Below, piece by piece: positions 1-38,740 of a DNA stretch of 38,740 bases. A program made the translations under genes and the position numbers. The notes below the pieces were generated by a model, which did not search any database, was not told the DNA's origin, and was given only the letters and a program-made list of their open reading frames with translations. Within the stretch, counting starts at the first letter, position 1. Each line of letters begins with the position of its first letter. Source of the stretch: a virus; the IMG/VR virus record IMGVR_UViG_3300049927_000113, positions 1 to 38,740 of that record. One strand, written 5' to 3'.

Positions 1-12
1 AGTCGATGCCAT
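1..12 (-). CDS. 5' end of a further leftward phage gene (partial)
   Basis: An ATG at 12-10 on the minus strand is preceded by AGGTGATAT, a good Shine-Dalgarno with short spacing. It follows the stop of the upstream gene by 7 bases. Only four codons (M-A-S-T) lie in the window, so nothing can be said about the product beyond its place at the end of the tail gene run. Confidence 0.35.
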
Positions 13-19
13 ATATCAC

Positions 20-241
20 CTATGGTATGAACAGCGGAACCTTGTAGGTTCCGCCGGAGGATGTAGTTACCGTCCCGAATTGCGACGGCTGTGATGAATT
101 GAAGGTGATGGCTCCTGTCGTCGCCGATGACGAGAGCGCGCTGATATTCGGAAACGTATTCTTGATCTGCGTTGTCAGCGCGTTGATCGCTTGCACGCCC
201 TGCTGCAGTGTCTGCAAGATATCGCCGAGACCGAATGCCAT
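20..241 (-). CDS. small phage virion-module protein, unknown function
   Basis: This 73-residue protein lies two bases downstream of the tail-hub gene, so it is co-transcribed and probably translationally coupled with it. The N-terminal half looks helical (MAFGLGDILQTLQQGVQAIN). The C-terminal half is Ser/Thr-rich and carries the segment QFGTVTTSSGGT. Almost the same segment, QFGTVTTSTGGT, sits near the N-terminus of the structural protein at 14940-15908, so the two may share an interaction motif. I do not recognise the family. A tail-associated role is inferred only from position. Confidence 0.7.
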   Translation of the reverse strand: MAFGLGDILQTLQQGVQAINALTTQIKNTFPNISALSSSATTGAITFNSSQPSQFGTVTTSSGGTYKVPLFIP

Positions 242-243
242 CG

Positions 244-2280
244 CTACCTCCTGCCTGACTGGCCGAACCGAAACCGGATGCGGCCGAGGCGCCAGAACTC
301 GCTTGATGCGTTGCTCTGGATAAAAGCAGACAGCAGCTTGTTGCGGATGCGGGTGTTGATGAATTGCGTCGTGCTGGTCACCAGATAAGGCCCATAGGTG
401 GTCTGCGGACCGCCGGGATAATCGACGCCGAAGAACGTGATGTTGATCGATGCGTTGGGACTTGCGCTACGCAACCCGAAGATGAAGTCGGGGACCACCA
501 TATCGATGAAGGGAATGTCCTGCCCCTCGGCGATAGTCCAGTAGCCGGTCTGAAAGCTCGGCAGACCTGCGCCCGTGATCGAGGTGCCGCTCTCATGCTG
601 AACAATCTGGCCGAAGTTATCGACGCCGATCGGCATGCCGAGGATGGAGACATCGGTCCAGGCCGTGCGCGACAGCGTCCCAAAATCCCATTCATACTCG
701 CTGCCCTCAATGTGAGCCTTGACATAGGAGTCGTTCTCGCCGGTCGAGTTCGCCGACGGATAGAACCATGCGATTTCATTGAAGGCGGAATTGACCGCGA
801 CGCGCGACTTGCTCTGGTTGGCAGTCGACAGGTTCTGAAAGACCTGATCCCAGACCGTACAGGGCAACGGCGTCACGCCGTTGGAGCCGAGCGTGAAGAA
901 ATTGTTGCTGCTCATCCAGAACGGGTTGCCCGAAAGAATGCCGCATGCATGCGAACCGATCCAGCCGCAGCCTCTGCCGACCTGGGTATGATTGAAGATG
1001 ACGGTGCCGCCGACATAGGTTTGGGTATAGACATCGACGTCGGTCGAGATCAGCGCGAATTGCGGGCATTGAATCCCGCCCACAATGATTGAGCCGGTCG
1101 AGAGGCGAAACGATCCCGCTGTGGTCTGGCTGTTGACGGCCCAGTTGGTGTAGTCGGTGGCGTTGCACCAACGGATCAGAAGCGGGTCTTGGACACCGGT
1201 CGCCTGCACGCTACCCCATGCCACCAGAATCTGCTGCGGCATCGAAATGTAGATGCCACCATTGAAGAACGGTGCCTGGTTGATTACCTGCGCGTTCTGA
1301 AACCCGAAATCCGGTGCCCACACATAGATCGGCCCGTTCGCCGGGCAAGCCATGTAAATCTCGCCCCAGTTGTCGGTGGTCCAGTCGGTCGCGGTGATCG
1401 GCGTGCCCGCGACACCGGCCGACGCCGAACCGGAGCCGAAGCCACCGGAGCCAAAGCCACCGGAACCGAATCCGCTACCTGTCTGCGCCGGCCCCAGCGT
1501 GATATAATAGACGAGCTGCGCATTGCCACCGTTCATGGTCGCGGTCGCGGTCGTCGATGCCTGTGTTACCGCCGTGATGGTGAAATTCGTGGAGTCGACG
1601 ACGGAGGCAATCTGATATTTGCCCTGCACTACGAGCCCAAGGCTCGATCCGACCGTGGTCGGCGCGATGAACTGCTGGAACAGACCGGTGATCGACTGAA
1701 ACCCATTATTCGACAGGGTCACCGTCACCGTCGCCGAGCCAGACGATGTCGAAAACACCGGCAGTTTGCCGCTCGATGTGATCGTGGTCGAGGCCGCGAT
1801 GCTCGACAGAAACGTATAGATCGAGGAACCGCCGACCGTCGCGATCGGATAGGCGCCGTTGAACAGCAGATTGCCGATGGCGATCGGCGTGTTGAAGAAG
1901 ACGGTGTTAAAAATGCTCGCGGAAGAGCCGCCATCTACCACGGTGACGACCTTCGATCCGGACGAGATCGAAAAGTTCGGCGGTGGATTGGTGGTGTTGG
2001 TCTGCGGCGTGATGTCCTGATAGGAGCCGGCGGTAATCACCCCGAGGTTGCCGGTAGCTGCGACGCCAAGGTGTTTGACGCCGTTGATGTCCTGCCACGG
2101 ATGCAGATCGCGCACCGTCGATGCGATGGTGATGTTGATAAAATTCGCCCAGCCGCCGACGGTCTGGAGCAACTGCTCCTTGTAACGCATGAGCTGCGTT
2201 TGCGCCACGCCGGCAGAGTTGGCCGCAAGGGTCAGTTGCGTGTCGACGCCAGGTTTTAGTTGAACTGCGCCCCAGGGCAT
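244..2280 (-). CDS. large tail-hub / packaged-DNA-stabilisation-type protein (P22 gp10-like)
   Basis: The 678-residue product is rich in beta-forming residues, Gly, Ser and Thr. It has a conserved-looking C-terminal half with aromatic blocks such as VGRGCGWIGSHA, NPFWMSSNNFF and YEWDFGTLSRTAWT. This type of sequence, next to a connector gene, is typical of podoviral proteins that close the portal channel and carry the tail spike (P22 gp10 family). It is longer than P22 gp10, which has about 470 residues. Residues roughly 90-270 look like inserted Ser/Thr/Gly-rich beta repeats, with a GSGGFGSGGFGSG linker near 275. The gene abuts the adaptor gene upstream (3-base gap). Assignment rests on pattern and context; a baseplate or tail-tubular protein is the alternative. 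Confidence 0.6.
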   Translation of the reverse strand: MPWGAVQLKPGVDTQLTLAANSAGVAQTQLMRYKEQLLQTVGGWANFINITIASTVRDLHPWQDINGVKHLGVAATGNLGVITAGSYQDITPQTNTTNPPPNFSISSGSKVVTVVDGGSSASIFNTVFFNTPIAIGNLLFNGAYPIATVGGSSIYTFLSSIAASTTITSSGKLPVFSTSSGSATVTVTLSNNGFQSITGLFQQFIAPTTVGSSLGLVVQGKYQIASVVDSTNFTITAVTQASTTATATMNGGNAQLVYYITLGPAQTGSGFGSGGFGSGGFGSGSASAGVAGTPITATDWTTDNWGEIYMACPANGPIYVWAPDFGFQNAQVINQAPFFNGGIYISMPQQILVAWGSVQATGVQDPLLIRWCNATDYTNWAVNSQTTAGSFRLSTGSIIVGGIQCPQFALISTDVDVYTQTYVGGTVIFNHTQVGRGCGWIGSHACGILSGNPFWMSSNNFFTLGSNGVTPLPCTVWDQVFQNLSTANQSKSRVAVNSAFNEIAWFYPSANSTGENDSYVKAHIEGSEYEWDFGTLSRTAWTDVSILGMPIGVDNFGQIVQHESGTSITGAGLPSFQTGYWTIAEGQDIPFIDMVVPDFIFGLRSASPNASINITFFGVDYPGGPQTTYGPYLVTSTTQFINTRIRNKLLSAFIQSNASSEFWRLGRIRFRFGQSGRR

Positions 2281-2283
2281 CGA

Positions 2284-3018
2284 TTAGCTCCTCGGCGGCG
2301 ACGGCAGCGGTGCCGGGCTCTGACTGGTCCAGCCCTGGCTTTCGAACTGCATCCTCATCGCATCGACATTGGCGGACTTCATTAGGTTGGCGTATTGCCC
2401 CTCCCAACTGGCGGCCATTTTTGGATCGTCGGCCTGCGCGCCGAAATTGCGCATGTAGCCAGACGCGAAGATCATGCCGGCGGCGATCATCAGCTCGGGC
2501 AGGTTCTGCGTGAGCCAGGTCGAAGAGTTCGATGCGGAGAGTGGCGCCGGGCGGGTCGTGACGGTCAATTCGGTGCCATAGGCTTGATCGGGTGCCGGGC
2601 CTAGCAGCACTTGGTTATTATTGATCCGGTAGAAAAATTCCGGTTGCCCGCAGTTCGACGATGCCGCCGATGGATAGATCGCGTCGATCACCGATCGCGA
2701 CGATGGCACCAGCGGTACCCGCGTCGCGTTGGACGAAGTCGCACCGGCTGGCGTCAATAGATTGAGCGCCTGGATCACCAGCGGCTCGCCCTGCGCCGAA
2801 GACAGCGCCACCAAGTTCACGCCTGACGTACAGGTGACCGATGTATCGACCACGCTGACCACCGGCAGGTCCAGTTCACGCCAAAGCCGTCCCTCGGCAT
2901 AGTCGATGAGACCGCCCATGATGCCGGCAAAATTGCTGTCGCCGGAGACGAGCACGGTCGAGGAGATCACGGTTAAGGTCGCGATCTCGGATACAAAGGA
3001 GTTAAAGGTCAGCGCCAT
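2284..3018 (-). CDS. head-tail adaptor-like protein (SU10-type adaptor family)
   Basis: The protein has 244 residues. The segment FAGIMGGLIDYAEGRLWREL at about residues 28-47 matches the helical signature of podoviral adaptor proteins that sit under the portal, where the usual pattern is I..AE.R..REL. A second helical stretch near 180-225 (LPELMIAAGMIFASGYM, then ASWEGQYANLMKSANVDAMRMQFES) fits the C-terminal helices of such adaptors. The middle is beta-rich. It lies between a zinc-ribbon virion protein and the tail-hub gene, as expected for a connector component. I infer the function from motif and order; the exact family should be confirmed by profile search. Confidence 0.65.
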   Translation of the reverse strand: MALTFNSFVSEIATLTVISSTVLVSGDSNFAGIMGGLIDYAEGRLWRELDLPVVSVVDTSVTCTSGVNLVALSSAQGEPLVIQALNLLTPAGATSSNATRVPLVPSSRSVIDAIYPSAASSNCGQPEFFYRINNNQVLLGPAPDQAYGTELTVTTRPAPLSASNSSTWLTQNLPELMIAAGMIFASGYMRNFGAQADDPKMAASWEGQYANLMKSANVDAMRMQFESQGWTSQSPAPLPSPPRS

Positions 3019-3027
3019 GCGTTTTCC

Positions 3028-3837
3028 TCAGATATCGTTCGGTGCGCCGTCGGAAACGTTGAAGACCGCCTGCGCAATGGAGACGGCCGAGACGCCGTCG
3101 CCCTGGATTGCGATCCGGTGATACTGGAATGCAGCGCCGGACGTCGTCTTGGCGGTGATGATCTCGCCGACGGTGCCGACCGTTGTGCTCTGATAGATCG
3201 TCGTCCAGGTCGCGTTATTGGCGCTTCCCTGTAGTTGGAAGCCGGTGACGCCGTTCGCAGAATTGAGAAACCTCCGGTCATTCGGCGCCGTCAGCGTGAA
3301 GGACGAGACGACATGGGTCAGCGCCGGCACGGTCGACGGCAGCGTGAGCGACGTGCCGCTGGGATCGGCCGACCAGTTTTTGCCGACGGTGTTCTGGAAG
3401 CTGGAGTTCGAGATCGAGAGCGCCGCACACATCTCGGCGCGCTTGTTCGCATTCCCATTGAACGCAGCATCGACGCCGGCATTGAGCGTCATGTTGCCGA
3501 TGTTGCCGCCAAAACTTTGCGGCGGCTGCGGAAGAAAATTGTCGGCGACGTTGAACCCAAGTGTCGAGAGCGGATTATCGGCGCCGACATAGTCTTCGGG
3601 GAGAGGATAGAGGACTGGCACCGGATCGGGAGGAAGGACGATCGTTCGGCCGTTTTCCTGCGGCACGTCGAGGCAGGTTCGGCAGACTTTTAGGCGCAGG
3701 TTCTTAAGGCGGGGACCTCCTTGCCAGTCCCATTGCCACTGCAACTCGTCCAGGTTGTAAATGAATTGACAGCGCTGGCACACGCCGAGCGCGCGCGGCG
3801 ACCGCGCGCTGATACTGGCATTGCCATGCGGTCGCAT
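3028..3837 (-). CDS. virion protein with zinc ribbon and discoidin-like C-terminal domain
   Basis: I place the start at the ATG at 3837-3835, one base after the TGA of the connector gene, giving about 269 residues; a longer upstream reading is possible. Near the N-terminus CQRC is followed about 35 residues later by CRTC, a four-cysteine zinc-ribbon pattern. The C-terminal third has the feel of an F5/8 type C (discoidin) carbohydrate-binding jelly roll, with LNSANGVTGFQLQGSANNA, then WTTIYQST and YHRIAIQG. Such modules sit on phage tails and bind glycans. The middle is proline-rich. The function is inferred; the cysteine motif is directly visible. Confidence 0.7.
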   Translation of the reverse strand: MRPHGNASISARSPRALGVCQRCQFIYNLDELQWQWDWQGGPRLKNLRLKVCRTCLDVPQENGRTIVLPPDPVPVLYPLPEDYVGADNPLSTLGFNVADNFLPQPPQSFGGNIGNMTLNAGVDAAFNGNANKRAEMCAALSISNSSFQNTVGKNWSADPSGTSLTLPSTVPALTHVVSSFTLTAPNDRRFLNSANGVTGFQLQGSANNATWTTIYQSTTVGTVGEIITAKTTSGAAFQYHRIAIQGDGVSAVSIAQAVFNVSDGAPNDI

Positions 3838-3838
3838 C

Positions 3839-4555
3839 TCAGCGCCTCCAGTATCCGCCGAGCATCGGCGATACATACATCGGCGTCCATTCAGTATCCT
3901 CGGTCGACGCGACCGACCACGCCTCGTCGCGATCGACTTTTCGCGTTGCCTCCAGCTCCGGGCGATAGATGCGCGCGAGACGATGCGCGAGATCGGCGGT
4001 AATGGCGTCGAAGAACCGCGTCGGCAGCTCTAAATTCTGGCCGCCAATGATGGTCGCGTCCTGAATCTGCCGCGCGCGGTAATAGAAGAAGTCGTAAGGA
4101 AACGCGCCGTCCGGTACGAGATAGAACGTCACCGTCGGCGAACGCAGTCGATCGAACCAGTATTGCGACGGGAAACCCGCCGTGGTCTTGGTCGAGATCG
4201 CCGCATACTCGTCGCGGCTGATCGGGAACATGTAGCGATCGAGCTGCGGGTTGGTCGAATAGCGGATAAAAGCCGACAGGATCATCCGGGTTTCGGCCGG
4301 CACCGAATAGGTCGCCGAACCAGAAACCAGCGGAATCGACTGCAGGTCGATGGTGAACAGGTTCTGCCCTGGCATTGTGTTAAAGCGAACGAGGGCCAAA
4401 TTTAGCTCCATGATCGCTCTTTGCATTTGAGTTTGTTCTATCTCCGTGGGGCGAATCTGGACTCTATCGAACGCATTCAGGATGAAGTCGCCACCTGAAG
4501 GTGAGAAGTTGAATGCGTTCGAAGTCTGGACGACGGGATTAAAGAGATTAGACAT
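3839..4555 (-). CDS. head-tail connector protein (P22 gp4-like tail accessory factor)
   Basis: The 238-residue product resembles gp4-type head completion proteins, which form the ring beneath the portal. Features seen are a helical N-terminal region (EIEQTQMQRAIMELNLALVR), a beta-rich centre and the block FPISRDEYAAISTKTTAGFP followed by YWFDRLRSPT, which is typical of this family. Helices follow near residues 180-215. Its start overlaps the stop of the GIY-YIG endonuclease gene by 8 bases, which suggests that the endonuclease gene inserted upstream without breaking the reading frame. The neighbouring adaptor and tail-hub genes support a connector role. Confidence 0.65.
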   Translation of the reverse strand: MSNLFNPVVQTSNAFNFSPSGGDFILNAFDRVQIRPTEIEQTQMQRAIMELNLALVRFNTMPGQNLFTIDLQSIPLVSGSATYSVPAETRMILSAFIRYSTNPQLDRYMFPISRDEYAAISTKTTAGFPSQYWFDRLRSPTVTFYLVPDGAFPYDFFYYRARQIQDATIIGGQNLELPTRFFDAITADLAHRLARIYRPELEATRKVDRDEAWSVASTEDTEWTPMYVSPMLGGYWRR

Positions 4556-5198
4556 GCGCTCGCCCCTCGTACTCGAATACGAGCCCCGATTTTGGCTTCA
4601 CCTTTTTCTGGCAATACAGGACGATGCTCGCCGTTGAGATACCGTAGTGAGAGGCAGCTCGGGTTGCCGAGACGAACGGGATGTTGTCGGTCACGCATCG
4701 GACAGGTCGCTGTCGGGCCTCCGTCGCCTTCTGCATGATTGAGCGGCGCTCGGCCAGCAACCGAGGATCGCTGATCTTGGTCCCCTTGCGATGAAGTCTT
4801 GTTAGCCTTTCCTTTTTCTCTTCTTCGGTGCGAGGTGGATAAATGGCATGCCATCGCTTCTTTGCCGATGCCGACATCTTTGCCTTGGATTGAGCAGAAA
4901 ATTGAAGGCCCTTCACTCCACCGCCGCCTTCGGTCAGGTTATATTCAGGTTTCATTTCCTCAATCAGCCGTCGCTCTTCCTCCAACGCATGCCAAAAATC
5001 GCGACATTCGACCAAAACGGAAAAGACAAACGCCGACGCACCGTGTTTCCGAATTGCCGTATAGAATTTTCCAGCTTGGCCGCGCTTTGCATTGGCTAAA
5101 TGCTTGCGCTTTCGAACCCGCAGCCCTCTTTCGGTCGCGCCGACATAGCGCTTGCCGTTATTTGTATTGAGTGCCTGATAGACGATGCATTGCGTCAT
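4548..5198 (-). CDS. GIY-YIG homing-type endonuclease with NUMOD-like C-terminus
   Basis: The N-terminus reads CIVYQALNTNNGKRYVGAT, in which VYQ and YVG stand for the GIY and YIG strands. Downstream basic residues and EYNLTEGG complete a GIY-YIG nuclease domain over about residues 1-95. Residues 95-150 hold KMSASAKKRWHA and RLTRLHRKGTKISD, helix-rich DNA-binding repeats common in group I intron or free-standing homing nucleases. The end (RCVTDNIPFVSATRAASHYG onwards) resembles a NUMOD1 helix-turn-helix. The gene overlaps both neighbours by a few bases and lies inside the connector operon. It probably makes site-specific cuts in related phages lacking the element. Confidence 0.88.
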   Translation of the reverse strand: MTQCIVYQALNTNNGKRYVGATERGLRVRKRKHLANAKRGQAGKFYTAIRKHGASAFVFSVLVECRDFWHALEEERRLIEEMKPEYNLTEGGGGVKGLQFSAQSKAKMSASAKKRWHAIYPPRTEEEKKERLTRLHRKGTKISDPRLLAERRSIMQKATEARQRPVRCVTDNIPFVSATRAASHYGISTASIVLYCQKKVKPKSGLVFEYEGRAHV

Positions 5199-5479
5199 GA
5201 CTGCACCCGCAGTGTCCCAGTGGTCAGCGTCGCCTGGCCTGGCGCTGAGACCGAATATGAAGACAACCCGAGGGCCGCGACGCCGCTGCCCCAGTTCGCG
5301 GTGAAGAAGCTGCCGGCGGCCGACATCGCGATGCTGCAGGAAACCGTGGTGATGCTGTTCGACGAAGGCGGGTAGGTCACGGTCAATGTCGCCGACGTCG
5401 GCACGGTCAGGACGTTGGCGGAATCGAAAAACTCCACCGTGAATTCGACAGTCGAACCGGTCGTGACATTGATCGGCAT
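5195..5479 (-). CDS. small beta-sandwich virion-module protein
   Basis: This 94-residue Ser/Thr/Val-rich protein opens with TVEFTVEFFDSANVLTVPTS and looks like a single immunoglobulin-like beta domain. The protein at 11176-11493 has a comparable layout (VTVGHTVSFTLVFLDQNGN at its start), so the two may be distant paralogues that act as surface or decoration domains. The ATG lies only about 7 bases downstream of a candidate promoter, so a leaderless or near-leaderless message is possible. The 3' end overlaps the GIY-YIG gene by 4 bases. The specific role is unknown. Confidence 0.7.
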   Translation of the reverse strand: MPINVTTGSTVEFTVEFFDSANVLTVPTSATLTVTYPPSSNSITTVSCSIAMSAAGSFFTANWGSGVAALGLSSYSVSAPGQATLTTGTLRVQS

Positions 5480-5485
5480 GCCACG

Positions 5486-5534
5486 GCTATAGCATGAGTT
5501 GAACCGTAGCTCAAATTATGGCAGTCGCTGTCAA
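5486..5534 (-). promoter_or_regulatory. candidate promoter for the connector gene group
   Basis: In the AT-richer 72-base gap the minus strand reads TTGAGC (5514-5509), a 17-base spacer, then TATAGC (5491-5486) within GCTATAGC. This is close to the alphaproteobacterial housekeeping pattern. A second -35-like TTGACA lies upstream (5534-5529) behind an A/T tract. Transcription would begin next to the ATG at 5479. Seen by eye only. Confidence 0.4.
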
Positions 5535-5551
5535 GCGAAATTTTAGATTTT

Positions 5552-6307
5552 TCAAATAATTCGGATGGACACATGCGCGGAGGTAATCGCCGCGACCGGC
5601 GAACCGGTAGCCGGTGCCACCGCGCTCTCAATGACGCCAGAGGTGCCAGCGGACGCCGCCTTTTCGACCACGCCGATCTCGGCCCCGGTGAAGCTCGTCT
5701 CGATGATGCCGACCTCGCCGGAGATCACCCGGTTGAAGATCGCCGCCCCAGCCAGAAAGACGTCCTTGGTTTCGAGCGCGGAAAGCGTGCCAGTAACGTT
5801 CGGGTTCGGCCGGAGCTGGACCGGAGCGGCGAGGAACTGCTGCAGCCGAGGAGCAAGTCCAAGCCGGAACCGGACCGGCTCGGAAAGCGCCTGAAACCAT
5901 TCGATCAGCTTCGACGTCGGGATAACCGTCGTGTCGGCCGCAAAAAACTGCTGCTGCGGTGGCTGAAGGCCTGGCCGGAAACGCACCGGCTCGCTCAGAG
6001 CCTCGAACCAACCGGTTGCAACGAACGGCGATGGCGCCGGATGGAACGCGGAGAACTGCTGCTGCGACGGCAACAAGCCCGGCTTGGTCAGCTTCGCCGG
6101 GATCGACAACTCCTCGAACCACCCGAACGAGACGAACGGGAATGGATCGGGGAATGCCGCAAACTGCTGCTGGCCCGACTTTAGCCCGGGCAGGAAGCGG
6201 ACCGGCTCCGACAGCGCTTCAAACCACTTGTCAACCGTGATGGTTTCGGCCGCGCCAGAGCCGACCTGACCTATGGCAAACTGGCCGGTTGCGCCGTGGC
6301 CGAGCAT
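5552..6307 (-). CDS. WFEALSEPVRF-repeat phage protein
   Basis: The 251-residue protein contains four tandem repeats of about 35 residues, each built on W-F-E/Q-A/E-L-S-E-P-V-R-F, then PGL, then QQQF and a proline-rich tail (the first at about residue 28, the last near 135). The C-terminal 90 residues are different, with LSALETKDVFLAGAAIFN and Ala/Ser/Thr-rich beta strands. I recall similar repeats in rhizobial prophage proteins without assigned function. AGAGAGGAAAC upstream of the ATG gives a Shine-Dalgarno. A tail-fibre linker or host-surface role is a guess from position beside an esterase. Confidence 0.75.
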   Translation of the reverse strand: MLGHGATGQFAIGQVGSGAAETITVDKWFEALSEPVRFLPGLKSGQQQFAAFPDPFPFVSFGWFEELSIPAKLTKPGLLPSQQQFSAFHPAPSPFVATGWFEALSEPVRFRPGLQPPQQQFFAADTTVIPTSKLIEWFQALSEPVRFRLGLAPRLQQFLAAPVQLRPNPNVTGTLSALETKDVFLAGAAIFNRVISGEVGIIETSFTGAEIGVVEKAASAGTSGVIESAVAPATGSPVAAITSAHVSIRII

Positions 6308-6372
6308 TTATCAGTTTCCTCTCTTGCTCGCTTTGGGGGTGCGGTGGTAAAGATCGCCAACGGAGACCGCCG

Positions 6373-6501
6373 ATGACGATTATTTTGCTGGTTCTATTCT
6401 CAGCGGCAGCTATTGCACTTGTTGTTCGCTCTGAACGCAAAAAGCCATTTGACCAGATGACTGATGACGAACAGTTTCTTGAACTCGACGAGCGGATTTA
6501 G
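6373..6501 (+). CDS. 42-residue single-pass membrane protein, antisense to the tail operon
   Basis: The ATG is preceded by GGAG with a 7-base spacer (ACCGCCG). The product begins with a hydrophobic helix (MTIILLVLFSAAAIALVV), then a basic patch RSERKK, then an acidic tail ending in DDEQFLELDERI. This composition looks like a real small membrane protein, and the reading frame fills most of a 190-base gap between two minus-strand genes, ending 4 bases inside the esterase stop region. No promoter is obvious. It could be a regulator, a superinfection protein or an accessory lysis protein; nothing in the sequence decides. Confidence 0.5.
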   Translation: MTIILLVLFSAAAIALVVRSERKKPFDQMTDDEQFLELDERI

Positions 6502-7298
6502 ATGGCCGCATTCACGGCTGTAACCCATAGGGCTGCAGCAGCGTCCGATCCCGCATCCGTAAAATGAGTGTTGTCTGCCTGCCTGCTTGCAGCAGTTAAC
6601 GTGTCGGTATCTGCTCCCGCAAAGATCGTCGTACCGTTGGGAGCCGCTACTTGCGCCGCTTGAACATTTGCATCTATCGTTCCGGTAATATAGGTGCATT
6701 TCCCGATAATCCACGGAGCGTTGAAACCTGATGCCCGAGGCGTCCCGATCACGGTGGTAAGCGCGGCCGAATAGGTCGCCTGCGCGGTACCGTGATTACT
6801 TTCCCCTTGCATCCAGATAAATGCGGATACGGTCAACCCAACCGATGCAAGCCGCTTTGGTGCAACGAGCAGCCGGGGGTTTAGCTCGCCGCCGGGAGCC
6901 CACTGAGCGATAGTCGTGCCGCCAATTCCGATCGGCATCAAAATCACGCGAGCATATTTGCCGCCCGTAATCTCTTTGTCGGCGAACCTCGTAACCCAGT
7001 TTCCAAGAAGAACTCCGGGTGAGATATTTTCGCAACCAAGCATCGGGTCGGCACCTGCATAGGTACCCCCATTATAAATCAAAATATTGTCGATCTTGCT
7101 GGCGTTCGCAGGTGAATAGGCACTCGGCACGGAATTGCAGCAATTGGACTGCCCCACGATGATGAAGACACCTGTGGACTCTCCTGCGTTCAGACGTGGA
7201 GTGCGGATGCTTTTGCTATCAGTATTACGATTGCCGCCCTGCGGATTGGTCGAGGCTTCGCCGAACGTATAGGGATCAAGGGAGGATGCGCTGAACAT
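6498..7298 (-). CDS. SASA-type carbohydrate esterase (sialate O-acetylesterase fold), tail associated
   Basis: The 266-residue protein carries the SGNH signatures of the SASA/DUF303 family. GQSN at residues 49-52 holds the nucleophile Ser51. The block IWMQGESNHG lies at about 161-170, where the family has WxQGExD. THFTDAG at about 244-250 supplies His245 and Asp248. These enzymes remove O-acetyl groups from sialic acids or plant and bacterial polysaccharides. Its place in the tail module, directly after a fibre-like gene with no gap, suggests a virion enzyme that trims acetylated host surface glycan. Base composition looks less GC-rich than the head genes, as expected for an exchanged receptor module. 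Confidence 0.82.
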   Translation of the reverse strand: MFSASSLDPYTFGEASTNPQGGNRNTDSKSIRTPRLNAGESTGVFIIVGQSNCCNSVPSAYSPANASKIDNILIYNGGTYAGADPMLGCENISPGVLLGNWVTRFADKEITGGKYARVILMPIGIGGTTIAQWAPGGELNPRLLVAPKRLASVGLTVSAFIWMQGESNHGTAQATYSAALTTVIGTPRASGFNAPWIIGKCTYITGTIDANVQAAQVAAPNGTTIFAGADTDTLTAASRQADNTHFTDAGSDAAAALWVTAVNAAI

Positions 7299-8324
7299 CT
7301 AGCCCACCAGTGTTCCAAAAATTCCGGTGCCGACGTTGGAGTTTGTTGCAGGGGTAAGCTGTGCAAACCATGTTTGAGTATCGGTGCCCGCGCCCATCTC
7401 CAGCCAGTTCAAAGCATGGTATCCAAGCAGAGACGAGATATCCAAAAACGCAACGCCGAATGCACCTTGAGATGCTGCGGTTAGGTAGGTCGGCACACCG
7501 GCCGAAATTGTTGTGGAGTCTTGACCTATCGCAACACCGCCTGATCGCAGCGTCGCAGTTGAATTGGTAAAGGTCGCGGCAGCCTTGAGAGACACCATTG
7601 CCCCTTGAAGACCGGTCAGTGTTTCCACTTTGTTGGCGGTATTGGCATTGACCTGCCGCCAAACTGCCGTCGAATAGGTCCATGTCGTTCCTGCGGTTTC
7701 TTGCCGCAGCACTGCCCGAATCGCGCTTTGAAAGGCGCTCCAAGTAAAACGCTTCGTAGCGCTATCCTCTACCTGACCGTCAGCAGTTGTCCGGATCGAC
7801 CCGATATAGGTGGCCTGGTTGGTAGCCACCGTCACGAGATTGCCGCTCGCCGAACCGACACGCAGCGTGATCGGATTCTTATTGGTCGCAATACCGGTAA
7901 TGAATTGAAGATCGGTCGAACCGGCACCTGTACCTCTAGCTGTATTAGAGCCAGCAACGGCACCCGCCGACCACGATGGTCCAGTCCCAAAACCGACTGC
8001 TGTTCCCGTCCAATAAAGGAAACAATCAAAGTTATTGCCGCTCTGCTGGTATCCCGTGTGCCCGGCGTTGCTATCCAAAGCTAGCGCTATTTCCGAAGAA
8101 ACCCGAGGAACCATCAGGGTTCCACGATAGATCATTACCTGATTGCCGCCGGCAGGCGTGGCGTAGACCGTTGTCGCACCGGCAACGTCTGCGGTGGTCA
8201 CCGCAACACCAGATGTAAGCGTCAGGCGGAATTGCGGGGTGGATGAAATAACAAGAGCGCCGCCCTGACCGTTGAGTGCCGTGACCAGCCGAGGTCTTGT
8301 CCGTGAGGCCGGCATCAGAAACAT
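7299..8324 (-). CDS. tail fibre-like virion protein
   Basis: I choose the ATG at 8324-8322, which shares one base with the upstream stop (TGATG), giving about 341 residues. The protein is a continuous beta-rich chain of Ser, Thr, Gly and Ala, with aromatic patches such as FDCFLYWTGT and WFAQLTPATNSN. LDISSLLGYHALNWLEMG near the end may form a trimerisation or lectin-like tip. There is no catalytic motif. The stop abuts the SASA esterase gene, so fibre and esterase are probably made in linked amounts and may assemble together. Function is inferred from composition and context. Confidence 0.65.
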   Translation of the reverse strand: MFLMPASRTRPRLVTALNGQGGALVISSTPQFRLTLTSGVAVTTADVAGATTVYATPAGGNQVMIYRGTLMVPRVSSEIALALDSNAGHTGYQQSGNNFDCFLYWTGTAVGFGTGPSWSAGAVAGSNTARGTGAGSTDLQFITGIATNKNPITLRVGSASGNLVTVATNQATYIGSIRTTADGQVEDSATKRFTWSAFQSAIRAVLRQETAGTTWTYSTAVWRQVNANTANKVETLTGLQGAMVSLKAAATFTNSTATLRSGGVAIGQDSTTISAGVPTYLTAASQGAFGVAFLDISSLLGYHALNWLEMGAGTDTQTWFAQLTPATNSNVGTGIFGTLVG

Positions 8325-8764
8325 CAGAAGTCTCCGACACTCGGTGCAATCAGATTGATCGCGGCTCCTGTCGCCCAAGTCGAAGACGTCGCTGGTGATT
8401 TGGCCTGCAGCGTATGGGCACTCGACGGCAGGAAGAAATACGGATTGCCGTCGCTATCGATCGCGAGCGGCACATTCGCATTCGATAGCAGGTTCAGCGA
8501 GGCGACCGAATCCGACGATCCGGCGCTTACAGCGACAGAACCTGTCCCGTAAATGAACAATGTGCCGCCGGATGAAACTCCCCACTGTACATCGAAGGCC
8601 GAGGTCGTCCCGATCGATACCGCCATCAGTGCTGGGATTTTCGATCCGTTGGCACCGCCGCTACCGACCGTCACCACGCCGGACGAGCCCGTACCGGTGG
8701 TGATCTGCGTTGCGAAGAAATTTGGCGTCTTGACGAAGGTCGGATTGACGTTCTGGGCCATCAA
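8324..8764 (-). CDS. small beta-rich virion protein
   Basis: This 146-residue protein starts MMAQNVNPTFVKTPNFFATQ and then alternates short Gly/Ser/Thr strands. DSDGNPYFFLPSSAHTL occurs near residue 103. It overlaps the upstream gene by 4 bases and the downstream fibre gene by one. The composition fits a head or tail decoration protein. I recognise no family. Confidence 0.65.
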   Translation of the reverse strand: MMAQNVNPTFVKTPNFFATQITTGTGSSGVVTVGSGGANGSKIPALMAVSIGTTSAFDVQWGVSSGGTLFIYGTGSVAVSAGSSDSVASLNLLSNANVPLAIDSDGNPYFFLPSSAHTLQAKSPATSSTWATGAAINLIAPSVGDF

Positions 8765-9147
8765 AGACCTCCAAGATTAGCATGCGCCATCAGCGAGAGC
8801 TGAACCAGATCGGCGACGGAGGGATCGATGAACACCTGCGTCGCGGACGACGAGAACGCGACCAAGTTGTTCGAATTCGTCGACTGGAACACGTTGCGCG
8901 TGAGCGACGGCCCACCCGTCGATGAACCCGACGTCGAATAAAGCCCCCAGCCCTTCTCGGAATTATTCGTCGATGTATCGATCGCGCCGTAAGGCAGGAC
9001 TTCCTGGTCAATCACGCCGGCATTTGCGAAGGTGTTGAACTGCTGGACCGCCGCCGCGAGCGCAAACGCCGTCGTTCCGGAAGACTGGATCGTCATACGC
9101 GCCTGGTTATGGTAGCCGCCGGGCACGTTATAGTTCGCTGCCGACAA
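8761..9147 (-). CDS. unknown virion-module protein
   Basis: The 128-residue product contains GGYHNQARMTIQSSGTTAF near the N-terminus and a C-terminal stretch QVFIDPSVADLVQLSLMA that may be helical. It overlaps the genes on both sides (20 bases upstream, 4 downstream), which supports translation as part of the structural operon. No signal peptide, membrane helix or catalytic motif is visible. Confidence 0.65.
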   Translation of the reverse strand: MSAANYNVPGGYHNQARMTIQSSGTTAFALAAAVQQFNTFANAGVIDQEVLPYGAIDTSTNNSEKGWGLYSTSGSSTGGPSLTRNVFQSTNSNNLVAFSSSATQVFIDPSVADLVQLSLMAHANLGGL

Positions 9148-9682
9148 TGGTCGCGGTCACGGTGCCGGTGTATCCCGGAGAGCGGGCGCGCAGCGCGATG
9201 GCATTGGGACCGGTGGCACTGCTGCCACTGCTCAAGGCGGGCACGATGAAGTCCATGCCCGGATTGACGACGTCGCGGAAGCTCGCGCGTTGGTTGGCGC
9301 CGAGATACCACCGTTCGACTGCGTTGGTGATACCCACCTCGCCCGTGCTGTTGATCTGGACGGCACCCTGGAAGGTGACGTCCGCCGGGTCAAGATTGAA
9401 CCCGCTGCTGATGCTACTGATCATGGTTCCGGTGATGCCCGCAGGGGTCGTCCCGAGAGTGACAAACGCGAGGTCCCATTCGACCGCGTTATCCGCCGGG
9501 GTGCCATTCGTTCCGATGATGATATCGGTGATCTTGTATCGACGATTGCCGGCCCATCCGTTCGTCGCAGACGTCGCGGTACTATTGCCGATAACGATGA
9601 TCGTCTTGTACGTCGTCGCCAGATTTTGCTGCGCATTACCGGCACCAATCGCCGTGCTGTTGGTGATCGAGAAGTTAGCCAT
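9128..9682 (-). CDS. unknown virion-module protein, decoration-like
   Basis: The 184-residue product begins MANFSITNSTAIGAGNAQQN and is beta-rich, with a conserved-looking core NAVERWYLGANQRASFRDVV. In other phages, proteins of this size and composition between capsid and tail genes are often head decoration or neck proteins, but I cannot assign one. Its start overlaps the end of the Rossmann gene by 8 bases. GAGAGCCACG lies upstream of the ATG. Confidence 0.65.
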   Translation of the reverse strand: MANFSITNSTAIGAGNAQQNLATTYKTIIVIGNSTATSATNGWAGNRRYKITDIIIGTNGTPADNAVEWDLAFVTLGTTPAGITGTMISSISSGFNLDPADVTFQGAVQINSTGEVGITNAVERWYLGANQRASFRDVVNPGMDFIVPALSSGSSATGPNAIALRARSPGYTGTVTATIVGSEL

Positions 9683-10730
9683 CGTGGCTCTCCGTTACTG
9701 GTGCAGGTGGATCAGGTTGCGGCCACGGGCTACCTTTGAGGTCTTCGATCGTCGCCGTGGCGAGTCCCGTAGACATCGACCACGTCGGTTGAGGCGCCGC
9801 CTGCGCCTTCACCTGCGCAAGCTCGGCTTCGAGGCGCACAATCTTCTCATTTGCAATCATCAGATCGGTCGACGATCCACCCCAGATGCTTTCCTGGTAG
9901 TCGATGTCTTCCATCGCGCCCTGCAGATACGTCTTGCCATGGGTGGCCTGGTCGACCTGCTGGGTCGCAGCATTGATGCGGCCGGAAACTTCCTGGCGCC
10001 GAGCCATCAGCTTGCGTCCCAGCGGCGTCGAATCCGAATAAGCGTACAGCGCAGGCGCCTGCATAATGTCAGACTCATGCGGCGCGGAAATCTTGACGCC
10101 GCGCTCTACGGCCCGTTGCTTGAAGTAATAGAAGCCGGGTCGCTGCCGGATGTATTCGTCACGCGAGGCCATATCGATGCCGTACAGCGCGATCTCGCTG
10201 GCGCCCTGTGCAATCGCCAGCGCCATCATCCAGGCGAAGCTGGACGTAAAAAAATCACGGCCGAACGTCTGAACCATGTCGTACCAAGGAAACACGACGG
10301 CGTTCGCGACCAGAGACTGGTCCTGCATGTAGACCGGAAACTTTTGCTGTTTTAGCCATTCGATATACGGCCTGCCGTAGCTCTCATGCTCGGGCCAAAG
10401 CAGGTTGGAATGCAGTTCGAACCAGATATCGACACGCGGCATCGCATTCATGTTGCCCGGCGAGCAGGCCCAGATTTTCCAACTCGGATCATTGAACGGG
10501 GCAAGCATCCGCGACGATGGCGCGGTGCCGATCAGCGCGACCTTGAGCGGCCCAGCCGCTGCCGGAGTTGGGGTATGAACCGCTCCGGCAGCGCCGACCT
10601 GTTGCTGAGGAGGCTGCTCGCCTTCACGGGTCGGTTCGTGAGCCGCAAGGACGTGGAAGGTTGGCGCGCCAGCGGCGCCATTGGATTGCGGCATCTGTCC
10701 TTCGGAAAATCTAGGCGTAAGGATCGTCAT
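9675..10730 (-). CDS. Rossmann-type protein resembling Maf/GT42 sialyltransferase-like enzymes
   Basis: The 351-residue protein has a Pro/Gln-rich N-terminal 60 residues, then an alpha/beta domain. VALIGTAPSSRMLAPF at about 64-79 is a phosphate-loop-like start. PRVDIWFELHS follows near 98, and TSSFAWMMALAIAQGASEIA then LYGIDMAS at about 163-190. The last block resembles the helix-strand of GT42 sialyltransferases and DUF115/Maf flagellin glycosyltransferases, where a small-residue helix leads into a strand ending in GxDxxx. The C-terminal 90 residues look coiled-coil (IANEKIVRLEAELAQVKAQ). If it is a transferase it could use the nonulosonic sugar predicted for the plus-strand operon. Similar phage proteins are usually left as hypothetical, so this is a hypothesis. 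Confidence 0.6.
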   Translation of the reverse strand: MTILTPRFSEGQMPQSNGAAGAPTFHVLAAHEPTREGEQPPQQQVGAAGAVHTPTPAAAGPLKVALIGTAPSSRMLAPFNDPSWKIWACSPGNMNAMPRVDIWFELHSNLLWPEHESYGRPYIEWLKQQKFPVYMQDQSLVANAVVFPWYDMVQTFGRDFFTSSFAWMMALAIAQGASEIALYGIDMASRDEYIRQRPGFYYFKQRAVERGVKISAPHESDIMQAPALYAYSDSTPLGRKLMARRQEVSGRINAATQQVDQATHGKTYLQGAMEDIDYQESIWGGSSTDLMIANEKIVRLEAELAQVKAQAAPQPTWSMSTGLATATIEDLKGSPWPQPDPPAPVTESHDG

Positions 10731-11111
10731 TTAGTTGCCTGTGATCGTGGCCGCCGTAATAGCCACGGTCTGGCCGGCAGCGATGAAGTTGGAAGGCGAA
10801 AGCAAAATGTCGGGGGTCACGCCGACGTTGACAGTCAGGCCCGAGATGACGGTGGCTCCGGTCGAATCCTCGCAGCGAGCTGCCACCGCAGCGCCGCTGC
10901 CGACAGCGGCAGGATCAATCAGCGACAGGCCATTGAACGCGAGAGTGCCGTTGACGACGGTGGCGGCTGGCCGCGCCAAGGGCAGCGAGGAGAGGACATT
11001 GCCGCCTCCGCTGAGAAGCCTCAAGACGCCGTTCGCGCCGCCAGCGTCAAGCGCAGTGGCGACTATCTGTAGCCGACTGGTCAGAATCGGAACGGGGTAA
11101 TTGACCGACAA
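10731..11111 (-). CDS. small beta-rich virion protein with TTG start
   Basis: The reading frame opens with TTG at 11111-11109, preceded by AGAGG at good spacing. No in-frame ATG precedes the conserved-looking start M-S-V-N-Y-P-V-P. The 126-residue product is Ala/Val/Gly/Thr-rich and looks like a single beta domain. It abuts the Rossmann gene without overlap. A candidate promoter with an overlapping palindrome lies about 30 bases upstream, so it may head a transcript. Function unknown. Confidence 0.65.
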   Translation of the reverse strand: MSVNYPVPILTSRLQIVATALDAGGANGVLRLLSGGGNVLSSLPLARPAATVVNGTLAFNGLSLIDPAAVGSGAAVAARCEDSTGATVISGLTVNVGVTPDILLSPSNFIAAGQTVAITAATITGN

Positions 11112-11139
11112 GGTGCGCCTCTAAAGAAGTGGGCGTACC

Positions 11140-11174
11140 TTCATAACTTACCTAGCGTGTTCTGTCACGACAGA
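11140..11174 (-). promoter_or_regulatory. candidate promoter overlapped by a perfect palindrome
   Basis: On the minus strand GTGACA (11168-11163), a 17-base spacer and TATGAA (11145-11140) make a sigma70-like promoter ahead of the TTG-started gene. The -35 region lies inside the palindrome TCTGTCGTGACAGA (11174-11161), six bases each side of GT, which could be an operator. The same -10 hexamer with the same spacer recurs at 11661-11689. Confidence 0.4.
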
Positions 11175-11175
11175 T

Positions 11176-11493
11176 TTAGGCGACGGTCGCCGCGATCTGG
11201 ATGCTGGTCAATACCTGCGGTACCGCCTGCACGGTCAGATCAATCGATGCGGAAAAGCTGGTGCCGCCAACCATGAGCGAGACATTGACCGTGTCGGTCC
11301 CAACGCCGTTGGCGAGTTCGGTTGCGGTAAGCCCGCTCGGCGCTGGAGTCAGCGTTCCGGTGACCGGCGTGGTGTCGCTCCAGCTCGGCGGCGCATCCGG
11401 CGTCGGCGTGGTCAGCATCGGGTTGCCGTTCTGGTCGAGGAAGACCAGCGTGAACGAGACGGTATGCCCTACGGTGACGATGACGTTGCTCAA
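11176..11493 (-). CDS. small Ig-like virion protein with TTG start
   Basis: The start is a TTG at 11493-11491, preceded by CAGGAGAAGTCAC, a strong Shine-Dalgarno at proper spacing; the product has 105 residues. The frame is open further upstream to an ATG at 11631, but that extension is a His/Arg-rich sequence unlike the rest. The protein begins NVIVTVGHTVSFTLVFLDQN and looks like an immunoglobulin-type beta sandwich, similar in layout to the 94-residue protein at 5195-5479. TATELANGVGTDTVNVSLM follows in the middle. A surface or decoration role is likely but not proven. Confidence 0.65.
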   Translation of the reverse strand: MSNVIVTVGHTVSFTLVFLDQNGNPMLTTPTPDAPPSWSDTTPVTGTLTPAPSGLTATELANGVGTDTVNVSLMVGGTSFSASIDLTVQAVPQVLTSIQIAATVA

Positions 11494-11660
11494 GTGACTT
11501 CTCCTGTTTGCCGTGAGGAAGATTTCGTATCTGCGTCGATGATGATGGTGGCGGTGACGGCGATCATGCACATCGACGATCAGCATGATGCAGGTGAAAC
11601 GCTGATGATGGTGATGGCGCCGCTCTTCCATCCGATGTCACCGTAAAATGTGAGTGTCAG

Positions 11661-11689
11661 TTCATATCATATGGGAAGCAGCAACTCAA
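11661..11689 (-). promoter_or_regulatory. candidate promoter with long leader
   Basis: The minus strand has TTGAGT (11689-11684), a 17-base spacer and TATGAA (11666-11661). It lies just past the stop of the SGNH esterase gene and would give a leader of about 160 bases before the TTG start at 11493. The leader contains a short His-rich reading frame starting at 11631. Confidence 0.4.
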
Positions 11690-11710
11690 CCGGAAACGGC
11701 CCCCTGTAGC

Positions 11711-13024
11711 TTATGGCCCAAATGGACAAGTTGGATTTGGAATTGCTCGAATACCAACGCGACCTATTCTGATCGTTAGAGCGATCGGCACGCCGTTGCC
11801 GAGCGCCACAAACGGAAATCCAACTTGGCCGCTTACAATGCCGGTCACATTTGTCGATTGCCCCGGGAAGCTTCTTCTCGCTCCAGTATAAGCGGTAGCG
11901 ACATTGGCGCTATTTAACGCGCCAGTCCCCGCAAAGCCCCCACATGACCCAGACCCTCCCGCAAAGGCAGGCTGAGTCAGGGTTACGCTGAAATCATGCC
12001 CATAGAAACCGACTGATCCGGCATCAACCTCAAATTCATAGACAGGCTCAAACCAAGTGCCGCTTGCGAAGTTGCTCCCCAAAGTTATAAAATTCAATTT
12101 TAATTGCGGGTTGAAAGCCGTTCCATCGGAAGGACTCGTCCCGCCAATGACTATTTGCTGCCAGTTCCCGCCTGCTGGATTGACAATGACGCTCCCCGCG
12201 CAGGTTGGTCCAGTCCCGGTATGAAACGCATCAAGCGTCCAGTTTGTCGCCACCGTTCCGGTGGCACCATTTGCTACAGACCCGCCTGATCCTGCGAAAA
12301 ATCCCGATGCGGCTACGACGTTGTTCACATCGCTGTTCGTCAGGGAGAGGATGTTTCCAGATGGGAGAAACTTGTTCAAGGCGGTTAGTCTGCCAGGAGC
12401 CAGTTGAAGCGAGCCGACTTCATCCGGGTGTAAGCCGTCCAAGGTATTAGCCGAACTAAATGCGGAAATATCGCACACTGCTACGTGCGGAAGATTTATA
12501 GCTGCGAGTTGCGCATTGACAGACAAGCGAAAAGTTTCTTGCGGTCCGGTCAAGGCATTCGGCGCTTGCCGTGGCAAAATCGGACAGATAGTTAAGTTAG
12601 CTCCGATGCTGGCGCATTTGGCGATGATCGATTGCCATGCGGCCATAATGGTGGTGTCAGAGACGCCGTTTATAAGGTCATTGGTCCCCCCGTTGGCTTC
12701 GATGATGGAAGGTCTGGAAGTTCCGATATTGGTAAAAAAGTCAGCATCAATTGATGGGCTACTTCCAGACAAGCGCGTCCCCGAAATTGCTTGATTGGAG
12801 TTTAGCGGGTAGTAGCCAATTCCCCTTGAATTGACCTGAGACCAATATGTTGAGCGCCGCGCTGCGGAATAAATGCTGTCTCCAATGACGGAAGTGCGCG
12901 CTCCAAGCGAAAGCGGAAGTGCCGCAAATCCACCCGCGCCTCCAATGAGACTCCCACCGAGGGCACCACCGATCCCACCCAGTTCGGCGATGTAGGCTGC
13001 TATATAGCCGGATGGTGTTGGCAT
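11711..13024 (-). CDS. SGNH/GDSL esterase fused to a carbohydrate-binding-like domain (tail protein)
   Basis: The 437-residue protein contains SVIGDSI with Ser50, GGTND at 112-116 and DGLHPDE with Asp196 and His199: the Ser, Asn and Asp-His blocks of SGNH hydrolases. Residues 1-35 form a Gly-rich leader (PSGYIAAYIAELGG) that resembles the start of the next protein upstream (13052-14098), perhaps a shared virion-attachment segment. Residues 225-437 look like a beta-sandwich, probably glycan binding. The gene is visibly poorer in GC than the head genes and lies next to a lectin-like gene, which fits an exchangeable receptor module that deacetylates host polysaccharide. Confidence 0.8.
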   Translation of the reverse strand: MPTPSGYIAAYIAELGGIGGALGGSLIGGAGGFAALPLSLGARTSVIGDSIYSAARRSTYWSQVNSRGIGYYPLNSNQAISGTRLSGSSPSIDADFFTNIGTSRPSIIEANGGTNDLINGVSDTTIMAAWQSIIAKCASIGANLTICPILPRQAPNALTGPQETFRLSVNAQLAAINLPHVAVCDISAFSSANTLDGLHPDEVGSLQLAPGRLTALNKFLPSGNILSLTNSDVNNVVAASGFFAGSGGSVANGATGTVATNWTLDAFHTGTGPTCAGSVIVNPAGGNWQQIVIGGTSPSDGTAFNPQLKLNFITLGSNFASGTWFEPVYEFEVDAGSVGFYGHDFSVTLTQPAFAGGSGSCGGFAGTGALNSANVATAYTGARRSFPGQSTNVTGIVSGQVGFPFVALGNGVPIALTIRIGRVGIRAIPNPTCPFGP

Positions 13025-13051
13025 TTTACTTTTCCGTGCAGAAGTAGTCGA

Positions 13052-14098
13052 TCATGCCGTGAACGCCTTCAGCGTCGCATCCGCCAACTTATTGTTCCAG
13101 ACTGTGAGTCTGATAATAACGCCATTGAGATAGCTATCTGTCGCAGCTCTGTTACCAGCAAATCCTTGAGTGATCGTCCAATTATCAGAGAAAGTCGCAA
13201 CAGTTCCATTGTTCGCCACGATAGAAAGCGCGGTTCCAGATTGATTGAGTGACATCCCTGATTTTACTACACCAGCCCATGTCCCGCTTCCTAGAACAGC
13301 GCTGTGATTAAAACTACCATCGTAGGTATTCACCAAGGTTGTAAAACCTGACGGCACCTTCAAGATTGCACTGAAGGAATTTGTTCCGAAGATAAATCGA
13401 TCGACCGCACCGCCAGTGTTCACCACAAAATTTGTCTGAGCTGCCACGGAGAAGGCGTTAGCAGATACCAGCGGAATCGCTGCTCCTCCGATCGTTATAT
13501 TATCCGCCGCCCGCGAAGCCGTCGCGCCAGCCGTCACAATGAACGATGTTCCGGATGCGCCAGCCTCAAGCTGAAACGCATTCAACGATCCGGTGACGGT
13601 GACGGTGACCGTGCCCGCAACAGTAACTGTGAACGTGTTCGGCGTTCCATTGGTCGCGGATGCCGCGCCAGTGACCGTCGCTGTCCCAGCGGATGCCAGT
13701 GCAGAGCCAGAGCCATTGACCCAAAGCGTATAACTTCCCGTTCCGAGCGACGCCGTGGTCTGCGTCGCAGGCGCGGTGCTGTTGAGAAGCTGATTCGTGC
13801 GGGCTTCGAATATCAGCAGACCGAACGTCGGCGAGATCGCGAGTACGTTGCTGCCGAACGTGTTGTAGGCATAACCAGATGCCGAAGATGGTAGTAGATC
13901 GGTCGCATTCGAAGCGCGCGTGATCGACAGCAGATTGGCCAACGTATCGCCGAAATAGCGGCCATTGGCAAAATCCATATCGACTGTGGCGCCTGACAAT
14001 ACCCAACCCGGCACTGCGCCACCGCCAGCGAAAGAGCCGGCGACGTTGAAGGCGACATAGTCGGCGATGTAGGCCGGTAAAGTCGCAGGGACCGGCAC
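13052..14098 (-). CDS. lectin-like tail protein
   Basis: The 348-residue protein begins PATLPAYIADYVAFNVAGS, similar in pattern to the start of the SGNH esterase. It continues with a motif seen in phage tail-associated proteins (SGATVDMDFANGRYFG, then LANLLSITRASNATDLLP). The C-terminal half resembles a concanavalin/LamG-like jelly roll, with YDGSFNHSAVLGSGTWAG, SYLNGVIIRLTVWNNKLADA and a final helix. Such domains bind sugars. It is spaced 27 bases from the esterase gene and abuts the preceding gene. I infer a receptor-binding partner of the esterase. Confidence 0.65.
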   Translation of the reverse strand: MPVPATLPAYIADYVAFNVAGSFAGGGAVPGWVLSGATVDMDFANGRYFGDTLANLLSITRASNATDLLPSSASGYAYNTFGSNVLAISPTFGLLIFEARTNQLLNSTAPATQTTASLGTGSYTLWVNGSGSALASAGTATVTGAASATNGTPNTFTVTVAGTVTVTVTGSLNAFQLEAGASGTSFIVTAGATASRAADNITIGGAAIPLVSANAFSVAAQTNFVVNTGGAVDRFIFGTNSFSAILKVPSGFTTLVNTYDGSFNHSAVLGSGTWAGVVKSGMSLNQSGTALSIVANNGTVATFSDNWTITQGFAGNRAATDSYLNGVIIRLTVWNNKLADATLKAFTA

Positions 14099-14440
14099 TT
14101 ACCAACCCTCACCCTGGAGGGCTTTCAGCGTCAGCGTACTGGAGCTGAGTGCGGTGCTGGAGATGCGCAGGCCTGCGACCGGATAGAGAAGACCGATCAC
14201 GACCGGTGAATCAGCATTGGCGCTGGAGAAATGCGTCGCCGATGAGCCGGTGCTCGACCCCAGCGCGATCCAGACCGGGCTGCTGCTGAGCTGGAGATCG
14301 TCAAGCGTGAACTGAACTGTAAAATCCGTCGTCAAAGTGGTGGAGCCGAGCGTCACCACCGCAGTGATCGGCTTCGATCCGCGCCAATTCAGGTTGACGG
14401 GATTAGACGTTCCGACCGAGGAAAGCGTGGTAGTCGGCAT
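14099..14440 (-). CDS. small virion-module protein
   Basis: The 113-residue product starts MPTTTLSSVGTSNPVNLNWR and is a compact beta-rich chain with LTTDFTVQFTLDDLQLS in the middle. Its ATG immediately follows the TGA of the short gene upstream (TGAATG), which implies translational coupling. Its own stop abuts the lectin-like gene. Possibly a neck or decoration protein; family not recognised. Confidence 0.65.
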   Translation of the reverse strand: MPTTTLSSVGTSNPVNLNWRGSKPITAVVTLGSTTLTTDFTVQFTLDDLQLSSSPVWIALGSSTGSSATHFSSANADSPVVIGLLYPVAGLRISSTALSSSTLTLKALQGEGW

Positions 14441-14632
14441 TCAGTGCATCCCCTTGAGCGTCTTGGCGAGCGACGCCATCTTGCGCAGCCGAGGACTACC
14501 GTGCGCGGCCTTGGCCATCTTGTTCGCCGGGATTTTCTCGCCCTCTGGAACATGGAGCGCCCGGTGCAGTGCACCGGGATGCTTTATCGCGCCAGAAATC
14601 CAATGGGCCTTACCACCAGAAGCAAAACCTAC
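14441..14632 (-). CDS. conserved phage peptide in the -1 frame of the gene upstream, no usual start codon
   Basis: The minus strand reads out VGFASGGK, then HWISGAIKHPGALHRAL, then HVPEGEKIPANK and a basic tail ending in TLKGMH. I recognise the WISGAIKHPGALH / HVPEGEKIP block from many phage proteins. No ATG, GTG or TTG precedes that block in this frame: the frame is open through the end of the upstream gene but the first ATG comes after EKIPANK. A -1 shift at the final AAG codon of the upstream gene (14629-14925) would join the two into a plausible single protein of about 160 residues. Start therefore uncertain: programmed frameshift, a real frameshift mutation, or a rare start such as ATT. 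Confidence 0.6.
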   Translation of the reverse strand, partial: VGFASGGKAHWISGAIKHPGALHRALHVPEGEKIPANKMAKAAHGSPRLRKMASLAKTLKGMH

Positions 14633-14925
14633 TTCCCGTGCGCCGCCACAAAAGCCTTGCCGCCGTGCGAGTCGCCCGTGCCGCTTTTGGCTGGGTGATT
14701 GTTCATGCCGCCCTGAGCGGCCGAGCTAAAAGGGCTCTTGTCGGCTCCGATGCCGCCGCCACGCGCCTTCTTGATGCGGTTCCTGCCCTTGCTACCAGCG
14801 ACCTTGCCGCCACCCTTCAACTGCTTGGCTTCCTTCAGGACATTGCTGTCCTGGCCATCGTAAGCCGTCCGGCCGGACATGCTGGTAGCGCCGCCCTTGG
14901 CGAATTTCTTGTGACGATTTGCCAT
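14629..14925 (-). CDS. small basic phage protein (head module)
   Basis: The 98-residue protein is rich in Lys, Arg and Gly and low in complexity, with FAKGGATS, KGGGKVAGSKG and KKARGGGIGADKSPFSSA. Similar ARGG and KGG segments occur in the protein at 20927-21502. It ends VAAHGK, and continuing in the -1 frame gives a conserved phage block (see the entry at 14441-14632). It lies between a structural gene and that block, 14 bases from the upstream gene, with a purine-rich AAGGAGCCGAGCG ahead of the ATG. Nucleic-acid binding or head maturation is possible but unproven. Confidence 0.7.
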   Translation of the reverse strand: MANRHKKFAKGGATSMSGRTAYDGQDSNVLKEAKQLKGGGKVAGSKGRNRIKKARGGGIGADKSPFSSAAQGGMNNHPAKSGTGDSHGGKAFVAAHGK

Positions 14926-14939
14926 CGCTCGGCTCCTTG

Positions 14940-15908
14940 TTAGACCGACGAGAATTGGGTGACGCCAAATAGCGGAGCCACGTTGGTTGAAGTAACCGTC
15001 GCTACCGCCGATGCAGTCGGGGTGACTATCATCTGCAGCCGGATGGTGCCGTTGGTGGTGGTTGACGAGGCATAAGTGCCGCGAACGTCGGCGTTGGTTG
15101 AAATCGCGGCTATGCTCGACAGCAGCGCTGGCGAGATGGTGGTGGTGATAAATGTTGCCGCTTGGGACGCTGTCGCGGTGACCATGGTCATGGCATTCAC
15201 CCCGATGTAGGGCGTATAGAGCGGGTAACCAAACGTATCGCCGAAGCCGACCAGGATGCCGGTTGATGTCACAGTGGTCGTGTTGGTAATCGACGAGATG
15301 TACTTGAACGCCTTTTTGCCGGCGAGGTTGGTCGAGCCGCCCGCGATGTTCTCGGTCATCTTGAAACCGTATTGGTCGCGGCCCGCGACCGAGTAGTTGC
15401 CGGCGTCAAGGTTGCTCGACGGCTTGATCGTGATGTTGCGCCCGGTGCCAGCGCCCGGATTCCAGACAGCGATGGTACCGGCGGAGCCGAACGTCAGGAC
15501 CGCAGCCGTAGAATCGATCGCGATCAACGTGCCGGTCGCCTTGCCGGTTTCTGGCGCGATGATGGTGGTCGAGAAAGTGCCGCCGGCCGAGGATGCGGCG
15601 GCCAACGTGAAGGTCGATACGCCCGAGCTGGCAGTGTTCACGACAAACGCGCTGGAATTGATCGCTGCCGGGACGTAGTCAATCATGGCGGTATTGTTGT
15701 AAAAACCGAGCGTCTGCACGCTCACGCCAGAACCGGGCTGATAGCCAAACGCAGCGCGTGGGTCCATCATCGTGTCGCCGAGATCGGTGACCATCGGGCC
15801 GCGCTGCTCGTTATGCTCCAAATCCTGACCGAGAATCCCCGTGCCGCCGGTCGACGTGGTGACCGTGCCGAACTGGACGATCGGACCAGAGAGTGCAGTG
15901 ATGGTCAT
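14940..15908 (-). CDS. structural protein downstream of the capsid gene
   Basis: The 322-residue protein starts MTITALSGPIVQFGTVTTST. It has a conserved-looking early block (LGQDLEHNEQRGPMVTDLGD, then DPRAAFGYQPGSG) followed by long beta-rich Thr/Ala/Ser stretches. It is separated from the major capsid gene only by the HNH/endonuclease VII-type gene, so before that insertion the two were probably adjacent. A head fibre, decoration or second capsid-associated protein is likely. The motif QFGTVTTSTGGT is shared with the small protein at 20-241. Confidence 0.65.
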   Translation of the reverse strand: MTITALSGPIVQFGTVTTSTGGTGILGQDLEHNEQRGPMVTDLGDTMMDPRAAFGYQPGSGVSVQTLGFYNNTAMIDYVPAAINSSAFVVNTASSGVSTFTLAAASSAGGTFSTTIIAPETGKATGTLIAIDSTAAVLTFGSAGTIAVWNPGAGTGRNITIKPSSNLDAGNYSVAGRDQYGFKMTENIAGGSTNLAGKKAFKYISSITNTTTVTSTGILVGFGDTFGYPLYTPYIGVNAMTMVTATASQAATFITTTISPALLSSIAAISTNADVRGTYASSTTTNGTIRLQMIVTPTASAVATVTSTNVAPLFGVTQFSSV

Positions 15909-15911
15909 AAG

Positions 15912-16631
15912 TTAAGCTCCAAATGCCAAGAGCGCATTGATCTGCGCTGCCACAGGTGCTGGAGGGAATTTATGCCGAGCGAGATATTCAGCCGCGCTCA
16001 TTAAGACTTCGGCATCATCCCGCGCATAGCCGAGCATCGGGTTGCAGTTGCCGCAAAGAAGCTGGCGGACGCTGCCTGTCTCGTGGCAGTGATCGACGGC
16101 GAGTAATCGCAACTTGCCGTGGCGGGTGATTGTCTCGCCATTCTTGCAAATCGCGCATTTGCCATCCTGAGCAGCCAGCATTTTATTGTAGGTTTCTAGA
16201 CTGATGCCGAAAGTTGAGCGCAAAAAGCCATCCTTGATTTTATCAGGATGCGTTGCCTTGTAGCGCGCGCGTTGGGCATCGCGATTTTTCCTGCTGCTGC
16301 CCTCGCCGCCATCGACATAACCGGCATCTTTCAGGTTGATGATCGCGCAGTTGTCCTCGTTGTCATCGAGGCAACGCAGGAACGAAGGCCATTTCCCGTG
16401 AACCCAAAACCAAGCGAGCCGCTTCGCGAGATAGTCGACATCATCGATCCTGATGTAGCGGTAACGCTTGTTATTGCCGCAAGGTTTCACTGATCCAGCG
16501 CGCATTCCCGGCGTGATCCCACGCCCACCTTTGCGATTAACCACCCACACAAAGACGCCGGTCGCTGGATCAAACTCCAGCAACTCTCGCAATCTTTCTT
16601 GGGTCAGTTTCTCTTCGCGACGGTAAGCCAT
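15912..16631 (-). CDS. HNH / endonuclease VII-like free-standing nuclease
   Basis: Residues 17-95 look like the N-terminal domain of phage HNH homing nucleases (FDPATGVFVWVVNRKGG, then YIRIDDVDYLAKRLAWFWVH). Residues 148-200 carry a recombination-endonuclease-VII-type His-Me finger: CAIC (159-162), VDHCHETG (179-186) and CGNCNPMLG (193-201). Cysteines 159, 162, 193 and 196 would hold zinc; Asp180, His181 and Asn197 would be catalytic. The gene sits between the major capsid and another structural gene, with gaps of 3 and 12 bases, a usual site for mobile nuclease genes. It probably promotes its own spread; T4 gp49-like debranching is less likely given the N-terminal domain. Confidence 0.85.
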   Translation of the reverse strand: MAYRREEKLTQERLRELLEFDPATGVFVWVVNRKGGRGITPGMRAGSVKPCGNNKRYRYIRIDDVDYLAKRLAWFWVHGKWPSFLRCLDDNEDNCAIINLKDAGYVDGGEGSSRKNRDAQRARYKATHPDKIKDGFLRSTFGISLETYNKMLAAQDGKCAICKNGETITRHGKLRLLAVDHCHETGSVRQLLCGNCNPMLGYARDDAEVLMSAAEYLARHKFPPAPVAAQINALLAFGA

Positions 16632-16643
16632 TCAATCACCAGT

Positions 16644-17558
16644 TTAGCTTGTTGGAAAAGTCCCGTAAATGTGCCTCCAGTCATAGTAGCTCGGAACATA
16701 CCTCTGATATCCCTTGACCAAGAGGTTATCCGTAGAAAATTCGACGCTCATGTCAGTCTCAAAAGCTTTGCGCTGGAAGAACACCAGACCCGGAATGTTG
16801 GTCAGCACGAACCATGCGAACGACGAGGTCAGGTAGTCGTAGACCATGTAGCCTTCCTTGAAGGACTGCTCCATTTCCTTGATCGCGTTGATGTCGTTGT
16901 TGCCGGTGCCGACGCGCAGTTCGCTGCGGAACAGCCGCGCCGCGATCGGCTCCAGGTTGGCGGGCACGACCAGCTTCTGACCGCGCGCGTGTACCTTCAG
17001 GCCGGCGTTGTTCTTCCATGTCGAGCGAATGGTGATCGCAGCATTGAGCAGCGAGGTTTCGTTCAGGCTGACGTCCGGCGATGGCTGGTTGCCGATCGAC
17101 GCGCCATCGATCGGATGCGCGGTGTTGATCAGTGAGACGCCGTCGCCCACGACCGTCGGATTGAACGTGGTCGCGTTGTTGATGATGTTTGCAGCGTAGA
17201 CTTCTTCGGTTTCCTTGAACGACTCCATCAGGCCGTCGTTGTTCGGTCCGAACTCCGCCTTGTACAGGTTGTCGTCGATGGTCGGCCGGGTGATCGCGTA
17301 CATCAACGCGATTTCAAAGTGTGTCGCGTTATAGAGGAAGCGCTGACCCATGTTGTTGTCGGTCGCGCTCGGGCCGCCTTCGTTCTTGAGCTGCGCATAA
17401 CCCAGGAAGCGCATCGCGGCGCGACGCTCCAGCGCCATGTTGCTATCGACCGACTTGAAAATCTGCGGCCACTGCCGCTCGATCATCGGATAGCGACCGT
17501 CGATGCCCCACAGGCCGGGAAGCAGGAGGTCCTTGATTTGCGAGAGTGCTACAGGCAT
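16644..17558 (-). CDS. major capsid protein
   Basis: The 304-residue protein has the length and sequence texture of an HK97-fold capsid protein of large podoviruses: MERRAAMRFLGYAQLKNEGG-like helices early, ALMYAITRPTIDDNLYKAEF, a central domain with LVVPANLEPIAARLFRSELR (residues around 210), and the C-terminal strand ending WRHIYGTFPTS. The LVVP-to-ELR block is typical of A-domain segments in such proteins. It follows a decoration-type gene by 14 bases and lies downstream of scaffold and portal. The N-terminus (IKDLLLPGLWGIDG) is nearly repeated in the 75-residue protein at 21722-21949. Confidence 0.82.
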   Translation of the reverse strand: MPVALSQIKDLLLPGLWGIDGRYPMIERQWPQIFKSVDSNMALERRAAMRFLGYAQLKNEGGPSATDNNMGQRFLYNATHFEIALMYAITRPTIDDNLYKAEFGPNNDGLMESFKETEEVYAANIINNATTFNPTVVGDGVSLINTAHPIDGASIGNQPSPDVSLNETSLLNAAITIRSTWKNNAGLKVHARGQKLVVPANLEPIAARLFRSELRVGTGNNDINAIKEMEQSFKEGYMVYDYLTSSFAWFVLTNIPGLVFFQRKAFETDMSVEFSTDNLLVKGYQRYVPSYYDWRHIYGTFPTS

Positions 17559-17572
17559 GTGTCATCCCTCCT

Positions 17573-18259
17573 TTACGAGCTTCGGGCCGTCAGATTGAGA
17601 CGGTCCCAGTTGTTCGCGCGGACGACGACGATGTTCGCTACGTTGGTATTGTCGGTGCCGTTGACGAAGGCACCGGTGTTGACCGCAGGTCCCTGCAAGC
17701 CGCCAGGTGGCGCATAGGCCGAATAGAAATCGACGAGCCGGAAAGGCAGCGAAGAGTTGTTCGCTACCGAGGTCGATTCCACGGTCACATTGGAATAACC
17801 GGTCGTGGTGTTGCCGGTCGTGGTGTTGAAGGTCACAGAGATGTTCAGACCGATCATTGAGGACAGGATCGTGCCCTTGGTCGAAGCCTGAACGATGAAC
17901 TGCTGATCCGGATAATCGATGATGTAGGCCTTGACGTCGCCGGTCGAGCCAGTCACCACGCCATTATAGTTATTACTCCAGACCACGCGGCCAGCGGATG
18001 GCTGGAATTGGTAGCAGCCTTGGAAGATGCCCCGACACAGGAAGCCGGCGGATATCGAGTTGGTATTGAGCGACGCGATATAGGCACCGGAATTGTTGGT
18101 GCCCGCCGAGGTCGACGTCATCACCGGATCGCCACGGAAGTATAGACCGGCATCCGTCGATGCGATCCAGACTGGCGTCAGACCGCCAGCGGGGGACGCT
18201 CCCTCGGCAACGCCGAAGGACTGAAAGCCAAGGGTAGGAGAACCGAGGGTATTTGCCAT
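17573..18259 (-). CDS. head decoration-like protein next to the capsid gene
   Basis: I choose the ATG at 18259-18257 (start MANTLGSPTLGF), preceded by CGGAG, giving about 228 residues; the longer reading starting MSRLVALRS lacks a good ribosome site. The protein is beta-rich with SAGTNNSGAYIASLNTNSIS, then GIFQGCYQFQPSAG and DVKAYIIDYPDQQFIVQAS. Proteins of this type directly upstream of a major capsid gene often stabilise or decorate the shell. It is preceded by a structured 116-base leader, which suggests that the capsid pair is separately regulated. Confidence 0.7.
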   Translation of the reverse strand: MANTLGSPTLGFQSFGVAEGASPAGGLTPVWIASTDAGLYFRGDPVMTSTSAGTNNSGAYIASLNTNSISAGFLCRGIFQGCYQFQPSAGRVVWSNNYNGVVTGSTGDVKAYIIDYPDQQFIVQASTKGTILSSMIGLNISVTFNTTTGNTTTGYSNVTVESTSVANNSSLPFRLVDFYSAYAPPGGLQGPAVNTGAFVNGTDNTNVANIVVVRANNWDRLNLTARSS

Positions 18260-18317
18260 GTGGCGGCTCCGTAATGCGACCAGCCGCGACAATTCGCGTC
18301 CTTGGTCGTCACTTGAG

Positions 18318-18361
18318 CCCCACGGCGTGCGGGGGAATTACATGGGCCAGCGCGGCCCATG
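18318..18361 (-). promoter_or_regulatory. two hairpins in the leader of the capsid gene pair
   Basis: The 116-base gap holds a perfect 8-bp hairpin, CATGGGCC / GGCCCATG with a 5-base loop (18341-18361), followed on the minus strand by a 6-bp hairpin CCCCGC / GTGGGG (18318-18334). Neither is followed by a T tract, so they are more likely leader or processing structures than strong terminators. No convincing promoter was seen in the gap. Confidence 0.4.
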
Positions 18362-18375
18362 CTTTGAGCGGTATC

Positions 18376-18630
18376 TCATTTCTTGTTGGAGGTCAAGTCT
18401 TTGAAGGTGACGCTGCCATCATCATGCTCGATGCGCACGGTACCGTTGAACAGAACCGAGCGGACCGCACAATCCTTGGCCTCAAGTAGCTTGCGGAGCG
18501 CGACGGTGCTTTCCGGGTTCCTTGGAAGCTCCGCCGCCAGACTTCGCGCAAGATCGCCGAACGGCTTGCTGACGACTTGCAGGTGTGCCGGCAGGTGTTC
18601 GTAGGCGAAAAACTGCAATAGGTTATCCAT
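18376..18630 (-). CDS. small helical-hairpin phage protein (possible Acb2/Tad1-like hairpin)
   Basis: The ATG at 18630-18628 is favoured because GGAG lies nine bases upstream; a GTG six bases earlier overlaps the signal too closely. The product has about 84 residues. Residues 3-60 are helical: NLLQFFAYEHLPAHLQVVSK, PFGDLARSLAAELPRNPE, then TVALRKLLEAKDCAVRS. This pattern of two amphipathic helices recurs in many phages. I associate it with proteins now annotated as containing the Acb2/Tad1 hairpin domain; some members of that group sequester cyclic nucleotide immune signals. The C-terminal tail VRIEHDDGSVTF is nearly repeated in the portal N-terminus. The anti-defence role is an inference. 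Confidence 0.7.
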   Translation of the reverse strand: MDNLLQFFAYEHLPAHLQVVSKPFGDLARSLAAELPRNPESTVALRKLLEAKDCAVRSVLFNGTVRIEHDDGSVTFKDLTSNKK

Positions 18631-18636
18631 GGCCAC

Positions 18637-19275
18637 TTACTCCGGAATCTCGACCCGTTCCATCGTGCGCTTGATGGCATTGCCACGGGTTGCGGTCGGG
18701 TGGTCGGAACCGGTGACGCCGGGAATGCCGTGGCCCAATTGCTCCTCGGTGATCTGCAGCGGCATTGCCGCCTGCCGTCTCTCCGCCGCCCGCGCCTTGG
18801 CCTGGAGATGGGTCGGCCGAGTCACCAGCATGCAGTCATCGACGGTGATGACGTCATCATGGCCCTTCGGCATGAAGTCGCCGTCGAGCAGCCCGCCGAA
18901 GTCGGATTGGTGCACCGGGGTCCAGCCACCCCTGGTCATTTTGGACAGTTCTTGCGGCTGCTCCTGGCCGCGCACCGATCGGGTGACCCATTGCAGCGCA
19001 TAACCATCTCGATGCAGCGCCTGGAGTTTTTCCGCAGAAACTTTCAGGCGATCAACGCCTTCCATCCCAACGCCGACAAAGTCCTCGCTTTCCCAGTTCG
19101 GCCGCGCCTTCAGAACCCATTTTGGCGCCGCTGCCCGATCGGCTGCCGCCTTCACATCTTCATGTGTCGGCGCTGCTCTGGCTTGACGTGGCTTGCCCCT
19201 CGGCCAACCACCGCGCTTCTTTATCGGGACTTCTCCGCGCTCGGCGTCGGTCGGTTCGATAATCTCAATCGTCAT
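18637..19275 (-). CDS. conserved-type phage head-module protein, unknown function
   Basis: The 212-residue product has a basic N-terminal segment KKRGGWPRGKPRQ that could bind nucleic acid. A middle section follows (LQALHRDGYALQWVTRSVRG, then GGWTPVHQSDFGG), and DDCMLVTRPTHLQAKARAAE near the C-terminus. It overlaps the scaffold gene upstream by one base (TAATG) and is separated by a few bases from the hairpin-protein gene. Its position between scaffold and capsid genes suggests a head assembly role. I do not recognise a named family. Confidence 0.65.
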   Translation of the reverse strand: MTIEIIEPTDAERGEVPIKKRGGWPRGKPRQARAAPTHEDVKAAADRAAAPKWVLKARPNWESEDFVGVGMEGVDRLKVSAEKLQALHRDGYALQWVTRSVRGQEQPQELSKMTRGGWTPVHQSDFGGLLDGDFMPKGHDDVITVDDCMLVTRPTHLQAKARAAERRQAAMPLQITEEQLGHGIPGVTGSDHPTATRGNAIKRTMERVEIPE

Positions 19276-20321
19276 TATGCCTGCTCCCGCGTCGGATATG
19301 AGCCATTGGCGCGCATCGCCTGCAGCTTCTGCTTGTTCTTCGCGTATGCGTATTCCTTCTGCGCGTCGGTCATGTCAGGAGCGCTGTAGCTGCTGCGTGC
19401 GACGCGGCGCTCCTCTTCTGTCAGGGTGATCTTGGTGGGCGAAGCCCGCTGGCCCGATGGCGTCGGAACGTCGCGGGAAACAGGGGCGGACATGGGGATA
19501 CTCCTACGTTGTGGTTGCGGCACCGGCTTGGTTTCGGGCTGCGGTGCAGCCTTGAAGCCGAAACGAGTGTCCAGCGCGTCGAAATAGGCGGCTGAAAACG
19601 GCTCTACGGCATCGAGTTCGACGATGGCGCCGTGCGCCGCCTGGATTTTCCGGTTTTGCGCAGTGTCATTGATGAATTCAGGGTGCTTGCGGAGCCAGTC
19701 CTTTGCCGTCGTCGGCAAGGTTGCGATGCGCTGCTCGAAATCGAGCGGCGCATCCTGCTGCGGCGCTGGCTTCCTTTCCGGCGGCGTCGGCTTGGTTTCG
19801 CGCTTGTTCTCGAACGCCTGCTTGCCGTCTTCGAGACGATCAAGCCGCGCACTCGCCGATGCGATGATCCGCTGCGCCTTGGCGGCCGATGCCCAATCGC
19901 TTGCGGAGGCGAACGCCGCATAGTCGCCTTCCGCCTTGTCCAGCGTCGACTGCTCGGCGGCAATCGCGGTCAGCACCGAATTGTATTGCGCATCCTCGCG
20001 GTCGCCACGCTCGCGCGTCAGTTCTTCCTCGCGCTCGCTGGCCTGGCGCCGCGCTTCATCGCGCTCGCGTTGCGCGGTGCGCTGCATTTCCTCGGCATGC
20101 TTCTGCGCATCCAGCGCCTTCTGCAGCGGATTGTCTTCTACAACCGGCTCGGGCTTTGGCTCCGGCTTCTCCGATTGCACCGTCGGAGATGGGTGAAGCT
20201 CGACTTCGGTCTCGCCTGACGGGTCGGCGGACAGTTCAATCTCGACCTCGCCGACCGGCTGCGTGCGGTCATCGATATCAAGTTCTTCCGCCTTGGCCGG
20301 CGGTGGTTTCAATCTCGGCAT
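19275..20321 (-). CDS. scaffolding protein candidate
   Basis: The 348-residue protein is highly charged and mostly helical. Residues 1-60 are acidic and Pro/Glu-rich. Residues about 65-165 form a long coiled coil (KALDAQKHAEEMQRTAQRER onwards), then comes a Pro-rich hinge. The block FEQRIATLPTTAKDWLRKHP to INDTAQNRKIQAAHGAIVEL and the basic C-terminus DAQKEYAYAKNKQKLQAMRA follow. Acidic head, coiled coil and basic helical tail are the usual layout of phage scaffolds, whose tail docks on the capsid protein. It lies upstream of the capsid gene, as usual for scaffolds. Confidence 0.72.
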   Translation of the reverse strand: MPRLKPPPAKAEELDIDDRTQPVGEVEIELSADPSGETEVELHPSPTVQSEKPEPKPEPVVEDNPLQKALDAQKHAEEMQRTAQRERDEARRQASEREEELTRERGDREDAQYNSVLTAIAAEQSTLDKAEGDYAAFASASDWASAAKAQRIIASASARLDRLEDGKQAFENKRETKPTPPERKPAPQQDAPLDFEQRIATLPTTAKDWLRKHPEFINDTAQNRKIQAAHGAIVELDAVEPFSAAYFDALDTRFGFKAAPQPETKPVPQPQRRSIPMSAPVSRDVPTPSGQRASPTKITLTEEERRVARSSYSAPDMTDAQKEYAYAKNKQKLQAMRANGSYPTREQA

Positions 20322-20743
20322 TAGAACACCAGCGTTGGGTCGGTCAGGCGCATGCGCAGCTTGTTATAGGGGACGAAGCGGCATGGCGTGCCGTTGATTT
20401 GGACGGGCCATGTATCCTTGATGGCGAACACGACCCAGGTGTGAATTTGCGCGTTCTGGCCCTTGTCCTTGTCGTCTTCCCAATCGCCGTAGGCCAGCGG
20501 GCCAGTCTTCAGGATGATGCCGACTTTGGATTGATACTCATCCTCTTTGAGAACATCGTGCGGGCGGATGATGCCACCGGCCGTCTTCTCATTGCGGATA
20601 TAGGTTCCGACCAGCACGAGGTCTGAGAACACGACCTGGCCGTCGAGAGAGCCGACGGCCTTGATAATCGCCTCCCGGGGATTTAGGGATTGGCTGATCT
20701 GTTCGATCTTGGATGCGCTAAGCACCGGCATTGGGGTCTTCAT
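20321..20743 (-). CDS. GroES-like co-chaperonin (phage Cpn10)
   Basis: The 140-residue protein has a GroES-type layout: a first strand region (DGQVVFSDLVLVGTYIR), the mobile-loop signature NEKTAGGIIRP at about residues 51-61, which matches the AGGIV loop that contacts GroEL, and then SKVGIILKTGPLAYGDWEDD, which corresponds to the VVAVGPG turn. It is longer than bacterial GroES (about 97 residues). Like T4 gp31 it may replace the host cochaperonin for folding of the capsid protein encoded a few kilobases downstream. An internal ATG four codons later is better spaced from GGAG and may be the true start. Confidence 0.8.
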   Translation of the reverse strand: MKTPMPVLSASKIEQISQSLNPREAIIKAVGSLDGQVVFSDLVLVGTYIRNEKTAGGIIRPHDVLKEDEYQSKVGIILKTGPLAYGDWEDDKDKGQNAQIHTWVVFAIKDTWPVQINGTPCRFVPYNKLRMRLTDPTLVF

Positions 20744-20930
20744 CTCCGCTGATTGTGAAATCGGCCTGTTCGGAGATTTTCAGCGCATCGTCGATGCCCT
20801 GGATTTGTCCGACCAAGCTCCAATAGGTGTTGTTCTCGTGGCCAAGAGCCATCGACTCAAGAATCTCCTGCCGGCGAACGGCGATGCGTTGCTCGAAGAT
20901 TCTCGTGTGCTGGCTCTTGATCGCCGTCAT
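20718..20930 (-). CDS. 70-residue helical phage protein
   Basis: The start is the ATG at 20930-20928 (MTAIKSQHTRIFEQ), which overlaps the preceding gene by 4 bases (ATGA). The longer reading upstream is a shadow of that gene. The product is helical and charged (RIAVRRQEILESMALGHENN), followed by TYWSLVGQIQGIDDALKISE and an acidic end. It overlaps the GroES-like gene by 26 bases. It resembles small head-module proteins with a short coiled coil; function unknown. Confidence 0.7.
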   Translation of the reverse strand: MTAIKSQHTRIFEQRIAVRRQEILESMALGHENNTYWSLVGQIQGIDDALKISEQADFTISGDEDPNAGA

Positions 20931-21502
20931 GATTTCCCGATCTTTTCGAGCCGGCCCTCGCCGGACAGCGCGCCAGCGGTCATGTTCGCCGCACCGCCGC
21001 GCGCATAGCTCCTGTTCGCCGAGGCGCGCTTGCTCCACTTCTTTTGGTTGGCCTCGGTGTCCTCGCCGTCGATGTTGGCGCCCGTGCGCCCGCCGCGCGC
21101 GCGCATCGGCATTCCCGGAGGCGGCATGCCGGGAGGCATTCCCGGAGGACCGCTGGGAGGCGGCGGACCGCCAGGTCCAGCCATCGGCGGCGGCATCGGT
21201 CCGCCGGGACCGCCCGGAGGTCCGCCCGGCATCGGCGGAGCGCCAGCGCCGGGATGCGGAGTCACGATCGCGATATTGGTCTGATGACCCTTGCCGTGCT
21301 TGACCTTGCCGCCGCGCGCGTATCGCTTGGCGCCCTTCGAACCGGATACGTCGTGGCTCTCAGCGGCGGTCTTGCTGGTCACCTTGCTGAAGGCGTGACC
21401 ACCGGCATGCTGCTTCGCACCCGCCGGCTCGTCCTTCAGGATGTGAGCAACGCGGCGATGAGAGACCTGATGCTCGCGATGCATGTGGTGCGAATGAGCC
21501 AT
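20927..21502 (-). CDS. low-complexity His/Pro/Gly-rich phage protein
   Basis: The 191-residue protein starts MAHSHHMHREHQVSHRRVAH and contains a long Pro/Gly/Met collagen-like centre (about residues 82-135). It carries three RGG-type segments: KRYARGGKV, MRARGGRTG and SYARGGAAN. The RGG and KGG repeats recur in the small protein at 14629-14925. Such proteins are frequent between portal and capsid genes in large podoviruses and may bind nucleic acid or act as flexible scaffold. The composition makes homology hard to judge. It overlaps the downstream gene by 4 bases. Confidence 0.7.
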   Translation of the reverse strand: MAHSHHMHREHQVSHRRVAHILKDEPAGAKQHAGGHAFSKVTSKTAAESHDVSGSKGAKRYARGGKVKHGKGHQTNIAIVTPHPGAGAPPMPGGPPGGPGGPMPPPMAGPGGPPPPSGPPGMPPGMPPPGMPMRARGGRTGANIDGEDTEANQKKWSKRASANRSYARGGAANMTAGALSGEGRLEKIGKS

Positions 21503-21503
21503 G

Positions 21504-21722
21504 TTACTTCCTCACAGTTCCGTGGTTGCTGATCTGCCGCGCCGGAGCACCGACGAAAACTTCCTCTTCCGGCGAGGCGGCATCACCCTGCGCTGCTGCG
21601 GAGACCTTGACGCCCGCAATGCGCGAGGCGCGGTCTATCGGATGCTCACCGCGCGCGCCAGTCATGGCGTCAAGCTTGTCGCCGTTCGAGCGGCGGATGT
21701 CGTCTTCATGTGGGTTGGGCAT
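21504..21722 (-). CDS. small phage protein, unknown
   Basis: The 72-residue product starts MPNPHEDDIRRSNGDKLDAM and has GEHPIDRASRIAGVKVSAAA in the middle and EEEVFVGAPARQISNHG near the end. It begins one base inside the preceding stop and ends one base before the next gene, so it is tightly packed into the head operon. Nothing indicates a specific function. Confidence 0.65.
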   Translation of the reverse strand: MPNPHEDDIRRSNGDKLDAMTGARGEHPIDRASRIAGVKVSAAAQGDAASPEEEVFVGAPARQISNHGTVRK

Positions 21723-21949
21723 TAGCTTGCTCCTTTCCGAAGCGCTTCATCGATTCTGTTGCTCACAACGTCTTTCCAAGAACCGTCGTCGATCTCGTCT
21801 CTCGTTAGAAATTTTGATTTGCGCCCGTTGACCTCAATGTCGAGGCAATCATCCGACAGATTAACCATGATGTCGGAACGGCCGTCGGGATCGCGGCCCC
21901 AAAGTCCGGGCAGTATTAAATCCTTCATTGCTTGCAGACCGGTCGCCAT
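21722..21949 (-). CDS. 75-residue protein sharing the capsid protein N-terminus
   Basis: Residues 8-18 read MKDLILPGLWG and match IKDLLLPGLWG at residues 8-18 of the major capsid protein; the DNA is also similar over this stretch. The rest differs (SDDCLDIEVNGRKSKFLTRD, then a helical end). It overlaps both the portal gene and the next gene by one base. It may have arisen from partial duplication of the capsid gene start, or both proteins may use this segment to dock on the same partner, such as scaffold or portal. Confidence 0.7.
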   Translation of the reverse strand: MATGLQAMKDLILPGLWGRDPDGRSDIMVNLSDDCLDIEVNGRKSKFLTRDEIDDGSWKDVVSNRIDEALRKGAS

Positions 21950-24669
21950 TACTTCTCTCCGCTCGGCTTCGGCTTGGGCTTATTCATCGCCTTGGCTTTC
22001 GCTGCGGCGAGCATCTTGCTGTTCGAAAGATCGACCTTGTGCTTCTCGCCGGCCATCTCGTGCTTCTCGCCGTCGATCTTCATCTGCTGATCGTGCTTCT
22101 CACCTTCGCGACCGGCGCGCTCTTTCTCAGCCGGCCCGATGGCCTCGGCCTTGGCGTCCGCCATCTTCTTCTCGTTTTCGATGCTGGCCTGATGCTTCTC
22201 GCGCTCAAGCTGGATCGACTGCTGATGGCGCTCGCGCTCGGCAGCAAGGTCCATCTCATGCTTCTGGCGCTGCGCCGCGATTTCCTGCTGATGCTTCTGC
22301 CCGGTTGCAATGATCTCAAGCTGATGCTTCTGCGTATCCTGCCGCAGCGATGCCTGGCCCTGGACATGGTCGCTGATGATGTCATGCGCGGCGGTCGCCT
22401 GCTTGAGCTGCATGTCCTGCTGCGCGGACTGGTCGTCCCGGTGCATATCCTTGGCGTGAATGATCAATTCGTTCTGCACGCGCAGTTTTTCGATCTCCAT
22501 CTCGAACTGCTGCTGCTGTCCCTTGGCCTGGCGCTCGGCGGCGTCGTTCTGTAGGCCGGACTCGGTCTTCTGCTTCTCCAGGATGAGCTTCTGCTGCTCG
22601 ATCTGGGCATTCTGTGCCTCTGCCTGCGCCTTGGCCTGGATCGCGACCATGCGCGGGTCCGGCGGCGGCGGCGCGGTCTGCGCCTGCATCAGGCCTTCGG
22701 AATCGATGTCGGCAATGCGCATGATGCGCTTCAGCGAGTTCCGCTTGTCCATGTCCTGCGGATATTTAGTAACCAGCGTGTCGATGATTGTCGCTTTTGC
22801 TATGCGATGCAGACTGGTCGGGTTGTTAGGATCAGCAACCGGCACCAGTTCATGCTGGTCCAGCGCCTTCTTGAACTGCTCAATGGTCCACTGCCGCGCC
22901 GGCTTCTTGTTGTTCTTGAAGAATGCTTCCGGATTTTCGCGGAACCGCTCCTTGAGCAGCCCGAACTCTTCGGCCTGCGCCGCGTGCAGCCGCTTGTGCA
23001 CGCTGTCCATGATCTTGGTGGCCTGCTCGATCAGCGCCATGGTGGTGCCGACCGGAACGTCCTGCTTGCCCTCGCCGATATTGGTGTCGGCGGTCTGGCC
23101 GAGACGCTGGCCAACCGCTTCGATATCCTTCGCCAAAGTCGCGAACGCCGCGCCGGTTTCCTTGTATGGCAGCGGCATGAAAGCATCTTGGATTCTCATG
23201 CCGGGCGGCACGTCAACTGGAAAGCCGCCACCAGGGGGCACCCTAATCTGATTTGTATTCTGCCGTCCCGCAGCCTTGGCGAACAGGAAGCCAGGGAAGT
23301 TCGCGAACATCCCGTTGTCGATCATGATCCGCCAGATCGCGGTCAGCGCCATGGTGACGTTGCCAAGAATGTGGATCAGACCGAGACCATAGAAGCCGAG
23401 CCCGCGAATAAACGGGAACTGGACAAAGAACTGCTTGGTCAGCGCCTGCTCGTCGTCCTCATCCCAGTTGCGACTTACCGCGAGAACCTGCCGGCTCTGG
23501 CTCTCAATGGTGACGACGTAGGGCAGCGGAAGGCCTTTATCCTTGAACTGCTTTGGCGCGAATTTCGGGATGTCCAGTTCGCAGTAGCACTCGAAGACTT
23601 CGTGATCCGCGTCCTTCGGCTGCTGCGGCTGTGGCTTGTAGCCATAGATGTCCGCCTTCTCCCGTTCCGGCGCGGTGACTTCCGTCACCGGATCGGGCGC
23701 GCTGAGTTTTACATCGCGATAGGCGCCGACGATCTGCATCCGCTTCAGCCATGACGGACGCATCTTGATCCGATGCGTTACGCGCCCGCAGTTGCGGATG
23801 TCAGTTGCGGAATTCGAGACGATGATGTCTTCGGCGTCGACCGATTCGGACACCGGCCGCTGGCGCAGCGGGCAGTTGTAGACTTTCTTGAAACCGTCAC
23901 CGCCGAACCCGATGTAAAACAGCATTCGGTCGGTGTCCGGCACATATTCCGTCGCCGTCACCGTCAGATAATGGTTCATGTCTTTTTCGAGCGCGGCGGC
24001 GAGATCGTCCATCTCCTGGCTCTCGGGAACCAGCGGCGGACCGCCGTTGTCGCCGATGCCAGGCGATGCGGCACCCGGCATCGGCGGAGCGCCAGAGGCT
24101 GGCGCAGGCTGCGCACCCGGCGGCGGTGTCGGCACGTCGGGGCGCATTGGTAGATCATTGCGGACTTTGACAGGCCCTGCCGCCGGCAAGAACTCTCCGC
24201 GCGCGGTCGCCTGAAACCGGATCGTCGCCTCCAGCAGCAGCGGATGCCGGATCGTCGACATGCCCTCCAGTGGTGCCGAAGAGGTGCCGAGATCGCCACG
24301 TGGCTCCTCGATCTTGAGACCAAGCAGCCGGATGCCGACCGCCCGGCTTTCCATCCAGTCCTTGCGCGATTGCTTGTCCAATTCGATACCGGTCAGAAGC
24401 TCGGACGCGATACGCCCCAGCTCTTCGTCGTCGATGTCGTTGGCCAAGTTGCGATAGAAATCGTCTTCGTCCGGCTCCTCGCCTTCGTTGCGGTCCGGGT
24501 TCTCGTCAAACGTAACGCTGCCGTCGCCGTGTTCGATGCGAGCGACGCCGTCCTTGTCGAACGTGATGCTATGGTTGCCTTCGTCAAGATCGATTTCCGT
24601 AGGATCAAGATGGTCCTGCGGTTGCTCCGGATCGACGAGGCGTAGGGTCGTGGCCATCTGGCCTGCCAT
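21949..24669 (-). CDS. portal protein with long C-terminal coiled coil
   Basis: The 906-residue protein has the features of portals of large podoviruses: an acidic N-terminus, a conserved core (FYIGFGGDGFKKVYNCPLR, VSNSATDIRNCGRVTHRI, then GLGLIHILGNVTMALTAIWR and PGGGFPVDVPPGMRIQDAF) and a helical barrel-type end. From about residue 680 to 885 it is a continuous charged coiled coil with repeating Q/E/K-H-Q/E patterns. Such long C-termini may form the barrel that reaches into the capsid. The N-terminal segment ARIEHGDGSVTF is nearly repeated in the hairpin protein at 18376-18630. An ATG four codons later is an alternative start. It lies 25 bases after the terminase gene. Confidence 0.85.
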   Translation of the reverse strand: MAGQMATTLRLVDPEQPQDHLDPTEIDLDEGNHSITFDKDGVARIEHGDGSVTFDENPDRNEGEEPDEDDFYRNLANDIDDEELGRIASELLTGIELDKQSRKDWMESRAVGIRLLGLKIEEPRGDLGTSSAPLEGMSTIRHPLLLEATIRFQATARGEFLPAAGPVKVRNDLPMRPDVPTPPPGAQPAPASGAPPMPGAASPGIGDNGGPPLVPESQEMDDLAAALEKDMNHYLTVTATEYVPDTDRMLFYIGFGGDGFKKVYNCPLRQRPVSESVDAEDIIVSNSATDIRNCGRVTHRIKMRPSWLKRMQIVGAYRDVKLSAPDPVTEVTAPEREKADIYGYKPQPQQPKDADHEVFECYCELDIPKFAPKQFKDKGLPLPYVVTIESQSRQVLAVSRNWDEDDEQALTKQFFVQFPFIRGLGFYGLGLIHILGNVTMALTAIWRIMIDNGMFANFPGFLFAKAAGRQNTNQIRVPPGGGFPVDVPPGMRIQDAFMPLPYKETGAAFATLAKDIEAVGQRLGQTADTNIGEGKQDVPVGTTMALIEQATKIMDSVHKRLHAAQAEEFGLLKERFRENPEAFFKNNKKPARQWTIEQFKKALDQHELVPVADPNNPTSLHRIAKATIIDTLVTKYPQDMDKRNSLKRIMRIADIDSEGLMQAQTAPPPPDPRMVAIQAKAQAEAQNAQIEQQKLILEKQKTESGLQNDAAERQAKGQQQQFEMEIEKLRVQNELIIHAKDMHRDDQSAQQDMQLKQATAAHDIISDHVQGQASLRQDTQKHQLEIIATGQKHQQEIAAQRQKHEMDLAAERERHQQSIQLEREKHQASIENEKKMADAKAEAIGPAEKERAGREGEKHDQQMKIDGEKHEMAGEKHKVDLSNSKMLAAAKAKAMNKPKPKPSGEK

Positions 24670-24694
24670 AAATTGAACTATCGCTCATACCATG

Positions 24695-26386
24695 CTACGT
24701 GCCGCCGTACAATGCGGTTGCCTTCGGCCGGTATTTGGTCTCGTCCTCCAGCTCAAAGGCCCGTTCTTCCTTTTTGACCGCCCAGCCGGCGCGGCGCAGG
24801 TAGATCAGCGCCATGGAACAGGTGTCGGCCAAGTCGTCATGGATGGCGCGCGGAACCAGCGCGCACTGCTTGATCATCTCGTCGGCCCATTCCTTGTCTG
24901 GTGCATGGATCAGGCCCTCGGCGAACAGGTGCACCACGGTCTGCAACCGCGCGACCTTGTCAGGCGACTTGATGAAGCCGGTTCTGGGATCGATCAGCTC
25001 GATGCCGAAGTCGAACGAGCCGAACAGCCGCGAGAGTTCCTGGCCGACCGAATGTCCGGCCGCCTTGTTTTCGATCAGCAGCCGGTCGACCTTGAATTTC
25101 TTGCAGTCGGCGCCGACCCTGGAGACCAGTTCGGGGAATTGGAGCCGGTCCTGCCAACAGAACATCAGGAAAATCAGCGGCTGACCGTTCGGATCGCGAA
25201 AGACGCCCCAGATCGACAGCGCCGACGGGTCGTTCTCTTCTTTTTCGGTATACGCGGTGTCGAGCGCGGCGAGGATGTATTCGAACCCGGGGTATTTTTC
25301 GGGAACGCCGCCGTTCTTCTCGGCGGTCTCCTTATCCCAGGTGCGCCACCACTCCTCGCGGATGATGCCGCCGCCGCGAGGCGCGGGCACCTGCTGATAT
25401 TGGCCGGCGTAGGCGTAAGGCCCTAGCTCCCTTTCGAGCTTAAAGACTTCGCTGGCCGGGAAACGGCCTGGCCAGAGCAAATCGCCCTCTTCGTCGCGGC
25501 GATCGGCCCAAAATACGTCGTCATCGTCAATATCATCAGTGTCATCGCCAATGAAGGTCACGATCTTGTCGTCGACCCAGGCGTTGACGTGCTGGCAAGG
25601 CACATAGGACATCGGAACGCAGAAATGCACGTAGTTCGGCGGTCTACCGGCCTTCCGCTCCGCCTCGTCTCTCATGAGGATATCGCCGGATAGATCGCCT
25701 TCATGGATGCGCTGCATCACCACGATCATCGCGCCGGTCTTCCGGTTATTTAGCCGGCTCGGCATGGTTTCCGACCACCACCGCACGACGCCCTCGCGGA
25801 CGTTTTCGGATTCGGCTTCCTTGACGAGATGCGGGTCGTCGGCGATCAGCATGTCGGCGCCGAAACCGGCGGCACGGGCGTCGACCGACGAACACATCCG
25901 GTAACCGCCCTGGTTGTTTTCGAAGTGCGACAGCCTGTTGCGGTCGGAAACCAGCTTGAACCGCTTGCCCCAGCGCGCCTGATACCAGGCCGACTCGATC
26001 AGCCGGCGGCATTTCAGGGAGTGTTCGAGCGACAGTGTCTCGGCATAGGATGCATAGAAGAACGAAACCTGCGGCCCGAGCAGCGGCCCCCGGGTGCGCT
26101 GGCACCAAACCCAGGCGACAAAGCAGATCGAAATGATCGCGGTCTTGCCGGTTCGGGGCGGCTCGTTGAGCAGCAGCCGCGAGATATGCCCGCGCGCCAC
26201 CGCCTCCATGTGATTGCAAATATCTTCGAGATGCCAGTTGTCGACGAAATCGGCCGGATCGAACTGCGGCCATGCCCCCTTCAGGAATTCGTAAAAGCTG
26301 TCCTCCAGCTTTTCGGCTTCCTGGATTTCCTTGATGCGCTTGGCGGCCTGCAAGGTCCGGACAAGCTGATGCTGGGTGGCCGACAT
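24695..26386 (-). CDS. terminase large subunit
   Basis: This is the ATP-driven DNA packaging motor and headful or end nuclease. Visible motifs are Walker A NEPPRTGKT (about residues 74-82 from the chosen start), Walker B MLIADDPH near 195, and an RNase H-like nuclease with LAALDTAY near 380, LLIENKAAG near 450 and HDDLADTCSMAL near 530, giving the acidic triad. The chosen start is the ATG at 26386-26384 (MSATQHQLV); an in-frame TTG at 26464 would add 26 residues but has no clear ribosome site. No small terminase gene is recognisable in the window. It lies directly upstream of the portal gene in the usual packaging order. Confidence 0.92.
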   Translation of the reverse strand: MSATQHQLVRTLQAAKRIKEIQEAEKLEDSFYEFLKGAWPQFDPADFVDNWHLEDICNHMEAVARGHISRLLLNEPPRTGKTAIISICFVAWVWCQRTRGPLLGPQVSFFYASYAETLSLEHSLKCRRLIESAWYQARWGKRFKLVSDRNRLSHFENNQGGYRMCSSVDARAAGFGADMLIADDPHLVKEAESENVREGVVRWWSETMPSRLNNRKTGAMIVVMQRIHEGDLSGDILMRDEAERKAGRPPNYVHFCVPMSYVPCQHVNAWVDDKIVTFIGDDTDDIDDDDVFWADRRDEEGDLLWPGRFPASEVFKLERELGPYAYAGQYQQVPAPRGGGIIREEWWRTWDKETAEKNGGVPEKYPGFEYILAALDTAYTEKEENDPSALSIWGVFRDPNGQPLIFLMFCWQDRLQFPELVSRVGADCKKFKVDRLLIENKAAGHSVGQELSRLFGSFDFGIELIDPRTGFIKSPDKVARLQTVVHLFAEGLIHAPDKEWADEMIKQCALVPRAIHDDLADTCSMALIYLRRAGWAVKKEERAFELEDETKYRPKATALYGGT

Positions 26387-26463
26387 CACCGCACGATGGC
26401 ATACTTTGAGCGCTTCCTCAATTCTTGGTTGACAGAGAGCCCAACCCGGCTCAATCTCGTTCA
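26387..26463. promoter_or_regulatory. divergent intergenic region with paired inverted repeats
   Basis: This gap separates the leftward structural genes from the rightward operon. It holds two inverted repeats of identical geometry, TTGAG-N6-CTCAA (26406-26421) and GAGCC-N6-GGCTC (26437-26452). A TTGACA hexamer lies between them (26429-26434) with only a weak -10 (CAATCT) 17 bases on. The ribbon-helix-helix gene starts at 26464, so these are candidate operators for it. Confidence 0.35.
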
Positions 26464-26658
26464 ATGATTACGTACTGGCATCTTCGCATCACCATTGAAA
26501 CGTCAGCAAAGCATCGCGCCGAAGAATTGGCGAAGTCCGAACGGCGATCAGCCGCAAATTATGTGGGCGGGCTGATCGAGAAGGACATGCGGGAGAAGGA
26601 AACGGCCGGCATCCGGCACCTCCTGAGAGATGTCGATTGGTCCAAGGAGACGACATGA
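26464..26658 (+). CDS. ribbon-helix-helix DNA-binding protein, likely operon regulator
   Basis: The 64-residue protein reads as a strand (YWHLRITIETS) followed by helix A (AKHRAEELAKSERRS) and helix B (AANYVGGLIEKDMREKE), the Arc/MetJ-type ribbon-helix-helix fold. Such small proteins dimerise and bind inverted repeats, usually autoregulating their own operon. It is the first gene of the rightward operon and faces the divergent gap with two inverted repeats. The start is the ATG at 26464; upstream in-frame codons belong to the gap. It overlaps the next gene by 4 bases. A toxin partner is not evident, so a transcriptional repressor is more likely than an antitoxin. Confidence 0.75.
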   Translation: MITYWHLRITIETSAKHRAEELAKSERRSAANYVGGLIEKDMREKETAGIRHLLRDVDWSKETT

Positions 26659-26879
26659 CCCGCGAAGAGATGATCGACCTCCGACTTCGCTTGATCCGTG
26701 GCGATCCGCCTTACGAGGAGGTCGACCTGATGGGCAAGCCGAAGCGTGCCAAGGGCGGCGTAGCCGGCCTTGATGAGCGCAAAGCCCTCGGTGATTACGA
26801 CACCAGCGCCGCCGGCATCAGGCTGGTCATGGATGCGTTGGTGAAACTGGCCGATCACCTGCTGGAGCGGATGCGATGA
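26655..26879 (+). CDS. small operon protein, unknown
   Basis: The ATG at 26655 is preceded by AAGGAG five bases upstream and overlaps the previous stop (ATGA). The 74-residue product starts MTREEMIDLRLRLIRGDPPY and ends in an amphipathic helix IRLVMDALVKLADHLLERM. The centre has KPKRAKGGVAGLDERK. It is probably a small helical protein; no family recognised. Confidence 0.7.
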   Translation: MTREEMIDLRLRLIRGDPPYEEVDLMGKPKRAKGGVAGLDERKALGDYDTSAAGIRLVMDALVKLADHLLERMR

Positions 26880-27373
26880 GCATGAACGTCGACATGCCAT
26901 CGATGACGAGCAGCGCCTACGGCTCGAACACAGCCGTCTTCGGGCTTGCCAATAACGGGCTTGTACCAACGTTCGCCGGCATAGCGCAGGGTGGCCTCGG
27001 CAATCTGCGAGGCCAGAATTTCATGAACCAGCCGCCAACGGGCGCAGCCCAACCGCCAATTGTACCGAACATGCCAAAACCCAAAAAGGAGCTACCCGTC
27101 ATGACAGCACGTCGCCTTGTCCAGGTTTTCATCGCCGATCCCGACGAGAACGTGCCGCTCGATCAGTCGATGCTTTACAGCGGCGAACAGAAGCTGACCG
27201 ATGCCACCGACCAGGAACTGTTCTTCGAGATCGACATCAAATCGGCCCTTGAAAAGCACAACGCCGATCGCATCAAGATCATCAACAAGAAGGTCAAGGA
27301 GCGCACCGAGTATCTGGAGCCGGCAAAAATCCGTGATCTGAAAATGGTCGTGGTGAACGTCGCGACGTTCTAA
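26876..27373 (+). CDS. unknown operon protein with a possible internal start
   Basis: The 165-residue reading frame starts with a 4-base overlap. Residues 1-70 are low in complexity (Ser, Asn, Gly, Pro). Residues 76-165 look like a folded domain: MTARRLVQVFIADPDENVPL, LYSGEQKLTDATDQELFFEI, then IKIINKKVKERTEYLEPAKI. The internal ATG of this part (27101) is preceded by AAAAAGGAG at normal spacing, so a shorter 90-residue product may be made separately. Function unknown. Confidence 0.68.
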   Translation: MSMNVDMPSMTSSAYGSNTAVFGLANNGLVPTFAGIAQGGLGNLRGQNFMNQPPTGAAQPPIVPNMPKPKKELPVMTARRLVQVFIADPDENVPLDQSMLYSGEQKLTDATDQELFFEIDIKSALEKHNADRIKIINKKVKERTEYLEPAKIRDLKMVVVNVATF

Positions 27374-27885
27374 TGACATCGATCACCACCGCGCGTCTCA
27401 GCCTGCGCCCGCTCACCAGAACGTCGTCGCGGAATCTCGTCTGGCTGCGCGACAAGGACGTGGTGCGCTATTCGGAGCAGCGTCACCGCGATCACACCCT
27501 GTCGTCCCAGCTTAGATACATGAACTCCTTCGTCGGCAAATCCCGGCTATGGGCGATCTACCTGGTCGAGACCGGCGAACACATCGGCAATCTCAGCGCC
27601 AGGCATGACGCGCCGAATGACGTTGCCGACGTCGGCATTATGATCGGCGAGACCAAACTCTGGGGCCGAGGTTATGCCGGCGAAGCATGGAAGGCCGCCT
27701 GCGCCTGGCTGATCGACAAGGAAGGCGGCGGCATTCGGAAGCTCGAAGCCGGATGCGCGCGGACCAATACGGCGATGCTCAAGATCATTCAGAGCAGCGG
27801 GTTCAAGCAGGAAGGAGAAATCCTCAATCATTTCCTGTACGACGGCAATCCGGTTTCGGCGATCCTATTCGGCAGGTTCCGATGA
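27373..27885 (+). CDS. GNAT acetyltransferase (RimL-like)
   Basis: The 170-residue protein starts with TARLSLRPLTRTSSRNLVWL, the usual beta-alpha opening of RimJ/RimL-type N-acetyltransferases, and has the acetyl-CoA loop WGRGYAGEA at about 97-105. It then has IRKLEAGCARTNTAMLKIIQ and SSGFKQEGEI, typical of the C-terminal motif B. It could N-acetylate a 4-amino sugar, as PseH and LegH do in nonulosonate pathways, since the downstream genes encode such a pathway; acetylation of a protein N-terminus is the alternative. A second GNAT lies at 32889. Confidence 0.8.
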   Translation: MTSITTARLSLRPLTRTSSRNLVWLRDKDVVRYSEQRHRDHTLSSQLRYMNSFVGKSRLWAIYLVETGEHIGNLSARHDAPNDVADVGIMIGETKLWGRGYAGEAWKAACAWLIDKEGGGIRKLEAGCARTNTAMLKIIQSSGFKQEGEILNHFLYDGNPVSAILFGRFR

Positions 27886-28061
27886 CCGACAAAGTAATCA
27901 TCGACCGGGTCCGCAGCATCCGCAGCAACAACAATGGCCTCTGGATGCGGCTGCTGGAGATCGCCTTGGAGAGCGAGCCGGTCAAAACCAAGGTGGTCCT
28001 GAAGCAGATCAATGCGAACGACAAAGCCATCTCCGATCTGGTTGGAAAGCTGGCAAAATGA
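27882..28061 (+). CDS. 59-residue helical operon protein
   Basis: The start ATG overlaps the previous stop by 4 bases; longer upstream readings in this frame are shadows of the acetyltransferase gene. The product MTDKVIIDRVRSIRSNNNGL then LWMRLLEIALESEPVKTKVV ends in LKQINANDKAISDLVGKLAK. It is helical and basic. The pattern is common for small phage proteins written as SIRxxNNxLWMxLLRIAL; function unknown. Confidence 0.72.
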   Translation: MTDKVIIDRVRSIRSNNNGLWMRLLEIALESEPVKTKVVLKQINANDKAISDLVGKLAK

Positions 28062-28663
28062 GACAGGCCGATATTTTTCTTCAATCTGAAGGGGACAACT
28101 GGCTCGAAAGGAACCGGGACAAGCTCGGCGCGCATGATCCGGTTGACAGGGCTATCACTTATCTCAGCCTGAAGCCAAAGCGCGTCCTGGAGATCGGCTG
28201 CGCCAACGGCTGGCGGCTGACAGCCTTACGAGAAAAATTTGGTTGCGAGATCACCGGCATTGAACCCAGCACCCAAGCCGGATGCGAAGCTGCCGACCGC
28301 CGCGTACCGATCTATCGCGGCACCGCCGAGTCGTTGCCGGTGCCGGACGGCGCGTTCGACCTCGTGATCTATGGATTCTGTCTCTACTTGACCGATCCGG
28401 CGGACTGGTTCCGGATCGTGGCTGAGGGTGACCGCGTCCTTGCCGATACCGGCCACATGATCATCCATGACTTCTACTATCCAAAGGCACCTTACGCACA
28501 GCCCTATCATCATTGCGATGACGTTCTCTCTTACCACATGAATTTCAGCGCTCTTTGGCTCGCGCATCCTGGATATCGCCGCGTCTATGGCAGCGGCGGA
28601 GACAACAACGTTGAATCTGTCACGGTGCTCGACAAATTTCCGGTCTTTGAGGTGCGGCCATGA
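28058..28663 (+). CDS. SAM-dependent methyltransferase (class I)
   Basis: The 201-residue protein has the SAM-binding motif RVLEIGCANGWRL at 42-54. The acidic loop is IEPS near 74, and the post-I to motif II region FDLVIYGFCLYLTDPADWF near 111 is followed by RVLADTGHMIIHDFY. This is the pattern of small-molecule or sugar O-/N-methyltransferases. In context it may methylate the sugar made by the operon; a protein or lipid target cannot be excluded. Both ends overlap neighbours by 4 bases. Confidence 0.82.
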   Translation: MRQADIFLQSEGDNWLERNRDKLGAHDPVDRAITYLSLKPKRVLEIGCANGWRLTALREKFGCEITGIEPSTQAGCEAADRRVPIYRGTAESLPVPDGAFDLVIYGFCLYLTDPADWFRIVAEGDRVLADTGHMIIHDFYYPKAPYAQPYHHCDDVLSYHMNFSALWLAHPGYRRVYGSGGDNNVESVTVLDKFPVFEVRP

Positions 28664-29601
28664 AGATCGGCGTGGTCGGATACGGCTCGATCGGCAGTCG
28701 CCATGCCCGCAACGCCGTCGCATTGGGACATGAGACTATCATCTATGATCCGGCGGGACCTTGCGATGTCAGGTTCGAGCGCGAGGTTTATGAGAAAGCC
28801 GACGCCGTCGTGATAGCGACGCCGAGTTGGGTCCATACCGGCTGCATCCGTGCCTGCGCCGAGCGCGGCAAGCACATGCTGGTCGAGAAGCCGATTTCGA
28901 CGGACGATCGCGGCCTACAGGAGCTGCTTGATCTCGCCGCGAAGAACGGTGCCGTCGTCATGATGGGCAATAACCTGCGCTTCCATCCCTGTGTCCTGAA
29001 GGCCAAGGAATGGCTCGATGCCGGTCTGATCGGCAAGCCGCTCTGGGCGAACTTCACCTGCGCGCAGGCGAGCAGCAAGCCGCTCTATCTCTCCGACGGC
29101 GTTATTTTGAATACCGGATCGCACGAGGTCGACATGGCGATGCACCTGCTCGGATGGGCGAAGGTCATCATGGCGAACGCTCATCTCGGTCTTCGCGTCG
29201 GCAATGGCGATAGCGATGTAAATCCAATGCGCAACTGTGACGATATCGCCGACTTCATGCTTCTCCATGGCGACGGTTGCCGCTCGACTTTTCATCTCGA
29301 TTTTGTGGCACCGATCCCGTTGCGGGAGTTCAGGATCATCGGAGATGATGGCATCCTGTATTGCGATCTCATCAAACGATGTCTTTACCGGTGGCAACCT
29401 GATCCGAAGTTGCCCGACGTTGTGCATTTCAACAACTATGCGAGCCCGACGCACTCTTGGGACGACGACTATCTCGACGAGATGCGCGCCTTCATCGACC
29501 GCATCGAAGGTCGCGATGTCCTCGGCGCATCCGGCCATCAGGGTCTCCATGCGCTCCAGGTCCTGCTCGACGTCCGCAAGAAGGCGGGGTTAACGCCGTG
29601 A
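28660..29601 (+). CDS. Gfo/Idh/MocA-family oxidoreductase
   Basis: The 313-residue protein has an N-terminal Rossmann fold with GYGSIG at 7-12, the catalytic-region EKPIS at 76-80 and the downstream NNLRFHPCVLKAKEWLDAG block, followed by a C-terminal beta-sheet dimer domain (residues about 120-313). The family oxidises or reduces sugars and their nucleotide derivatives with NAD(P). Members of this family (for example PtmF-type enzymes) are found in flagellin legionaminic or pseudaminic acid loci, so a modifying role on a nonulosonic acid or its precursor is a reasonable inference. No pathway-specific residue is visible. Confidence 0.85.
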   Translation: MKIGVVGYGSIGSRHARNAVALGHETIIYDPAGPCDVRFEREVYEKADAVVIATPSWVHTGCIRACAERGKHMLVEKPISTDDRGLQELLDLAAKNGAVVMMGNNLRFHPCVLKAKEWLDAGLIGKPLWANFTCAQASSKPLYLSDGVILNTGSHEVDMAMHLLGWAKVIMANAHLGLRVGNGDSDVNPMRNCDDIADFMLLHGDGCRSTFHLDFVAPIPLREFRIIGDDGILYCDLIKRCLYRWQPDPKLPDVVHFNNYASPTHSWDDDYLDEMRAFIDRIEGRDVLGASGHQGLHALQVLLDVRKKAGLTP

Positions 29602-30043
29602 GCCAGCGACATGGTCATTCACCGCGTTCTGGCATGTCTCGAACCTATCGAGCTTGGGCTCGCATGATTCAGCGATGCGAGAACCCCAACAACAAGGATT
29701 ACAATAATTATGGAGGTCGCGGGATCACCGTCTGCGACGGGTGGCATACCTTTGACAATTTTCTCGCTGACATGAGTGACTGTCCGGATGGGCTTGAGCT
29801 TGATCGCATAGAAAGCAACGGCCATTACACGGCCGACAATTGTCGATGGACCGATGAAGGGACTCAAGCCGAAAATAGAAATTGGACACGGTGGGTCTAT
29901 ATCGACGACCAGAAGATGCCGATGAAACGGGCGGCCGAACTACTGGGTCTAAAGTACGGCTCACTTAAACATCTCACGTCGAAGAAAGGAGCCGACATGT
30001 CGGCTCAAGACGCCATCAGCCGCCTATTGGTGACGAGGCGATC

Positions 30044-30047
<4 letters not shown>
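29598..30047 (+). CDS. HNH-like phage protein inserted in the sugar operon
   Basis: The GTG start at 29598 overlaps the previous stop (GTGA), giving 149 residues. The core MSRTYRAWARMIQRCENPNN, then NYGGRGITVCDGW and DRIESNGHYTADNCRW, is widespread in phages and often annotated as an HNH-type endonuclease. It has D-R-I-E-N...N-C-R-W in place of the canonical HNH residues, so catalysis is uncertain. The C-terminus (MKRAAELLGLKYGSLKHLTS) is a helix-turn-helix. It interrupts otherwise metabolic genes and keeps the 4-base overlaps on both sides, suggesting a mobile nuclease gene tuned to the operon. Confidence 0.75.
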
Positions 30048-32040
<1,993 letters not shown>

Positions 32041-32044
<4 letters not shown>

Positions 32045-32892
32045 AATCGGTCCTCATAACAGGCGGCAGTGGCGCGTTCGGCACGGCGTTCGCCAGACGC
32101 ATGCTCACGATGCAGGGTGGGCCTTTGCGCATCGTCATCCTTTCTCGCGGCGAGCACCGCCAGGCCGAGATGATGCGCGAACTGGAAGGATTTGAGGGCG
32201 CGTCCTGGCGCATGAGGTACTTCATCGGCGACGTCCGCGATCGGGACCGGCTCCGCAGGGCCATGGAGGGGATCGATGTCGTGATCCATGCGGCAGCGCT
32301 GAAGCGCATCGAGGTCGGAGCCTATAACCCGATGGAGGTCATGAAGACCAACATTCTCGGCGCCGCCAATGTCATTGAAGCCGCGACCGATGCCGATGTC
32401 GATCGCGTCGTTGCGCTCTCATCCGACAAGGCCTTCCAGCCGATTAGTCCCTACGGGACCAGCAAGGCCTTCGCGGAATCGCTTTTCCTCGCCGCAAACA
32501 ATGCGCGTGGCAATTTCGGCCCGCGCTTCGCCGTTGTGCGCTACGGGAATGTATGGTGCAGCACAGGCTCGGTGGTTCCGACATGGTGGAAGATTTTGCA
32601 AACATCCGAGACGGTGCCCGTCACCGATCCGGAGTGCACCCGGTTCTTCATGACCATGGAGGAAGCCATCGCTTTGGTACTCAAGACCATCTTAATCATG
32701 AAGGGCGGCGAGATCGCGATCCCGACGCTTTCGGCCTATCGGCTTGGCGATCTCGCCGAAGCCATGGGCGCAAAGATGGACGTGCGCGGTCTGCCAGCGT
32801 TCGAGAAGCGCCACGAGTCCATGGCCGAGGGCAACAGCAGCGACAAGGCCCGCCGGATGTCCGTCGCCGAACTGCGGGCCGCGCTCGCATGA
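32041..32892 (+). CDS. PseB-like nucleotide-sugar 4,6-dehydratase (extended SDR)
   Basis: The GTG start overlaps the previous stop. The 283-residue protein has the NAD loop TGGSGAFG at 7-14, HAAALKRIEVGAYNPME near 83, SSDKA at 127-131 and YGTSK with Tyr138 and Lys142. AAALK and SDKA are signatures of the PseB/FlaA1/CapD dehydratase branch, which converts UDP-GlcNAc to the 4-keto-6-deoxy sugar used as first step to pseudaminic acid. It is shorter than PseB (about 330 residues) at the C-terminus. Substrate inferred from family and neighbours. Confidence 0.85.
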
Positions 32893-33344
32893 TCCACCTT
32901 CGCCCGGCCAACATGCAGGACGCCGACAGGCTCTTTGCCTGGCGCAACGATCCGGTAACCTGCGCCAATAGCCGCTCGACTGCCGCCATCTCGCGCGAAG
33001 ACCACGACCGCTGGATGCAGTTCAACGTCCTGCAGGGCTATCCCGAGCATTTTGTGATGATCGCCGAGGGCGACGCCGGCAGCGTCGGCGTCGTGCGCTT
33101 CGATGCGGCGAAGAATGACCTCATGACCTATGTGGCATCGATCACGATCGCGCCGCAGCATCGCGGCGCCGGACTGGCCTGTCCAATATTGGACATGGCA
33201 TGCGGCTATTTTCCCGACTTCGCGATCGATGCAGAAATCCGGTGCGATAACAAGACCTCCCAGAAGGTTTTTGAACGTTGCGGCTTCCAGCAAACAAGTC
33301 TAAATTTGGACTTTATTAAATACCGCAGGGAACCGTTGGCATGA
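32889..33344 (+). CDS. PseH/LegH-like GNAT N-acetyltransferase
   Basis: The start ATG overlaps the dehydratase stop (ATGA); 151 residues. It opens IHLRPANMQDADRLFAWRND and has the acetyl-CoA loop IAPQHRGAGLACP near 87-99, then IRCDNKTSQKVFERCGF near 120. The DADRLFAWRND opening is typical of the amino-sugar acetyltransferases of nonulosonate loci, which acetylate the 4-amino group produced by PseC. Placement between the dehydratase and the aminotransferase supports this. Confidence 0.82.
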   Translation: MIHLRPANMQDADRLFAWRNDPVTCANSRSTAAISREDHDRWMQFNVLQGYPEHFVMIAEGDAGSVGVVRFDAAKNDLMTYVASITIAPQHRGAGLACPILDMACGYFPDFAIDAEIRCDNKTSQKVFERCGFQQTSLNLDFIKYRREPLA

Positions 33345-34468
33345 TGAAGATAAAGCCGTTTAATTCATTTGGAGCAATGGAATATTCTGCGATGATCCAA
33401 TTCGCTGGCGACGCCGAAGAAACCGGCACCCCGCTTTCTGGATACATGGCTGGCCAAGAGCGCGGCGGACATCATGTCGTCGCGCTGGAAACCACATGGG
33501 CGCAGACATTCGGCATCAAGCACGCCATCGCCTGCAATAGCGCGACCAGCGGCCTGATGGCCGCAGCCTTCGCGGTCGACCTGGGTCGCGGCGATAAGTT
33601 TCTCTGCCCTGTTATGACCATGAGCGCCACGGCGGCGGCGCCTATGTTCACGGGAGCGGTGCCGGCATTTTGCGACGTCGACAGCAGAACGTTCGCGATG
33701 AGCCCGCCAAGGCGCAATTTGTGCCAGGATGAAAAGCCGAAAGCTGTCTTCCTGACGCATCTTTTCGGCCTTGCGATCGCCGAACCGTGCTGGACCGGTT
33801 GGGCTCGCGAGCATGGGGTGAAGATTGTCATCGATGCGGCACAGGCACCGTTCGCGAGATGCGACGGTGTTCTCGCGGGGACGACCGCCGACATCGGCGT
33901 CTATTCCCTGAATGTGCATAAGCCGCTTCAGTGCGGCGAAGGCGGCATCTGCGTCACGAATGATGATGACCTCGCCGCGCGGCTTCGCAAATTCATCAAC
34001 CACGGCGAAACTATCAATGCGCGGATCGGCCTGAACCTGCGCATGCCAGAGGTTTGCGCGGCGATTGCGCGGGTGCAGCTCAAGCGCGGTGAGGAGATCA
34101 TCGCCGGTAGGATCAAGCAGGCGGAGGCGATCATCGCGGCGATCGGCGACGTTCCCGGGCTGCGCCCGCCCTACATCCATCCCGATTGCAAGCACGTCTA
34201 TTACACCATCCCGTTTCTGATCGAGAAGAACCGCGCCGAGTTCTGCGCCGCGCTGCGCGCGGAGGGCGTGCCGATCGTCGAGGGGTATAATGGCGGCCCG
34301 CTCAATCGCATGAAGCCATTCGCGCCGCTCGCGCGACATTGCCCGTTCGCTGATGACCTACACGATCGCAGCCTGTTCTATTTCGAGAACTGCGCATACG
34401 ATCCGACGCCGGAGCAGATCGAGCAGATCGGCGCGGCGTTCCGGAAGGCGGCGGAGGCGGTGCTATGA
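33341..34468 (+). CDS. PseC-like DegT/DnrJ/EryC1 sugar aminotransferase
   Basis: The 375-residue protein is a PLP-dependent aminotransferase of nucleotide-sugar type. It has the substrate loop ACNSATSGLMAAAFAVD near 64-80, IVIDAAQAPFA at about 163-172 and VYSLNVHKPLQCGEGG at 187-202 with PLP lysine 194. HNFK-like signatures are replaced by NVHKP, as in some PseC/LegC homologues. It would aminate the 4-keto sugar from the dehydratase. It overlaps both neighbours by 4 bases. Confidence 0.86.
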   Translation: MMKIKPFNSFGAMEYSAMIQFAGDAEETGTPLSGYMAGQERGGHHVVALETTWAQTFGIKHAIACNSATSGLMAAAFAVDLGRGDKFLCPVMTMSATAAAPMFTGAVPAFCDVDSRTFAMSPPRRNLCQDEKPKAVFLTHLFGLAIAEPCWTGWAREHGVKIVIDAAQAPFARCDGVLAGTTADIGVYSLNVHKPLQCGEGGICVTNDDDLAARLRKFINHGETINARIGLNLRMPEVCAAIARVQLKRGEEIIAGRIKQAEAIIAAIGDVPGLRPPYIHPDCKHVYYTIPFLIEKNRAEFCAALRAEGVPIVEGYNGGPLNRMKPFAPLARHCPFADDLHDRSLFYFENCAYDPTPEQIEQIGAAFRKAAEAVL

Positions 34469-35112
34469 CCGAAATCGTCGCCGAGATTTCCGGCAACCAT
34501 GGTGGATCAATCGTCAATGCCCACCGGCTCATCAAACATGCCAAAGATGCCGGCGCTGACGCCGTCAAGTTCCAGTGCTTCGATCCAGAACGTCTTGCGG
34601 CGCGTCGCGCAATGCGGGTCGATGTCCTAGCCCTTGCCGACGGCGTCCCGCTCATCGATCTCTATCGGAAGATTCATACACCCCAAGTCTGGTTTCCGCA
34701 GTTGATCCATCAGGCCGAGGCCTTGGGCCTCGCATGGTTCTCGTCGGTCTTCGATCCAATCGACGTCGCCTTCCTCGAAACGCTCAACTGCCCCAGGTAC
34801 AAAATCTCTGCCTTCGAGATGCTTGACTGGGACATCATCAAGGCCGTCCGCGAGACCGGCAAGCCCATCGTGATGAGCGTACGTCAGGGGCCGGATGTGA
34901 CGGTCCTCGTGGCGAGCGACTACAATGGCAAATTCCTTCCGCTCGGCGCCTCGGTGCACGAACGTTTCAACGAGGACACTCATTTTCTGCCGAACAATCC
35001 GGACTGCCCCATGGTCGAGTTTCACCTTAGGCTCGAAGACGTCGACACGCCGGACAAGGATTTCTCGGTCACCGCAGACGAGCTGCGCACGATCGTCGGA
35101 TGGCTGAAATAA
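34465..35112 (+). CDS. shortened NeuB/PseI/LegI-like nonulosonate synthase
   Basis: The first half matches NeuB-family synthases, which condense an N-acetyl hexosamine with phosphoenolpyruvate: IVAEISGNHGGS at 4-15, AGADAVKFQCFD at 29-40, FSSVFDPIDVAFLE near 92 and YKISAFEMLDW at 112-122. The end MVEFHLRLEDVD to FSVTADELRTIV matches the segment where the family has EKHFTLDR and SLTPDEL. The stretch that normally lies between, containing the GYSDH metal-ligand block, is missing, and so is the C-terminal antifreeze-like (SAF) domain; length is 215 instead of about 340 residues. Activity is therefore uncertain. It is the last gene of the operon. Confidence 0.82.
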   Translation: MTEIVAEISGNHGGSIVNAHRLIKHAKDAGADAVKFQCFDPERLAARRAMRVDVLALADGVPLIDLYRKIHTPQVWFPQLIHQAEALGLAWFSSVFDPIDVAFLETLNCPRYKISAFEMLDWDIIKAVRETGKPIVMSVRQGPDVTVLVASDYNGKFLPLGASVHERFNEDTHFLPNNPDCPMVEFHLRLEDVDTPDKDFSVTADELRTIVGWLK

Positions 35113-35134
35113 AAAAGCCGCCCCGAAGGGCGGC
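35111..35134 (-). terminator. rho-independent terminator of the tRNA array
   Basis: On the minus strand the perfect 7-bp stem GCCGCCC / GGGCGGC with a TTCG loop (35134-35117) is followed by six Ts (35116-35111). It lies just past the last tRNA and overlaps the stop of the NeuB-like gene on the plus strand. The hairpin alone could also slow plus-strand transcripts, which would lack the T tract. Confidence 0.85.
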
Positions 35135-35150
35135 TAAGTCTGGGAGGAAC

Positions 35151-35224
35151 TGGCACAGATGGAGAGAATCGAACTCCCGTGTTCGGTTTTGGAGACCGAC
35201 GTCCTACCGCTGAACGACATCTGC
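35151..35224 (-). tRNA. tRNA-Trp (CCA)
   Basis: Anticodon loop CTCCAAA on a TCGGT/ACCGA stem gives CCA, reading UGG. The acceptor GCAGATG pairs with CATCTGT (one G-T at 1:72), then G73 and encoded CCA. T loop TTCGATT. It is the last gene of the array before the terminator. Confidence 0.92.
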
Positions 35225-35231
35225 ATGAAAT

Positions 35232-35308
35232 TGGTACTGACGCAGTGATTCGAACACTTTCCCACCGATTCACAGTCGGCGTGCTCTTTGCCATCGAGCA
35301 TCGTCAGC
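35232..35308 (-). tRNA. tRNA-His (GTG)
   Basis: Loop CTGTGAA on a GCCGA/TCGGT stem gives anticodon GTG. The discriminator is A73 and the base before G1 is T, so there is no encoded G-1 or C73. This is the alphaproteobacterial type of tRNA-His, not the usual bacterial type. Encoded CCA; T loop TTCGAAT. Confidence 0.92.
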
Positions 35309-35309
35309 A

Positions 35310-35380
35310 TGGTCGCGCACCCGGGTTTCGATCCCGGCTGACAGCCTTATGAGAGCCGTTTCCTCGCCAGAGGGAGCGCG
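35310..35380 (-). tRNA. tRNA with CAT anticodon (Met or Ile2), short D arm
   Basis: Loop CTCATAA gives CAT. The acceptor CGCGCTC/GTGCGCG has one mismatch, then A73 and CCA. The D arm is compressed to CCTC-TGGC-GAGG, a 4-base loop, and the T loop is ATCGAAA. At 71 nt it is shorter than usual. Elongator Met versus lysidine-modified Ile cannot be decided by eye. Confidence 0.8.
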
Positions 35381-35381
35381 A

Positions 35382-35452
35382 TGGCAGCGGCCCCGGGTGT
35401 CGAACCCGACTATCAGGCTTCAAAGGCCCGAGCCCTCGCCGGAGGTGCCGCA
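35382..35452 (-). tRNA. tRNA-Gln (TTG), short D arm
   Basis: Loop CTTTGAA on CGGGC/GCCTG gives TTG, reading CAA. U1 faces U72 and G73 is present, both fitting GlnRS recognition. The D arm CCTC-CGGC-GAGG is short, like that of the adjacent CAT tRNA. Encoded CCA. Confidence 0.85.
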
Positions 35453-35457
35453 TCAAT

Positions 35458-35532
35458 TGGTAGTCCCTGCGGGTGTCGATCCCGCCTCTCCGGTGTGAAA
35501 AACCAGTATCCTTGCCGATAGACGAAGGGACC
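35458..35532 (-). tRNA. tRNA-Glu (TTC)
   Basis: Loop TTTTCAC on CTGGT/ACCGG gives TTC, reading GAA. Acceptor GGTCCCT/AGGGACT, A73, CCA; T loop ATCGACA. Confidence 0.9.
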
Positions 35533-35533
35533 T

Positions 35534-35608
35534 TGGAGCGGACGCGGGGATTCGAACCCCGGACGAACAGCTTGGAAGGCTGACACTCTACCACTGAGTT
35601 ACGTCCGC
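35534..35608 (-). tRNA. tRNA-Gly (TCC)
   Basis: Loop CTTCCAA gives TCC, reading GGA. Acceptor GCGGACG/CGTCCGC is perfect, then T73 and CCA. T arm GGGG-TTCGAAT-CCCC is canonical. Confidence 0.93.
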
Positions 35609-35612
35609 GAAT

Positions 35613-35702
35613 TGGCGGAAGGACGGGGATTCGAACCCCGGGACGGCTCACGCCGTCGGCGATTTAGCAAACCGCTGCTTTAAGCCTCTCAGCCATCCTT
35701 CC
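35613..35702 (-). tRNA. tRNA-Ser (GCT)
   Basis: Loop TTGCTAA gives GCT, reading AGC and AGU. A long variable arm (GACGGC-GTGA-GCCGTC) marks a class II tRNA. Acceptor GGAAGGA/TCCTTCC, G73, CCA. Confidence 0.94.
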
Positions 35703-35703
35703 T

Positions 35704-35779
35704 TGGTGGCCACGGCAGGAGTCGAACCCGCGCGTTTCCCGTTAGGACCGGGAAGCTCTATCCACTGAGCTACGTGGCC
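35704..35779 (-). tRNA. tRNA-Arg (CCT)
   Basis: Loop GTCCTAA on TCCCG/CGGGA gives CCT, reading AGG. Acceptor GGCCACG/CGTGGCC, A73, CCA; T loop TTCGACT. Confidence 0.92.
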
Positions 35780-35783
35780 GTGT

Positions 35784-35860
35784 TGGCGCTTCCGCGAGGA
35801 TTCGAACCCCGGGCGACCCGGTGTAGAAAACCGGCGCTCTGTCCGCTGAGCTACGGAAGC
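35784..35860 (-). tRNA. tRNA-Arg (TCT)
   Basis: Loop TTTCTAC on CCGGT/ACCGG gives TCT, reading AGA, a rare codon in GC-rich hosts. Acceptor GCTTCCG/CGGAAGC, G73, CCA. Confidence 0.92.
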
Positions 35861-35861
35861 A

Positions 35862-35938
35862 TGGAGACGGAAGCGCGAGTCGAACGCGCCTTAGGCCGGC
35901 TTTGCAGGCCGGTGCCTTGCCGATCGAGCCATTCCGTC
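35862..35938 (-). tRNA. tRNA-Cys (GCA)
   Basis: Loop CTGCAAA on CCGGC/GCCGG gives GCA. Acceptor GACGGAA/TTCCGTC with T73 (U73, the Cys identity base) and CCA; T arm GCGCG-TTCGACT-CGCGC. Confidence 0.92.
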
Positions 35939-35945
35939 AACAAAT

Positions 35946-35977
35946 ATGTTTCCATTTTGGTCCGGTGGTGGAAACAT
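35946..35977. repeat. 9-bp inverted repeat in a tRNA spacer
   Basis: ATGTTTCCA (35946-35954) and its exact reverse complement TGGAAACAT (35969-35977) flank a 14-base loop. It fills most of the 51-base spacer between tRNA-Cys and tRNA-Gln, which is longer than most spacers here. It could be a processing signal, a remnant of a lost tRNA or a binding site. Confidence 0.5.
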
Positions 35978-35989
35978 CCAAGTATACAT

Positions 35990-36064
35990 TGGCGGGGGAT
36001 GACGGGTTCGAACCGCCGCGCACGGAGTCAGAGTCCGTCGCTCTACCGACTGAGCTAATCCCCT
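35990..36064 (-). tRNA. tRNA-Gln (CTG)
   Basis: Loop CTCTGAC on ACGGA/TCCGT gives CTG, reading CAG. A1 faces C72 (unpaired) and G73 is present, in line with GlnRS preference for an open first pair. Encoded CCA. Confidence 0.9.
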
Positions 36065-36067
36065 ATT

Positions 36068-36144
36068 TGGTCAGGGTGCGGAGATTTGAACTCCGGGCCT
36101 CCTGCGCCCGAGGCAAGCGCTCTGCCGGTCTGAGCTATACCCTG
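36068..36144 (-). tRNA. tRNA-Pro (CGG)
   Basis: Loop CTCGGGC on CTTGC/GCAGG gives CGG, reading CCG. Acceptor pairs except A7-C66; A73, CCA; T loop TTCAAAT. Confidence 0.9.
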
Positions 36145-36158
36145 ATAAAGTACATCCC

Positions 36159-36554
36159 ATGAAAGTCATTGTATGCGGCGGTCGAGCCTTCAGAAGTCCC
36201 GCGCAGGTCTGGCGCGCTCTCGACAGAATCCACGCCACGGCTCCCATAACCGAATTGATGCAGGGCGGCGCGGCCGGCGTCGACACCTTCGCCCGCGAAT
36301 GGGCCGCCAGGAAGCCCGAGATTAAGCGCTTTGTCTGCCGCGCCGATTGGGACAAGTACGGCAAGAGCGCCGGCCCAAGGCGCAACGCCCGGATGCTCGA
36401 ATGGAAGCCCGACCGCGTTATCGCCTTCCCAGGCGGTGTCGGTACCGCCGACATGATCGCTCAAGCGGCAAGGGCCGGCGTCGATGTCTACCATGTCGAT
36501 CCGACAGAATGGCGATCTCACGAGGAGTCGAACCCCGAACCTCCCGGTTCGTAG
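36159..36554 (+). CDS. DUF2493 (YspA-type SLOG) nucleotide-binding protein, antisense within the tRNA array
   Basis: The 131-residue protein shows the SLOG/DUF2493 pattern: VIVCGGRAF at 3-11, LMQGGAAGVDTFAREWA at about 33-49, WDKYGKSAGPRRNARML near 64-80 and AFPGGVGTADMI at 89-100. SLOG proteins bind nucleotides or NAD/ADP-ribose derivatives and often occur in phage and defence contexts. It is the only plus-strand gene in the array. Its last 45 bases run antisense through the 3' part of tRNA-Arg (ACG), so its C-terminal 14 residues are read from tRNA complement. No clear promoter or ribosome site was seen. Confidence 0.8.
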   Translation: MKVIVCGGRAFRSPAQVWRALDRIHATAPITELMQGGAAGVDTFAREWAARKPEIKRFVCRADWDKYGKSAGPRRNARMLEWKPDRVIAFPGGVGTADMIAQAARAGVDVYHVDPTEWRSHEESNPEPPGS

Positions 36555-36586
36555 CCGGGCGCTCTCTCCAGTTGAGCTATGAGACC
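36510..36586 (-). tRNA. tRNA-Arg (ACG)
   Basis: Loop CTACGAA on CCCGG/CCGGG gives ACG, presumably inosine-modified to read CGU, CGC and CGA. Acceptor GGTCTCA/TGAGATC, G73, CCA. The plus-strand DUF2493 gene ends inside it. Confidence 0.93.
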
Positions 36587-36587
36587 A

Positions 36588-36662
36588 TGGCGCTGCATGG
36601 GAGAATCGAACTCCCCTTTCCGACGTGAGAGGCCGGCTTCCTGACCGATAGAAGAATGCAGC
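36588..36662 (-). tRNA. tRNA-Glu (CTC)
   Basis: Loop CTCTCAC on CCGGC/GTCGG gives CTC, reading GAG. Acceptor GCTGCAT/ATGCAGC, G73, CCA. Confidence 0.91.
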
Positions 36663-36666
36663 AAAT

Positions 36667-36741
36667 TGGCTCCGGGGGCAGGGATCGAACCTGCGATCGT
36701 CTGATTAACAGTCAGCCGCTGTACCACTCAGCTACCCCGAA
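36667..36741 (-). tRNA. tRNA-Asn (GTT)
   Basis: Loop CTGTTAA gives GTT. Acceptor TTCGGGG/CCCCGGA (one T-G), G73, CCA. The first anticodon-stem pair (G27-A43) is mismatched. Confidence 0.9.
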
Positions 36742-36743
36742 CT

Positions 36744-36818
36744 TGGTGGACCGAGGGAGAATCGAACTCCCGACCCGCTGCTTGCAAAACAGCCGCTCTC
36801 CCGCTGAGCTACCGGCCC
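36744..36818 (-). tRNA. tRNA-Ala (TGC)
   Basis: Loop TTTGCAA on GCTGT/GCAGC gives TGC. Acceptor GGGCCGG/TCGGTCC contains the G3-U70 pair, the alanine identity element; A73, CCA. Confidence 0.94.
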
Positions 36819-36822
36819 GATA

Positions 36823-36897
36823 TGGTGCCAAGAAGAGGGATCGAACCTCTGCGCGCGGTGCTTCAAACCGCAGCTCTACCGACTGAGCTATCTTGGC
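36823..36897 (-). tRNA. tRNA-Phe (GAA)
   Basis: Loop TTGAAGC on GCGGT/ACCGC gives GAA. Acceptor GCCAAGA/TCTTGGC, A73, CCA; T loop TTCGATC. Confidence 0.93.
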
Positions 36898-36902
36898 GAA
36901 AC

Positions 36903-36976
36903 TGGAGCGGGTAGCGGAAATCGAATCCGCGTCATCACCTTGGCAAGGTGACACTCTGCCACTGAGCTATACCCGC
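36903..36976 (-). tRNA. tRNA-Gly (GCC)
   Basis: Loop TTGCCAA on TCACC/GGTGA gives GCC. Acceptor GCGGGTA/TACCCGC, T73, CCA. Confidence 0.93.
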
Positions 36977-36977
36977 A

Positions 36978-37064
36978 TGGTGGGCAGACCACGGATTCGA
37001 ACCTGGGAACCCCGAAGGGACGACGTTTACAGCGTCGCTGCTTTGGCCGCTTGCATACCTACCC
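36978..37064 (-). tRNA. tRNA-Tyr (GTA)
   Basis: Loop CTGTAAA on GACG/CGTC gives GTA. The long variable arm (GTCCC-TTC-GGGGTT) is the bacterial class II tRNA-Tyr form. Acceptor GGGTAGG/TCTGCCC, A73, CCA. Confidence 0.94.
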
Positions 37065-37069
37065 AAAAC

Positions 37070-37146
37070 TGGTTGCGCAGGTGGAACTCGAATCCACAAT
37101 ACCTCAGCTTATGAGACTGATTAGCCTACCCAGGCTTGTCCGCGCT
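37070..37146 (-). tRNA. tRNA with CAT anticodon, unpaired first position
   Basis: Loop CTCATAA on TCAGT/GCTGA gives CAT. The acceptor pairs at 2-7 but A1 faces A72, with A73 and CCA. A mismatch at 1:72 is the main initiator feature, yet the three G-C pairs of an initiator anticodon stem are absent. Initiator-like Met, elongator Met or Ile2 are all open. The 62 bases before tRNA-Ser hold no feature I can see. Confidence 0.82.
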
Positions 37147-37208
37147 ATATTGGTGCGAAGCTTTTAACTCACTCGCTTTGCTGATGTACATCCGATCAGT
37201 CAAGAAAT

Positions 37209-37297
37209 TGGCGGAGCGCCAAGGAGTTGAACCCTCACCGCTTGCGCGGGGCACGGTTTTCGAGACCGTCTGGCCCACCATCGGACCGCAACGCTCC
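37209..37297 (-). tRNA. tRNA-Ser (CGA)
   Basis: Loop CTCGAAA on ACGGT/ACCGT gives CGA, reading UCG. Long variable arm CCCCGC-GCAA-GCGGTG. Acceptor GGAGCGT/GCGCTCC, G73, CCA; T loop TTCAACT. Confidence 0.92.
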
Positions 37298-37301
37298 ATA
37301 T

Positions 37302-37379
37302 TGGTCGTTCCGGGATGATTCGAACATCCGACCCGAGGCTTCGGAGGCCCCTGCTCTATTTCCACTGAGCTACGGAACG
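37302..37379 (-). tRNA. tRNA-Arg (CCG)
   Basis: Loop CTCCGAA on GGGGC/GCCTC gives CCG, reading CGG. Acceptor CGTTCCG/CGGAACG, A73, CCA. Its 5' end abuts the stop of the RusA-like gene. Confidence 0.92.
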
Positions 37380-37721
37380 TTATTTCTTCTGGTTGGTCCA
37401 GAGCTTCTTGATCCTGGTTTCGCCGATTAGCCCGTCGTCGGTAACAATGCCCGGCTTATCGAGCGTCTTGCCGTCGAGCGCCTGCTCCAGCGCCAGGTAA
37501 AGGTTGCCGTTGTCCGGTGACGACGGATTGACGAAGAGAACATGGACGTCGATCTCGTGCGGAATTGCCGTAACGATGCCGATCTTCTTCATCGCAGCGC
37601 GGATCGCCGCGCGATACTGCTTGATGATCTGGATGTGCATTCTCCGATGCGGGGCATCGTGAATGTAGAGCATCAGCAGTGGCGGCTCGGCCGTCGGCAC
37701 GTAGTTCGCGATGACCTTCAT
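37380..37721 (-). CDS. RusA-like Holliday junction resolvase candidate
   Basis: The 113-residue protein has a strand-rich N-terminus and a helix QIIKQYRAAIRAAMKKIG. It then shows IDVHVLFVNPSSPDNGNLYL to ALEQALDG at about 57-84 and GIVTDDGLI at 91-99. The order D-N-x-x-L-x-x-A-L-x-G then D-D-x-x-I is the RusA metal-site pattern (normally PDxDN...ALNG...DD). It is transcribed with the tRNAs; its ATG shares a base with the CCA of tRNA-Met and its stop abuts tRNA-Arg. RusA enzymes resolve branched DNA before packaging. Divergent sequence, so the call is tentative. Confidence 0.65.
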   Translation of the reverse strand: MKVIANYVPTAEPPLLMLYIHDAPHRRMHIQIIKQYRAAIRAAMKKIGIVTAIPHEIDVHVLFVNPSSPDNGNLYLALEQALDGKTLDKPGIVTDDGLIGETRIKKLWTNQKK

Positions 37722-37796
37722 GGTGCATGCCCGGGGGATCGAACCCCGTCCTGTGACTGTTATGAGCAGTCGGCCGTCCCATCTGGCTCGACATGC
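37721..37796 (-). tRNA. tRNA with CAT anticodon (Met or Ile2)
   Basis: Loop CTCATAA on GACTG/CAGTC gives CAT. Acceptor GCATGTC/GGCATGC is fully paired with one T-G; A73, CCA; T arm CGGGG-TTCGATC-CCCCG. G1-C72 pairing makes it an elongator-type tRNA. Confidence 0.9.
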
Positions 37797-37885
37797 GAAT
37801 GGCTTTCCGATCAGGAGGCCGCTGATTCCTCATTTACCTCCGTTTACCCCGCAGCCTCACTATGCGGGCACCGCCTGATCGAAAC

Positions 37886-38053
37886 TTAACGCGAGAGCTG
37901 CTTGCACATATCACGAACCGCAGCCTTGCGCTCGCGCTTCCAGAACCGTCGCTTGATTTCCTTGATCGCGCCGGGGCGCCAGCGCAGCAGACGCCGGGCT
38001 CGCCGTGAAAATGCATCCCACTCATCGCCGCCGTGCAGTCTGGCTTTCATCAT
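37886..38053 (-). CDS. small basic phage protein (MKARLHGG type)
   Basis: The 55-residue frame (an ATG one codon later is equally possible) reads MKARLHGGDEWDAFSRRARR, then LLRWRPGAIKEIKRRFWKRE and a short basic end. I recognise the K-x-R-L-H-G-G-x-E-x-D-A opening followed by W-x-P-G-x-x-K-x-I-K-R from many phages, where it is of unknown function and often lies near tRNA or DNA-metabolism genes. It sits between two tRNAs in the same orientation. The region 37797-37885 downstream of it shows only a small hairpin (CCCGCA/TGCGGG). Confidence 0.72.
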   Translation of the reverse strand: MMKARLHGGDEWDAFSRRARRLLRWRPGAIKEIKRRFWKRERKAAVRDMCKQLSR

Positions 38054-38066
38054 CGATCATCCGAAT

Positions 38067-38125
38067 TGGCCGCATCGTTAGGGGACACTGCCCAGCTAGG
38101 TCCGGGCTCTCACCGGCACGACGCG
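38067..38125 (-). ncRNA. 59-nt tRNA-like element with encoded CCA and a CTA-containing loop
   Basis: The minus strand starts CGCGTCG and ends CGATGCG-G-CCA: a full 7-bp acceptor (one G-T), discriminator G and encoded CCA, spaced 4 bases from tRNA-Pro as other array members are. Inside is one clear hairpin, GCCCGG/CTGGGC with loop ACCTAG. There is no recognisable D arm and no TTCRA T loop. It may be a decayed or minimal tRNA; if the loop works as an anticodon loop, CTA would read UAG. Function uncertain. Confidence 0.45.
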
Positions 38126-38129
38126 AAAT

Positions 38130-38203
38130 TGGTCTCCGCACGGAGTTCCGCCTTCCGGCCTCCTGCTCCCAAGGCAGGCGCTCTTCTCACGAGCTTTGCA
38201 GAG
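38130..38203 (-). tRNA. tRNA-Pro (TGG) with degenerate T loop
   Basis: Loop CTTGGGA on CCTGC/GCAGG gives TGG, reading CCA. Acceptor CTCTGCA/TGCGGAG, A73, CCA. The T arm reads CGGAA-GGCGGAA-CTCCG, so TTCRA is absent and one stem pair is lost; it may be a pseudo-tRNA or structurally unusual. Confidence 0.75.
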
Positions 38204-38206
38204 ATA

Positions 38207-38280
38207 TGGCGACGCTACGGAGTTTCGATCTCCGGTCATCCGGTTGACAACCGGGTGCTCTCCCATTGAGCTATAGCGCC
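38207..38280 (-). tRNA. tRNA-Asp (GTC)
   Basis: Loop TTGTCAA on CCCGG/CCGGA gives GTC. Acceptor GGCGCTA/TAGCGTC, G73 (Asp identity), CCA; T loop ATCGAAA. Confidence 0.92.
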
Positions 38281-38281
38281 A

Positions 38282-38370
38282 TGGTGCGACCAGGGAGACT
38301 CGAACACCCACGGGGACAGCGCCCCACAGCCTTCTCAGGGCTGACCGTCTACCAATTCCGGCATGGTCGC
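38282..38370 (-). tRNA. tRNA-Leu (GAG)
   Basis: Loop CTGAGAA on CAGCC/GGCTG gives GAG, reading CUC and CUU. Long variable arm; acceptor GCGACCA/TGGTCGC, A73 (Leu identity), CCA. Confidence 0.93.
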
Positions 38371-38375
38371 ATTGT

Positions 38376-38450
38376 TGGTGAACCCTCGGCGAATCGAACG
38401 CCGGACACGGAGGTTAAGAGGCTCCTGTTCTTCCACTGAACTAAGGGTCC
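38376..38450 (-). tRNA. tRNA-Lys (CTT)
   Basis: Loop CTCTTAA gives CTT, reading AAG. Acceptor GGACCCT/AGGGTTC, A73, CCA. The innermost anticodon-stem pair is C-C. Its 5' end overlaps the stop of the HNH gene by 10 bases. Confidence 0.9.
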
Positions 38451-38740
38451 GCGATCTTGCTGCCCTTTCGACGATTATCGATCATGGGCAGGTATTGCAA
38501 ATTATCCTGATGGTGAAGGCCGCCTTTGGCGATCGGAATTCTGTGGTCTACTTCATGACCATCAGGACAATTGGCATAGATCAAGCGGATTGCATTTTCA
38601 TCGGCATCCGGCGGCATTTGACCTACTCGACGGGCTTGATACCGGCGCACCTTGATCAAGGTGCGCAATCTATGCCGCCGGAGGCGTTCGGCCTCCGGCA
38701 GTTTGCGCCGCGAGGCCGAACAGATGTATGAACAATACAT
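38441..38740 (-). CDS. HNH endonuclease (possibly partial at window edge)
   Basis: The visible 99 residues end with an HNH module: MPPDADENAIRLIYANCPDG, then HEVDHRIPIAKGG (catalytic His of VDH), LHHQDNLQYLPMIDN and RRKGSK. This phage HNH family normally has an upstream basic region, here RLRRHRLRTLIKVRRYQARR, and a cysteine pair (CSYIC) at the edge. The frame may begin before the window. The stop lies inside the 5' end of tRNA-Lys, so the gene heads the visible tRNA transcript. It could be a homing nuclease or a packaging-associated HNH; the tRNA context favours the former. Confidence 0.82.
   Translation of the reverse strand: MYCSYICSASRRKLPEAERLRRHRLRTLIKVRRYQARRVGQMPPDADENAIRLIYANCPDGHEVDHRIPIAKGGLHHQDNLQYLPMIDNRRKGSKIADP
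38645..38699. repeat. two strong inverted repeats inside the HNH gene
   Basis: A perfect 22-bp palindrome (38645-38666, centre TTGATCAA) is followed after ten bases by a 9-bp hairpin GCCGGAGGC / GCCTCCGGC with a 5-base loop (38677-38699). Both are read as the basic N-terminal region of the HNH protein. They may be regulatory or the target region of the nuclease. Confidence 0.55.

What the first reader, a model, noticed from the sequence alone, without database searches (positions are those of the whole stretch)
26464..35112. Phage-encoded nonulosonic (sialic-acid-like) sugar pathway
Seen in order: a GNAT, a methyltransferase, a MocA oxidoreductase, a cytidylyltransferase-aminotransferase fusion, a PseB-like dehydratase, a PseH-like GNAT, a PseC-like aminotransferase and a NeuB-like synthase, all in one phage operon behind an RHH regulator. 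Known pathways for pseudaminic and legionaminic acid use the order PseB, PseC, PseH, PseG, PseI, PseF. Here all but a recognisable PseG hydrolase are represented. A phage could use the product to glycosylate its virion or DNA, alter the host surface to exclude rivals, or complement the host pathway. The set, with methyltransferase and MocA steps, suggests a modified and perhaps novel sugar.
Basis: partly seen in the sequence, partly recalled or inferred. Interest (0 to 1): 0.85.

Follow-up and report, generated by a model that had tools for sequence, protein, structure and literature searches.

The report
Phage sialic-acid-like sugar cassette plus transferase
A large family of uncultured, mostly soil phages carries, as a core module, most of the genes to make and activate a bacterial sialic-acid-like sugar, together with a protein that looks like the enzyme that would attach it, which suggests that these viruses sugar-coat their own particles or their host.

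Summary
The operon is real: GNAT, methyltransferase, MocA, an HNH insertion, a cytidylyltransferase-class III aminotransferase fusion, PseB, PseH-like GNAT, PseC-like aminotransferase and a NeuB-like synthase (26876-35112 +), next to the divergent terminase. It is a core module, not stray cargo: the same order recurs in over 20 related phage contigs, the fusion enzymes of 26 phages form one clade apart from 70 bacterial ones, and selection is purifying. Profiles favour pseudaminic-type chemistry. PseG is absent from all phage loci tested, whereas homologous bacterial clusters carry it. (1) The synthase is a miniature (215 aa): it has the barrel motifs but no antifreeze-like domain, which is essential in a studied Caulobacter homologue. 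(2) The virion gene block encodes a protein (9675-10730 -) whose predicted fold best matches CMP-sialyltransferase CstII (GT42). Transferase and cassette are present together (20 records) or absent together (14), and co-occur in three further lineages. Best reading: a phage system that makes, activates and transfers a modified nonulosonic acid, most likely onto virion proteins. Product and acceptor are unproven.

The parts
   Evidence: no Pfam hit
26876..27373 (+). conserved 165-aa protein of unknown function (phrog_17203 weak)
27373..27885 (+). GNAT acetyltransferase, first enzyme gene of the cassette, present in nearly all relatives
27882..28061 (+). small ORF (59 aa) between GNAT and methyltransferase, unassigned
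   Evidence: sequence
28058..28663 (+). SAM-dependent methyltransferase (Methyltransf_11)
28660..29601 (+). Gfo/Idh/MocA sugar dehydrogenase (EKP motif present)
29598..30047 (+). HNH endonuclease inserted in the operon (mobile)
   Evidence: phrog_374
30044..32044 (+). fusion: cytidylyltransferase (residues 1-~210; SpsF/CTP_transf_3) + class III aminotransferase (residues ~257-660; PRK06209-like); CMP activation plus an amination
32041..32892 (+). PseB-like UDP-GlcNAc 4,6-dehydratase (inverting)
   Evidence: TIGR03589 295.6 bits, Polysacc_synt_2 254 bits
32889..33344 (+). PseH-like GNAT; lies in the variable slot between PseB and PseC
33341..34468 (+). DegT/PseC-like aminotransferase
   Evidence: TIGR03588 131 bits against LegC 117.5
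34465..35112 (+). miniature NeuB/PseI-type synthase: barrel motif residues kept, no antifreeze-like (SAF) domain
9675..10730 (-). GT42 (CstII)-like putative CMP-nonulosonate transferase in the virion gene block
   Evidence: co-occurrence
6498..7298 (-). SASA-family carbohydrate esterase (sialic-acid-specific acetylesterase family) in the virion block; possibly related
   Evidence: PF03629, 53.9 bits, cut-off 24.8
24695..26464 (-). terminase large subunit, divergent neighbour that anchors the cassette in the phage core genome
   Evidence: phrog_38
16644..17558 (-). major head protein, used as lineage marker
   Evidence: phrog_371

Best explanation
The operon encodes a phage-borne pseudaminic-type nonulosonic acid pathway. 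PseB makes the UDP-4-keto-6-deoxy sugar from UDP-GlcNAc, the DegT enzyme aminates C4, a GNAT acylates it, a host hydrolase (PseG or equivalent) removes UDP, the NeuB-like synthase (here a miniature) condenses the sugar with PEP, and the cytidylyltransferase half of the fusion makes the CMP-sugar. MocA plus the fused class III aminotransferase probably oxidise and aminate a further carbon; the methyltransferase and GNATs cap it. The GT42-like protein, encoded among capsid and tail genes, then transfers the CMP-sugar, most likely to a virion protein. Shown: gene content, order, conservation, one phage clade, joint presence and absence of cassette and transferase-like gene, predicted folds. Inferred: chemistry beyond family level, host supply of PseG, transfer, and the virion as acceptor (my odds: about 0.85 that the cassette is a nonulosonic acid pathway, 0.65 for the transferase, 0.45 for the virion as target).
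For: Families. Same order in over 20 contigs beside TerL. Fusion enzymes of 26 phages form one clade, SH-aLRT 100, against 70 bacterial ones. Bacterial homologous clusters pair the same fusion (or its halves as neighbours) with PseB, PseC, PseG-PseH and NeuB, in Pseudoalteromonas beside a flagellin-like ORF (my reading). PseB and PseI profiles beat LegB and NnaB. GT42-like model: all 13 PDB hits at E<=0.001 are CstII chains, Maf also listed further down. The fusion enzyme is in 19 of 19 GT42-like records (in G022 only its cytidylyltransferase half); 13 of 13 capsid-related records without the transferase also lack NeuB; a related prophage lacks all; three other lineages have miniature NeuB and the transferase. 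dN/dS 0.06-0.27.
Against: No PseG in any phage locus tested, so the cassette is not self-sufficient as the canonical pathway. NCBIfam scores for PseB, PseC, PseH and PseI are below curated cut-offs. The GT42-like match is at fold level only (TM about 0.45, 15% identity); sequence profiles give no significant PDB hit; by eye the CstII catalytic His is not conserved. The presence/absence pattern is partly shared ancestry. No NeuB was found in two records that carry the fusion (G005, G010), both possibly fragments. Phages with more distant NeuB-like genes lack the transferase, and a Microcystis phage has a distant transferase homologue with no annotated nonulosonic genes in the half of its genome viewed.
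Confidence: 0.6

Rival explanations
1. The cassette makes a nonulosonic acid that the phage puts on the host surface (LPS, capsule or flagellin) to block rival phages or hide the receptor, and the GT42-like protein acts on host glycans.
For: A. baumannii prophages encode EpaA-EpaB, which alter host capsular pseudaminic acid (PMC12053666). CstII, the nearest solved fold, acts on lipooligosaccharide (own knowledge). The bacterial homologous clusters look like surface or flagellin loci.
Against: The transferase gene lies inside the virion structural block on the strand of capsid and tail genes, and is kept there across the clade. This fits a virion role better than host conversion, but is not decisive.
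Confidence: 0.27
2. The cassette only tailors the host's own nonulosonic acid (adds amine, methyl or acyl groups and re-activates with CMP), the miniature NeuB being a relic or a regulator.
For: PseG is missing; the synthase lost the SAF domain, whose Arg is essential in C. crescentus NeuB (R322A inactive, PMC7591256); EpaA also carries a CTP_transf_3 domain and works on host pseudaminic acid.
Against: Most members keep full-length NeuB; the miniature keeps the barrel motif residues and is under purifying selection; PseB and PseC would be pointless for pure tailoring.
Confidence: 0.15
3. The sugar is used to hypermodify phage DNA.
For: Phages do glycosylate DNA (own knowledge); no tool result supports it here.
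Against: I recognised no base-modifying or DNA glycosyltransferase gene in the window; the candidate transferase resembles CMP-sugar transferases that act on glycans or proteins.
Confidence: 0.03
4. Host-derived contamination or an O-antigen locus wrongly binned as phage.
For: The enzymes have bacterial relatives.
Against: Terminase, portal and head genes adjacent; same arrangement in many separate assemblies of 57-77 kb; phage enzymes form their own clade.
Confidence: 0.01

Closest known systems
Pseudaminic acid pathway PseB-C-H-G-I-F (Campylobacter, Helicobacter; Caulobacter FlmA-B-H-D-NeuB-FlmC, PMC7591256)
   Same: PseB, PseC, PseH and PseI counterparts and a cytidylyltransferase in one operon
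   Different: No PseG; PseF is replaced by an SpsF-type cytidylyltransferase fused to a class III aminotransferase; extra MocA, methyltransferase and GNAT; miniature synthase
Bacterial PseB-PseC-reductase-(cytidylyltransferase-aminotransferase)-PseG/PseH-NeuB clusters (Magnetospirillum, Hyphomicrobiaceae, Acidobacteria, Pseudoalteromonas)
   Same: Same fusion enzyme (about 50% identity to the nearest) with PseB, PseC, NeuB, often PIG-L, MT or MocA
   Different: Bacteria carry PseG, often fused to PseH, full-length NeuB and often an aldo-keto reductase; phages form a separate clade
EpaA-EpaB of Acinetobacter prophages (PMC12053666)
   Same: Phage genes acting on nonulosonic acid; EpaA has a CTP_transf_3 fusion
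   Different: Two genes that modify host pseudaminic acid; no PseB, PseC or NeuB and no transferase described in what I read
CstII, GT42 sialyltransferase (1ro7/1ro8), and Maf flagellin transferase (5mu5)
   Same: Best fold matches of the virion-block protein
   Different: About 15% identity, TM about 0.45, catalytic His not conserved by eye
PseI / NeuB / SpsE synthases (8h2c, 1xuu, 1vli)
   Same: Barrel fold and motif residues (TMq 0.79 to PseI)
   Different: Shortened helices in the second half of the barrel and no antifreeze-like domain

Membership tests
Pseudaminic acid biosynthesis pathway | PseB inverting 4,6-dehydratase | tested here: met
   TIGR03589 296 bits, next best FnlA 172, LegB 61; below curated cut-off 408; catalytic S-D-K and Y-x3-K motifs present by eye
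Pseudaminic acid biosynthesis pathway | PseC C4 aminotransferase | tested here: inconclusive
   PseC 131 bits against LegC 117 and DesI 115; cut-off 424
Pseudaminic acid biosynthesis pathway | PseH N-acetyltransferase | tested here: inconclusive
   PseH 39 bits, cut-off 93; absent in many relatives, where the first GNAT may serve
Pseudaminic acid biosynthesis pathway | PseG UDP-sugar hydrolase | tested here: not met
   Profile from bacterial PseG: 0 hits in 10,498 phage ORFs at maximum sensitivity, about 50 of 80 bacterial loci positive
Pseudaminic acid biosynthesis pathway | PseI synthase and CMP activation | tested here: met
   PseI 128 bits over the N-terminal half only; fold PseI; CTP_transf_3 99 bits. 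Activity not tested
NeuB/PseI synthase family | TIM barrel with PEP and metal site residues | tested here: met
   E7, K35, K113, S138, S163, H165, E185, H187, D197 shared by miniature and full-length forms; residue roles are my mapping to N. meningitidis NeuB
NeuB/PseI synthase family | C-terminal antifreeze-like (SAF) domain with substrate-binding Arg | tested here: not met
   Absent from the miniature; no clear stand-alone SAF ORF in the same records, controls found at E<1e-26
GT42 sialyltransferase | GT42 fold | tested here: met
   13 of 13 PDB hits at E<=0.001 are CstII; TM 0.39-0.46, so a distant match
GT42 sialyltransferase | Catalytic His and significant sequence profile match | tested here: not met
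   No Pfam hit; PDB profile search best E=0.28, a sialyltransferase; His not conserved by eye (alignment A1)
GT42 sialyltransferase | CMP-sugar transfer activity | not testable with these tools
   needs protein assay
EpaA-EpaB type phage modification | CTP_transf_3 fused to aldo-keto reductase plus short-chain dehydrogenase | tested here: not met
   Fusion partner here is a class III aminotransferase

The most novel reading that the evidence does not exclude
These phages carry their own glycosylation system: a new nonulosonic acid with an additional amino group, set by MocA and the fused class III aminotransferase and varied by swapped capping genes, made (in the window's branch) by a minimal NeuB without its antifreeze-like domain and attached to virion proteins by a phage branch of the GT42/Maf fold.
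Probability: 0.3. Interest if true: 0.88.

Novelty: new variant of a known kind. Interest (0 to 1): 0.72.

Why it matters
I found no paper describing a phage clade in which nonulosonic acid synthesis, CMP activation and a candidate transferase travel together as a core module. The miniature synthase gives a natural test of why NeuB enzymes need their antifreeze-like domain. The swapped capping genes suggest that the phages vary the sugar as bacteria vary surface antigens. The absence of PseG gives a testable dependence on the host's own pathway and hence possibly on host range.

Tried and rejected
Plain sequence searches of the GT42-like protein against Pfam, NCBIfam, PHROGs and PDB gave nothing significant; only the fold comparison was informative. 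I checked whether the short NeuB is a sequencing artefact or decayed gene: rejected, since the same short form recurs in many assemblies, falls on one branch, and is under purifying selection. I checked for a second full-length NeuB or a separate SAF protein in records with the miniature: none convincing in G001 or G004. A host search with the head protein in 397 genomes of one bacterial order found one clearly related prophage (58% identity) that lacks cassette and transferase, useful as a control but not a host assignment for the window. Literature searches for phage nonulosonic acid synthesis found host modification (EpaAB) and receptor papers but no such cassette; the library holds open papers only. 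A search for 8-amino or triamino nonulosonic acids found nothing. The catalytic base of the GT42-like protein could not be assigned.
Full report
1. Observation. The window is a whole IMG/VR virus record of 38,740 bases. Start-stop overlaps (ATGA) join most genes. The left neighbour on the other strand is the large terminase; portal and major head protein follow. An HNH endonuclease sits inside the operon between MocA and the fusion enzyme. The alleged RHH protein has no Pfam match.

2. It is a conserved phage module. Close-relative searches with the fusion enzyme and terminase returned contigs in which the same genes stand in the same order beside the divergent terminase. A wider search from the transferase-like protein reached sister phages of 73-77 kb; these have the same order: GNAT, optional formyltransferase or second methyltransferase, methyltransferase, MocA, fusion, PseB, variable slot, PseC-like, NeuB; in a few, NeuB stands directly behind the fusion. 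The variable slot holds a PseH-like GNAT (as here), an ATP-grasp plus a PIG-L deacetylase, a methyltransferase, an RmlD-like reductase or nothing. Twenty-six phage fusion enzymes form one clade (SH-aLRT 100) against 70 bacterial ones, nearest in Alphaproteobacteria at about 50% identity. This fits one old acquisition and then descent with the phage. dN/dS is 0.06-0.27 for cassette genes, against 0.07-0.09 for terminase and head protein; values with dS above 1 are rough.

3. Chemistry. PseB, PseI and, narrowly, PseC profiles win over their legionaminic and neuraminic counterparts, but all fall below curated cut-offs, so pseudaminic-type stereochemistry is likely, not shown. In bacteria the same fusion, or its two halves as neighbours, stands with PseB, PseC, an aldo-keto reductase, a PseG-PseH fusion (PseG above cut-off) and NeuB. 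A PseG profile built from those bacteria found nothing in 10,498 phage ORFs at maximum sensitivity, with about 50 of 80 bacterial loci positive. The phages therefore seem to borrow PseG or an equivalent from the host (inference). MocA plus a class III aminotransferase suggests oxidation and amination of a further carbon (inference). The nearest published phage case, EpaA-EpaB, also uses a CTP_transf_3 fusion, but to a reductase, and changes the C8 configuration of host pseudaminic acid (PMC12053666).

4. Miniature NeuB. The window's synthase has 215 aa. Aligned with full-length phage forms it keeps the barrel motif residues (E7, K35, K113, S138, S163, H165, E185, H187 and D197 are shared) but has shortened helices in the second half of the barrel and no antifreeze-like domain. 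The residue correspondence to N. meningitidis NeuB is my reading. The AlphaFold2 model is confident (pLDDT 88.6) and matches pseudaminic acid synthase PseI best (TMq 0.79). In the tree the NeuBs of this phage clade group together (99), and the miniatures, with one short form of 252 aa, are a branch inside that group (100, on a long branch). The miniatures also occur in three phages of other lineages (G007, G022, G024). No second NeuB was found in G001 or G004, and no convincing stand-alone SAF ORF. In Caulobacter NeuB the SAF-domain mutant R322A is inactive (PMC7591256), so the miniature must manage otherwise; R140, invariant in miniatures and absent from full-length forms, is a candidate.

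5. Candidate transferase. The protein at 9675-10730 (-) lies between capsid and tail genes. It has no sequence-family match. A 38-sequence alignment gave a confident model (pLDDT 91.5). All 13 PDB matches at E<=0.001 are the GT42 sialyltransferase CstII, with a Pasteurella sialyltransferase and the Magnetospirillum Maf protein further down. TM is only about 0.45. All 19 large records with this protein that were searched carry the fusion enzyme, one of them only its cytidylyltransferase half; 13 of 13 records chosen by head protein and lacking it also lack NeuB, while two positives have both; a prophage in a genome of the order of Alsobacter with the same structural genes lacks both. Much of this is one split on the tree, so the hypergeometric figure is not a probability of function. 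More independent support comes from G007, G022 and G024, of other lineages, which have miniature NeuB, PseB, a cytidylyltransferase and the transferase; two more distant phages (G439, G440) have weak homologues. Counter-cases: phages G442-G447 have nonulosonic-type genes without it, and a Microcystis phage has a distant homologue, annotated as methyltransferase, with no annotated NeuB or PseB in the half of its genome viewed.

6. Conclusion. The added findings, a miniature synthase and a linked GT42-like protein in the virion block, turn a metabolic cassette into a probable make-activate-attach system. Virion proteins are the most likely acceptor because of where the transferase gene sits, but host surface glycans are a serious rival. 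Fragmentary records limit all absence statements.

Noticed in passing
window 35151-38450: Array of 23 tRNA genes directly after the cassette; two large relatives (G001, 71.6 kb; G002, 74 kb) have none.
   Followed up: partly
window 6498-7298 (-): SASA-family esterase (sialic-acid-specific acetylesterase family) in the virion block; not matched in relatives by BLAST.
   Followed up: partly
L003 11868-12722, L004 16873-17706, L007 16983-17909, L023 4257-5111: ORFs resembling alphaproteobacterial Omp25/31-type outer-membrane beta-barrel proteins near the cassette; possible host clue or surface-exclusion factor. Identification by eye only.
   Followed up: no
L283-L285 (G158 contig 6): Integrated prophage with an integrase-like ORF beside tRNA-Arg in a genome of the order of Alsobacter; head protein 58% identical, no sugar cassette.
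   Followed up: partly
L012 7767-16425 (G007): Distant phage with aminotransferase, aldo-keto-reductase-like ORF, cytidylyltransferase, miniature NeuB, PseB and GT42-like gene close to each other.
   Followed up: partly
window 29598-30047; L008 9489-10004; L268 14171-14866: HNH endonucleases of different types inserted at the same place between MocA and the fusion gene in different phages.
   Followed up: no
L007 18843-19556; L008 16202-16879: Serine-recombinase-like ORFs downstream of the cassette, suggesting that some members are temperate. By eye only.
   Followed up: no
L077 14902-15705 (Microcystis phage PP496355): Homologue of the GT42-like protein annotated as 'type 11 methyltransferase', probably a misannotation.
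   Followed up: partly

Follow-up and report, generated by a model that had tools for sequence, protein, structure and literature searches.

A conserved helix-stripped, SAF-less NeuB/PseI variant in the sugar cassettes of uncultivated phages

Introduction

Synthases of the NeuB/PseI kind couple phosphoenolpyruvate (PEP) with a six-carbon sugar and so yield sugars resembling sialic acid. The pseudaminic acid pathway runs in the order PseB, PseC, PseH, PseG, PseI and PseF, with PseI performing the PEP condensation step (PMC7910423). In the related synthase NeuB of Neisseria meningitidis, the SAF (antifreeze-like) domain contributes an arginine, R314, that is essential for catalysis, the R314A variant being inactive (PMC6795526). 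In Acinetobacter, enzymes encoded by phages are known to modify the host's capsular pseudaminic acid (PMC12053666), and functional stripped-down enzymes in phages have been demonstrated with the Vp16 peptide deformylase (PMC5591237). Loss of core elements inside a TIM barrel is rare: a survey of within-domain atrophy listed four putative cases and reassigned LuxF to that class (PMC4432964). Here we describe a conserved clade of phage proteins that have lost outer helices of the NeuB/PseI barrel and the SAF domain, described as the source of the essential arginine, but retain the catalytic residues.

The locus and its neighbours

The window is the whole stretch analysed, 38,740 bases of the IMG/VR virus record IMGVR_UViG_3300049927_000113. 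The frame of the synthase gene is intact and its start overlaps the stop of the PseC-like gene (ATGA, 34465-34468), which bears out the original observation of an intact, coupled reading frame. The same-strand genes upstream make up most of a pseudaminic-acid-type pathway (Table 1), and a PseG-type hydrolase was not found in the ten phage records that carry the short form. The PseB-like enzyme is itself short, its 283 residues covering positions 5-269 of the 324-position PseB model. In two related loci the short NeuB lies beside very short DegT/DnrJ-type aminotransferases (L009:4545-5171, 208 aa; L005:5345-6004, 219 aa) that match their 360-position family model in two separated stretches and may represent another miniaturised enzyme of this pathway. 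In two others an ATP-grasp enzyme and a PIG-L deacetylase are inserted between PseB and the PseH-like gene (L007:2180-3666, L008:2855-4395), which indicates different final sugars.

Several further features of the window were recorded. On the minus strand, a hairpin with a T-run after it (about 35113-35140) lies immediately next to the stop codon of the synthase gene, and beyond it 23 tRNA genes are arrayed on that strand (35151-38450), with a YspA/SLOG-type protein (YAcAr, PF10686; 36159-36554) on the opposite, plus strand within the array. A SASA family esterase of the sialic-acid-specific acetylesterase type is encoded on the minus strand at 6498-7298 among genes resembling phage tail genes, and may be related to a surface sugar. 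A protein with the start GTAPSSRMLAP or GGAPSSRMLAP is common to the window (9675-10730, minus strand) and one relative (L006:9850-10560), near phage structural genes in both; a Maf-like glycosyltransferase was suspected for the window copy and rejected, as it had no Pfam match.

Table 1. Coordinates in the window of the cassette genes and of the landmarks within the short synthase
Feature	Position	Strand	Basis
Second GNAT acetyltransferase, common to several full-length-NeuB phage cassettes	27373..27885	+	
SAM-dependent methyltransferase, same cassette	28058..28663	+	
Gfo/Idh/MocA oxidoreductase, same cassette	28660..29601	+	
SpsF/PseF-like cytidylyltransferase and class-III (HemL-like) aminotransferase fusion	30044..32044	+	profile matches
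PseB-like UDP-GlcNAc 4,6-dehydratase, 283 aa	32041..32892	+	profile matches
PseH-like GNAT N-acetyltransferase, 151 aa	32889..33344	+	profile matches
PseC-like DegT/DnrJ aminotransferase, overlaps synthase start (ATGA)	33341..34468	+	profile matches
Short NeuB/PseI-like synthase, 215 aa, barrel only, without SAF	34465..35112	+	profiles, alignment, models
E7 codon (= E25 of N. meningitidis NeuB, sugar/PEP site)	34483..34485	+	alignment
K35-F36-Q37 codons (= K53, Q55)	34567..34575	+	alignment
K113...E118 codons (= K129, E134)	34801..34818	+	alignment
S138-V139-R140, end of strand 5; S138 = S154	34876..34884	+	alignment
Shortened strand 5-7 segment; strand 6 (VTVLVASDY, Y153 = Y186) kept, helices 5 and 6 deleted	34885..34941	+	alignment, model
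LGASVH, residual GYSDH block; S163 = S213, H165 = H215 (metal ligand)	34942..34959	+	alignment
VEFH; E185 = E234, H187 = H236 (second metal ligand)	35014..35025	+	alignment

Family membership and the extent of the deletion

The short protein matches the NeuB family profile PF03102 with E=1.2e-27 and 97.4 bits (cut-off 22.1), the best single stretch being residues 22-139. The PseI model TIGR03586 scores 128 bits over residues 3-139 and the NeuB model 87 bits, and the former value lies well below the equivalog cut-off of 340 bits. Because single-profile matches end at about residue 139, the remainder appears lost when the protein is read alone. Profile-profile alignment (hhalign) of ten short with 23 full-length NeuB/PseI proteins, in contrast, reaches the C-terminus with a probability of 100 and E=2.9e-53, and segments for all eight barrel strands can be aligned, including PIVMSV for strand 5, VTVLVASDY for strand 6, LGASVH with strand 7 and MVEFHL for strand 8. 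The large gaps are confined to strands 5-7, with a smaller one between strands 7 and 8.

Between strands 5 and 7 the short protein lacks about 34 residues, comprising helices 5 and 6. SAF and most of helix 7 are also absent, and the (beta/alpha)8 barrel is thus incomplete. Counted on the printed alignments, the spacing between the strand-5 Ser and the strand-7 His is 61 residues in Campylobacter jejuni PseI (S156-H217) and 27 in the short protein (S138-H165). From the strand-7 to the strand-8 His it is 21 in PseI, 17 in the relative L004 and 22 in the window, whose protein carries a private 5-residue insertion after SVH. No SAF match was obtained in the window record or the nine related phage records, while control genomes were positive, so that the SAF domain is absent as originally proposed, and with it the catalytic R314; the VEFH...FSVTADEL segment is present near the C-terminus. 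The same proposal had the middle of the barrel deleted together with the GYSDH block and a metal ligand, and named the discovery of that motif elsewhere in an alignment as grounds for abandoning the idea. This part did not hold: LGASVH (residues 160-165) aligns on VGLSDH of the full-length proteins, the metal-ligand His is kept as H165, and an aligned counterpart exists for the strands, for the GxSxH motif and for each metal-ligand His, the losses being outer helices and SAF. The suggestion of another chemistry or of an inactive lyase-like protein, drawn from the missing barrel middle, thereby lost its support. By homology the short protein should be placed in the NeuB family and named a NeuB-family variant, not PseI, because it lacks the complete set of barrel helices and the SAF domain and falls below the PseI equivalog cut-off.

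The short clade and its constraint

Scans of viral sequences for short homologues with the same deletion recovered nine further members, eight of them complete (L002-L009) and one cut by the contig end (L010), all from uncultivated phages; the short form measures 208-220 residues. The same deletion in ten phage contigs with intact frames is more than chance. In trees computed without L010, the short form groups as one clade (support 100/100) inside the PseI-type group and connects to its full-length relatives by one branch; the direction of change, a loss from the full-length form, is inferred since the root of the tree is not fixed. Among 50 bacterial and archaeal homologues checked none was below 279 aa, and a C-terminal-block query that was positive in all ten phage records retrieved no short form from 385 genomes of one class, which is weak evidence of absence given a class sample that contained no known positive. 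Isolated phages yielded nothing beyond a 26% partial match, and PHROGs had no match to the short protein. Further viral scans with L007 and L009 as queries added no members, and sampling therefore looks near saturation for these patterns.

Whole-gene pN/pS across all short pairs is 0.20-0.52, values that are rough upper estimates at near-saturated synonymous sites. The C-terminal third of the window copy is its least constrained part (pN/pS 0.72 against L002, its nearest relative). This copy is the most derived of the set, with SDH read as SVH, the 5-residue insertion and the divergent C-terminal third, and may itself be relaxed. A frameshift or a displaced domain was considered and rejected, as six-frame searches with PF03102 and SAF gave no displaced piece, only a single NeuB whose two pieces lie in the same frame; an assembly error was likewise rejected, as the ten contigs agree. 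Inspection by eye revealed no conserved small partner ORF that might supply the lost helices, and the downstream genes differ between loci.

Retention of active-site residues

The active site of N. meningitidis NeuB includes K53, E134, S154 and H236, and its Mn ligands are H215 and H236. The rest of the active-site list follows PMC6795526, with numbering read from alignments. The 14 barrel positions compared, given as NeuB/short equivalents, comprise the PEP/sugar-site residues E25/E7, K53/K35, Q55/Q37, T110/S94, F112/F96, K129/K113, E134/E118, S154/S138, Y186/Y153, S213/S163 and E234/E185, invariant in the nine complete members; the metal-ligand His H215/H165 and H236/H187, invariant in all ten members; and N184/S151, which is S or T in the short clade. 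Invariance at 13 of 14 positions in the nine complete proteins exceeds the background, in which 72 of 215 positions are invariant (P=3e-6), and the C-terminal part alone retains five of its six (P=9e-4). Across 26 short and full-length proteins, seven of the 11 invariant columns are catalytic-site positions. The equivalent of T110 is Ser in the short clade, as it is in many PseI proteins. N74 could not be placed in the alignment, and F288 and R314 have no counterpart in the short protein.

The GYSDH block varies among the short relatives, reading LGVSDH in four, LGLSAH or LGLSIH in others and LGASVH in the window. Six of the ten members have lost the Asp of SDH, whereas L006 has SDH intact. 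GYSGHE is read at this position in some barrel-only relatives, and the Asp is therefore not universally required. One substitution is specific to the clade. All 23 full-length proteins have a Gly after Ser-Thr in strand 5 (G148 in the first row of their alignment), where the short proteins have an invariant Arg (R140; 10/10). Judging from strand alternation with S138, the side chain of R140 should point the same way, toward the active site, where it may partly substitute for the SAF arginine.

Structure models

AlphaFold2 gave pLDDT 83.5 and pTM 0.83 with the short-family alignment alone, and 91.8 and 0.88 when 16 full-length rows were added, although the second alignment brings in information from full-length proteins and does not bear independently on the homology claim. 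The best PDB match of the two models was PseI 8h2c (Z 22.4 and 23.1, rmsd 2.9 and 2.8, with 208 and 205 of 215 residues aligned). NeuB ranked next, and the KDO8P and DAHP synthases (Z 14-16) fell 5-8 Z units below the PseI and NeuB chains. DSSP assigned no helix of at least four residues between residues 131 and 203, strand 6 is assigned weakly or not at all, and strand 7 is short, so that closure of the barrel is no more than plausible.

Full-length NeuB in sister cassettes

A viral scan for full-length NeuB retrieved 13 contigs with cassette genes around a NeuB of 324-350 aa (L115, L119, L123, L126, L127, L129, L137, L139, L143, L146, L155, L160 and L164, with L137 and L139 apparently near-identical to each other), and a fourteenth (L111) in which only the SpsF/HemL part is common. 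In L119 and L143 the SpsF, HemL, PseB, PseH and PseC neighbours share 55-77% identity with those of the window, as in the short-form loci, and their HemL and PseB fall among the short-form phages in trees, several forks of which are weakly supported. Whole-record searches found a single NeuB in each of the 13 full-length records, and the short-form records likewise contain one each. Exchange of the short and full-length forms at one slot makes it likeliest that they do the same job.

Competing explanations

One alternative is decay or an assembly artefact, and the divergent C-terminal third of the window copy would suit it; however, ten contigs with intact frames and one shared deletion, constraint over the whole gene and the failure to find a displaced NeuB or SAF piece largely refute it, and we regard it as highly improbable. 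A dead homologue retained as an accessory subunit or regulator, acting on a host NeuB/PseI or on the other cassette enzymes, would fit the lost helices and SAF and the Asp missing from most members. Such a role is hard to reconcile with catalytic positions that are the most conserved of all, with one NeuB per short-form record and with a slot that holds full-length NeuB in relatives, and it seems to us quite unlikely.

It is also conceivable, if unlikely, that the compact protein is an enzyme of altered chemistry, still using PEP and metal, whose open SAF-less site takes another aldehyde, a nucleotide-linked sugar or a smaller sugar. The lost SAF contacts the sugar, S or T occupies the N184 position, R140 is invariant and specific to the clade, PseG was not found, and the neighbours vary among phages (PIG-L deacetylase, ATP-grasp and HAD phosphatase in L007), all of which would accommodate a different substrate. 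Yet sister cassettes with the same PseB, PseC, SpsF and HemL hold a normal full-length NeuB in the slot, implying the same step.

The ten-member clade of constant architecture, its invariant catalytic positions and the slot held in common with full-length NeuB support the original view of a compact enzyme in preference to decay. The protein is neither a decaying gene nor a barrel without its middle, and is a conserved, helix-stripped, SAF-less NeuB/PseI variant.

Proposed function and significance

We consider it probable that this variant is a functional metal- and PEP-dependent nonulosonic (pseudaminic-type) acid synthase that arose by within-domain atrophy of a TIM barrel. This reading draws on the homology, residue retention, clade, fold model and slot in common with full-length NeuB computed here; its catalysis, substrate, oligomerisation and the role of R140 are inferred. 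Several observations count against it: R314 has no aligned equivalent, no PseG-type hydrolase was found in the ten records, the window copy is derived, and the models form strands 6-7 poorly.

In the proposed pathway, the phage PseB-, PseC- and PseH-like enzymes would convert UDP-GlcNAc into a diacetamido-trideoxyhexose nucleotide, and the free hexose would be released by a hydrolase, either of the host or unrecognised. The short enzyme would condense it with PEP, and the SpsF-like domain of the fusion protein would activate the product with CTP. The catalytic face of the barrel (E7, K35, Q37, S94, F96, K113, E118, S138, Y153, S163, H165, E185 and H187) is retained. The SAF cap is lost, as are the helices that cover strands 5-7, and the loss of helices should expose the hydrophobic outer faces of strands 5-8. 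This flank is probably covered by self-association, similar to that expected from LuxF, whose equivalent cleft is buried in a homodimer (PMC4432964), and oligomerisation probably stabilises the short protein. A stronger version, which we offer tentatively and would not bet on, is a fully active helix-stripped, SAF-free synthase in which the shaved flank has become a new oligomer interface and R140 supplies the function of the SAF arginine; if true, this would be a natural minimal PEP-condensing barrel of about 60% of normal length. As a working enzyme, the short protein is probably one of the smallest of this kind. Full-length enzymes in the matching slot of sister cassettes serve as natural controls, and the roles of the SAF domain and outer helices, and the shrinking of metabolic enzymes by phages, become directly testable.

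Comparison with known systems

The closest described enzyme is PseI of C. jejuni (8h2c; TIGR03586), which shares the fold (Z 22-23), the order of all strand motifs, the metal and PEP/sugar residues and PseB/C/H-like neighbours. It differs in possessing helices 5-6, an unreduced helix 7 and SAF, in the Ser-His spacing (61 against 27 in the short protein) and in the profile score (the short protein reaching 128 of 340 bits). N. meningitidis NeuB (1xuu/2wqp) agrees at 13 of 14 compared barrel positions, identical or conservative, with H215 and H236 kept; the short protein lacks the SAF R314 and the lost helices, and its HMM score is closer to PseI. Barrel-only NeuB-like proteins (279-302 aa in several bacteria; 6ncs, chain of 290 aa; phage L011, 276 aa) also lack the SAF segment but keep helices 5-7, the short clade being 60-90 residues smaller. 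KDO8P and DAHP synthases are likewise SAF-less PEP-condensing TIM barrels (Z 14-16), although their helices are complete and they have no close sequence relation to the short protein.

Beyond this chemistry, the non-fluorescent flavoprotein LuxF (NFP) is a TIM barrel minus internal helices that is still a conserved protein (PMC4432964). LuxF, however, also lost a strand, has been solved as a dimer and is thought to bind a flavin derivative (PMC4432964), whereas in the short protein segments for all eight strands align and the catalytic residues are retained. The peptide deformylase of phage Vp16 is similarly phage-miniaturised, without an extra domain, and is active (PMC5591237), but it is a different enzyme and lost a terminal region and nothing else (PMC5591237).
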